A DNA stretch of 38,444 bases from Flavobacteriales bacterium (GTDB taxonomy: Bacteria; Bacteroidota; Bacteroidia; Flavobacteriales_D; Crocinitomicaceae): assembly GCA_009926125.1 (NCBI GenBank), contig RFPM01000007.1:1-38444 (forward strand), in the 5' to 3' direction. Of the stretch, positions 1-38,444 are shown one piece after another (positions within the stretch are counted from its first letter, which is position 1; every line of letters begins with the position of its first letter). The notes under the pieces are model-generated. The model was given only the letters and a program-made list of their open reading frames with translations, did not search any database and was not told the origin of the DNA. Made by a program: the position numbers and the translations under genes.

Positions 1-1272
1 TCAAATAATCATTATTTAAGTACAACGGCATCTATGCCATCTATAAGCAATACAATTCCAGCAAATACAAACATAATGGAATTAAAGTTTATTGTTAATG
101 GACCCTGCCCAGAAGTAAATACAAATGACTTCTTTAATTCTAACTCTCTTATTAATGGTGTTATCTGTAATCATAGATTTTCACCTGGAATACCACGAAC
201 AGCTGTCATTAATACAACAACAGCTTCAGCATGTGGCTCTTATGTATGGAATGGGACGACGTATACTGCATCTGGAATATATACAGGAACAACAGCAAAT
301 TGTGTAACTCAATCTTTGAACCTAACAATAACTCCTCTACAAGCACAACCAACAGGACTTTCTTGTTGGCAAACAGCAAGCTTTAACGAAGCAACATGTT
401 CTTGGGTTATAACAGGTACACAAGCAGTACAACCAATACTTGCATGTTACCAGACAGCAACATTCAATACAACAAGTTGCGATTGGGATGTAACAGGCAC
501 ACAATCTGTTAATACAATCACTCAAACAGCAATGGGTTCATATACATGGTCAAATAATGGTCAAACATATACTGCATCAGGTACATATACAGGAGTTGTT
601 GAAAATTGTATAGCACAAGTATTGAATCTTACAATTACACCACTTACTGCTACACTTTCACTACATGTTTTCTTGGATGGATATTATGTAATTAACTCAA
701 ACCCATCTTCAATGCGTCCTGCTAGATATAACAACCTTGTAGCATCTGGATCTACAAATACAGGGACCTCTACTGATGTTGATATTATCACAGTAGAATT
801 ACGAAGTCCTTCAAACCTTGATGTTGTAGCATACAGTGTTTCACCTATTTTACAAGCAAATGGAAGTGTGCAGTGTGTTTTCCCTGCGGCTGCTATAGGT
901 GCTACATATTACATTGTAGTTAACCATAGATCTTCATTACGATTATGGAGTGCAAATCCTGTAACTATGTCAGTTTCAACAGCACTTAATTTTTCCAATA
1001 ATATTACAAATGTTTATACAAACGGTTCAATATCCCCAATGAAAACATTAGTTTCAGGTTTATATGCATCAAGATTGGGAGAGTTGATAGAAGATGGGTA
1101 TTTAGATGGTGTGGATTATGCGGCTTTCGAATCAGATGTGTATTCATCAGCATACGGTAGTTTATATTTACTAGATGGAGACTTAAATGGTGACTCTTAT
1201 GTTGACGCTAGCGACTATGCTGTTTATGATTTTAACTCACAGTTAGGATCTTATGAGCAACGACCATATTAA
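1..1272 (+). CDS. Secreted repeat protein with dockerin-like C-terminus (partial, 5' end outside window)
   Basis: The frame is open from base 1, so this is the C-terminal part of a longer protein; the first Met at base 34 is unlikely to be the real start. It shows two copies of a Cys-containing repeat with the pattern GSYxWxxxxYTASGxYTG followed by NC and LNLTIT (about residues 66-110 and 170-215), and two copies of a repeat starting CWQTA or CYQTA and ending VTGTQ. Such repeats are typical of very large secreted, probably surface-bound Bacteroidota proteins. The end carries Asp-rich segments (EDGYLDGVDYAAFESD and DGDLNGDSYVDASDYAVYD) that look like paired dockerin or EF-hand calcium loops. 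No type IX secretion CTD is evident. The role is probably adhesion or surface structure, with the substrate unknown. A strong terminator follows. Confidence 0.75.
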   Translation, partial: SNNHYLSTTASMPSISNTIPANTNIMELKFIVNGPCPEVNTNDFFNSNSLINGVICNHRFSPGIPRTAVINTTTASACGSYVWNGTTYTASGIYTGTTANCVTQSLNLTITPLQAQPTGLSCWQTASFNEATCSWVITGTQAVQPILACYQTATFNTTSCDWDVTGTQSVNTITQTAMGSYTWSNNGQTYTASGTYTGVVENCIAQVLNLTITPLTATLSLHVFLDGYYVINSNPSSMRPARYNNLVASGSTNTGTSTDVDIITVELRSPSNLDVVAYSVSPILQANGSVQCVFPAAAIGATYYIVVNHRSSLRLWSANPVTMSVSTALNFSNNITNVYTNGSISPMKTLVSGLYASRLGELIEDGYLDGVDYAAFESDVYSSAYGSLYLLDGDLNGDSYVDASDYAVYDFNSQLGSYEQRPY

Positions 1273-1322
1273 CATATTTTTGCTCACCGCGTAAGCGGTT
1301 GATTTTTAAGAAATCACTATAA

Positions 1323-1352
1323 AAAAAACCAGTACATGCGTCCTGGTTTTTT
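1323..1352 (+). terminator. Rho-independent terminator of the repeat-protein gene
   Basis: Ten paired bases (1323-1332 with 1343-1352: A6CCAG against CTGGT6) enclose a 10-nt loop and end in a T run. It lies 50 bases after the stop codon at 1272. The A and T flanks make it usable in both directions. Confidence 0.8.
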
Positions 1353-1390
1353 GTGAGAGTTGATTCGTTCAATATCAAAGGCTTTATCGA

Positions 1391-1432
1391 AAATAAAAAA
1401 CGGAGATCCGATCAATTTTGACCAAATCTCCG
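1391..1432 (-). terminator. Minus-strand terminator-like hairpin
   Basis: CGGAGAT (1401-1407) pairs with ATCTCCG (1426-1432). Read on the minus strand the hairpin is followed by a T-rich run (plus-strand A run 1395-1400). No convincing minus-strand gene lies upstream, so it may end a non-coding transcript from the structured stretch to its right. Confidence 0.5.
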
Positions 1433-1907
1433 CTTGAGTGACAACGTAATGATGACATAATGATCTATTATATTTTGGGCATTACAAGATAAAGAGCGAA
1501 AAACAGAACGAAAGCGAAGAAAAACAAAAACGAGAATGACGCTATCGCATGGATGAAAAGAATGAGAATGAGTGTGAGAATGAAGAAAAGGCAGGTGATT
1601 AATCATCGCTTTCGCTCTGTTTTTCACTCTGCCTTTGTGACCACAAAGGTTGAAAAATCAAACTTTTATAAGGATCTAAATAAGCTGAAAGATTGGCATA
1701 TAAAAAAGTAAAAAGATTCTCTCTCCAAGACATTCTAATTGAAAATTTCTTGCCTCCCATTTTAGAATACAAAAAATTAATTTGTTCCTACCTAACCAAT
1801 AAAATTATTTACATGTTTGTCTAGATTTATTTTATATATTAAACTTCATTTACTTGAAAATACCTATTTTAAGCTAAATGAAGAGAACAAATACTTAAAC
1901 AAAAGGC
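1433..1907. other. Gene-free stretch with nested inverted repeats
   Basis: No convincing gene is seen. The stretch contains a 25-nt inverted repeat (1493-1517 with 1606-1630, two mismatches), an 8-bp inverted repeat (1587-1594 with 1629-1636), a 10-bp palindrome (1596-1605) and an 8-bp-stem hairpin (1632-1639 with 1642-1649). Between the main arms the plus strand is purine-rich, with GAATGA-like words repeated. Together with the minus-strand terminator at 1391-1432 this suggests a structured RNA on the minus strand, but no promoter was found. From about 1660 to 1907 it is plain AT-rich DNA. Confidence 0.4.
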
Positions 1908-2249
1908 ATGGCAAAAAATGTATCTAAACTTCAGAAAAATATTAAAGCAAGAGCTAATTTTTCTTCAAGTGACTATCCAGAACTTGAAAATAATTTAGAT
2001 GAAATTAGGAGAGAAATACAATTGTCTAGCGAAAAGTACGTAAGTGAAATTTTAATTTCCTTTTGTCGTGACCATGCAATAAATGGAGTATTTGTATTCG
2101 GCAATATGGACTTTACAAAAAAAGTAGCGCGAAAAGAACTGCCTATTCGACTTATTGAAAAGTTGTTTAAGCTGAACATTGGGAACAAGAATTTTATAAA
2201 GGACTTAGAAATATTCATTGAAACTAAGTTAAAGGAAACATCTATCTAA
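1908..2249 (+). CDS. Hypothetical protein, 113 aa
   Basis: I do not recognise a family. The protein is lysine- and glutamate-rich, without signal peptide or membrane segment, and is predicted to be mostly helical. A basic N-terminus (about residues 1-18) is followed by an acidic amphipathic segment (about 25-55). The ATG follows an A-rich leader, as usual for Bacteroidota. It stands alone between a non-coding stretch and a broken minus-strand gene. Codon use and full-length helical patterning favour a real gene. Confidence 0.5.
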   Translation: MAKNVSKLQKNIKARANFSSSDYPELENNLDEIRREIQLSSEKYVSEILISFCRDHAINGVFVFGNMDFTKKVARKELPIRLIEKLFKLNIGNKNFIKDLEIFIETKLKETSI

Positions 2250-2387
2250 CAGCGTTCAAATAAGAGTATTAGAAATCAAATTTTTTATTTTAATTTAATA
2301 CTATGGAAGTTTGACCAAACTCAGTGAACATATAGATCTTTACATCATCCAATAAAAAAAATAAATAAATTATATAACTCTAAATTA

Positions 2388-2818
2388 CTATGTCGTTTGC
2401 GGTGTAAAAAAATGCCAAGTAACCAGCTGTCTTTGCATCAAATGTTCGAAGTTCATGTGGTCAATAACTCCTTTTTGCTCCGCTATAAATACAAAATAGC
2501 TTGATTTTCTAGAAACAAAGCGAAAGTGAAACATTTCCATTAATGCGTAAGACGCTGCCACACTAATTTTTTCAATTGGCGCATCTTTGCTAAACCCCTT
2601 CCCTTCAATTATTTGCAAACATCCTTTTTTCAATTCCTCAAGTATTTGTGGGTCTTGACTTTTTGGTTGCTTGAAGGCATCAGATTCGCTATAAAGTACC
2701 GGACCAATTTCTAGATAATTAGCTGCTTTTGTATAGATATAGGGAAACATCGCATCGAGAGCCAGAACTGTAATTCATCTGACCAAGCATCCATTAATTT
2801 ATCAAGAGAATCGCTCAT
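2388..2818 (-). pseudogene. Frameshifted small gene, about 141 aa if repaired
   Basis: An ATG at 2818 opens a frame reading MSDSLDKLMDAWSDELQFWL, which then runs to an early stop. A second frame starting at 2750 continues for 120 residues. The break coincides with a 5-base tandem duplication (plus strand CATCG twice, 2748-2757). Removing one unit joins the frames exactly through SMFPYIYTKAANY and gives a single protein of about 141 residues. The family is unknown; the middle looks helical and there is no signal peptide or TM segment. The ORF from 2750 might still be made as a shortened protein. Confidence 0.65.
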
Positions 2819-2968
2819 AATAGAATTAAAATTAGAATTTAAATTAAAGCTAAGAAAAAAATTAATGCGATCTAAGTGAAGATAAAAAAAATTAAAGTCA
2901 ATATTCTTATCTTATATGGAGCTGACAAAAAAAAGTTAATTGAAATTACCGACTTATATATTAATTAA

Positions 2969-3796
2969 TCAAGGGCGTCGTTGATAGATAGTCTCTCCAA
3001 TTTTAAATTGATCGCACGTAATGTAATCTAACATCTGTTCACTTTTCCCATTCTTCTTTTTTTCTTCGAAGTTGCTACCACCTTTGTCAGTCAAAATTAC
3101 ATTACCTTCCAAAAAAGTTATTTTCCAAATTCCATGCCGACTACCACCATCATAAGTTGCCTCAAATTCTCCATTACTTTTGAAAACAAATGTGTAATTA
3201 TCTGAGATAGTACAAATCCATTTATCACTAATAAGGCACTTTTTTACTTTATATTCGTTATACGAATTATAAATAAATAAGAAACTAGGAATAACAATAG
3301 CAGAGACTAAATAAGAAAAATATTTTTTTTTATATCTATTTTTTTGGTCTGGTTCATATGTACTCCAGTTTACAAATTGATAAAGAGCAAAATAAGAAAC
3401 AATTCCTAAAAAACATAAGACAAAATAGTAATAAACCCCAAGTGTTACAAATTCATAATAATAAATATAAAATACTGCAAATAGGCCATTGCTAATAATG
3501 CTAATTATTATTGAAATCCATGCTAAGTTCTCTTTCTTATTTTGATGAATCGCTTTGTCTTCGAAACTTATATCTTCATCATTTCCCCTATAATATATTC
3601 TATAAATTATAATGTATATTCCCATAGCTATAATTCCAGAAGGCAATACCAATATAGCTAAGACTATTAAAAATAAAAATAAATATCCTATAGGTCCGCC
3701 CCCACTATTTGAACTGTCTGAACTTTCGGTTACATCATACTTTTTTCTGCCCCAAAAATCAGTTCCTATTTCTTTAATTTCATAATTTTTTTTCAT
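2969..3796 (-). CDS. Membrane protein with C-terminal beta-rich domain, 275 aa
   Basis: A soluble N-terminus (about 1-30) ends in a Ser/Gly linker containing GGG. Four predicted membrane segments follow, at about 36-68, 91-112, 120-140 and 165-183. The last 90 residues (about 190-275) have alternating beta strands with the pattern NYTFVFKSNGEFEAT and HGIWKITF, reminiscent of lipocalin-like domains that follow membrane anchors in Bacteroidota. The layout (short N-terminus, glycine linker, four TM, soluble tail) resembles the unrelated-looking protein at 8862-9575. No enzyme motif is visible. It is divergent from the ion-channel gene at 3991, with 194 AT-rich bases between them. Confidence 0.6.
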   Translation of the reverse strand: MKKNYEIKEIGTDFWGRKKYDVTESSDSSNSGGGPIGYLFLFLIVLAILVLPSGIIAMGIYIIIYRIYYRGNDEDISFEDKAIHQNKKENLAWISIIISIISNGLFAVFYIYYYEFVTLGVYYYFVLCFLGIVSYFALYQFVNWSTYEPDQKNRYKKKYFSYLVSAIVIPSFLFIYNSYNEYKVKKCLISDKWICTISDNYTFVFKSNGEFEATYDGGSRHGIWKITFLEGNVILTDKGGSNFEEKKKNGKSEQMLDYITCDQFKIGETIYQRRP

Positions 3797-3990
3797 TTAT
3801 GATATCTTTTTTTACAACGAATAGAAACAGCAGTCAGATTAAAAAGGAGATTTAATCTTAAATTTAGTATTACTTTTCTAAAATAACTAATCTAATGAAC
3901 CTAAAAAAAATTATAAAGAGAAATTTAAACCTATATTTGAATTAGCTCTGCCCTAAAATAAGCAGTTAGTTAAATAATAAGTCTAAATAT

Positions 3991-4992
3991 ATGAAATTCA
4001 AATTCTTTAAGTTATTATTTATATTAATAATTGCATTCTTTTCTAGTTTACAATTATTCGCCTCATCTAAACCAAAAGTATATGTAGGTTTTTATATTAA
4101 ATCATTAAAAACTGACATAAAAGAAGAGCTTGTTTCTATTGACTTTTATTATTGGTACAGATTTAAATTACCTAAAAATAAAGCAGATATTAGTAAATAT
4201 TGTGACATAGAATATGTTAATGGTGATATTTCTATGGATGAAATATATGAAGAGAAAGAAATAGGTAATCAATTTTATAAACATGGCAGAATAAAAGGTG
4301 ATTTTTCTTTTTCACTTGATTACACAAATTATCCCTTTGATAAGCAAAAAATTTTAATTCAAATAGAACATGCTTACTACACTTTTGACCAAATTGAACT
4401 TATACCAGACACAATATCTTACTCTAGAACAAATACTAATAGAGATTTTTGGGGGATATCAGAAGATTTAGACTCTAAAGATATTATAATTAATAAATCT
4501 TATTTTAACATAGATCATAGGGTGTATGAAACTGATTTTGGAGATATAAGTTTGAAAGATAAACAAAGTTCATATTCTAGATTGTCGTATTTTATAGATT
4601 TTTCTAGGAATTATATTCCTTATAGTTTTAAATTTTTGATTCCAATAATTATCATTCTAAGTTTATCCTATTTAGTTTTTTATATCCCTGCTGAATCTTT
4701 AGAGCTAGCATGTAGTTTAACAGTAACATCACTTTTAGCAGCAATAGCATTTCAATGGACTATTTCAGATGATTTACCTAATATTGGATATCTAACAACA
4801 GTTGATAAGATATTTTATTTAGCTTATTTGTTAATAATGCTCGCGATGGTTCAAACTGTATGGACTTATAATCTTGTTAAAAATGACAATGAGAAACTTG
4901 CGATAAAATTAGAACTGTTGGGTAGATGGTTTTTCCCAATTCTTTTTATATGCTTTTCATTTTACTTCATTCTTAAAGGTGTATTTTCTTGA
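3991..4992 (+). CDS. Pentameric ligand-gated ion channel homologue (Cys-loop superfamily, GLIC/ELIC type)
   Basis: Subunit of a probable homopentameric channel in the inner membrane with its ligand-binding domain in the periplasm. A signal peptide (about 1-24) precedes a beta-rich extracellular domain (about 28-205) containing YPFDKQ (114-119), the counterpart of the conserved FPFDxQ loop. As in other bacterial members the two loop cysteines are absent. TM1 (about 211-232) has the conserved proline (P218). TM2 (about 238-256) is followed by DDLPNIGYLTTVDK (260-273), which matches the family's LP...Y.T..D TM2-TM3 loop. TM3 is about 272-294 and TM4 about 311-330. The length of 333 aa is normal. 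Ligand and ion selectivity cannot be read from the sequence. It converges with the next gene, only two bases between stops. Confidence 0.9.
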   Translation: MKFKFFKLLFILIIAFFSSLQLFASSKPKVYVGFYIKSLKTDIKEELVSIDFYYWYRFKLPKNKADISKYCDIEYVNGDISMDEIYEEKEIGNQFYKHGRIKGDFSFSLDYTNYPFDKQKILIQIEHAYYTFDQIELIPDTISYSRTNTNRDFWGISEDLDSKDIIINKSYFNIDHRVYETDFGDISLKDKQSSYSRLSYFIDFSRNYIPYSFKFLIPIIIILSLSYLVFYIPAESLELACSLTVTSLLAAIAFQWTISDDLPNIGYLTTVDKIFYLAYLLIMLAMVQTVWTYNLVKNDNEKLAIKLELLGRWFFPILFICFSFYFILKGVFS

Positions 4993-4994
4993 TA

Positions 4995-5987
4995 TTATTT
5001 ACCAAAAATATAATTAAAAAGGATGTTGTTTATTTTATATTTATTTTTAATAGACTCTAGAATATAAGCTACACTAAAAAATAATACTATAAAAACCAAA
5101 TTACTTATATAAAAATTAGTAGTTTGATTTTGTAATTTGGAAAAAAAAATATGATATAATGTCAAGTGAAATACATAAATAAATAAACTAACTTTACCTA
5201 GTTTAGACAAAGGTGAAAGTAATTTTGAATTATAATTTAAAGGTATATTAAAAAGAATTATAATCCAACCGAACGCAATTAACAAATAACTAAAACTAAA
5301 AGGATAAAATATTTCAATTGCAAAATCTCTTAAATATGTGGGTTTATTATAAAATATTAAAAATAAACCCAACAAAAATGAACTAATCCCAATATAAATG
5401 ATTTTAGTAATTTGAACAATATTATTTTTTACTAAATACCCAAAAATAACAATTGAAAACCAAGGAAATAAAGGAAACCATCCGTCAAAAAATAAATTTT
5501 TCAAAAGGGCAACAGTACTAAATTGTTTTAATTGACTTAATGAAATTTCATTTAAACTAAACTCATATAAATTATTAACTTGATATATGAAGGTAGTAGT
5601 AAATAAAAAGACTATAAGCCCAAACAATAAATATTTATTTAACCTTAACCAAAGTGGAAACAAAATTATAGAAAATCCAATGAGATATAAAACGTCAAAT
5701 GAATAAAAAGGTAGTATATTCCATATAAATAAATCAATTAAAACAGCAGATAATAAAATAAACAAACCTTTTTTTAGATTATTTAAATTACATCCTTTTT
5801 TTAAATTAAAACCGACTAAAAATAAAAAAATTGGAGCTGATAAAGAGCAAATAATTCTAAATATAGTCAATGAAGTTAAGGAATTATCTTCTATATAAGG
5901 AGCTGAATGTGCGAAAAACATGAGTAATAAAGCTAAACCTCTTATTACATCTGTTTTAACATTTCTATTTATCACTTCTTTCGTCAT
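4995..5987 (-). CDS. DUF1624 / heparan-alpha-glucosaminide N-acetyltransferase-like membrane protein
   Basis: Polytopic membrane protein with about ten hydrophobic segments. The start carries the family signature DVIRGLALLLMFFAHSAP (13-30) with the conserved Asp-x-x-Arg-Gly and His27. A second signature, WFPLFPWFSIVIFGYL, lies near residue 175. These features match the HGSNAT_cat/DUF1624 family of transmembrane acyltransferases, which move acetyl or acyl groups across the membrane; the acceptor in Bacteroidota is usually not known. The length of 330 aa is slightly short of typical members. It is transcribed toward the ion-channel gene with no room for a separate terminator. Confidence 0.8.
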   Translation of the reverse strand: MTKEVINRNVKTDVIRGLALLLMFFAHSAPYIEDNSLTSLTIFRIICSLSAPIFLFLVGFNLKKGCNLNNLKKGLFILLSAVLIDLFIWNILPFYSFDVLYLIGFSIILFPLWLRLNKYLLFGLIVFLFTTTFIYQVNNLYEFSLNEISLSQLKQFSTVALLKNLFFDGWFPLFPWFSIVIFGYLVKNNIVQITKIIYIGISSFLLGLFLIFYNKPTYLRDFAIEIFYPFSFSYLLIAFGWIIILFNIPLNYNSKLLSPLSKLGKVSLFIYVFHLTLYHIFFSKLQNQTTNFYISNLVFIVLFFSVAYILESIKNKYKINNILFNYIFGK

Positions 5988-6261
5988 TTTAAAACAAAAG
6001 TAAGATTAATAAATTTAACTTTTTTAAGAATTATTATTAATGAAATTACTTTTAGTTAAATAGTTATTAACTCTATTAAAATGAAATCCATATATAGAAA
6101 ATGCTTAGCATTTTAAATCAAAGTATTGAATGTGTCAAATAACAGGAAATAGCTTTATTTTTTTTTAAAGAATCAGTTTTTACCCCCTGCATAAAATTTC
6201 AAAAAAGGGAACTAGCATTCTTTAAAATTTTGCTTACCTTTCATTTTCAAAGTTATTAATT

Positions 6262-7614
6262 ATGCCCTTAGATAAAAAAACACTAAAAGTTAGTAGTTCC
6301 ATTATTAAAATAGTCGGGATTTTCGAATCTGTGAATGTTAAAAAAACCATTTCAGGATTTAAATCTATTGGTTATACTTCCGATTCATTAGATGATGATA
6401 CTTTAGGTTTCTATAAAAATTACTGGTATCAAGAATTTAGAGACTTACTTTTCTTATTTAAAGGTGATGCAGCTGCAACATACCTATCCAAAAACATCGA
6501 TCAAAAAATAGAGTTTATTAAATCTAAAGATGAAAAAACAAACACGAGTGTTAAAGTACAAGCGGGAATTAAAAACTTGGAGGTCTTTTTATTTCCAAAT
6601 GGCTTACATTTCTTTAGTATTGAACTCTATACTCCTGTTCTGAGCTTATCGGAAATTTCAGAGTTGACAAATTGCGCACGAGATTTTGAAAAAAAAGTAA
6701 TTATTGAGGGTGAAACAATAAAATGGGTAAATTGGATTGAAAAGAACTGTTTAAATAACATAAAAATAAGTTCAAGCCCAACTGAAGCACCAGTGAGTGT
6801 TGATGAATTTTCAGGTTCGAAATTTAAATTATTTACAGTAGTAGATTTAGTAAACAGTGATGAAATTATATCTCATGAAGTTATCAGTGAACTACTCTTT
6901 GATATTGGAACTGTTTCCCGTATTAATACTGCAAAAGGAAATGAGCAGCAATCACCTAGCATAGCTTATTATGATGAGCTAATGGCGGATAAAATAGATG
7001 TATTTCAAAATTATGCTATGTTACCATTGTTTGATTCCTTTACCACAGTTGGCTATAATTTATTAAACGGTAATGAGGGGCAACAGAAAGGAAAATACAA
7101 TACTTTCTCTAACATGTATTTTAGAATTTACTTATACAACCTGTTCTTAAAATACAATTTATTCCGCTATAATTCTAAAATAAATGCTGATTCCGTTAAA
7201 ACTAGAGATGAATTTGAGGGATTTTTAAATACCTATAACATCAGTCATATTTCCTATAATTTCTTGCCTAATCTAATCTATCATGGATTACGGAAAAGCC
7301 TTCAAATTGACAATGAATTAAAACAATTTCAAGATCGCATCAATCGTATTTCTCAAGCAATCCAAGAAAAACAACAAAAACGATCTAATTTACTATTAGG
7401 AATTGTGAGTGTTTTGGCTTCCATAAGTAGCGTTGGACCAATCATTAATTTCATTGAAAAATTTAGAAATAATCTTCTATTAAATCCTTTTGCTTTTTAT
7501 TTAATTATTGGAATTATCGCGATTGCAATTGCTTTACCGATATTAATGTATCTTTTTCCTGAAAAGAAAAAACAATTAACGAAAAAATGGAAGCAAAGGA
7601 TAAATTCCAAATAA
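6262..7614 (+). CDS. Hypothetical protein with CorA-like layout (soluble domain, helix, two C-terminal TM), 450 aa
   Basis: A large soluble N-terminal region (about 1-345) leads into a long charged helix (about 350-378) and two C-terminal membrane segments (about 378-397 and 411-432), ending in a Lys-rich tail. This is the topology of CorA-family metal channels, but the family's GMN signature is not present between the TM segments, so true homology is unproven. CorA-like proteins without GMN are known as membrane effectors in some defence systems, for example with type III CRISPR. The last 28 bases overlap the next gene, so the two are probably translationally coupled. The start was chosen at the first ATG, just after an AT-rich non-coding 270 bases. 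Confidence 0.6.
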   Translation: MPLDKKTLKVSSSIIKIVGIFESVNVKKTISGFKSIGYTSDSLDDDTLGFYKNYWYQEFRDLLFLFKGDAAATYLSKNIDQKIEFIKSKDEKTNTSVKVQAGIKNLEVFLFPNGLHFFSIELYTPVLSLSEISELTNCARDFEKKVIIEGETIKWVNWIEKNCLNNIKISSSPTEAPVSVDEFSGSKFKLFTVVDLVNSDEIISHEVISELLFDIGTVSRINTAKGNEQQSPSIAYYDELMADKIDVFQNYAMLPLFDSFTTVGYNLLNGNEGQQKGKYNTFSNMYFRIYLYNLFLKYNLFRYNSKINADSVKTRDEFEGFLNTYNISHISYNFLPNLIYHGLRKSLQIDNELKQFQDRINRISQAIQEKQQKRSNLLLGIVSVLASISSVGPIINFIEKFRNNLLLNPFAFYLIIGIIAIAIALPILMYLFPEKKKQLTKKWKQRINSK

Positions 7615-8135
7615 GTCTTGATAGCGCATTTTATTTATTAAAGCACTTTGATGGGATTACTATTGAAGAACTTGAAGAACTTGAAAAAGCAGGTAAACTT
7701 ATTGATGATATTAACAAGCAATTTAGAGTTATTGGTTCAAAATTTGATAGCGCACACATTTCTGGATACCGCCAACTTTTAGAATTAATCAATTCTAATG
7801 AACCAGACGATGTCATTGAACAAATCAATGGAAGAAAGGCATTTATTTTTAAATTTAACCATGAAATCGGAACTGATTTCATTCAAAACACAAGAGCGTT
7901 AAGCACCCTTCAAAAAAGCCAAATTATTACAGACAATAGATTAGGGTATAGCATTCGATGCATAAAAATGAAAGCTCAACATACGAAACAGCTGGTTGTG
8001 GTAACTGAGGGGGTAAATCTTATCACTTCCTATCCAGGAACATACGCTCCCCCACTCCCAAAAGACACAATGGATGCAGCCTTATTTGAGCAATGTTCGC
8101 GGTTTTGGGAGGATCATGTTTTTATTATTCAATAA
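7587..8135 (+). CDS. Hypothetical 182-aa protein, possible RNase-toxin (BECR-like) fold
   Basis: No family is recognised with certainty. The N-terminal half (about 1-85) is acidic and helical. The C-terminal half has FKFNHEIGTDFIQNTRAL (about 89-106), a basic strand with RCIKMKAQHTK, and VEGV-like turns leading to LITSYPGTYAPPLP. A His-containing segment followed by basic strands and a closing Thr/Ser-x-Tyr-Pro strand is the pattern seen in several BECR-fold RNase toxins (colicin D/E5, EndoU and related CDI toxins). This is a resemblance by eye only. Overlap with the CorA-like gene implies co-expression, so it might be the effector or regulator of a two-gene cassette. Confidence 0.55.
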   Translation: MEAKDKFQISLDSAFYLLKHFDGITIEELEELEKAGKLIDDINKQFRVIGSKFDSAHISGYRQLLELINSNEPDDVIEQINGRKAFIFKFNHEIGTDFIQNTRALSTLQKSQIITDNRLGYSIRCIKMKAQHTKQLVVVTEGVNLITSYPGTYAPPLPKDTMDAALFEQCSRFWEDHVFIIQ

Positions 8136-8365
8136 AGCAATGCACTTACTTTTAACTTTTAAGTATTTTAATATCAGTTCAATTGATTTTAGATTATAAG
8201 TTTAACTAAATCACATCTACCTACCACTTGGTAAACATTTAGAGCGAACTGTAATTTACAATCATATCCATTTTCCGAGAATGGAGTCTGGTAAAAAAAA
8301 CAATATAGTTTTTTAAAGACGATGAATGGCAAATAAGTAATTCTAAGGGAACGTGGATTGAATAA

Positions 8366-8857
8366 TTATTGAAATATTATTCCTTGTGCTAAATTCTTTG
8401 GGCAAATTCGTGCTGTATCATTTTCAATTTTAACCTTTAATTGCTTTATCACCTTTGTTTGTTGAATGAGACAGGTATAATTTAAGATTTTATACGTTCC
8501 CTCTACTTTCATTCCTGACAACTTCATATCAAAACCATAATCAAGTTTTTGAAGTAAATTATTTAACTTAAGTGGCGAAAAATTTTGCTTTGTATTGGCG
8601 TCTAATAGCTCTAGCATTTTGAGTGTTTGTCCAGTTCTATAGTATGCATTAAACAAACAGCCAATGTTTGAACCTTTCATCATGACAGGATTTGACATTG
8701 GTTTAATTAATGAATCTTTAACATCAATTTGTGTTACTTGAGGAATCTCATTCTCCTTCAAAATGCCTGGTTTATTTTCAAGGGTATTAGAATGACAAGA
8801 AGAAAGGATCGTAATTCCAATAAATGCGAATGCCAATATGTTGATTTGTCTTTTCAT
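8366..8857 (-). CDS. Small lipoprotein, 163 aa
   Basis: The N-terminus has a basic start, a hydrophobic stretch and the lipobox LSSC (cleavage before Cys21), so the mature protein should be a lipoprotein of about 143 residues. The residue after Cys is His, followed by Ser-Asn. The mature part shows KLSGMKVEGTYKI and TCLIQQTKVIKQLKVKIEND, which look like beta strands. The family is unknown. It starts four bases after the stop of the upstream membrane-protein gene, so both belong to one transcript. Confidence 0.7.
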   Translation of the reverse strand: MKRQINILAFAFIGITILSSCHSNTLENKPGILKENEIPQVTQIDVKDSLIKPMSNPVMMKGSNIGCLFNAYYRTGQTLKMLELLDANTKQNFSPLKLNNLLQKLDYGFDMKLSGMKVEGTYKILNYTCLIQQTKVIKQLKVKIENDTARICPKNLAQGIIFQ

Positions 8858-8861
8858 CGAT

Positions 8862-9575
8862 TTATTTTAAACTTTTTTGATCACAGGCAATCATCATTAA
8901 TGTGTCTACATTATCTCCAATTCTGTAATCACTTGGTTTAAAAAGTTCGAAACAGTTGGTCCGCTTTTGTTGATCACTTGAAGTCATATTATCGAAAGCT
9001 ATTGGTTTGTTAGTATAGCTATTTTCGTTGCATTCACAAGCTTGATTTAGTTGTTCTTCAGAAAAAACTGCCACTACGGACTTGTTAAAAAGATCACCGC
9101 CATGCATGTATATCGTAGACCCGACAAAAGAGACCACACCTACTATGGTGAAAATGGCATTGTATTTATTCGGGGCACCTTTTATTAAACCCAAGACCGC
9201 GCTGATGATTCCAAAAGCATTTAATATTAGCGCCATTTTGAATAGTCTTTTGTATCCTAATATAAATTCAAATACAGGTTTTACACTTTCCACATGTTGA
9301 CCGAAAAAATACGCAAATAAGAGAACCACTGAAATAATAAGAGCTATTATTCTAGTTCTTCTTGCAGAATAATCATCTAACATCAATGCATAAAGCGCCA
9401 AAACTAAAGGAAGACAAATTACTGCAATCAACAAAGCCAATAAGATAAATGCCAGAAGTATTAATCCTCCCCCGCCTCCATCAGTACTACCTTTAGGTTT
9501 AAAATTAAAGCCTCCGCTACCATCGGAAACGGCTGTGAAGGTATCACCCTCTTTTATTGTATTAAAAAATCCCAT
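8862..9575 (-). CDS. Four-TM membrane protein with glycine linker, 237 aa
   Basis: A soluble N-terminus (about 1-30) contains several FxF/AVSDGSGGF motifs and ends in GGGGG. Hydrophobic segments follow at about 38-66, 76-92, 110-130 and 140-158. A hydrophilic Cys-containing C-terminus (CECNENS, then two more Cys) ends the protein, consistent with an extracytoplasmic disulfide-bonded tail. The family is unknown. The gene begins seven bases after a 21-codon relic of another gene and is followed after four bases by the lipoprotein gene, suggesting an envelope pair. Confidence 0.6.
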   Translation of the reverse strand: MGFFNTIKEGDTFTAVSDGSGGFNFKPKGSTDGGGGGLILLAFILLALLIAVICLPLVLALYALMLDDYSARRTRIIALIISVVLLFAYFFGQHVESVKPVFEFILGYKRLFKMALILNAFGIISAVLGLIKGAPNKYNAIFTIVGVVSFVGSTIYMHGGDLFNKSVVAVFSEEQLNQACECNENSYTNKPIAFDNMTSSDQQKRTNCFELFKPSDYRIGDNVDTLMMIACDQKSLK

Positions 9576-9582
9576 AGTTATA

Positions 9583-9648
9583 TTATTTAATTTCTTTCAC
9601 AAGGCCATCGTAAATGGCTTGGAGATAGGTGGGTTCGTAGTGGGGCAT
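9583..9648 (-). pseudogene. Relic of the N-terminal module found again at 14737-15036
   Basis: The 21-residue reading MPHYEPTYLQAIYDGLVKEI plus Lys matches the first 19 residues of the gene at 15036 (MPQLEPTYLRYIYDGLLKG) and then stops. The DNA match extends across the start codon into the upstream gene end: bases 9601-9666 and 14989-15054 are identical at 56 of 66 positions. It is too short to fold and looks like the stump left when the rest of the gene was replaced by the membrane-protein gene that follows. Confidence 0.7.
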
Positions 9649-9666
9649 ACTAAATATTTACTATTT
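9601..9666. repeat. Direct repeat, first copy (see 14989-15054)
   Basis: First copy of the 66-base duplicated segment. Here the leader part also encodes the last residues of the 61-aa gene (EIVNI and stop). The two copies are 5.4 kb apart and enclose the whole STAND/DUF2971 group. Confidence 0.8.
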
Positions 9667-9835
9667 CAAAACCTAAAGCAGTTAAAAATCTTACTGCTTC
9701 TTGAGAAACAAACAAATTATAAGGCAACTCTTGGCCTGTTGAAACTTCATGACCCCATGAAATTAAAATGCCATTATTAATCTGATTAATAACTTCATTG
9801 ATATGATTTCGAGTAATGTTCTGTGGTATTGCCAT
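9650..9835 (-). CDS. 61-aa protein resembling the start of the ScoMcrA-type head domain
   Basis: The start MAIPQNITRNHINEVINQIN resembles the N-terminal head domain of ScoMcrA-like restriction endonucleases, whose usual start is IPKNIT..HI..AI..I followed by a GIP and a YPPK motif. Here the rest of that domain and all nuclease parts are missing. The tail EAVRFLTALGFEIVNI is unrelated. It is either a truncated relic or a small stand-alone protein. Its stop overlaps the leader of the 21-codon relic, separated by one base. The last residues (EIVNI) are partly repeated (KIANI) before the second module copy at 15037. Confidence 0.45.
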   Translation of the reverse strand: MAIPQNITRNHINEVINQINNGILISWGHEVSTGQELPYNLFVSQEAVRFLTALGFEIVNI

Positions 9836-9846
9836 AATAAAATAAT

Positions 9847-10413
9847 TTAAAGATATAATGCTCGCGCTCGTTTAAAATTAGACCAAGGTACCCTATTTTC
9901 AATTGAATGAAATTGAATTGATTTATATTTAACGTTTAATACAAATCTTGGATCATGCCCCCTTGCAAGAATTTTATCTTGATTGAAATTATTTTTCCAT
10001 ATTGCTAAAGCGGGCTCGAACAAATTTTGATAATTGTTTTGAAAATCGAAACTGTTTTCTACGAAATTCTGAAATCCAACATTTAAGAGAGAAGCTCTTA
10101 ATTCTTTGAATTCCTTATCATTTAATTGTAGTTGTTGAACATCATACAATGTAGCGTAATGAATCGTAACTCCATTTCCCGCGCTAAAAAATAAGTCTAA
10201 CTTGTCGAGAGTAGGTCTCCCACAAGTACTATAGCATGGTATGTAAGCAAGGTGATAATTATTAAACTTGAAATCTCTCAGAATTTTACAGAAATTAAAT
10301 TCCTCTAAACCTAAATATTTAAAATTACTTTTTACTCTGACAGGAATGCCAAAAGTACTAATTGATTGAGGTGCAGTAAAGTCATTTGTGCTTTGATAGG
10401 TTTTTGCTTTCAT
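9847..10413 (-). CDS. Hypothetical protein, 188 aa
   Basis: I do not recognise a family. The protein is soluble, rich in Asn, Phe and Tyr, without signal peptide or TM segment. It has two Cys (YIPCYSTCGRP, about residues 58-68) and a His pair near the end (ARGHDPRF and IQFHSIENR). Alternating hydrophobic strands suggest an alpha/beta fold. It sits 50 bases downstream of the STAND NTPase and 11 bases before the 61-aa gene on the same strand, so it is probably co-transcribed with the defence genes. Confidence 0.55.
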   Translation of the reverse strand: MKAKTYQSTNDFTAPQSISTFGIPVRVKSNFKYLGLEEFNFCKILRDFKFNNYHLAYIPCYSTCGRPTLDKLDLFFSAGNGVTIHYATLYDVQQLQLNDKEFKELRASLLNVGFQNFVENSFDFQNNYQNLFEPALAIWKNNFNQDKILARGHDPRFVLNVKYKSIQFHSIENRVPWSNFKRARALYL

Positions 10414-10463
10414 GTCAGTGGATATTTAGGTTCTTTTATTTAGAGTATATTACAAAATTTGAT

Positions 10464-13400
10464 TTATCCGAATTTTAACTCTTTAATCCAATTTGGAATA
10501 TTTTTTAATTGCTTCATTTCTTTCGCTAGACGCACAACATTCTTAGCCGATTCGATTGATTTCAAGTTCTCTATTCCTCCTTCCAAATTGTCTTTTCTAA
10601 ATTCTGCCGATTCAATATAGGATAAAAGAGCTTCATTCATTAAGCCCAATTTCTCCTGGCTTTCTCCAAGTTTTAAAAATACTTCACCATCTTTTTTTAC
10701 ATTTAGCGCAAGTTTATAATTCTCGATTGCATTTCCAAAGTCATTCAAATAAAAAAAGCAGTTTCCAATTCCATCATAATAAAAAAGGAGGCGTTTAAGT
10801 TCATTATTTCGTTGGTCTATTTCAAGTGTTTCTTCATAAAGAGCAAGAGCATCTTGATGAAAACCATTTGTATATAAACAGGATGCATAGGTATAAATAA
10901 ATTTTACTAATCTAAAATCATACGAGTTAAAAATTTTCCTTGCAATGGATAATGCTTTAAAAAAATAATCTTTTTCCTTTACTGTTTCTTTCAAATTAAA
11001 GTAGGTGCTTCCAATATTATGGCAAATCATTGCTATAAAAAAAGTAAATTCTCCTTGCTCTTTAGAAAAGATGAAATATGCTTTCTCAAAATACTCAAGT
11101 GCTAATTCAAAATCACCTTTTCCTTTATAAATTACTCCAATACCATTCATTACAAATGCCACATCAATAGAATTTTCGCCGAATAATTCTTTATTTAATT
11201 TCAAAGCTTTTTCTTTCCAAATAATAGCTTCATCAAAATCTTTCAAATTACCATATACAACTCCAATATTACTACAAACCTTTGCAACTAAATCTTTGGA
11301 TGTATTTAATTGGCTTACTCTAATTTCATAACATTTTTTATAATAGTGTAGGGCTGATTTATAATTTGATTGTTTAGTCTCAATTCTTGCAATTTCATTT
11401 AATATCTCATGATCATCATGATTCATTATGAAAATTGAATCTATTTCTTTTCTATATTGAATTTCATCGCTTCCGAATAAATCATTTAAAGTTTTCAAAG
11501 CGATAAGAATTTCTTGTTTTGATTTAAGGGTGTTTATTTTTTTTAATTCAAGAAGAATATTCTTTACTTTTTCAAATTCTTGCAACTCATCTAAGGTTGA
11601 AATCAATTTCCATAAAAAATGCCAATCATTGTTTGTTGGTTCTTGCATTAACTTTTGAATGGTAACTTGACTATCATATGTTTTAATGAAAATAAGTACA
11701 GGTTTAAAACATAAATTATAATATTCTTCCCCTAGATCAATTAGTTCTGTTGTTAATGACAAATCTCCGGTAATTGCTCTCTGACTCAAAAACACCTCGA
11801 TGGATGTTCTCTTTAATTTGTTACCTTCTTGTAATATTTCAATGATTTCATTTACTGTTGAAACTTTTTTATTAAACAACAAAAGTTTTCCTAATAAATG
11901 AAATAGTGCTCCTTCAACTGTCATTGAAATGTATACATCCAAATCTTTGATGTAACGACTAATCCAACCTATATTTTTTAATCTAGGGTAAGGTGAATTT
12001 ATTAGATCAATTGTAAAGAAATCTTTAAATTTCTTGTTTTTTAACAAGTCATCAAGCAGTAACTCATTTTTTCCTTGATTCCAAATTTCATCTGTAATGG
12101 TTTCTAAAAACTCTAATTCGGCATCCGAGAAAGTTTCGAGCCAATCCTCCCAAATATTTAGATGTTTGTTCCCTTTTTTAGGTAATGATTTACCATGATA
12201 AGTCTCCAAAAACAGACGTAAAACAAGTGGATTACTCAAATGAGTATACAATGCCCTGTCATAAGTGGAAAGGTCATCAAATGAAAAAAGCGGTTTATAC
12301 TTATTCTTGTCTTTCTGATTGTATCTTTCCCAAGCGCCTTTCATTTCTTTCATGTCAAGGGCTATTAACCAGAAGGAATAATCGCCTAATTCTGTTTCAT
12401 TGTCCTTGTTTTCGCCATAAAGTAAGTTATAGTCATTTTCAGAAACGATATAGCGATTTAATTCGGCTTTTGTATTTGCTCTATTTGTCACAACAAACTT
12501 TATACTTCCTGGAATAAATAGCTTACTGAGATCAATAATTTCCCTCCAAATTTCTTCTGCATTATTTGCTTCATTTAAACCATCAATTAAAATAAAAGTA
12601 GGTTCTGACTGTGTTCCTGCAATAGAATCATAATTTTCTAATCCTTGTTGTACATCGATGTTTAGTAAATAGGCAATTTGCTCTTTCAAGGAGTGTTTTT
12701 CCATTCGTCCTGCTCGAATGAGAAGGCTTGGTAAATCGCGCTCGGCATATTGCTTTTGTATCTCCACAAGCAAGTTAGTTTTACCACTTCCCGCCTCTGC
12801 CACAATAAAAAAGATGTTGGCTCTTGCTCCAATCCATTCGCGCAACTTGATTTCCATTTCTTCCCGGTGTTGGTAAATACCAGGAATGATTTTTTTCTCA
12901 GAAATAAGTGTATTTAACAATAATTTATTTTCCTCTGCAATTCGCTTTAAAAATTCATCTTTTGTAAAAGCTTCTGGAGCGAATGGAGTTTCCTTTTGTT
13001 TATCACGAAGTAATAAATTTAATTTTTCAAGAATTTTACCTGAAGTTTGCTTTTCTGTTCCTTCAGGACTAAAAAACTTGATGGTTTTACCTGTGTAAGA
13101 TTCATAGGTTAATAGTTGCTCTTTGTCCTCCTTTCCTATTGAAACTTCACCAGGAACAACAAAAAATGGCAATATGTCCATGGAATTGCCTTCTGGGTTT
13201 TCAATCCAAACTCGAGAAGATATTTGGTTGCCCTTTTCCACCAAACTGATTTCTGCTGATTTCAATAAATAGTTTTCTCCGTGCTCACATTTAAACATTG
13301 AGTATTCTTCGGGGAATTTCATTTGCGCAAGAAGATCTCTGAAAATTGGAAAATACATTTCCCAATGATAAACAGCTTCACTTTCGTCGAGGGTAAGCCC

Positions 13401-13991
13401 ATGACCAAGAAAACGATTTCTGAAATTAATTAACATTCCAATTGCAGTTGCTTCTTGTTTCTTCAATTGAATGTCACCATTAGCATCAATAATTTCAATC
13501 TCGCCTTTAAAAAGCTTCCTTTTTTTCCCGGACTCGATCAAATCATAATAACTAAGCAAATCTGAGCAGAAAAACGAATGATTGTTTTCTTTCAGATAAG
13601 ATAAAGTTTCTCTAATATACTGGTTCCAAGATCCGAAAGAAGGCTCGGCCAATGCTTGTTGAAACAATGCAACCATTTTTTTATCCTTTAAAGGACTAAT
13701 GAAAAACTCAGATGCTGCAATCAAACCCAAGTACTTAAGAAAATTCAGAAAAGTATCTTTGAGTAAGTTGATTTTTGTCCATGCATGTTTTTCCATTAAA
13801 GTTCGCTTTAAGGGATAAGCAATGACATAAGGTAAATTTGAAATCAATTGTTCGTCCTCTTCCGATAGAAGTGGTTTTTCAATGAGTTCAATAAGATTTT
13901 GTTGACAAACTGGGCAATTCATACTCATAGGAAATGTAGCCTTAGATATGGAAATTGCGCAAGTTGGATTTATGCAGATATATTCACTCAT
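10464..13991 (-). CDS. STAND NTPase: zinc ribbon, HEPN-like RNxxxxH, NACHT, TPR repeats (candidate anti-phage sensor)
   Basis: 1175 residues in a signal-transducing ATPase layout. A zinc ribbon (C6, C11, C26, C29) opens the protein. A helical region (about 60-220) carries RNRFLGH (R191-H197), which fits the RNxxxxH motif of HEPN ribonucleases. The NACHT-type NTPase follows: Walker A AEAGSGKTN near residue 400 and Walker B FILIDGLNEA near 465. A helical linker leads to at least six TPR-like repeats (about 860-1150, for example YKSALHYYKKCYEIR and FELALEYFEKAYFIF). STAND proteins of this kind (Avs, bNACHT) sense phage proteins through the C-terminal repeats and activate an N-terminal effector. 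Here the effector would be the HEPN-like part; this is inference. It follows the DUF2971 gene by 36 bases. Confidence 0.85.
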   Translation of the reverse strand: MSEYICINPTCAISISKATFPMSMNCPVCQQNLIELIEKPLLSEEDEQLISNLPYVIAYPLKRTLMEKHAWTKINLLKDTFLNFLKYLGLIAASEFFISPLKDKKMVALFQQALAEPSFGSWNQYIRETLSYLKENNHSFFCSDLLSYYDLIESGKKRKLFKGEIEIIDANGDIQLKKQEATAIGMLINFRNRFLGHGLTLDESEAVYHWEMYFPIFRDLLAQMKFPEEYSMFKCEHGENYLLKSAEISLVEKGNQISSRVWIENPEGNSMDILPFFVVPGEVSIGKEDKEQLLTYESYTGKTIKFFSPEGTEKQTSGKILEKLNLLLRDKQKETPFAPEAFTKDEFLKRIAEENKLLLNTLISEKKIIPGIYQHREEMEIKLREWIGARANIFFIVAEAGSGKTNLLVEIQKQYAERDLPSLLIRAGRMEKHSLKEQIAYLLNIDVQQGLENYDSIAGTQSEPTFILIDGLNEANNAEEIWREIIDLSKLFIPGSIKFVVTNRANTKAELNRYIVSENDYNLLYGENKDNETELGDYSFWLIALDMKEMKGAWERYNQKDKNKYKPLFSFDDLSTYDRALYTHLSNPLVLRLFLETYHGKSLPKKGNKHLNIWEDWLETFSDAELEFLETITDEIWNQGKNELLLDDLLKNKKFKDFFTIDLINSPYPRLKNIGWISRYIKDLDVYISMTVEGALFHLLGKLLLFNKKVSTVNEIIEILQEGNKLKRTSIEVFLSQRAITGDLSLTTELIDLGEEYYNLCFKPVLIFIKTYDSQVTIQKLMQEPTNNDWHFLWKLISTLDELQEFEKVKNILLELKKINTLKSKQEILIALKTLNDLFGSDEIQYRKEIDSIFIMNHDDHEILNEIARIETKQSNYKSALHYYKKCYEIRVSQLNTSKDLVAKVCSNIGVVYGNLKDFDEAIIWKEKALKLNKELFGENSIDVAFVMNGIGVIYKGKGDFELALEYFEKAYFIFSKEQGEFTFFIAMICHNIGSTYFNLKETVKEKDYFFKALSIARKIFNSYDFRLVKFIYTYASCLYTNGFHQDALALYEETLEIDQRNNELKRLLFYYDGIGNCFFYLNDFGNAIENYKLALNVKKDGEVFLKLGESQEKLGLMNEALLSYIESAEFRKDNLEGGIENLKSIESAKNVVRLAKEMKQLKNIPNWIKELKFG

Positions 13992-14027
13992 GACTAGATT
14001 ATTTTTTCATTATTTCGATATAATTTT

Positions 14028-14765
14028 TTAGTCTAAGATAATTGGACCTCTTTTTATTTCATTATAAAGTGTTGCTTGTGAAAGTTTTATCTGAAACTGA
14101 ATTTTAAAAAACTCTTTAAATAGTTTAGATTGATTTTTTCCTATCCTAGGATCAAGCGAATAGTTTTGGGTGAAGTCTCTGATATCAGCTCGAATACTTA
14201 ATTTTTTTGAAGTTTTTTGTTCTTTAGGTATAATCATGATTCTCAATTCATTTTCATATTCGAAAGCTTTTCGTTTTTGAATCATCAAATCGATTTGGGA
14301 TTTTCCAATAGAAGACTCTTTCAATTCAGAAATCAGTTCTTGTTTATTAGCATCTAGTTCAAAAAACTCCTTTGTGCTCTTGTAATTTACTTTTCCTATG
14401 TAAATTTCAACATTATAAATTTTATCAAGAAATATATTAATAAAATCCTCCGTTTTAAAGGTTAGACGTATTCCATCTTCCAAAGGGGAATAAACTTTCC
14501 AAAAAGCTTCACTGCTGCTGGTTCCAGTAAAACATAAAGCAAATAGTCTATCTCTAACAGGTAATTGTATTTTTTTTCCTGATAAAATGTAATCTCTTTC
14601 GTAAAAAAACTTTTCAAATGGATCATTCCAACTAGCTGGATTCACAAATGTTAACTTATTCGTATTTAACATACTTGTGAAACGATCTATAGTTGTATGA
14701 TGATGAATTCTTTTGTATTCCTTCAAAAGCTCCTCTTTAGTAATGTTTATATAATGTATTGGCAT
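14028..14765 (-). CDS. DUF2971 family protein
   Basis: The family pattern is clear: helix with IHHHTTIDRFTSMLNTNKL, then TFVNPASWNDPFEKFF (about 39-54), CFTGTSSSEAFWKVYSP (about 78-94) with the family's Cys-Phe...Trp...Tyr-Ser, GIRLTF, and late KRKAFEYENELRIM (about 164-177). DUF2971 proteins are about 230-300 aa, of unknown biochemistry, and often found next to defence genes. It overlaps the truncated module gene by 29 bases and lies directly upstream of the STAND NTPase, suggesting joint expression. Confidence 0.8.
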   Translation of the reverse strand: MPIHYINITKEELLKEYKRIHHHTTIDRFTSMLNTNKLTFVNPASWNDPFEKFFYERDYILSGKKIQLPVRDRLFALCFTGTSSSEAFWKVYSPLEDGIRLTFKTEDFINIFLDKIYNVEIYIGKVNYKSTKEFFELDANKQELISELKESSIGKSQIDLMIQKRKAFEYENELRIMIIPKEQKTSKKLSIRADIRDFTQNYSLDPRIGKNQSKLFKEFFKIQFQIKLSQATLYNEIKRGPIILD

Positions 14766-15036
14766 ATTCCTTTATTAATTTTTCAAATCCATTATCAGTT
14801 AAATTACCCAATACTTCAGCAACAAATACCGCGCTTACTTCTTTTTTCAAAAGTGCCCAAATTGCAAAGCGCTGCAATAGTTTTTGGCGTTCCACAACAG
14901 AAATAAGCTCGTCGAAGGCTTCATCATAAAGACCAATCAAACCATCGGGCAATTCTGCGGCGTTTTCTGGATGGATGCTTCCTTTGAGAAGGCCATCGTA
15001 GATGTAGCGGAGATAGGTGGGTTCGAGTTGGGGCAT
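14737..15036 (-). CDS. Stand-alone N-terminal module (probably truncated STAND or defence protein), 99 aa
   Basis: The first 77 residues, from MPQLEPTYLRYIYDGLLKG through the ERQKLLQRFAIWALLKKEVS segment to AEVLG, form a helical module that I recall as the N-terminus of larger Bacteroidota NTPases. Here it ends after a short unrelated tail (NLTDNGFEKLIKEY...) that overlaps the start of the DUF2971 gene. It may be a truncated copy whose body was replaced by the DUF2971 and STAND genes, or an independent adaptor. A 21-residue copy of the same start lies at 9583-9648. Confidence 0.6.
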   Translation of the reverse strand: MPQLEPTYLRYIYDGLLKGSIHPENAAELPDGLIGLYDEAFDELISVVERQKLLQRFAIWALLKKEVSAVFVAEVLGNLTDNGFEKLIKEYANTLYKHY

Positions 15037-15054
15037 ACTAAATATTCGCTATTT
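14989..15054. repeat. Direct repeat, second copy of bases 9601-9666
   Basis: This 66-base segment matches 9601-9666 at 56 positions without gaps. It covers the first codons of the N-terminal module and 18 bases in front of its ATG. In both copies the leader ends AATATTTAGTATGCCCCA on the minus strand. It marks a likely recombination junction on each side of the STAND locus. Confidence 0.8.
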
Positions 15055-15374
15055 TTACAATCAACTGTTAATTTGTTGAATATATAAATTTCAACTGACA
15101 TTTTACTTTGTTTTGCAAAATAAATCGCACCCTGAATGGCAACATTTTATGATTGTATGACATTATGTTTGATTTTTCTAAAATAGCATAAAGCCAAATA
15201 GAAAGTTTTTGGAATTATTTTTAGCTGATAAAGTAACACCTTGAAGGTATCTATTAAGCTAATTTTGGGATAATCAGTAATAACCAGAGTTCGATTATTA
15301 AAATTAGATTCAGATTTTACTTTCGAACTCAGGTTAATAGTTTTACTTCTATTCTTTTTCGATAATAGCCAAGA
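15055..15374. other. Intergenic stretch without a visible gene
   Basis: AT-rich DNA between the module gene and the DUF4143 ATPase, both on the minus strand. Just upstream of the module ATG a short in-frame remnant on the minus strand reads QLIVKIANI and stop (about 15039-15068), the counterpart of EIVNI before the first copy. I see no TAnnTTTG box, RNA gene or clear terminator. Confidence 0.5.
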
Positions 15375-16502
15375 TTATAATTGATTTTTTCTAACAAACT
15401 CTCGGAAATTATCTTTGTCAATCAGGCTGCCAGTTGCATCGTATTCACGCAAAAATGCTGTAGGGATTTTGGCTGAACCTTTGCTTTTCCATTTAAATTC
15501 AAAGGCAGTTAATTGACCATTTGAGTCTTCTACAAAGTCGATCTCTTGTTTTTGTACCGTTCGCCAGAAATAGTTGTTGGTGTACATCTGATTGTATTGT
15601 TGCAATTTTATGCGTTCAGCGATTAAAAAGTTTTCCCACAAAGCACCTTTATCAGCCCGTAAATCCAATGGATTGAGGTTGTTGATGATCATGTTGCGAA
15701 TGCCATTGTCGTAAAAATAAATCTTACGGTTATTTTTGATTTCATTGCGTTGGTTTCTACTGAAACTATTTAACCTAAAGACAATAAACGTTTTTTCTAA
15801 AAGATCGATGTATTTAGAAACTGTCGCTTTGTCAATTTGCAGCATATTGGATAATTCATTATAGGATACTTCACTTCCTAGTTGCAAGGCCAATGCTTTC
15901 AATAATTTATCCAACAAATCGGGCTTCTTAATTCCAGTTAAAGACAAAACATCCTTGTATAAATAACTTGAGGTAAGTTGCTTTAATACTTCACGTGCGT
16001 CGGAACGATTGTTCAATACATCTGGATACATCCCATAAATCAATCTTTCTTCAAGTTGAACACTTGCCTCGACATATCCAACATGATTTTCAAATTCCTC
16101 CCAACTAATTGGGAATAACTGGTATTCAAACTTTCTTCCGGTTAAAGGTTCTTGGGTTGAATGACTGATTTCCAGCGCAGATGAACCACTAATTAATAAT
16201 TGCACATCTGAAAATTGGTCGGTAATCATTTTTGCAATGAGTCCGATATCTTTGATCCGCTGTGCTTCATCGATAAAAATGATGCGATTTTTTCCAATGA
16301 TGGCTTTTAATTTAGAAACACCCGCATTTTCTAATAAATCTCTAATTTCAGGATCGTCTCCGTTTAGAAATAGAAAATCTTTTCCCTCCAGACATGCGTT
16401 AATCAAGGTCGTTTTCCCAACCTGTCTTGGTCCAAGCAACACAATGGCTTTCCCTTTATTAAACTTAGCAATTAGCGTTGTGTATAAATCTCTTTTTATC
16501 AT
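15375..16502 (-). CDS. AAA ATPase with DUF4143 domain
   Basis: The ATPase part has Walker A LLGPRQVGKTT (about 21-31 from this start), Walker B IIFIDEAQ and the sensor-like LISGSSALEI, followed by LTGRKFEYQLFPISWEEF, a typical family segment. A winged-helix-like segment and the C-terminal DUF4143 region with WRTVQKQEIDFVED and TAFEFKW follow; the D...ExK pattern there recalls a PD-(D/E)xK fold. These proteins are common in accessory regions; their substrate is unknown. An ATG 42 bases upstream (16544) is in frame, but 16502 is preferred: it matches the usual family start (MIKRDLY) and sits just after a TATATTTG promoter box that the longer version would contain. Confidence 0.85.
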   Translation of the reverse strand: MIKRDLYTTLIAKFNKGKAIVLLGPRQVGKTTLINACLEGKDFLFLNGDDPEIRDLLENAGVSKLKAIIGKNRIIFIDEAQRIKDIGLIAKMITDQFSDVQLLISGSSALEISHSTQEPLTGRKFEYQLFPISWEEFENHVGYVEASVQLEERLIYGMYPDVLNNRSDAREVLKQLTSSYLYKDVLSLTGIKKPDLLDKLLKALALQLGSEVSYNELSNMLQIDKATVSKYIDLLEKTFIVFRLNSFSRNQRNEIKNNRKIYFYDNGIRNMIINNLNPLDLRADKGALWENFLIAERIKLQQYNQMYTNNYFWRTVQKQEIDFVEDSNGQLTAFEFKWKSKGSAKIPTAFLREYDATGSLIDKDNFREFVRKNQL

Positions 16503-16508
16503 AATCCC

Positions 16509-16516
16509 CAAATATA
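16509..16516 (-). promoter_or_regulatory. Bacteroidota-type -7 box before the DUF4143 gene
   Basis: Minus-strand TATATTTG matches TAnnTTTG exactly, seven bases before the ATG at 16502. A TTG lies 25 bases further upstream, slightly beyond the usual spacing, so the -33 assignment is weak. The leader would be almost absent. Confidence 0.4.
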
Positions 16517-16700
16517 ATGCATTTTCAGGGAACTTAATCCCCAAATCCCCATTTATTTAGTGTTAAAAATTTATTTTTCTCAGCTTTCATTGTAAAGATC
16601 AGTCTTTTTACAAGAATCTATCTGAAGTTTTTTTTAGATATACTTGTTACTTTTTATTCTCTTAAGCGTTATAAAAAATAACCAATTAAATTATTTAGTC

Positions 16701-16949
16701 ATGTCAAAAATAGAAACATTAATGAAGGAAAATAAAAAATTATGGATAGAGGGATTTCTATTTGGTAGTATTGCTATAATGGAATTAGGTATTTTAATTT
16801 TCAAACAACAAGCTAACAATTTTATGATTGCAGCATGTATTTTAATATTTTTTGGTTTAGGGCTTTCTTCATGGGTAGCGTTTGCAACGATTATAATGAA
16901 CAAAAAAACAATCCTTAGGACTAAAGAATTTGAAGAGAAATTTAAATAG
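16701..16949 (+). CDS. Small two-TM membrane protein, 82 aa
   Basis: The start at 16701 (MSKIETLMKENKKLW) is preferred over an in-frame ATG at 16644, whose extra 19 residues look non-coding. A polar N-terminus is followed by two hydrophobic segments (about 15-33 and 39-63) and a charged tail. The family is unknown. It lies between the divergent ATPase gene and the convergent thioesterase gene, whose stop is ten bases away. Confidence 0.55.
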   Translation: MSKIETLMKENKKLWIEGFLFGSIAIMELGILIFKQQANNFMIAACILIFFGLGLSSWVAFATIIMNKKTILRTKEFEEKFK

Positions 16950-16958
16950 AATTTTCTA

Positions 16959-17513
16959 TTATTTTTCCTGAGGTGTGTAAATAAGCTTCTCCCCTTCTAC
17001 ACTTTTCAAAATCTCTGAAATGCTCATCTTATGAAATTTTTCCTTTAGTAACTGATGTTTTTGCTTAAGGAGTAGCTTAAGTGCTTTCCCTTCGGCAAAA
17101 CGGCGAAGGCTTTCTTCATCTGAGATCTGCAGACCTGGTACTTCGGTTACTTGGCCAGACTCATCTTTTGCAACCATTGTGAAATAACAGGAGTTTGTAT
17201 GTCGTACTATCCCTGTTTTAGGATTTAAAGCTTCTACACGAATACCTACAATCATGGAAGTTTTACCCACGTAATTTACCCTTGCTTTCAAACTAACAAG
17301 ATCTCCAACTTCAATGGGGCTAAGAAACTCTACTCCTTCCACTGAAACGGTAACCACATATCCGCTACAATGCTTGGCTGCTGTTACGTAAGCGACTTTA
17401 TCCATCAAAGACAAAATAATACCACCATGAACTTTCCCTCCAAAATTGGCATAACTTGGAATCATCAGTTCCGTTAGAACTGTTTCAGAGTCAGATTTAT
17501 TTTTAGATAGCAT
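16959..17513 (-). CDS. Acyl-CoA thioesterase, hotdog fold (YciA/ACOT type)
   Basis: Hydrolyses acyl-CoA esters in the cytoplasm. The hotdog signature is clear: NFGGKVHGGIILSLMDKVAY (about 23-42) with the conserved N/G..HGG and the acidic residue in the long helix (Asp38), followed by strands VVTVSVEGVEFLSPIEVGD and a VGKTSMIVGIRVEA strand. The C-terminal 50 residues form a charged helical extension (RRFAEGKALKLLLKQKH) longer than in YciA. It is the last gene of the envelope operon, one base after the DUF350-like gene, but its function is not obviously tied to it. Confidence 0.85.
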   Translation of the reverse strand: MLSKNKSDSETVLTELMIPSYANFGGKVHGGIILSLMDKVAYVTAAKHCSGYVVTVSVEGVEFLSPIEVGDLVSLKARVNYVGKTSMIVGIRVEALNPKTGIVRHTNSCYFTMVAKDESGQVTEVPGLQISDEESLRRFAEGKALKLLLKQKHQLLKEKFHKMSISEILKSVEGEKLIYTPQEK

Positions 17514-17514
17514 C

Positions 17515-18024
17515 TTAACGAATTTGTAACACCTCTGGATAAGGAATTAAAGTTTCACACATTTGTCCGCAGTAATTGTCGATAATCAAGGACAGACCAA
17601 TTATTAATGCAACGATAATTAAGGAAGCGTTGATTTTATTGTTTTTCATCTCCTCAATTTCATTGATTTTGGTGAGCTGGAAGATGGTAGCTAAGGCCGC
17701 TGCTATTACAACAAGTGTGCAAACGATACCAATTACAGAAAAGAGTCCCACATATGCTAAAGAAGTAAGAACCTGAGAAATATTAAAGCTTCCCTGAGGA
17801 TTTAGAATACGAATAGCATTAATTGCAGGATCAATAATAGTAGATAATATCAGCGCACCAGCAATAATGATTCCCATTTGAAAAACAGTAAAAGAAGTAT
17901 TGTCCTTGTCTTTCAAGCCAAAATACTTAGACATAACAAAATTAACTGCTCTGTAAATGATAAATAATGAAATAATCCCGATAACAAAAGCAACGAGTAA
18001 TTGAATAATAATGATTGCGTTCAT
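17515..18024 (-). CDS. DUF350-like membrane protein
   Basis: Four to five membrane segments (about 5-27, 47-68, 84-112, 133-152). The start resembles DUF350/UPF0719 (YjfL-like) proteins: an N-terminal TM ending in YRAVNFVMSKYFG, then TSFTVFQMGIIIAGALILSTIIDPAINAI, where the second TM with its G/A-rich stretch and IxP is typical. Family members are about 130-150 aa, so this one is slightly long because of an added C-terminal TM and a Cys-containing tail. DUF350 genes often accompany membrane-stress genes (PspA, DUF4178). The gene lies 11 bases after the transglutaminase gene and one base before the thioesterase. Confidence 0.6.
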   Translation of the reverse strand: MNAIIIIQLLVAFVIGIISLFIIYRAVNFVMSKYFGLKDKDNTSFTVFQMGIIIAGALILSTIIDPAINAIRILNPQGSFNISQVLTSLAYVGLFSVIGIVCTLVVIAAALATIFQLTKINEIEEMKNNKINASLIIVALIIGLSLIIDNYCGQMCETLIPYPEVLQIR

Positions 18025-18035
18025 AGTTTTAAAGT

Positions 18036-19706
18036 TTAGTATTTATTATAAAAAAGAGTTATGTCCCAATTATCAGTATTGGTATGTTCTGGGGCAATCA
18101 TACCAATTTTAAAGCCTTTAGCGGTTAATTCAACGGCATAATGCTTCACGCCATTAATTTGCTTGTATGTTCCTGTTCCAATGGGTAAACCCACACCTAA
18201 AATACTATGGCCATAGGCTTCGCTAACCCAAACTGAACAAGAAATACCCATTTTTTTAAGAATTGAATACGCCAATAAACTGCGTGTATCACAATCACCT
18301 TTTAAATTATGAATAAACTCATACGGGGATTGCACACCAGCAGGAATATCTGGTAAACATGGTTTATTTTCACGGTGGTATTGTGCTGTAAAACCTCCTT
18401 GCTTACAGGATTCTTGACAACTCAAATCATGTACAAGATAATAGGGAATTTCTTGAATAAAAGTAGTTACCATTTCAGCCGTTCGAATAGGGCTCAAATT
18501 TAACTTAGCTGCATTTGTAATGAATATTTCTGTCAACGAATCAATATGGTAATTGTCCATCTTGTTCATTTGACCGTACACTTCTGTAAAAAATTGAATA
18601 CTGTTATTTGTAGTTTCATTGGATACTATATTTTGATGTCTTTGTTGACTCTCATAAAATATAGTGTTGCTAGTATTGTATCTTGCCCAATAATCAGCAT
18701 TGTAAAAATCCCTCCAATGAATTTCTTTTTCTGTAGTGAAATCAGTAGTTCCATCCTTATTTTTTTTGGCTTTTGGTGGGCTAATTTTAATTGTTCCCTT
18801 TCGATTGTCTTGAGGAATAACTGTTTTATAGTTATTTGATAAAAAATAGAGCAGTAAAAACCCTCCAACAATAAATACAAATAGAGAAAATAAAATTAGA
18901 AGGCATGATTTTTTAAAAAACCTAAATAACATCGTTGAAAGCCCTATTAAAAAAATAGGTAAAACCAATAAAGGAAAAACCTTCCAGGCGATAAATAAAG
19001 CTGCAATCCAAATGAGTAAGTTCATTATGGTCGATCTAGATTTAGAAGGCGCTGCAACCGTATTTTGTCCAATATCAATCACTGGATCACTAGCAGTTGT
19101 TGTTGAACTTATATCTTCAGGCAATATATTTAAACCATCCCCTACCGTTTTAATTTCATTAATTACTGGAGCAGTAGTTTCAGGAACAATGATATTATTT
19201 TCTGGAATTACTTTAATTGGAGGTTTCTTTATTTGGAAATAAATTTCTGCAGATAAATGAACTGAAGGATCAGCCGGACTTCTTTTGTCACTAATTTTGA
19301 AATCTGAAATGATGACTTCGTATAAGGTACCGTTGAAAAATTCAGAATCACCTCTTGGTATAAATATCTCCGGACGTTTAGGCCATCGAATAAAGTCAAA
19401 ATGAATTGCAACCCAAGGAAACTTTTTGCTAAAACTAATTGGCGATTTAAGCTCAAATTGACGAGAAAAAAACCAATTTTTTCGTCCTTTAAGTACTTTT
19501 TTATACCAAAAATCACCAACTTTTAATTCCTCTGAATTGTATTGATCTATGACTTTTACATCATCAATGTGTATGTATTTCCATGAAAACTCAGAAAAAT
19601 TTATTTTACCAATAGTAAGTGATTTCCTACCAGGCTCAGAATATCCTAAGAGCTTACCTTTACAATAAATCGTATCCGATAAAATATTGGTTTTACTGCT
19701 CATCAA
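18036..19706 (-). CDS. Membrane-anchored transglutaminase-like protein, 556 aa
   Basis: The N-terminal 165 residues form a beta-rich cytoplasmic domain containing WYKKVLKGRKNWFFSRQFEL and FDFIRWPKRPEIFIPRGD, of unknown family. A Pro/Thr-rich linker and two membrane segments (about 227-258 and 270-290) lead to a periplasmic part. The C-terminal transglutaminase/cysteine-protease-like domain shows GDCDTRSLL (Cys472), AYGHSILGVG (His500) and HYAVELT (His522, Glu526), which would supply the Cys-His-acid triad. Substrates could be envelope proteins or peptidoglycan-linked peptides; this is inferred. The gene overlaps the OmpA-like gene by four bases. Confidence 0.75.
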   Translation of the reverse strand: MMSSKTNILSDTIYCKGKLLGYSEPGRKSLTIGKINFSEFSWKYIHIDDVKVIDQYNSEELKVGDFWYKKVLKGRKNWFFSRQFELKSPISFSKKFPWVAIHFDFIRWPKRPEIFIPRGDSEFFNGTLYEVIISDFKISDKRSPADPSVHLSAEIYFQIKKPPIKVIPENNIIVPETTAPVINEIKTVGDGLNILPEDISSTTTASDPVIDIGQNTVAAPSKSRSTIMNLLIWIAALFIAWKVFPLLVLPIFLIGLSTMLFRFFKKSCLLILFSLFVFIVGGFLLLYFLSNNYKTVIPQDNRKGTIKISPPKAKKNKDGTTDFTTEKEIHWRDFYNADYWARYNTSNTIFYESQQRHQNIVSNETTNNSIQFFTEVYGQMNKMDNYHIDSLTEIFITNAAKLNLSPIRTAEMVTTFIQEIPYYLVHDLSCQESCKQGGFTAQYHRENKPCLPDIPAGVQSPYEFIHNLKGDCDTRSLLAYSILKKMGISCSVWVSEAYGHSILGVGLPIGTGTYKQINGVKHYAVELTAKGFKIGMIAPEHTNTDNWDITLFYNKY

Positions 19707-20950
19707 CGTTCCTTTTTAGTTCTTGTGGTTTTTGTTGAATTATTCTGAGATAATTTCACTTCAACCCTTCTATTCATTGCGCGACCTTCAGCAGTTTCGT
19801 TCTCTGTTCTTGGTTCAGATTCACCCTTTCCAGTGGCTTTAATACGTGATTCTTGAACTCCTAAACTCACTAAATATCTTTTTACTTCTTCTGCCCTTGA
19901 TTGAGATAATAACCTATTTGCTGTAGCATCACCATCGCTATCGGTATGACCAATAATTTCTCCACTAATTTCTTCATTCTCTAATAAATAATCTGCTAAT
20001 GAATTTAAATCACTCAATGAGCTTGAGAGGAGTTTCGATTTATTCTTTTCAAATTGCACATTGGGGAGACTCAACATTTTTACTGTAGTATTGGTAGTTT
20101 CATCAATATAAGTAAGCGTATCTGGCTTTTCTTTATTTACATAAATGGTATCGTGAATAATTGTTTCTGAATTTCCTGTTGAATTTTTAGGATCGGGAGA
20201 AAATAAGCTTTTTAAAAAGGAAAATAAAAGAAGTAAGGATAGTAATAATGCTAAAAAACCACATCCAAAACGAGAACAACCAGGACCAGAGCAACCACTT
20301 GGCAACATAGATGGCATACATCCATTTGGCTCTTGTCCAATTAAACTCGATCCAAAAGTTTTACCAAATAAGCCATTTAACCAATTCTTCAATCGTAAAT
20401 TAAACCCATAAATGGCTTGTGTAATTTTACCAAAAAAACCAAAGCATCCCGAAGGCATAGATCCACTTTGTGATGGTGGACCATTTACATCAAGTAATTC
20501 TTCAGTAATGAAATAAGCATTTCCCTCAATCTTTCCATGAGGCATTACTTGACTATTGGAAAGAAAGCTATCGTAATGTTTATCTTTCGACTCCTTAAAG
20601 TCGTATTCATGCCAGGAGCTTAATTCATTCGAAAGTTCTGCATTATCAGGATTTTTTTTATTCAATAGTAGCGTTATTGAAGTAGCAATTCTTCTAACAC
20701 CCTTTTTCTTATCAACTCCAGGATAACATTCAATATCAAAACGGCCATTTTGATAAAGATGAGGAGTATTGGATAATAATGCAGAGCTTGGATAATCAGT
20801 TTGCTGAACTTCAATAAAATTGAAGCAATAAAATCGGGGTTCTAAAATAATTTTAGATTGTGCATCATTTGCCGATCCTATTTTCTCTTTTGAATCAGTC
20901 GAAAATTGGGCTTTTAAATAACCCTTGTAATATTTGGTTATTTTGCTCAA
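19703..20950 (-). CDS. TM protein with periplasmic OmpA-like peptidoglycan-binding domain, 415 aa
   Basis: An N-terminal soluble domain of about 160 residues (unknown, likely cytoplasmic) is followed by a Gly/Cys/Pro-rich region (about 165-228), one membrane segment (about 228-250) and a C-terminal OmpA/MotB-type domain (about 290-400). The latter has HTDSDGDATANRLLSQSRAE, with the peptidoglycan-binding Asp337 and Arg352, and ends GRAMNRRVEVKL. The order cytoplasm-TM-OmpA resembles MotB, TolR-like and ZorB-type proteins rather than outer-membrane porins, so it probably anchors an inner-membrane complex to the wall. It overlaps both neighbours by four bases. Confidence 0.85.
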   Translation of the reverse strand: MSKITKYYKGYLKAQFSTDSKEKIGSANDAQSKIILEPRFYCFNFIEVQQTDYPSSALLSNTPHLYQNGRFDIECYPGVDKKKGVRRIATSITLLLNKKNPDNAELSNELSSWHEYDFKESKDKHYDSFLSNSQVMPHGKIEGNAYFITEELLDVNGPPSQSGSMPSGCFGFFGKITQAIYGFNLRLKNWLNGLFGKTFGSSLIGQEPNGCMPSMLPSGCSGPGCSRFGCGFLALLLSLLLLFSFLKSLFSPDPKNSTGNSETIIHDTIYVNKEKPDTLTYIDETTNTTVKMLSLPNVQFEKNKSKLLSSSLSDLNSLADYLLENEEISGEIIGHTDSDGDATANRLLSQSRAEEVKRYLVSLGVQESRIKATGKGESEPRTENETAEGRAMNRRVEVKLSQNNSTKTTRTKKER

Positions 20951-22083
20951 TTTGTTTTTAGTTGATTGATAAATTCAAGCTCCGATAAACACTTACGTAT
21001 TTGTTTTATTTTTTTGGTGTTGTATGGTGGATCTTCATATTTTGAATTGAGAACAACTTTTGATTTCGAGCTATTCAATGATGACAAAGAATCTTCCGCC
21101 CAGGTTTTTGATTTTTGATATTGCCCATGTATTCTTTCATGGTAGTAATCATTAGAAAGTTTTGCATAATTAAAGGCAAGATTATTCTTCAACCTTACTA
21201 ATAGAATTTGAGGAAAAAACACAAGGGTAAAAATAAGTACTGAGATGAACAGAAAGCCATTGAAATGTGTACAATTTCTGAATATATAAATTGGGAAATA
21301 AGATGCATTCAAAGATCTTTTATAAAGGGATAGTTGCTGTGAAATTCCATTATAAAACTCCTCTTTAATCTCTTGCAATTCTTGCTTTAGTTTAGCTATT
21401 TCAATTACTTGATTTTTATAACTAATGCTATTCATTTGAGTAAATTCAGAAATTCTTTTCAATTTGATACTTGCAGTATTAATCAATTCTTGCTGACGAC
21501 TAACTTTAAGTTGAAAGTCTTTGTAAATAATTTTATGATTTTCTTGATACAACTCAGTTCTTTTTTGCTCCAATAAAGAATTGACCGATGATTTATTTAT
21601 TAAAGCAGTTAAAGGAAAAATTAATATTAAAGAGAAAACTGAGGAGAAGAATGTCCGTAACATAAAATTAAACCCCGGAACTTGGCCAGAATTAAATATT
21701 TTACTAAATTCAAACTTATTTAGAAAGGTTGAGAATTTAGATGCTGGGATAGTAGTTACAGGAGTTACAATAGGTGAAACAATTGCCACAGTATCACTAA
21801 TTGGTTCTTTTTCTTCAAGCACCTTAGAAACAGGTCTTTTTATAATTAATAATGAAAACCGAATAACGGAATTGATCACAAAAACAAGAAATATTCCTAT
21901 AATAAAAGAAAGAAAATATGATCCTGTAATTAGAAAAGCTATAAAAAAACTAGAAAAAATTGAAAGTAAGAAAAACCCCAAAAAGCATATAGTAACAAGC
22001 GAATACAAAGATCTTTCACGAGCTGAAAGTGAGGAGAAAATATCACCCTCTAAACCTAATATTTCAATTGTTAATCGCTTCAA
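20947..22083 (-). CDS. Four-TM coiled-coil membrane protein (distant DUF4407-like), 378 aa
   Basis: Two N-terminal TM segments (about 28-52 and 54-80), a third at about 140-162, then a long coiled coil (about 170-245, with repeated Lys/Gln/Glu heptads) and a fourth TM (about 262-290), followed by a charged C-terminal tail. This is the layout of the DUF4407 protein encoded upstream but with little visible identity, so it may be a diverged paralogue that pairs with it. It lacks the N-terminal FLWWCAGAD signature. The stop overlaps the start of the OmpA gene (ATGA). Confidence 0.65.
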   Translation of the reverse strand: MKRLTIEILGLEGDIFSSLSARERSLYSLVTICFLGFFLLSIFSSFFIAFLITGSYFLSFIIGIFLVFVINSVIRFSLLIIKRPVSKVLEEKEPISDTVAIVSPIVTPVTTIPASKFSTFLNKFEFSKIFNSGQVPGFNFMLRTFFSSVFSLILIFPLTALINKSSVNSLLEQKRTELYQENHKIIYKDFQLKVSRQQELINTASIKLKRISEFTQMNSISYKNQVIEIAKLKQELQEIKEEFYNGISQQLSLYKRSLNASYFPIYIFRNCTHFNGFLFISVLIFTLVFFPQILLVRLKNNLAFNYAKLSNDYYHERIHGQYQKSKTWAEDSLSSLNSSKSKVVLNSKYEDPPYNTKKIKQIRKCLSELEFINQLKTN

Positions 22084-22094
22084 AGTCTAAAAGA

Positions 22095-23025
22095 TTAAGC
22101 TGGATTATTAGTCTCACTGTCCTTTCCTTCAGTATAGTAAGCTGAAGGATTATCTTTTACATCTTTCAACGTTTTTGTTGACCACTGATCAATTACTGAT
22201 TCGTTGATTTGTTTTTGTTTCTCAATCTTTTTCAGTTTTTCTTCTCCCCATTTCAATACAAAGAAATACACATAAAATCACCCAAGGAATTATTCCACCA
22301 ATTTCGTGACTTATTTGAATACGCTTTAAGAGGCCGTCATAACCATGCGCCTTTTTTTCATTGTCTTTATATGATTTTCTTAAATCATCAGACTTCTTAT
22401 TGATTTGGTCATCATTAAAATTTATTAACTCTTTTTCATACCCCAATAATTTAGTCTCATATTGTTGCTTATCAGTCTCAAGTTTTGCTAAATTTTGCTT
22501 AAAGACTACATCAGTTGCATCATTCAATTTTTGAGTGTATTCTTTTTGGTATTTACTCAGCTCGGAGTTGATTTCTGATTCCAAAATCTTGATCTCCAAT
22601 GGAGCAGATATAGCAAATCCTAATATTAGTGCAATAATAATTCGGGGTAATGCTTGTCCAACTTCTCTCCATGTTATTTTATCAGTTCCATCACCTTTAC
22701 CAGTTGAAGATACAATAAATCGATCCAAATTAAAAATGATTAAACCCCAAACAATTCCAAAAATAAATGCTCCGAATTTAGTCCCTAAACTTACTACCAG
22801 ATCATCAATAGCATCTCCTTTTGGACCAAATATTGTATAAAAAGCAAAGCCTCCAGAAAAGGCTGCCAATAAGCCCGTACAAAGCACTATTCCACCTATA
22901 CCGGCATATTTCACTCGATCTTGCATGGGAGACAACTTTAGGAAATGTTCATCCGCTCCTGCGCACCACCATAAAAATCTAGATGTCCAACTTGGTTCTT
23001 TTGTTAAATAATCAATTTGACTCAT
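22095..23025 (-). pseudogene. DUF4407 membrane protein, frameshifted near its C-terminus
   Basis: DUF4407 is clear: FLWWCAGADEHFL (about 18-30), AGIGGIVLCTGLLA, the IVWGLIIFNLDRFIVSS segment and LPRIIIALILGFAISAPLEI, then a coiled coil (about 150-225) and a last TM. In the main frame the protein ends early at residue 267 after IEMGRRKTEKD (stop at 22222). A second frame opens at about 22259 and reads VLKWGEEKLKKIEKQ and on for 54 residues to a stop at 22095, ending 11 bases before the next gene as expected in this packed operon. An indel near 22255-22275 therefore interrupts the gene, or the assembly has an error. The truncated protein keeps all TM segments and may still work. Confidence 0.75.
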
Positions 23026-23512
23026 AATTCATTAATTTAAAATTTGTATAACTTAATTCAGACTTATTGTTCAACTCAATTTCCAAAATATTCAAGGTAG
23101 GATCATGCTGTTTTTTGTTGAATTTGATGGGATTCAAAACTACTCTATTTTCATTTATTTTAACCACAGGTGCTTTTTTGAAAATACTTTCTATTATGGT
23201 CAGTGAGGGTTGAAATGTATTCAAAAAATTTATCTTTAAGGCAACACGATGAATTTTAAAACCATAACCAAAAGTAATGAATGTAATCTCGGGATGATAG
23301 ACATTCGTTATTGATTGAAAAGCTCCTTTTGGAGACATGAAAGAAATTTTATTCCAAAATTTATTAAAATGAAAACGTGTGTCTGGGTATTTCCCATTAT
23401 TGTAATAAACTAAAATAAAAAGACATTTAGTAAAATGAAAATTCAGCACAAATTCTTGCCCTTGAATAAGGTAAGTGGTTCGGTCTCCATCAAAAGAAAG
23501 ATGTTTTAACAT
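23012..23512 (-). CDS. Hypothetical beta-rich protein, first gene of the envelope operon, 166 aa
   Basis: I do not recognise a family. The sequence alternates hydrophobic and polar residues in many strands (for example FVLNFHFTKCLFILVYYN and EITFITFGYGFKIHRVALKI) with no signal peptide or TM segment, so a cytoplasmic beta-sandwich is likely. It overlaps the DUF4407 gene by 14 bases. A TATATTTG box stands 15 bases before its ATG, marking it as the head of the operon. Confidence 0.6.
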   Translation of the reverse strand: MLKHLSFDGDRTTYLIQGQEFVLNFHFTKCLFILVYYNNGKYPDTRFHFNKFWNKISFMSPKGAFQSITNVYHPEITFITFGYGFKIHRVALKINFLNTFQPSLTIIESIFKKAPVVKINENRVVLNPIKFNKKQHDPTLNILEIELNNKSELSYTNFKLMNYESN

Positions 23513-23526
23513 AGTTTTGTTGCACT

Positions 23527-23534
23527 CAAATATA
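23527..23534 (-). promoter_or_regulatory. -7 box of the envelope operon promoter
   Basis: Minus-strand TATATTTG is an exact match to the Bacteroidota TAnnTTTG box, 14 bases before the ATG at 23512. No clean TTG stands at the usual -33 distance. It would start a transcript with a very short leader covering seven genes down to 16959. Confidence 0.45.
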
Positions 23535-23702
23535 ATACTATTTTCCGCTTGGATTAAATAAAAATACTCTTTATAAATTAAAGGAATTGATGAATAAATT
23601 TATTTTGTAAAATAATATTTTATTTTTAGTTACAATTTTTAATAATTACAGTTTTATTTTTTAGGATAATTTTTAGGGTTTTACAAAACAAAAAAATCCG
23701 TT

Positions 23703-23765
23703 TTTATCCGAATTAATGCGGATAAATCCAAATTAATGCGGATAAATGCGGATAAATGCGGATAA
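23703..23765. repeat. Cluster of ATGCGGATAA repeats upstream of hsdR
   Basis: ATGCGGATAA occurs four times (23715, 23735, 23745, 23755), the last three in direct 10-base tandem; the first and second are 20 bases apart, so all lie on one 10-base period. TTTATCCG at 23703-23710 forms an inverted pair with CGGATAAA at 23719-23726. The cluster sits in the 510-base gene-free gap between the envelope operon and hsdR and may be an operator; the rest of the gap is plain AT-rich DNA with an A/T-rich run before hsdR. Confidence 0.6.
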
Positions 23766-24022
23766 ATTCATAATAAAGTAAATTATTTAATTTAAAAACC
23801 AAAAAAAGAAAGCTTCAACGATTGTAATTGTTATGGCTTCTTTTGCCTTTTATTAGTTTTCTTCAAAAAGTTTATATAAAAAAAAAGAATTAAATGATTT
23901 GTCTCCAGTTGAAAGGTTTTTGAGGGGCTCTGGGTAATATCAGAAATCAAATAATTGAAAAAAGACAAAGGAATTTTTATATTATCTTTACAAATAAATC
24001 TATTAGATTAATTACCAATTTC

Positions 24023-27000
24023 ATGGCGGTACATAACGAAGATTCTAGAGTAAAAATCCCAACTATACTGCACCTTGTGCGCTTGGGTTTTGAGTACCTC
24101 TCGTTGAAAGGACAATCATGGGATGAAACTACCAATATTTTTACGGAAATTTTTTATAAAAGCATCAAACGTCTCAATCCTGATTTTACAGATGGCGATT
24201 TGAAGCGCTTATACGATGAAGTTTCACTTAGTTTGGAAAATGAAGATTTAGGTAAAGTATTTTACGAAAAATTAACTGCCACATCTGGCAAACGAATTAT
24301 TGACTTTGAAAATTTCGATAACAATACATTCAATGTTGTTACTGAACTTACCTATAAGAAAGATGATGATGAGTTTCGTCCCGATATTATTATTTTAATC
24401 AATGGAATGCCATTGGCTTTTATTGAAGTAAAGAAACCTAATAACCAAGATGGTATTTTAGCTGAACATAAACGCATACAAACTCGATTTGAGAATAAGA
24501 AATTTAGAAAGTTTGTAAACCTTACACAGTTAATGGTTTTCTCCAATAACATGGAGTATGACAATAATTCACCTTTACCTATTGAAGGTGCATTTTATGC
24601 CACCGCTTCCTATCAAAAACCAGGCTTTAACTATTTTAGGGAAGAAGAAAAATTTGATCTGGCTAAATTATTATCTGACATACCCGACGATATTGAATCC
24701 GCTATTTTAAAAGATACCAATTTAGTAGGAATTAAACATTCCGCTGAATTTATTACCAATAAAAACCCCGATACACCCACTAATAGAATTTGTACTTCAT
24801 TGTTTCAACGTGAACGTTTATCTTTTTTGTTGCAATATGGATTAGCTTATGTGAAAGAAAAAAATGGACTTCAAAAGCACATCATGCGTTATCCGCAAAT
24901 GTTTGCGACCAAAGCTATTGAAAAAAATTTAAATGAAGGAATTAAAAAAGGAATTATTTGGCATACGCAAGGAAGTGGAAAAACTGCCTTAGCATACTAC
25001 AGCGTAAAGTACCTCACTGATTATTATCAATCTAAAGGGGTTGTTCCTAAATTTTATTTTATTGTTGACCGTATTGACCTGTTAATCCAAGCTGGGAGGG
25101 AATTTAAAAGTAGAGGTTTAGTTGTGCATAACATAAATTCAAGGGAAGAATTTTCTCGTGATATTAAATCAACTAGTGTTATACACAATCACTCAGGAAA
25201 GCCTGAAATTACTGTTGTAAACATTCAAAAATTTGAGGATGATTCTGACGTCATTAGAAATAATGATTACAACTTAAATATCCAACGTGTTTACTTTCTG
25301 GATGAAGTTCACAGAAGTTACAATCCCAAGGGTAGCTTTTTGGCTAACTTGCATGAATCAGATACCAATGCAATAAAAATCGGATTAACTGGTACTCCAC
25401 TGCTTGGAACTGATTTTAATTCGAAATCATTATTTGGCGGCTACATTCACAAATACTACTACAATTCTTCTATTGCGGATGGCTATACTTTACGCTTGAT
25501 AAGAGAAGAAATTGAAACCAAATACAAGCTAAGTTTACAACAAGCATTGGAAGATATAAAACTACTGAAAGGTGATGCAAAAAAAAAGATGGTATATGCA
25601 CATCCTAAATTTGTTGAACCAATGCTTGATTACATCGTGAAAGATTTTGAAAATGCACGAATTACCATGATTGATAATTCAATTGGCGGCATGGTGGTTT
25701 GCGATTCATCAGAACAAGCAAAAATGATGTTTGAGATCTTCGAATCGAACTATGCAATATCCCAAGAGGAAAGCCTTTTAATGGCTGCTGAAACATCAAG
25801 TAGCTATGGTGATAAAAAGAAAATTGAAAGCAAAGTAAAATCCGCAGCTCTTATTCTGCATGACATCGGAACCAAAGATGAACGCAAAGAAAAGGTAGAA
25901 GATTTTAAAGAGGGTAAAATAGATTTTTTATTCGTTTTCAATATGCTCTTAACGGGTTTTGATGCCCCTCGATTAAAGAAACTATACATTGGCCGTGTAA
26001 TTAAAGCCCATAACCTACTACAGACTTTAACACGAGTAAATAGAACATACAAAGACTTTAGATACGGATACGTTGTTGATTTTGCTGATATTCAAAAAGA
26101 ATTTGATAAAACGAACCGTGCTTATTTTGATGAACTTCAATCTGAACTTGGGGATGAAATGCAGCATTACTCCAACCTTTTTAAAAGTGCTGAAGAAATC
26201 ACTGCGGAGATTCAACAAATAAAAGATGTATTGTTTAAATATGATACAAAAAATGCTGAGGTCTTTTCGCAACAAATAACTCAAATAAGTGACCGTAAGC
26301 AAATGTTGGATATTGTGACGGTGTTAAACAACTCCCGAGATTTATATAATATCATTCGTTTATCGGGTAATTATGAATTGCTGGATCAATTAGACTTTCA
26401 TAAACTTACCCAATTGTCACGTGAAGCCAATAACCGCTTAACACTTATCAATACTAAAGAAGCATTAGAAAACAATGTAGATACCAGTAACCTTTTAAAC
26501 ATCGCATTAGAAGATGTGATATTTGCCTTCGTGAAAGTGAAAGAAGAGGAAATGGTATTGGCTGATCAGCTGAAAGATATTTTGCAAAAAACTCGTGAAT
26601 CGTTAGGTGGTAATTTTGACCCGAAAGACCCGATCTTTGTTTCGCTGAAAGAAGAGCTGGAACGCTTGTTTAAAAAGAAAAACTTAAACGAAGTAACCAA
26701 GGAAGAGATGGAGGCCAACATAAGAGAGCTGGAAACCATTTACAATGCTTCTAAGGAATTGGAACGTACCAACCAACTACTTAAAGCCAAATATGATAAC
26801 GATGCAAAATATGCTCGTTTACATAAACGATTAATGGAGAAAGACCCATTGACTGATAGCGAGAGCAAATTGTTTGAGGCATTACAAAGTTTGAAAAGAG
26901 AGGTTGATGCTCAAGTATTACAAAACTCCAAAATGATGGAGAATGAGAGTTATGTTGAGAGAATGATGGTGAAAATGGTCATCGAACAATTAAAGAATAA

Positions 27001-27094
27001 ACATCATTTACCATTAAATGCTGAACAAGCTAAAGTAATAAATGGCCTAATGGTGAAAGAATACATGAATGAATTTCATGGCAGAGTGGCTTAG
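24023..27094 (+). CDS. hsdR: Type I restriction enzyme, R (endonuclease and translocase) subunit
   Basis: The N-terminal PD-(D/E)xK nuclease has RPDIIILING...FIEVKKP with Asp121, Glu135 and Lys137. The SF2 translocase has Walker A WHTQGSGKTAL (Lys320), DEVH box FLDEVHRSY (427-430), LTGTPLLG, GFDAPRLKKLYI and motif VI LLQTLTRVNRTY. The C-terminal part (about 700-1023) is helical and mediates assembly with HsdM. The length of 1023 aa is normal. It cuts DNA away from the recognition site when unmodified sites are met. First gene of an R-rhuM-M-yhcG-dinD-S series on the plus strand; the possible -7 box TATCTTTA lies about 35 bases upstream. Confidence 0.95.
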   Translation: MAVHNEDSRVKIPTILHLVRLGFEYLSLKGQSWDETTNIFTEIFYKSIKRLNPDFTDGDLKRLYDEVSLSLENEDLGKVFYEKLTATSGKRIIDFENFDNNTFNVVTELTYKKDDDEFRPDIIILINGMPLAFIEVKKPNNQDGILAEHKRIQTRFENKKFRKFVNLTQLMVFSNNMEYDNNSPLPIEGAFYATASYQKPGFNYFREEEKFDLAKLLSDIPDDIESAILKDTNLVGIKHSAEFITNKNPDTPTNRICTSLFQRERLSFLLQYGLAYVKEKNGLQKHIMRYPQMFATKAIEKNLNEGIKKGIIWHTQGSGKTALAYYSVKYLTDYYQSKGVVPKFYFIVDRIDLLIQAGREFKSRGLVVHNINSREEFSRDIKSTSVIHNHSGKPEITVVNIQKFEDDSDVIRNNDYNLNIQRVYFLDEVHRSYNPKGSFLANLHESDTNAIKIGLTGTPLLGTDFNSKSLFGGYIHKYYYNSSIADGYTLRLIREEIETKYKLSLQQALEDIKLLKGDAKKKMVYAHPKFVEPMLDYIVKDFENARITMIDNSIGGMVVCDSSEQAKMMFEIFESNYAISQEESLLMAAETSSSYGDKKKIESKVKSAALILHDIGTKDERKEKVEDFKEGKIDFLFVFNMLLTGFDAPRLKKLYIGRVIKAHNLLQTLTRVNRTYKDFRYGYVVDFADIQKEFDKTNRAYFDELQSELGDEMQHYSNLFKSAEEITAEIQQIKDVLFKYDTKNAEVFSQQITQISDRKQMLDIVTVLNNSRDLYNIIRLSGNYELLDQLDFHKLTQLSREANNRLTLINTKEALENNVDTSNLLNIALEDVIFAFVKVKEEEMVLADQLKDILQKTRESLGGNFDPKDPIFVSLKEELERLFKKKNLNEVTKEEMEANIRELETIYNASKELERTNQLLKAKYDNDAKYARLHKRLMEKDPLTDSESKLFEALQSLKREVDAQVLQNSKMMENESYVERMMVKMVIEQLKNKHHLPLNAEQAKVINGLMVKEYMNEFHGRVA

Positions 27095-27143
27095 AATACT
27101 AAGAAAATGATATTGTAAAAAATTGTCGTAGTTATTTAAGAAT

Positions 27144-28142
27144 ATGAATACTGGAGAAATAATAATTTATCAAAATACGGAAGGCAGCATCAAAATAGAT
27201 GTTAGGCTAGAAGAGGAAACTGTATGGCTGACACAAGAACAAATGGCCACACTATTTGGCAAAGGCAGAAGTACTGTGGCAGAACATATAGCAAACGCAT
27301 TCGAAGAAGGGGAATTAGAACAAAAAGCAACTTGTCGGAAATTCCGACAAGTTCGAATGGAAGGAAAAAGAGAAGTAGAAAGAGATATTGAACACTATAA
27401 TCTCGACGTAATTATTTCTGTTGGCTATAGAGTAAAGTCACCACAAGGTACTCAGTTTCGCATTTGGGCTACCCAACGACTAAAAGAATACATCATTAAG
27501 GGGTTTGCTTTAAATGATGATCGTTTTAAATCGGGTAATTCAATGAACTACTTCAATGAATTACAGGAACGTATTCGGGAAATACGGCTTTCTGAAAAGT
27601 TCTTTTATCAAAAAATAAAAGACATTTACACCACCAGTATTGATTATGATCCAAAAGCCGAAAAAACAATTGAGTTTTTTAAGATGGTACAAAATAAATT
27701 ATTGTGGGCTATTAGTGAACAAACAGCAGCCGAATTAGTGTACCGTAGAGCGGATGCTAATTTGCCTCTACTAGGAATGCAATCCTATGATAAGAAAAAT
27801 GCTATTTCGATCAAGAAAGCAGATGTAAGCATTGCCAAAAATTACTTGAATGAGGATGAAATAAAGCTGCTGGGTTTACTGGTAGAGCAATATTTGGCAT
27901 TTGCAGAAACCATGGCTCAACAGCGCACCCCCATGTATATGGCAGACTGGGCGCAACGTTTGGATAGTATTTTACAACTCAATGGAAGGGATTTACTCAC
28001 CCACGCTGGAAAAATTACTCACGAAAAAGCATTAGAGAAATCAACAATAGAATTTGAAAAATATAAGGAGGTTCAAAAAGCAATTGAAAAATCAGAAAGC
28101 CTAAAAGAACTCGAAAACGATCTTAAAAAATTGAAAAAATAA
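27144..28142 (+). CDS. rhuM: RhuM family protein
   Basis: The RhuM pattern is clear: EIIIYQNTEGSIKIDVRLEE, then TVWLTQEQMATLFGKGRSTV (a helix-turn-helix-like part, about 27-46), CRKFRQVR, YNLDVIISVGYRVKS and GTQFRIWATQRLKEYI. A C-terminal helical region with a Fic-like stretch (NYLNEDEIKLLGLLVEQYL, about 235-253) follows. Members are found beside type I and type III restriction genes and in pathogenicity islands, with unknown biochemistry. It ends exactly one base before hsdM, so it is part of the restriction operon. The sequence encoding ATCRKFRQV is an 11-bp perfect inverted repeat. Confidence 0.85.
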   Translation: MNTGEIIIYQNTEGSIKIDVRLEEETVWLTQEQMATLFGKGRSTVAEHIANAFEEGELEQKATCRKFRQVRMEGKREVERDIEHYNLDVIISVGYRVKSPQGTQFRIWATQRLKEYIIKGFALNDDRFKSGNSMNYFNELQERIREIRLSEKFFYQKIKDIYTTSIDYDPKAEKTIEFFKMVQNKLLWAISEQTAAELVYRRADANLPLLGMQSYDKKNAISIKKADVSIAKNYLNEDEIKLLGLLVEQYLAFAETMAQQRTPMYMADWAQRLDSILQLNGRDLLTHAGKITHEKALEKSTIEFEKYKEVQKAIEKSESLKELENDLKKLKK

Positions 28143-29768
28143 ATGACCACAACAGCAACATTTGAAAGACAAACCAAAACACTCATAGACGATTTAAAAA
28201 GTGTTTGTGCCAATTACGGTTTGGGAAATGATGGCAACGAATTTAAAATCATCACGCAGGTGTTTTTGTATAAATTCTTGAACGATAAGTTTGTACATGA
28301 AATTAAACGCCTAGAACCCAATTTGGCGAAAGCTGAAAATTGGGAAGTGGAGTTAAATAAATATGCCGCGAATGACTATGAAATGCTCATGATGCAGCTG
28401 AATGAAAGTACGGCTCACCTCAAGCCAAAGCAGTTTATATCCAGTTTGTTTGAACGCCAGAACGAGGCGAATTTTGCCGAAATATTTGATAATACCTTAT
28501 TAGAGATTGCCAAAGAAAACAGCGACATCTTTTCGGTAGTCACTGAAGGTGGTGAGAAAATTGTTCTATTCGAAAACATCAGTAAATACGTAACTGATAA
28601 GCGAGATGACTTTTGCAAAGCAATCATCAATAAGCTGGTTAATTTCAGTTTCGAAAATATCTTTCACGAAAAGTTTGACTTTTACGCCACCATCTTTGAG
28701 TACCTAATTAGCGATTACAACACCAACAGTGGTGGTAAATATGCCGAGTATTTCACACCTCATGCAGTGGCAAAGATCATGGCACAGTGTCTGGTTACAC
28801 AAGTTGAAAAGGATGTGACTTGTTACGATCCTTCAGCTGGTTCTGGCACATTATTGATGAACCTGGCGCATGCCATTGGTGAAGATAAGTGTACGATTTA
28901 TTCCCAAGACATTTCTCAAAAGTCGTCAAACTTACTGCGTTTGAACTTAATCTTAAATGATTTGGTGCACTCCATCCCAAACATTGTAAAAGGCAATACC
29001 ATTTTAGAACCGTATCACAAAGATGCGAGCGGAAAGCTGAAACAATTTGATTTTATTGTTTCTAACCCTCCGTTTAAATTAGACTTTAGTGATTACGTGG
29101 CGGATTTAGATACCAAAGAAAACCACGAACGTTTCTTTGCTGGGATGCCCAATATTCCCAAAGCTAAAAAAGAAGGAATGGCAATTTATCCTTTGTTTAT
29201 TCAGCATATCATGCATACACTTTCGGCTAAAGGTAAAGCAGCTATTGTTGTTCCAACGGGGTTTATTACCGCTCAAAGTGGCATTGAACGAAAAATACGT
29301 GAGCGCTTAGTAGAACAAAAAATGTTGCGCGGTGTAGTAAGCATGCCAAGTAATATTTTTGCTACTACGGGTACCAACGTAAGCATATTGTTTATTGACA
29401 ACGCCAACAAAAAAGGCGACATCGTACTAATGGATGCCTCGAAATTAGGTACAACCGTAAAAGAAGGTAAAAACCAAAAAACTTTGCTCTCTAACGAAGA
29501 AGAACAAAAAATCATCAACACGTTTAACAAACACGAAGCCATTGAAGACTTCACAGTGGTAGTTTCTTACGATCAAATAAAAGAAAAAAATTACAGCTTT
29601 AGTGCAGGACAATATTTTGAGGTAAAGATTGAATACACCGACATAAGTCCTGCTGAATTTGAAATTAAGATGGGTGGTTTTAAAACCAATTTGGACAGTC
29701 TTTTTGCAGAATCAAAAACATTGGAAAAAGAAATTCAGAAACAATTAAATGGAATGAAGTATGAGTAA
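28143..29768 (+). CDS. hsdM: Type I restriction enzyme, M (DNA adenine N6-methyltransferase) subunit
   Basis: An N-terminal helical domain (about 1-160) is followed by the methyltransferase: YAEYFTPHAVAKIMAQ, SAM motif YDPSAGSGTLLMNL (Asp229 onward) and catalytic FIVSNPPFKLDF (NPPF 308-311), typical of gamma-class N6-adenine enzymes. It methylates the sites that HsdS recognises and forms the M2S core. The length of 541 aa is usual. Its last eight bases overlap the yhcG-like gene, and its final 16 codons recur twice downstream (see repeats). Confidence 0.95.
   Translation: MTTTATFERQTKTLIDDLKSVCANYGLGNDGNEFKIITQVFLYKFLNDKFVHEIKRLEPNLAKAENWEVELNKYAANDYEMLMMQLNESTAHLKPKQFISSLFERQNEANFAEIFDNTLLEIAKENSDIFSVVTEGGEKIVLFENISKYVTDKRDDFCKAIINKLVNFSFENIFHEKFDFYATIFEYLISDYNTNSGGKYAEYFTPHAVAKIMAQCLVTQVEKDVTCYDPSAGSGTLLMNLAHAIGEDKCTIYSQDISQKSSNLLRLNLILNDLVHSIPNIVKGNTILEPYHKDASGKLKQFDFIVSNPPFKLDFSDYVADLDTKENHERFFAGMPNIPKAKKEGMAIYPLFIQHIMHTLSAKGKAAIVVPTGFITAQSGIERKIRERLVEQKMLRGVVSMPSNIFATTGTNVSILFIDNANKKGDIVLMDASKLGTTVKEGKNQKTLLSNEEEQKIINTFNKHEAIEDFTVVVSYDQIKEKNYSFSAGQYFEVKIEYTDISPAEFEIKMGGFKTNLDSLFAESKTLEKEIQKQLNGMKYE
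29722..29768 (+). repeat. hsdM 3'-end repeat, copy 1 (in hsdM)
   Basis: Encodes the native HsdM tail EKEIQKQLNGMKYE and stop; the next start codon lies inside it (AAGTATGAGTAA). Its first 25 bases recur exactly at 30798-30822 and most of the segment at 31719-31766. Confidence 0.85.
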
Positions 29769-30777
29769 AGAAATAGAGCAATACAATCATCACAAGTTGT
29801 TCGATGAGCTTTCTGCTTTAATTGAACAAGGCAAACAAAAAATTGCTTTCGCGGCAAACAGTACTTTAACACTTTTGTTTTGGCATCTCGGAAATCGAAT
29901 TAATGAAGAGGTGCTGCATAATGAACGTGCTAAATATGGCAAACGAATTATAGAAATTATTTCGGTAGAGTTAGAAAACAAATACGGTAGAAATTTCAAT
30001 GAAAAAAACATCAGAAGGATGGTGCGATTTTCACAAGAATTTTCAGATTTCAACATTCTGCCGACACTGTCGGCAAAATTGAGTTGGTCCCATTTTATTG
30101 AGCTATTTCCTTTAAAATCAACAGAAGCCAAGTTGTATTATGCCCAAAAAGCGGCTGAGGAAGTTTGGGGTATACGAGAACTACGCAATCAGATTGCTAG
30201 AAAATCATTTGAACGAAAAGAGATTGCAGAGATTCAATCATTTAATTTGCCAGAGGAATTGAAAGACACCTTTAAAGACCCCTACATTTTAGATTTTCTC
30301 AACCTCAAAAATACCTATTTAGAGCAAGATTTAGAACGCGCCATTTTACACGAATTGGAAGCCTTTATTTTAGAGTTAGGTAAAGGCTTTGCTTTTATGG
30401 AACGCCAAAAACGGATGATAATTGATGGGGATGATTTTTATTTAGACCTATTGTTTTATAACCGAAAACTAAAACGCTTGGTAGCTATTGAACTAAAATT
30501 GGGCAAATTTGAAGCAGCACATAAAGGACAAATGGAATTGTATTTAAAATGGCTGAGCAAATACGAAAAAGCCGAAGGCGAAAATGAACCCATTGGTTTG
30601 ATACTTTGTGCCGAAAGCAATAAAGAACAAATAGAATTATTAGAAATACAGAAAGACGGCATCATGGTAGCTGAATATTGGACAGAAATGCCAAGCAAAC
30701 AAGCATTGCAGCAGAAGCTCCATCAGTTATTGATAGAAGCCAAAGAGCGCATTGCTCGGAATACTTTAAACGCATAA
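29761..30777 (+). CDS. PDDEXK nuclease family protein (DUF1016/YhcG-like)
   Basis: The N-terminal DUF1016 domain (about 1-165) contains ANSTLTLLFWHLGNRI, YGKRII and LSAKLSWSHFIELFPL. The C-terminal PD-(D/E)xK domain has DDFYLDLLFYN and LVAIELKLGKFEAAHKGQM, with the Asp and ExK nuclease residues at about 228-248, and YLKWLSKYE typical of the family. Such genes are frequent passengers in type I restriction loci. Nuclease activity is expected from the intact motif. The start overlaps the hsdM stop by eight bases, imitating the hsdM-hsdS junction. Confidence 0.9.
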   Translation: MSKEIEQYNHHKLFDELSALIEQGKQKIAFAANSTLTLLFWHLGNRINEEVLHNERAKYGKRIIEIISVELENKYGRNFNEKNIRRMVRFSQEFSDFNILPTLSAKLSWSHFIELFPLKSTEAKLYYAQKAAEEVWGIRELRNQIARKSFERKEIAEIQSFNLPEELKDTFKDPYILDFLNLKNTYLEQDLERAILHELEAFILELGKGFAFMERQKRMIIDGDDFYLDLLFYNRKLKRLVAIELKLGKFEAAHKGQMELYLKWLSKYEKAEGENEPIGLILCAESNKEQIELLEIQKDGIMVAEYWTEMPSKQALQQKLHQLLIEAKERIARNTLNA

Positions 30778-30797
30778 TATGAACAAGATGAAAATAG

Positions 30798-30822
30798 TGG
30801 AAAAAGAAATTCAGAAACAATT
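30798..30822 (+). repeat. hsdM 3'-end repeat, copy 2 (after yhcG-like gene)
   Basis: These 25 bases are identical to 29722-29746. The remainder up to GAGTAA has lost about 16 bases. A short frame from 30780 reads MNKMKIVEKEIQKQL and stop. It marks the right junction of the yhcG module. Confidence 0.85.
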
Positions 30823-30873
30823 GTGAGTAATTTCGTTTGATAAATAAAATGCCTTAATTATAAAAAAAAAATA

Positions 30874-31713
30874 ATGGAAAAAGAAACCATAAATAAATTA
30901 AATAAAACATTTGAGCAATGTGCTTATGAACAAGATGGCATAGAATATTGGATTGCAAGAGAATTACAAAAACTATTGGGTTATGCTGATTGGCGCAATT
31001 TTTTAAATACAATTTTAAAAGCAAAAGAAAGTTGTAAAACCACTGGTGAAGGGGTTTCTGACCATTTCGTTGACATCAACAAAATGGTTGCAATTGGATC
31101 TGGTGCAGAAAAGAAAATTGATGATATAATGCTTACTCGATATGCTTGTTATTTGATTGCTCAAAATGGCGACCCAAAGAAAGAACAAATTGCTTTTGCT
31201 CAAAGTTATTTTGCGGTGCAAACTCGAAAGCAAGAATTGCTTGAAGAACGCATAAAGCTAATGGAACGCATACAAGCAAGAGAAAAATTAGCTGCTGCCG
31301 AAACCGAACTTTCAAAAAATATTTATGAAAGAGGCGTTGATAACAAAGGATTTGCAAACATACGCAGCAAAGGCGATTGGGCTTTGTTTGGAGGTAAAAA
31401 CACCAGTGCTATGAAACGTAAATTAGGCATTGCCGAAAACCGACCATTGGCTGATTTTTTACCAACCATTACCATTTCGGCAAAACAATTAGCAACCGAA
31501 ATAACTAATTTCAATGTGAAACAAAACGATTTAAAAGGCGAAAATAAAATTAACAACGAGCACATAAAAAATAATTCCGATGTAAGAGAACTACTTGGTA
31601 AAAGCGGTATTAAACCTGAAGCTTTACCACCAGAAGAAGACATAAAAAAATTGCAACGCAGAGTGAACACTGCCGATAAAACAATTGCATTAAATAAGTT
31701 AAAGAATAAATAA
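30874..31713 (+). CDS. dinD: DNA damage-inducible protein D homologue
   Basis: The BRO-N-like N-terminus has FEQCAYEQDGIEYWIAREL, then LLGYADWRNFLNTILKAKE, the diagnostic DHFVDINKMV and RYACYLIAQNGDPKKEQIAF. The helical C-terminal half contains NIYERGVDNKGFANIRSKGD and MKRKLGIAENRPLADFLPTI, all typical of DinD. The length of 279 aa is normal. DinD of E. coli is LexA-regulated and inhibits RecA filament activity; no LexA-like site is evident here. It lies between two partial copies of the hsdM tail, so it was added as a module. Confidence 0.9.
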   Translation: MEKETINKLNKTFEQCAYEQDGIEYWIARELQKLLGYADWRNFLNTILKAKESCKTTGEGVSDHFVDINKMVAIGSGAEKKIDDIMLTRYACYLIAQNGDPKKEQIAFAQSYFAVQTRKQELLEERIKLMERIQAREKLAAAETELSKNIYERGVDNKGFANIRSKGDWALFGGKNTSAMKRKLGIAENRPLADFLPTITISAKQLATEITNFNVKQNDLKGENKINNEHIKNNSDVRELLGKSGIKPEALPPEEDIKKLQRRVNTADKTIALNKLKNK

Positions 31714-31766
31714 TGGGTTTAGAAAAAGAAATCCAGAAACAATTAAATGGATTGAAGTATGAATAG
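31713..31766 (+). repeat. hsdM 3'-end repeat, copy 3 (before hsdS), encodes a 17-aa mini-ORF
   Basis: The frame starting at 31713, overlapping the dinD stop, reads MGLEKEIQKQLNGLKYE and stop, repeating the HsdM tail. It overlaps the hsdS start by eight bases exactly as hsdM overlaps the yhcG-like gene. It may serve translational coupling of hsdS. Confidence 0.85.
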
Positions 31767-32991
31767 AATTAGTTGTAAATTATCCGATTTAGTTGAAGTT
31801 AAAAATGGATCTACTCCATCAACAACAAGGAGTGATTTCTATGATGGCAATATTGTTTGGATAACACCTAAAGATTTATCTAACAATAAATCAAAATATG
31901 TTTACAACAGTGAACGCAGAATAACAAAAGCTGGGTTTGATAGTTGTTCAACATCATTACTGCCAATCGGCAGTGTATTATTATCAAGCAGAGCTCCAAT
32001 TGGATTATTAGCAATTTGTGCTATTGAAACTTGCACAAATCAAGGCTTTAAAAACTTAGTAATAAAAAAGAACAAAATCAATAATGAGTATCTTTATTAT
32101 TGGCTTAAGACTAAAGTAAAATATATTGATAGTTTAGGAACTGGTACTACTTTTAAAGAAGTATCTAAAGGCGTAATTGAAAATTTAGAAATTGAATTAC
32201 CTGAAAATATAAATGATCAGCAAAAAATCGCCTCCGTTCTTTCCTCCTTAGATTCTAAAATTGAACTCAACAATCGCATCAATGCCGAGTTAGAAGCTAT
32301 GGCAAAAACGCTTTATGATTATTGGTTTGTGCAATTTGATTTTACAAATGCAAAAGGTAAACCGTACAAAACTAGTGGAGGAAAAATGAATTGGAATGAA
32401 AAATTAAAAAGAGATGTGCCAGTGGGGTGGGAGGTAAAAACTCTATTAGATATTGCAACTTTTGTCAATGGTTTAGCTTGTCAAAAATTCAGACCAAAGG
32501 AGAATGAAGATTCATACCGAGTTATAAAAATTCGAGAAATGGGAACTGGCTTTACTGAAAATACAGAGTTTGTTAGTACCAACATTCCTGAAAAAGTAGT
32601 TGTCTATAATGGCGATATCTTATTTTCTTGGTCGGCAACATTGGATGTGAAAATATGGACAGGCGGGACTGGAGCATTGAATCAACATATATTCAAAATA
32701 ACATCTAAAAAGTATCCTAAAGGCTTTTATTATTTTGAGTTACTAAATTATTTACAGCATTTTAAAATGATGGCTGAATTACGTAAAACAACGATGGGAC
32801 ATATTACACAAGACCATTTGAGAGAAAGCAGAATTACAATTCCGCCAATAGAAATAATTAATGAATTGGATAAAATTGTTAAACCAATTTTAGAAAAGAA
32901 AGTAAAATTAGAAATCGAAAACCAAAAACTCACCGAACTCCGTGATTGGCTATTACCAATGTTGATGAATGGGCAGGTGAGGGTGAATTAA
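31759..32991 (+). CDS. hsdS: Type I restriction enzyme, S (specificity) subunit
   Basis: Two target-recognition domains (about 1-150 and 215-365) are separated and followed by the conserved helical spacers: QQKIASVLSSLDSKIELNNR with MAKTLYDYWFVQFDF (about 155-195), and the C-terminal ILEKKVKLEIENQKLTELRD with LLPMLMNGQVRV. TRD1 has VEVKNGSTPSTTR and ITPKDL. The length of 410 aa is normal. It decides the bipartite DNA site for both methylation and cleavage. Its position after dinD instead of after hsdM reflects module insertion. Confidence 0.95.
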   Translation: MNRISCKLSDLVEVKNGSTPSTTRSDFYDGNIVWITPKDLSNNKSKYVYNSERRITKAGFDSCSTSLLPIGSVLLSSRAPIGLLAICAIETCTNQGFKNLVIKKNKINNEYLYYWLKTKVKYIDSLGTGTTFKEVSKGVIENLEIELPENINDQQKIASVLSSLDSKIELNNRINAELEAMAKTLYDYWFVQFDFTNAKGKPYKTSGGKMNWNEKLKRDVPVGWEVKTLLDIATFVNGLACQKFRPKENEDSYRVIKIREMGTGFTENTEFVSTNIPEKVVVYNGDILFSWSATLDVKIWTGGTGALNQHIFKITSKKYPKGFYYFELLNYLQHFKMMAELRKTTMGHITQDHLRESRITIPPIEIINELDKIVKPILEKKVKLEIENQKLTELRDWLLPMLMNGQVRVN

Positions 32992-33006
32992 AAAATAAAA
33001 ATTATG
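32986..33006 (+). repeat. 21-base repeated leader, copy A
   Basis: AATTAAAAAATAAAAATT followed by ATG; identical to 33433-33453. It spans the hsdS stop and the start of the next gene. Low complexity weakens the case, but both copies end at a start codon. Confidence 0.5.
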
Positions 33007-33342
33007 AAAAAAGAGTTTTTTAAAAAACACCAAGTTAATGGTGATGGGTGGTGTTATAGGTTTGGCTTTTATGGTGATTCTGACGAAGATGCTCTTGACA
33101 ATTTAAAAAACTTTTTATTGGAAGAGGGTTTTAATGATGTTCCTATTCCACCAACAGCGAGAAGATTATGGTGGGATTATTTAAAACCAGACCAAGATGG
33201 AAAATATCCTGGTTATGTATGGCATCCAATAAGAATATTTCAGGATTCATATCAAATGAATGGGCTAGTATTAATGATTTTTAATGAAGACTGTCCTGAT
33301 CACATGGCAATGTGGGAAGAAACTTTTGGGGATAATGAGTAG
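33004..33342 (+). CDS. Hypothetical protein, 112 aa
   Basis: I do not recognise a family. The protein is acidic and aromatic-rich, with WCYRFGFYGDSDEDALDNL, then a Trp-rich middle (LWWDYLKPD, YVWHPIRIF) and NEDCPDHMAMWEETFG at the end. It has no signal peptide or TM segment. Twelve bases separate it from hsdS, so it is likely part of the same transcript. It could be an anti-restriction or immunity-type small protein, but nothing proves it. Confidence 0.55.
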   Translation: MKKEFFKKHQVNGDGWCYRFGFYGDSDEDALDNLKNFLLEEGFNDVPIPPTARRLWWDYLKPDQDGKYPGYVWHPIRIFQDSYQMNGLVLMIFNEDCPDHMAMWEETFGDNE

Positions 33343-33379
33343 AGATAATAATTATGTGACTTGGATTAAATAAATATAT

Positions 33380-33445
33380 ATGAAAGCATCTTCAGCAAAT
33401 TTTCTCACCGTAATAAAAGGGCCTAGAAGGTTAATTAAAAAATAA
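33380..33445 (+). pseudogene. N-terminal stub of a DUF262 gene
   Basis: The reading MKASSANFLTVIKGPR matches the usual start of DUF262 (GmrS/ParB-like) proteins, which would continue with an Ile-Pro-Ile-Tyr-Gln-Arg-Thr-Tyr motif. Here it changes into RLIKK and stops inside the second 21-base leader repeat. The rest of the gene is gone, presumably deleted. Confidence 0.6.
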
Positions 33446-33453
33446 AAATTATG
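33433..33453 (+). repeat. 21-base repeated leader, copy B
   Basis: Identical to 32986-33006. It joins the DUF262 stub to the ATG at 33451 of the next, frameshifted gene and is the likely deletion joint. Confidence 0.5.
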
Positions 33454-34423
33454 AGCGAATCTTACAAAAAAATTGATTTGGCTTCAGAGCCTTACTCAAA
33501 AGCAAAAGCAACAGTATGAAAGGTTTGAAAGACTAGTATTGAACTTTAATGCAAACTTAAAAGAAGAAGTAATTAGATCAAAAAATAAATATAATATTAA
33601 AATACGGGCAGCAATTGCCGATAAGACTGGCCTTACATTGGCATTCAAGGCAAATAATATTGATACAACAGATAGTAACGACAAAGCAAATATTCCAATA
33701 CAAGTAGTTGACTATTTGCCATTAAGTCTTTTAGAGTTGTTTGATAAGTATGACGATACTCATATTGAATTACTTCTGCATTATAGACACATGAAGAAAA
33801 CAGTAATAGAATTAGATTTTCAAATTCAAGAATATCAAAGTTTTTCTCAATACCATCAAGAACTAACAAGTATCAAAGAACTTGATAAGTCAAGACAACA
33901 CTTAGATAAATTAATAAAAGAGATTGAAAATTGCGGCATTTTAGATGAAATTCAAAAACTTGACCCAGATTCGCTTGGTGCATATTTCTTAAATGATAAT
34001 AGAGTTGAACTATATTGGCTTTGTATAGGGCTTTGTAATATTTTATATGATTTACCAATTGAAGACTTCACATTAGTTGTGTTGATTCATGAGTTAGTAC
34101 ATGGTTATACTCATATTGGTTTTGATAAAGACGGCAACAAGTGGCATACGGATGATTTCAACAACTGCGATTCAAAAATAGTTGAAGGTTTTGCTGAGTT
34201 TTATACAGAAATGATATGCATAGATTATTTCGATAAAGCATTAGGAGCTTTCAATGCATTAGAACTGCCTATTCAGTATACTGAATATAAAAATTGGTTT
34301 GGAGAAAACGAACCTGGTAAATATGAAAAAGCGCGAAGAATATTATTGAAAACAAGAACACATAAAATAATAAATTATGATGAGTTCAGACATCATTTGG
34401 AAAAAATTAAAAAGGAATTCTAG
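33451..34423 (+). pseudogene. HELVH metallopeptidase-like protein with an A7 frameshift near the start
   Basis: The uninterrupted frame starts only at a TTG (33473) and codes for 316 aa. An ATG at 33451, behind the repeated leader, reads MSESYKK into a run of seven A (33466-33472); loss of one A would join it to the main frame as MSESYKKLIWLQSLTQKQ. The protein has a helical N-terminal half and an IHELVHGYTH zinc motif (His206, Glu207, His210 counted from the TTG) with VEGFAEFYTE (Glu238 or Glu242) as possible third ligand, as in gluzincins. No signal peptide, so a cytoplasmic target is likely. It may be a phase-variable gene, a pseudogene or an assembly error; translation from TTG is also possible. 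Confidence 0.65.
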
Positions 34424-34482
34424 TACCAATGTTCATTGTTGTATTGTGAACGCGAATGAAGAGTTTTTTTAATAAAAAATTT

Positions 34483-34563
34483 ATGAATAAAGCACTAATA
34501 CAAGATTATTGGAATACATACAAGGATTATTTTGGGACTGAATACTTCAAAAAAAAATTATAA
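34483..34563 (+). pseudogene. 26-aa ORF ending in an A9 tract, probable gene relic
   Basis: A good A-rich leader and ATG begin MNKALIQDYWNTYKDYFGTE, a protein-like helical sequence, which stops after YFKKKL straight behind nine A (34549-34557). It may be the start of a lost gene or a very small peptide. The rest of the gap 34424-34599 shows nothing else. Confidence 0.3.
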
Positions 34564-34599
34564 TATTATTAGCTGATTTTTAGTTAAATAACAGACATT

Positions 34600-35571
34600 A
34601 TGGCGAAATGTAAAAATTGTGGTAAAGAATGCAATTGTTATGAGGAAAAGAATCTGAAGCCTCCTGTAAATATTAATCTACCATTTGTTGCATATGGTAT
34701 TTTTAGGCCAGGTGATATTTCATTTTTAATTTTAAAAGATTATTTGGAGGTTGATCCAATAAATGAATCAATTATCGGTGATATTCGAATAAGAGATGGT
34801 GTATTGATATTTTCAAATAAAGAAGCTGAATCAAAAAAAGAAAAAATTGATGTTTATATTTTAAAGTTCAAAGAAGATCAATCAGATAAGGTTTATAATT
34901 ATATATGTCAAAAAGAGCCTAAAAATTTATATGAATGGGGAGAAATACTTGTAGGTGACAAATTATGTAATGTGCTTTATTCAAAAGATATTAATAATGG
35001 AAGTTATGATTTTGGTTGTGAGCCAGCTTCTTATTATACAATAGAGAATAAATATTGGAAAGAGGTTTTGAAATTGGTTGAAAATGAATTAAACAAAATT
35101 TCAAACTTCAACAAGGAAACTAATTTTTTAAATCAAGGCTATAAAGTTGATTTTGAATATCAATATTTTCTAAAAATACAACAGCTTTACATACTTCAGT
35201 GGGCTGAATTTGAGCGTTTTGCTTATTTTCGTTATCCTCAAGCAAACTCGTTTTTTAGAGGTAATTCTATTTTTAAGAATATAAATTCTAAAGGTTTAAG
35301 TAATTATTTTGATTTCGCTCTGAAAAATGATACTATTTACAACATAAAGGATTTGAAAGATCATAATAAATTGAATGAAGATAAAAAATTAGAATTTAGT
35401 TATTATAATTCCCTGAGGAATAATATTGTTCATTCAGGAAAGACTTTTTTAGATGATTACCCCAAATTAGTGAAAGGTTTAAATGAGATTCATATAATTG
35501 TTAAACGTTTAATTGTAGATACAGAAAAAGAATGCAAAGAATTAAAGAAAAAATATGAAAAAAGAAATTAA
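34600..35571 (+). CDS. AIG2-like / HEPN-motif protein, 323 aa
   Basis: A Cys cluster (C4, C7, C11, C13) opens the protein, likely a zinc site. LPFVAYGIFRPGDISFLILKDYL (about 27-49; read as two parts) resembles the start of gamma-glutamylcyclotransferase-like (AIG2) domains. The C-terminal third is helical and has YYNSLRNNIVHSG with Arg273 and His278, fitting the R-x4-H motif of HEPN ribonucleases or nucleotidyl-target domains. The combination suggests a toxin-type effector in a defence setting. Its last 17 bases overlap the next gene, which is the natural candidate partner. Confidence 0.6.
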   Translation: MAKCKNCGKECNCYEEKNLKPPVNINLPFVAYGIFRPGDISFLILKDYLEVDPINESIIGDIRIRDGVLIFSNKEAESKKEKIDVYILKFKEDQSDKVYNYICQKEPKNLYEWGEILVGDKLCNVLYSKDINNGSYDFGCEPASYYTIENKYWKEVLKLVENELNKISNFNKETNFLNQGYKVDFEYQYFLKIQQLYILQWAEFERFAYFRYPQANSFFRGNSIFKNINSKGLSNYFDFALKNDTIYNIKDLKDHNKLNEDKKLEFSYYNSLRNNIVHSGKTFLDDYPKLVKGLNEIHIIVKRLIVDTEKECKELKKKYEKRN

Positions 35572-35896
35572 ACAACTCAAAGAAAAAATCAACTCAGGCC
35601 AATTTCCAAAAGAATTATCCCATTTCGGTGGCGCAGACCTGATTATTACAAATGATCCAAACCGTAGTTTTCGCGAAGGCACTGTTGTAGTTTACACAGA
35701 ACATGCAGCAGCTTTGAGTTGGTTAGTTTTTGAGTTGAAAAAAATCTATGATTCTAAACTAAATGCTTCAAACAAGTATAATTTTTATCCTTATATCGGT
35801 GAATTGATTCAAGCTTCAGTTAATGCGTATGATGATTTGTTTGAAACGATGTTGTTTGTTGTGGATAAAATTGAAGAGGATTGGGGAAATGAATAA
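35555..35896 (+). CDS. Hypothetical 113-aa protein, possible partner of the HEPN-motif gene
   Basis: No family is recognised. A Lys/Glu helix at the start is followed by a beta-like part (ADLIITNDPNRSFREGTVVV), then two amphipathic helices, the second acidic (YDDLFETMLFVVDKIEEDW). The acidic C-terminus and the 17-base overlap with the upstream gene are usual for antitoxins or immunity proteins, but this is inference only. It is followed by a hairpin-forming gap. Confidence 0.5.
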   Translation: MKKEIKQLKEKINSGQFPKELSHFGGADLIITNDPNRSFREGTVVVYTEHAAALSWLVFELKKIYDSKLNASNKYNFYPYIGELIQASVNAYDDLFETMLFVVDKIEEDWGNE

Positions 35897-35943
35897 AAGT
35901 GTTTTATATTCATAACATTTTATAAATCGGAACCTGACTTATA

Positions 35944-36016
35944 TAATAGAATTATTAATTCAAAGAATAAATAGAATCCATTTATCCAAGGAAGAAACTA
36001 ATTAATAATTCTATTA
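35944..36016. terminator. 17-bp perfect inverted repeat between convergent genes
   Basis: 35944-35960 and 36000-36016 are perfect reverse complements, with a 39-base loop. It lies between the stops of convergent genes (35896 and 36034), which suits a bidirectional terminator, though neither arm is followed by a long T run and the stem is AT-rich. It could also be a protein-binding or attachment site. Confidence 0.4.
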
Positions 36017-36033
36017 AAAAGTCAAGAAAGTTT

Positions 36034-36222
36034 TTACTCAATTCTCTTTATGATCTTAGTATTATTTTCTTGTATAGTCTGATATACAAACCATCCAAAT
36101 AGTGCAATTCCACCAATAAATACTAACTTGTTAAAAATTTCATTGTTCGCTGCTTTTGTTGCTTCTGGAACAAAACTATTGAACGCTCTAGCATTCAAGT
36201 GATTAAAATAAATGTGTGCCAT
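36034..36222 (-). CDS. Small single-TM protein, 62 aa
   Basis: One hydrophobic segment (KLVFIGGIALFGWFVYQTI, about 32-50) lies between an Asn/Ala-rich N-terminus and a basic tail. The family is unknown. It follows the zinc-finger gene by five bases on the same strand, so the pair is one transcript. Confidence 0.5.
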   Translation of the reverse strand: MAHIYFNHLNARAFNSFVPEATKAANNEIFNKLVFIGGIALFGWFVYQTIQENNTKIIKRIE

Positions 36223-36227
36223 TTTGA

Positions 36228-36608
36228 TTAGATTTTGTAAAAAATAAAATTTTCTTCTTCCCTATAAAAACAATAGGAACCAACTCCACTCATCGTCCCA
36301 TTGTATCTATCATCCTTAATTTTTATTGTTGGTAAATCGAATGGAAAGGACTTTGAATCCAAATCCACCCAGTTAATAATAAATTTACCATCCTTATCAG
36401 GCTTGAATATGTCTATTAGTATTCTAATTGCCTTTCTAATTTTTTGATCAGAGCCCTTTGCCTCTTGGTTAACTAATTTTGTTTTACCATTGTTTTGTAA
36501 TTTTTTACATTTTGGAGTACAGTAATGTCTGTTTGAACGCCCATAGAAATCTTTTCCACATTTTGTGTATTTACAAACATTTAAATACCTCCCTACTTTA
36601 TATTCCAT
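36228..36608 (-). CDS. Small zinc-finger protein, 126 aa
   Basis: The N-terminus has C12, C17, C30 and C34 in the pattern CKYTKC...FYGRSNRHYCTPKCKK, a single treble-clef-like finger seen in short proteins carried by Bacteroidota plasmids and integrative elements. A basic helix (DQKIRKAIRILIDIF) and a beta-rich C-terminus follow. DNA binding is likely but not shown. It is divergent from the MerR-like gene with an 85-base shared promoter region. Confidence 0.6.
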   Translation of the reverse strand: MEYKVGRYLNVCKYTKCGKDFYGRSNRHYCTPKCKKLQNNGKTKLVNQEAKGSDQKIRKAIRILIDIFKPDKDGKFIINWVDLDSKSFPFDLPTIKIKDDRYNGTMSGVGSYCFYREEENFIFYKI

Positions 36609-36621
36609 AACTTTTTTTTGA

Positions 36622-36655
36622 CAAATATACGAAAAAAATAAAAAAAACGTTACAA
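36622..36655 (-). promoter_or_regulatory. Promoter of the zinc-finger gene
   Basis: Minus-strand TTG (36655-36653) and TATATTTG (36629-36622) are spaced by 23 bases, agreeing with the Flavobacteriia TTG/TAnnTTTG promoter. The -7 box ends 13 bases before the ATG. Confidence 0.55.
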
Positions 36656-36681
36656 TATCGTAAAACTAATTTGTATTGTAT

Positions 36682-36689
36682 TATCTTTG
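36682..36689 (+). promoter_or_regulatory. -7 box of the MerR-like gene
   Basis: TATCTTTG matches TAnnTTTG exactly and stands four bases before the ATG, so the transcript would be nearly leaderless. The two divergent promoters are close enough to be controlled by one bound regulator. Confidence 0.5.
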
Positions 36690-36693
36690 ATGC

Positions 36694-37620
36694 ATGAAAA
36701 ATAAAATTAACACAATATTAAAAGGTCTAGATTTTATAAAAGCTAGTGAGAAAGAACCTTTAGAGCTTATTAGAAGTGCTAAATACAGAGGGAAAAAATT
36801 AAATATTCCAGCGAGAAATCTTAATCATTGGGATAAAATGGATCTTCTTTTAAATAAAAATAAAACTGGAGCTTGGTATGTGTTTAGTTTAACAGAGGCA
36901 TTTTGGTTGAAAATAGTCCAGAAACTTAGGGCTTACAATCTTCCAATTGAAATAATCAAACATCTTAAAATTCATCTAACAAATTATGCTGTAATAAATG
37001 ATGAATTAAAAATTGACGACAATGTAGCCGAAGCCATCCTCATACAAAATAAATCATTTTCAAAGAAGGATGTTTACAACTTATTTAAATCCAATGACTT
37101 TCAAAAATTTTTAAAGAATTTAGGGCCAACCCTTCTTGAGTGTCTTTTGCTTGATATAATTGTAACAAGGGCAAACTATAGGATTTTGCTAAATGAAAAA
37201 TTAGAAATCAATTTTTATAATCAAGAAAAAATTATAGAAGATTTAGAAGAAAGAAAAATTATAAATGACATCTTGGACAATACACATATAAATATCTCAT
37301 TATTTGAAATTATCAAGGACTTAGTGGATGATATAGGTGAAGATGAATGTTCCGAATACCAGAGCATCTTAACTAAAGACGAAGCGATGGTTCTAAAACT
37401 TCTAAAACAAGATGATATTTCCAAAATCGAAATCAACTTCAATGATAAAACCAAGAAAGCGGAGACCATTAAAGTTACTAAGAATAATAGCATTTCCAAT
37501 CTTAGTAGAGTTCAAGACCTAATTCTCAGAAATGGGTATCAAGATATATCGATTAAAACTCAAAAAGGACAAATAGTGCAGTGCACAAATACCACGAAAT
37601 ATAAACTCAATACCGAATAA
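36694..37620 (+). CDS. MerR-like DNA-binding protein of a mobile element
   Basis: The N-terminal 95 residues contain a winged-helix pattern of MerR type: RNLNHWDKMDLLL, then WYVFSLTEAFWLKIVQKLRAYNLPIEIIKHL (read as two parts, about 66-96), where the second matches the family's FSL.E...L..I..LR..G.....I. The remainder is helical (about 100-215), with an acidic segment and a C-terminal beta-rich part (about 240-308). Such long MerR-like proteins often precede large serine recombinases in Bacteroidota and probably control them. The promoter lies right before the ATG. Confidence 0.65.
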   Translation: MKNKINTILKGLDFIKASEKEPLELIRSAKYRGKKLNIPARNLNHWDKMDLLLNKNKTGAWYVFSLTEAFWLKIVQKLRAYNLPIEIIKHLKIHLTNYAVINDELKIDDNVAEAILIQNKSFSKKDVYNLFKSNDFQKFLKNLGPTLLECLLLDIIVTRANYRILLNEKLEINFYNQEKIIEDLEERKIINDILDNTHINISLFEIIKDLVDDIGEDECSEYQSILTKDEAMVLKLLKQDDISKIEINFNDKTKKAETIKVTKNNSISNLSRVQDLILRNGYQDISIKTQKGQIVQCTNTTKYKLNTE

Positions 37621-37686
37621 CCCGGATCAAATGAAAAAAAGCAAAAATTACCTCATAATGGAATTTGTGCACATCTATATTAAAAG

Positions 37687-37848
37687 ATGGAACAAACGAT
37701 TGACGAAAAAAGAAAACAAATAATTGAAAAAATAATTAAGATTAAAAAGATTTCCTTCGAGAAAGCAAAAGAATTACTAACATCATTAGAAACCTATTGC
37801 GAACTAATTATTAATTACACATTGAAAGAATCAGATGAGCAACATTAA
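37687..37848 (+). CDS. Small helical protein, 53 aa
   Basis: Reads MEQTIDEKRKQIIEKIIKIK and continues as one or two amphipathic helices, highly charged at the start, ending ESDEQH. Unknown family. Its last 14 bases overlap the recombinase start, which indicates translational coupling and supports it being real; it may be a directionality or accessory factor. Confidence 0.55.
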   Translation: MEQTIDEKRKQIIEKIIKIKKISFEKAKELLTSLETYCELIINYTLKESDEQH

Positions 37849-38444
37849 AGATTTTGAGAAACTTTTCGGATTAAAAGACAAGCAAAATAATCGCCAAAAA
37901 GCAATTATTTATACTCGAGTTTCGACGAAAGAACAAGCCGATAATAATACAAGTTTAAGTACTCAAAAGAAATTCTGCGAAGAATATGCCGTAAAAAACG
38001 GATTTGAGGTTGCTGATTATTTTGGTGGCACGTATGAATCAGCAAAAACAGATGAACGCAAAGAGTTCAAGCGAATGATTCAGTATGCCAAACAAAATTC
38101 AACCATTGGCTATATACTTATTTATTCATACGATAGATTTTCACGTTCAGGAACAAATGCATCCTACATAGCAGATGAACTAAAGAAACAAGGAATTACA
38201 CTTGTTGCTGTAACTCAAAAAGTAGATACTTCCAATGCAGGAGGGATAATGCAACAGGATTTCTTTTTCTTGTTGAGCAGATTTGATAATGAAATGCGTA
38301 GAGACAAAACGAAGACTGGAATGATGGAACTCCTTCGCAAAGGCTACTGGTTATGGACACCTCCAAGAGGATACCTTAATACTAAAAAACATCATCGAGC
38401 GGTGGATTGGGAAATTATTATTAACGATGAAGGAGAGTTATTGC
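37835..38444 (+). CDS. Large serine recombinase (partial, 3' end outside window)
   Basis: The resolvase-type catalytic domain is clear: AIIYTRVSTKEQADNN with the nucleophile serine at about residue 30 and preceding Arg, then SLSTQKKFCEEYA, IYSYDRFSRSG, the DELKKQGITLVAVT segment and FDNEMRRDKTKTGM. The text then enters the recombinase domain (KGYWLWTPPRGY). 203 codons are visible; full-length members have 450-550. It integrates and excises an element at att sites. The neighbouring MerR-like and small genes are likely to control it. The orientation leaves the att site probably beyond the window. Confidence 0.9.
   Translation, partial: MSNIKDFEKLFGLKDKQNNRQKAIIYTRVSTKEQADNNTSLSTQKKFCEEYAVKNGFEVADYFGGTYESAKTDERKEFKRMIQYAKQNSTIGYILIYSYDRFSRSGTNASYIADELKKQGITLVAVTQKVDTSNAGGIMQQDFFFLLSRFDNEMRRDKTKTGMMELLRKGYWLWTPPRGYLNTKKHHRAVDWEIIINDEGELL

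Follow-up and report, generated by a model that had tools for sequence, protein, structure and literature searches.

Gene content and layout of the locus

The window, by which we mean the whole stretch of 38,444 nucleotides analysed here, carries seven co-directional open reading frames on its minus strand, as the first-pass annotation had described, and two neighbours encoded by the same strand:

23012..23512, minus strand: g1, first gene, small soluble protein of 166 aa, beta-rich by eye
22222..23025, minus strand: g2, DUF4407 membrane protein, damaged, 267 aa (PF14362, 9.3e-43)
20947..22083, minus strand: g3, diverged DUF4407 paralogue, four-TM coiled-coil protein of 378 aa (hhalign and a relative's PF14362 match)
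19703..20950, minus strand: g4, one-TM protein with an N-terminal domain and a Cys-rich juxtamembrane stretch ahead of the TM and an OmpA wall-binding domain after it, 415 aa (PF00691, 6.5e-20)
18036..19706, minus strand: g5, N-terminal beta domain, three TM and transglutaminase-fold (TG) putative enzyme, 556 aa (conserved residues, AlphaFold)
17515..18024, minus strand: g6, DUF350 membrane protein, 169 aa (PF03994, 1.5e-7)
16959..17513, minus strand: g7, acyl-CoA thioesterase of the hotdog fold family, optional passenger (PF03061, 4HBT, 7.3e-19)
14737..15036, minus strand: neighbour, short relative of an N-terminal domain that we label EAD-like
10464..13991, minus strand: neighbour outside the operon, Avs2-like STAND NTPase with TPR repeats and, by eye, a HEPN-like N-terminus

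The Pfam matches of DUF4407, OmpA, DUF350 and 4HBT are all above the Pfam cut-off, and scans for Rfam families and tRNAs gave no matches. From g1 to g7 the spacings are -14, +138, -4, -4, +11 and +1 bases; the tight joins first reported (overlaps of 4-14 bases, gaps of 1-11) hold at five of six junctions and fail between g2 and g3. The 138-base gap arises because the DUF4407 open reading frame lacks 183 and 173 bases present in the allele of a close relative (locus L045), the second loss shifting the frame. The blocks flanking both losses are 95-97% identical to L045, where g2 and g3 lie 11 bases apart and g2 codes for 428 aa. By Pfam score, g2 belongs to DUF4407 (147 bits against a gathering score of 31.3). 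For all genes compared, dN/dS against relatives is 0.03-0.27, the lowest being that of g6 (0.034 against L046), and the gene order is kept in other Bacteroidota, so that the seven genes on this strand are genuine and more than a chance arrangement.

Conservation and co-inheritance

The order DUF4407, second DUF4407-like protein, TM-OmpA protein, TG protein, DUF350 protein recurs in other Bacteroidota. DUF4407-family genes lie upstream of all 32 long TG genes (at least 480 aa, at loci with at least 5 kb upstream), accompanied by an OmpA gene in 25 and lacking it in 7; six of the 32 (L045, L046, L049, L051, L087 and L088) are contigs that also supplied loci for the family models, and without these the upstream DUF4407 gene is present in 26 of 26. 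Short TG genes have it in 2 cases out of 25. Of 80 related loci, 70 have a DUF350 gene immediately after TG, and the short TG-DUF350 pair forms a conserved locus elsewhere, with a LuxE gene upstream in 14/25 and further neighbours similar by eye. Across the 28 loci with all five families, the distance matrices correlate with r between 0.64 and 0.92, values reached by none of 999 permutations. Recurrent order, co-occurrence counts and correlated distances rule out local chance adjacency: a survey of the kind suggested in the first-pass annotation finds five of the gene families conserved together elsewhere, and the scattering named there as a refutation does not hold.

The distribution is patchy. 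TG matches occur in 15 of 120 relatives and in 11 of 395 genomes of the phylum (own genome counted in both); by the family models, four of these eleven have DUF4407 beside TG, two have DUF350 alone and five have neither. Two types of the operon, A and B, are found together within one genome in two cases (G044 and G005). DUF4407 itself is present in 120 of the 395 genomes, commonly without the system, and 20 further DUF4407 loci showed no TG, OmpA or DUF350 match within the 8 kb examined. Some neighbours are shared among further DUF4407 loci of one family. A phage-borne system was considered and rejected, two pattern scans of viral_contigs having given no relative and plasmids none for g5.

No Pfam family matches g1 above cut-off, and no relationship between g1 and g4 was found. 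Of 40 intact DUF4407 genes, 23 have beside them an open reading frame of the g1 family, according to an HMM whose seeds include two frames picked by position (L023, L024). Some co-directional open reading frame of 90-270 aa adjoins all 40, at least two of these being doubtful picks (L057, L101) and six of the loci being contigs used in building the g1 model. The thioesterase, earlier listed as an operon member, is not core: none was found after DUF350 in the close relative G047, whose g5 is 96% identical, and of the 19 of 60 genomes with a match at E <= 1e-30 (own genome counted), several have the gene with no operon beside it. It is an optional passenger.

Proteins of the putative complex

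First described as a coiled-coil protein with four TM helices, g3 is a diverged DUF4407 paralogue. It has no PF14362 match of its own in Pfam; hhalign aligns it with DUF4407 at a probability of 98.4%, and its relative L023:6002-7045 matches PF14362 above cut-off (2.5e-9, 37.3 bits). The AlphaFold model of the intact DUF4407 protein of L046 has four TM helices, with two further helices (72 and 61 residues) lying between the third and the fourth. No structure in the PDB matches this model below E 0.001, DUF4407 sequence matches in the PDB are weak and mostly to coiled coils, and a viral fold library gave one match (8.2e-4, TM-score 0.22-0.24).

The TM helix of g4, at about 223-253, follows an N-terminal stretch of about 220 residues, and at least three cysteines precede it within 60 residues in 27 of 28 relatives. 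D337 and R352 are invariant (34 alignment rows), and the N-terminal domains of g4 and g5 are related (hhalign 92.8%). The first-pass annotation had called this protein MotB/ZorB-like and the architecture reminiscent of Zorya without MotA or a helicase. Absence of the latter two is confirmed: the seven proteins have no ZorA (MotA-family) profile match at E <= 0.1 and no Zorya helicase or nuclease match, nor do they or the three neighbours scanned match the effectors ZorC, ZorD or ZorE. As in Zorya, inner-membrane multi-TM proteins with long helices stand here beside a TM protein that carries an OmpA domain for binding peptidoglycan, but a close likeness is not supported. ZorB profiles do match g4 (best 1.1e-10), but from residue 277 on, the best stretch (277-413) being the OmpA part; the large stretch before the TM sets g4, probably not a MotB-like protein, apart, and the long helices belong to DUF4407-family proteins whose hairpin is probably periplasmic. 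With OmpA missing in 7 of 32 loci and no PDB match of the DUF4407 model below E 0.001, a Zorya-like ion-driven motor is barely credible.

In g5, the residues C472, H500 and E526 are invariant (36 alignment rows), E526 being the candidate third catalytic residue. The AlphaFold model (pLDDT 81.5) places three TM helices at 222-291, ahead of a predicted TG fold whose nearest VIA matches are 3kd4, TglA and LapG; the Z values, 10.0 to 3kd4 and 8.6-8.7 to LapG over 131-133 residues, are barely above those from unrelated folds. The best Foldseek match has E 0.17 (PNGase), and the TG profile matches LapG at E 0.26. In Pfam the TG domain of the window protein reaches an E of only 0.13, but relatives share the invariant C-H-E set and the predicted fold is TG-like. 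This domain is probably periplasmic, given the three TM of g5 and the N-termini of short TG relatives (by eye, a single TM near the N-terminus or a beginning like that of a lipoprotein in L026 and L027).

Genomic neighbourhood

Type I restriction genes lie at 24023-32991 of the window. On the other side of the operon, the STAND protein matches the PADLOC Avs2 profile at 3.2e-12 over residues 380-486, TPR_12 at 9.9e-30 and NACHT at 0.0017, below cut-off. The likeness to Avs2 (AVAST) is that of an NTPase region in a protein outside the operon, whose relatives also occur without it: this is so for 6 of the 11 genes of the family, and where the stretch examined had no operon, STAND genes were found beside a thioesterase (G072) or beside an open reading frame of about 114 aa (G038). 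The EAD-like domain is an N-terminal domain common to large repeat proteins that adjoin the operon in relatives. Among 120 genomes, 12 of its 15 placeable matches adjoin the operon or the TG-DUF350 pair; the repeat proteins are beside the operon in six of the nine genomes having them, and near TG-DUF350 in a seventh. Three EAD-like matches in G007 have no operon by them, the array there lying beside a 113-aa frame.

In PADLOC, 103 genes flanking the core match 20 profiles, mostly once each, and 87 control genes match 4, a weak comparison because core and control loci also differ in taxa. The matches in the flanks are sporadic, a point against the reading proposed below. The former were drawn from 119 by omitting eight thioesterase copies, one small open reading frame of L049, four genes of L100, two second-system genes of L052 and one small minus-strand frame of L067; the latter from 116, with L060, L063, L066, L068, L074 and L078 omitted. 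The neighbour families were found in 18 of 45 core loci against 1 of 35 short-TG loci, a count biased by the origin of the queries in core loci or the window. Overall the genomic context leans to defence.

Interpretation

At about even odds (0.5), we propose that the operon codes for one inner-membrane complex signalling from the cytosol to the periplasm and, with less certainty, that it is an accessory immune device. The earlier idea of a wall-anchored inner-membrane system of several genes is borne out by a conserved set that recurs in order, its assembly into a complex being probable. The two DUF4407-family proteins would form a hetero-oligomeric membrane body, their long helical hairpins rising about 100 A into the periplasm, while the OmpA tail of g4 would anchor the complex to peptidoglycan and the TG protein and DUF350 would act as an output pair. 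Input from inside the cell may be sensed by the N-terminal domains that g4 and g5 would hold in the cytosol, together with soluble g1, or else it may be mechanical, through the wall anchor. Much as LapG is released by LapD, the putative periplasmic Cys-His-Glu enzyme would then be set free, and its action on an envelope protein would be cutting or cross-linking. The device would act on the envelope during attack, most likely by phage, in islands with Avs2-like STAND proteins. A bolder version has STAND/NLR-type cytosolic proteins with variable repeats signal infection to the complex, unleashing a tethered periplasmic TG-like protease on the cell's own envelope; this we regard as unlikely. Such signalling, an equally doubtful extension, would mirror protease-pore cell death from the inside out and place the system in a class of its own among bacterial immune machines.

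Patchy distribution and the Avs2-like STAND and repeat neighbours favour a role in defence. It is nevertheless quite possible that two separate things are seen here, an island of immune genes with STAND proteins and, unrelated to it, a membrane operon that uses the insertion hotspot of the thioesterase and the frame of about 114 aa, a view compatible with any of the other readings. The loci of G072, G038 and G007 speak for it, and the placement of most EAD-like matches against it. The same occurrence of STAND and EAD-like genes without the operon, together with the conserved short TG-DUF350 pair, favours a general envelope role, for which TG genomes with no DUF4407 beside the TG gene, the frequency of DUF4407 alone and the LuxE genes beside short pairs also argue. 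A device for envelope homeostasis or stress, similar in role to PSP, is somewhat less plausible: anchor and hairpins would sense strain in the wall or membrane and TG would trim an envelope protein, phage being irrelevant. DUF350 (YjfL), the point of likeness with g6 as part of a membrane operon, is reported from PspA operons in the portions consulted of PMC11237479, and the failure of the viral scans to find relatives fits. Yet Pfam and NCBIfam gave no PspA match in the seven proteins (for g4, among the best 25 of 40 NCBIfam matches), the main text of that paper names neither 'transglutaminase' nor 'DUF4407', and a patchy operon with two types in one genome and immune-type genes among its neighbours is unlike a housekeeping stress system.

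Control of a surface protein or capsule, with TG cleaving an adhesin or a capsule-assembly protein and any effect on phage being indirect, is decidedly improbable. Its precedents are LapG, controlled by an inner-membrane receptor (PMC3032545, in part), and HvyA, a periplasmic TG homologue that limits capsulation and alters phage sensitivity (PMC4241560, in part). The predicted fold of g5 is consistent with this, and the operon would share with LapD/LapG a cysteine enzyme of putative TG fold, probably periplasmic, coupled to inner-membrane proteins. However, LapG is soluble in the periplasm and the putative g5 enzyme is predicted to be tethered by its own three TM; the third residue of LapG and HvyA is Asp, where the g5 family has Glu; g5 has no Pfam match to BTLCP families; and the membrane body is DUF4407, no c-di-GMP receptor, adhesin or capsule gene being recognised among the seven genes.

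Significance

TM-OmpA and, rarely, TG-like peptidase domains are also reported as effectors in vWA-MoxR iSTAND conflict systems and their kin (PMC7159879, in part); the seven proteins have no Pfam match to vWA or MoxR, and the main text of that paper has neither 'DUF4407' nor 'DUF350'. In the literature searched we found no description of such a system, in keeping with the initial impression, and no counterpart to its gene composition. It gives a first genomic setting to the TG-DUF350 pair and to DUF4407, which appears only as table entries in those portions of the literature consulted. If the proposed machine is real, an inner-membrane complex would relay signals from the cytosol or the wall to a cysteine enzyme tethered in the periplasm, which would be trans-envelope signalling of the kind modelled by LapD/LapG; and if its immune role also holds, STAND-type proteins would be tied to an output acting on the envelope.

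Layout of the operon

ORF calling places seven genes at 23512-16959 of the window, all on the minus strand and in one direction, with successive spacings of -14, +138, -4, -4, +11 and +1 bases:

g1, first gene, minus strand: 166 aa, without a domain over cut-off
g2, second gene, minus strand: DUF4407
g3, third gene, minus strand: 378 aa, without a Pfam match
g4, fourth gene, minus strand: TM-OmpA
g5, fifth gene, minus strand: TM-transglutaminase (TG)
g6, sixth gene, minus strand: DUF350
g7, seventh gene, minus strand: 4HBT thioesterase

The domain list of the first-pass annotation proved correct overall, the weak case being g5, with a Transglut_core match of E 0.13 only.

Conservation and distribution

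The genes had been proposed to form a unit, and other genomes (G-numbers) and loci (L-numbers) keep them together; that this is a real multi-gene system is nearly certain (probability about 0.95). A g5 search of 120 relatives matched 15 genomes, its own included. The type A order, g1-DUF4407-g3-OmpA-TG-DUF350, recurs in seven of them: G044, G005 and G019; G047 and G021, where it is cut by contig ends; and G040 and G009, where an ORF without a g1 match occupies the g1 position. Type B (extra TG - TM-beta - DUF4407 - beta-TM-OmpA - beta-TM-x - four-TM - TG - DUF350) is found in G044, G052, G004, G005, G072, G037 and G024, so that G044 and G005 carry both types. A genome_contigs scan gave 185 relatives, the best 80 of which were analysed. 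These are nearly all Bacteroidota by name, with Flavobacterium, Leeuwenhoekiella, Pontibacter and Runella among them; two that carry other names, L101 and L119, may be misbinned. Within these 80, 57 loci extend at least 5 kb beyond the TG gene on its upstream side, 32 with a long TG (at least 480 aa) and 25 with a short one. A DUF4407-family gene lies upstream in 32/32 long-TG loci (26/26 after removing six model-building contigs), with two such genes detected in 30 and an OmpA gene in 25, as against DUF4407 in 2/25 short-TG loci. DUF350 directly follows TG in 70 of the 80. Among the other ten, L045, L047 and L080 stop at a contig end, the DUF350 ORF of L086 overlaps, beyond the distance limit used, and L103 and L106 have ORFs of 148 and 169 aa at the expected place; family models detected no DUF350 after TG in L090, L091, L092 and L094. 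Distances correlate between the five families (r 0.64-0.92, 28 loci with all five), and 0 of 999 permutations were as high.

The system is rare across the phylum, TG profile matches being found in 11 of 395 phylum-sampled genomes (own included) and 10 of 170 genera. By family models, DUF4407 adjoins TG in four of the 11 (the window, G019, G185, G370), DUF350 only in G257 and G411, and neither was detected beside TG in G345, G196, G198, G423 and G409.

The g7 thioesterase is optional to the operon. Its relatives occur in 19 of 60 genomes, several in unrelated surroundings. The G047 operon probably continues onto a second contig. DUF350 stands at the end of that contig, and the next ORF, with no g7 in between, is the 101-aa one also present in the window; the intervening ~590 bases align to the g7 region over 20 bases only.

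In 14 of the 25 short-TG loci (among the best 80 of 185) a LuxE-family gene stands directly 5' of TG (PF04443 8.7e-15 in L118). In L107, L118, L119 and other short-TG loci a TG-DUF350 pair lies directly downstream of this LuxE-family acyl-protein synthetase gene. L164 (G118:C27, 836-18242) combines a TG-DUF350 pair with a large protein having the N-terminal domain that we label EAD-like and an integrase-like gene (by eye), and resembles a mobile island.

A damaged DUF4407 gene

The g2 ORF (22222-23025) encodes 267 aa, versus 428 aa in L045 (CAMCYF010000026.1, corresponding to G047, the closest relative found). Aligned base by base, the window copy lacks stretches of 183 and 173 bases, besides having a short diverged patch, between flanking blocks 95-97% identical. 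The second loss causes a frameshift, and the ORF ends early; this damage accounts for the 138 bases between g2 and g3, versus 11 in L045. Either true decay or faulty assembly could explain it, since the draft genome is fragmented (157 contigs, completeness 81%). Compared with L045 and L046, a relative with intact DUF4407, all genes compared have dN/dS of 0.03-0.27, the remaining part of g2 included, and DUF350 the lowest (0.034).

Protein architecture

Judged by its sequence, g3 is a DUF4407 paralogue: family alignments match at hhalign 98.4%, spanning TM1-TM3 and the coil start, and its relative in L023 lies over Pfam's DUF4407 cut-off. The AlphaFold model of intact DUF4407 from L046 (mean pLDDT 74, pTM 0.50) has helices 34-66, 80-107, 119-147 and 307-328, read as TM; between the third and fourth, helices 149-220 and 228-288 make a hairpin of ~100 A by helix length. 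TM count and charge suggest an N-terminus inside, and the hairpin would therefore be periplasmic. Searches by fold and sequence found no solved structure related to DUF4407. In DUF4407 alignment A6, the TM2-TM3 loop (L046 residues 101-128) has invariant D101, I104, T108-G113, E121, P127 and R128, without recognised function. Another DUF4407 operon type appears at L152:2851-7301, in which a PLD-like gene (by eye) precedes a gene for a TM-beta protein and one for a DUF4407 protein of 499 aa.

An N-terminal domain common to g4 and g5 (hhalign 92.8%) would, by TM order, be cytosolic. It is followed in g4 by a Cys-rich stretch, one TM and the OmpA domain. Gly-Cys motifs run just before the TM (residues ~170-230), and 27 of 28 g4 relatives have at least three Cys in the 60 residues preceding it; metal binding or acylation are guesses. 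D337 and R352 of the OmpA domain are invariant (34 rows); residues of this kind bind peptidoglycan. In g5, three TM helices accompany the TG domain (AlphaFold), with C472, H500 and E526 invariant (36 rows). Its closest solved fold by VIA is the Parabacteroides putative protease 3kd4 (Z 10.0, 139 residues), followed by TglA (Z 8.8) and LapG (Z 8.6-8.7), values slightly above the level that VIA output itself rates middling. In short TG relatives the N-terminus holds a single TM or looks, by eye, like that of a lipoprotein, which likewise places the TG domain outside the inner membrane; a periplasmic TG output is likely.

Neighbours

The operon is flanked by:

24023: HsdR, type I restriction cluster, one side
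27144: RhuM, same cluster
28143: HsdM, same cluster
29761: YhcG-type nuclease, same cluster
31759: HsdS, same cluster
opposite side: AAA/DUF4143 ATPase, PADLOC PDC-S01
opposite side: PDC-S31 candidate
opposite side, 10464-13991, minus strand: Avs2-like STAND-TPR protein

The 3' side in relatives carries STAND proteins or large proteins with an EAD-like N-terminus (~140 residues) and variable C-termini. Among 120 relatives, the EAD-like domain has 17 matches in nine genomes: 11 in six genomes, some of them short remnants, have a type A or B operon no more than 7.5 kb away; one (G118) belongs to a gene separated by 5.2 kb from a TG-DUF350 pair, with an integrase-like gene (by eye) close by; three in G007 are without operon, and the two of G065, whose contig measures 4.2 kb, are not placeable. 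Full copies in G019, G040 and G044 are 83-94% alike over ~140 residues, while the C-termini diverge. Tandem arrays of these large proteins (L021:12621-18008, L023:11954-19499, L162:5900-15047) resemble a cassette system carrying parts for recognition or effector functions.

The STAND/HEPN-like family counts 11 genes in 10 of 120 genomes (E <= 1e-10). Five adjoin the operon (window, G005 twice, G001, G047); six (G065, G014, G072, G038, G004, G052), some on short contigs, are without it in the stretches examined. In G072 the STAND gene adjoins a thioesterase and in G038 a ~114-aa ORF, so that linkage partly reflects a common hotspot. Similar genes (by eye) follow the Flavobacterium versions L096, L100 and L106, that of L096 having an HSDR_N domain. 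The protein encoded at 3991-4992 of the window matches the membrane region of neurotransmitter-gated channels above cut-off (1.9e-7) and is a candidate prokaryotic pentameric channel.

Possible role

A combined literature search, which did not extend to bioRxiv preprints or to the majority of subscription papers, gave no match to the system, and in passages from two papers DUF4407 appears only as table entries. The term is absent from the main text of the PSP paper (PMC11237479), the DefensePredictor paper, PMC7159879 and PMC8195603. The best analogue is LapD/LapG, in which a signal from the cytosol releases a periplasmic cysteine protease (PMC3032545). Excerpts of other papers describe HvyA, a periplasmic TG homologue that can determine phage sensitivity via the capsule (PMC4241560), and TM-OmpA and TG-like domains as effectors of STAND-type and related conflict systems (PMC7159879, PMC8195603). 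None of these is the present operon. Its products would probably form a trans-envelope complex in which, the optional thioesterase aside, the TG domain is the sole recognised enzyme; an immune role is conceivable, at slightly under even odds.
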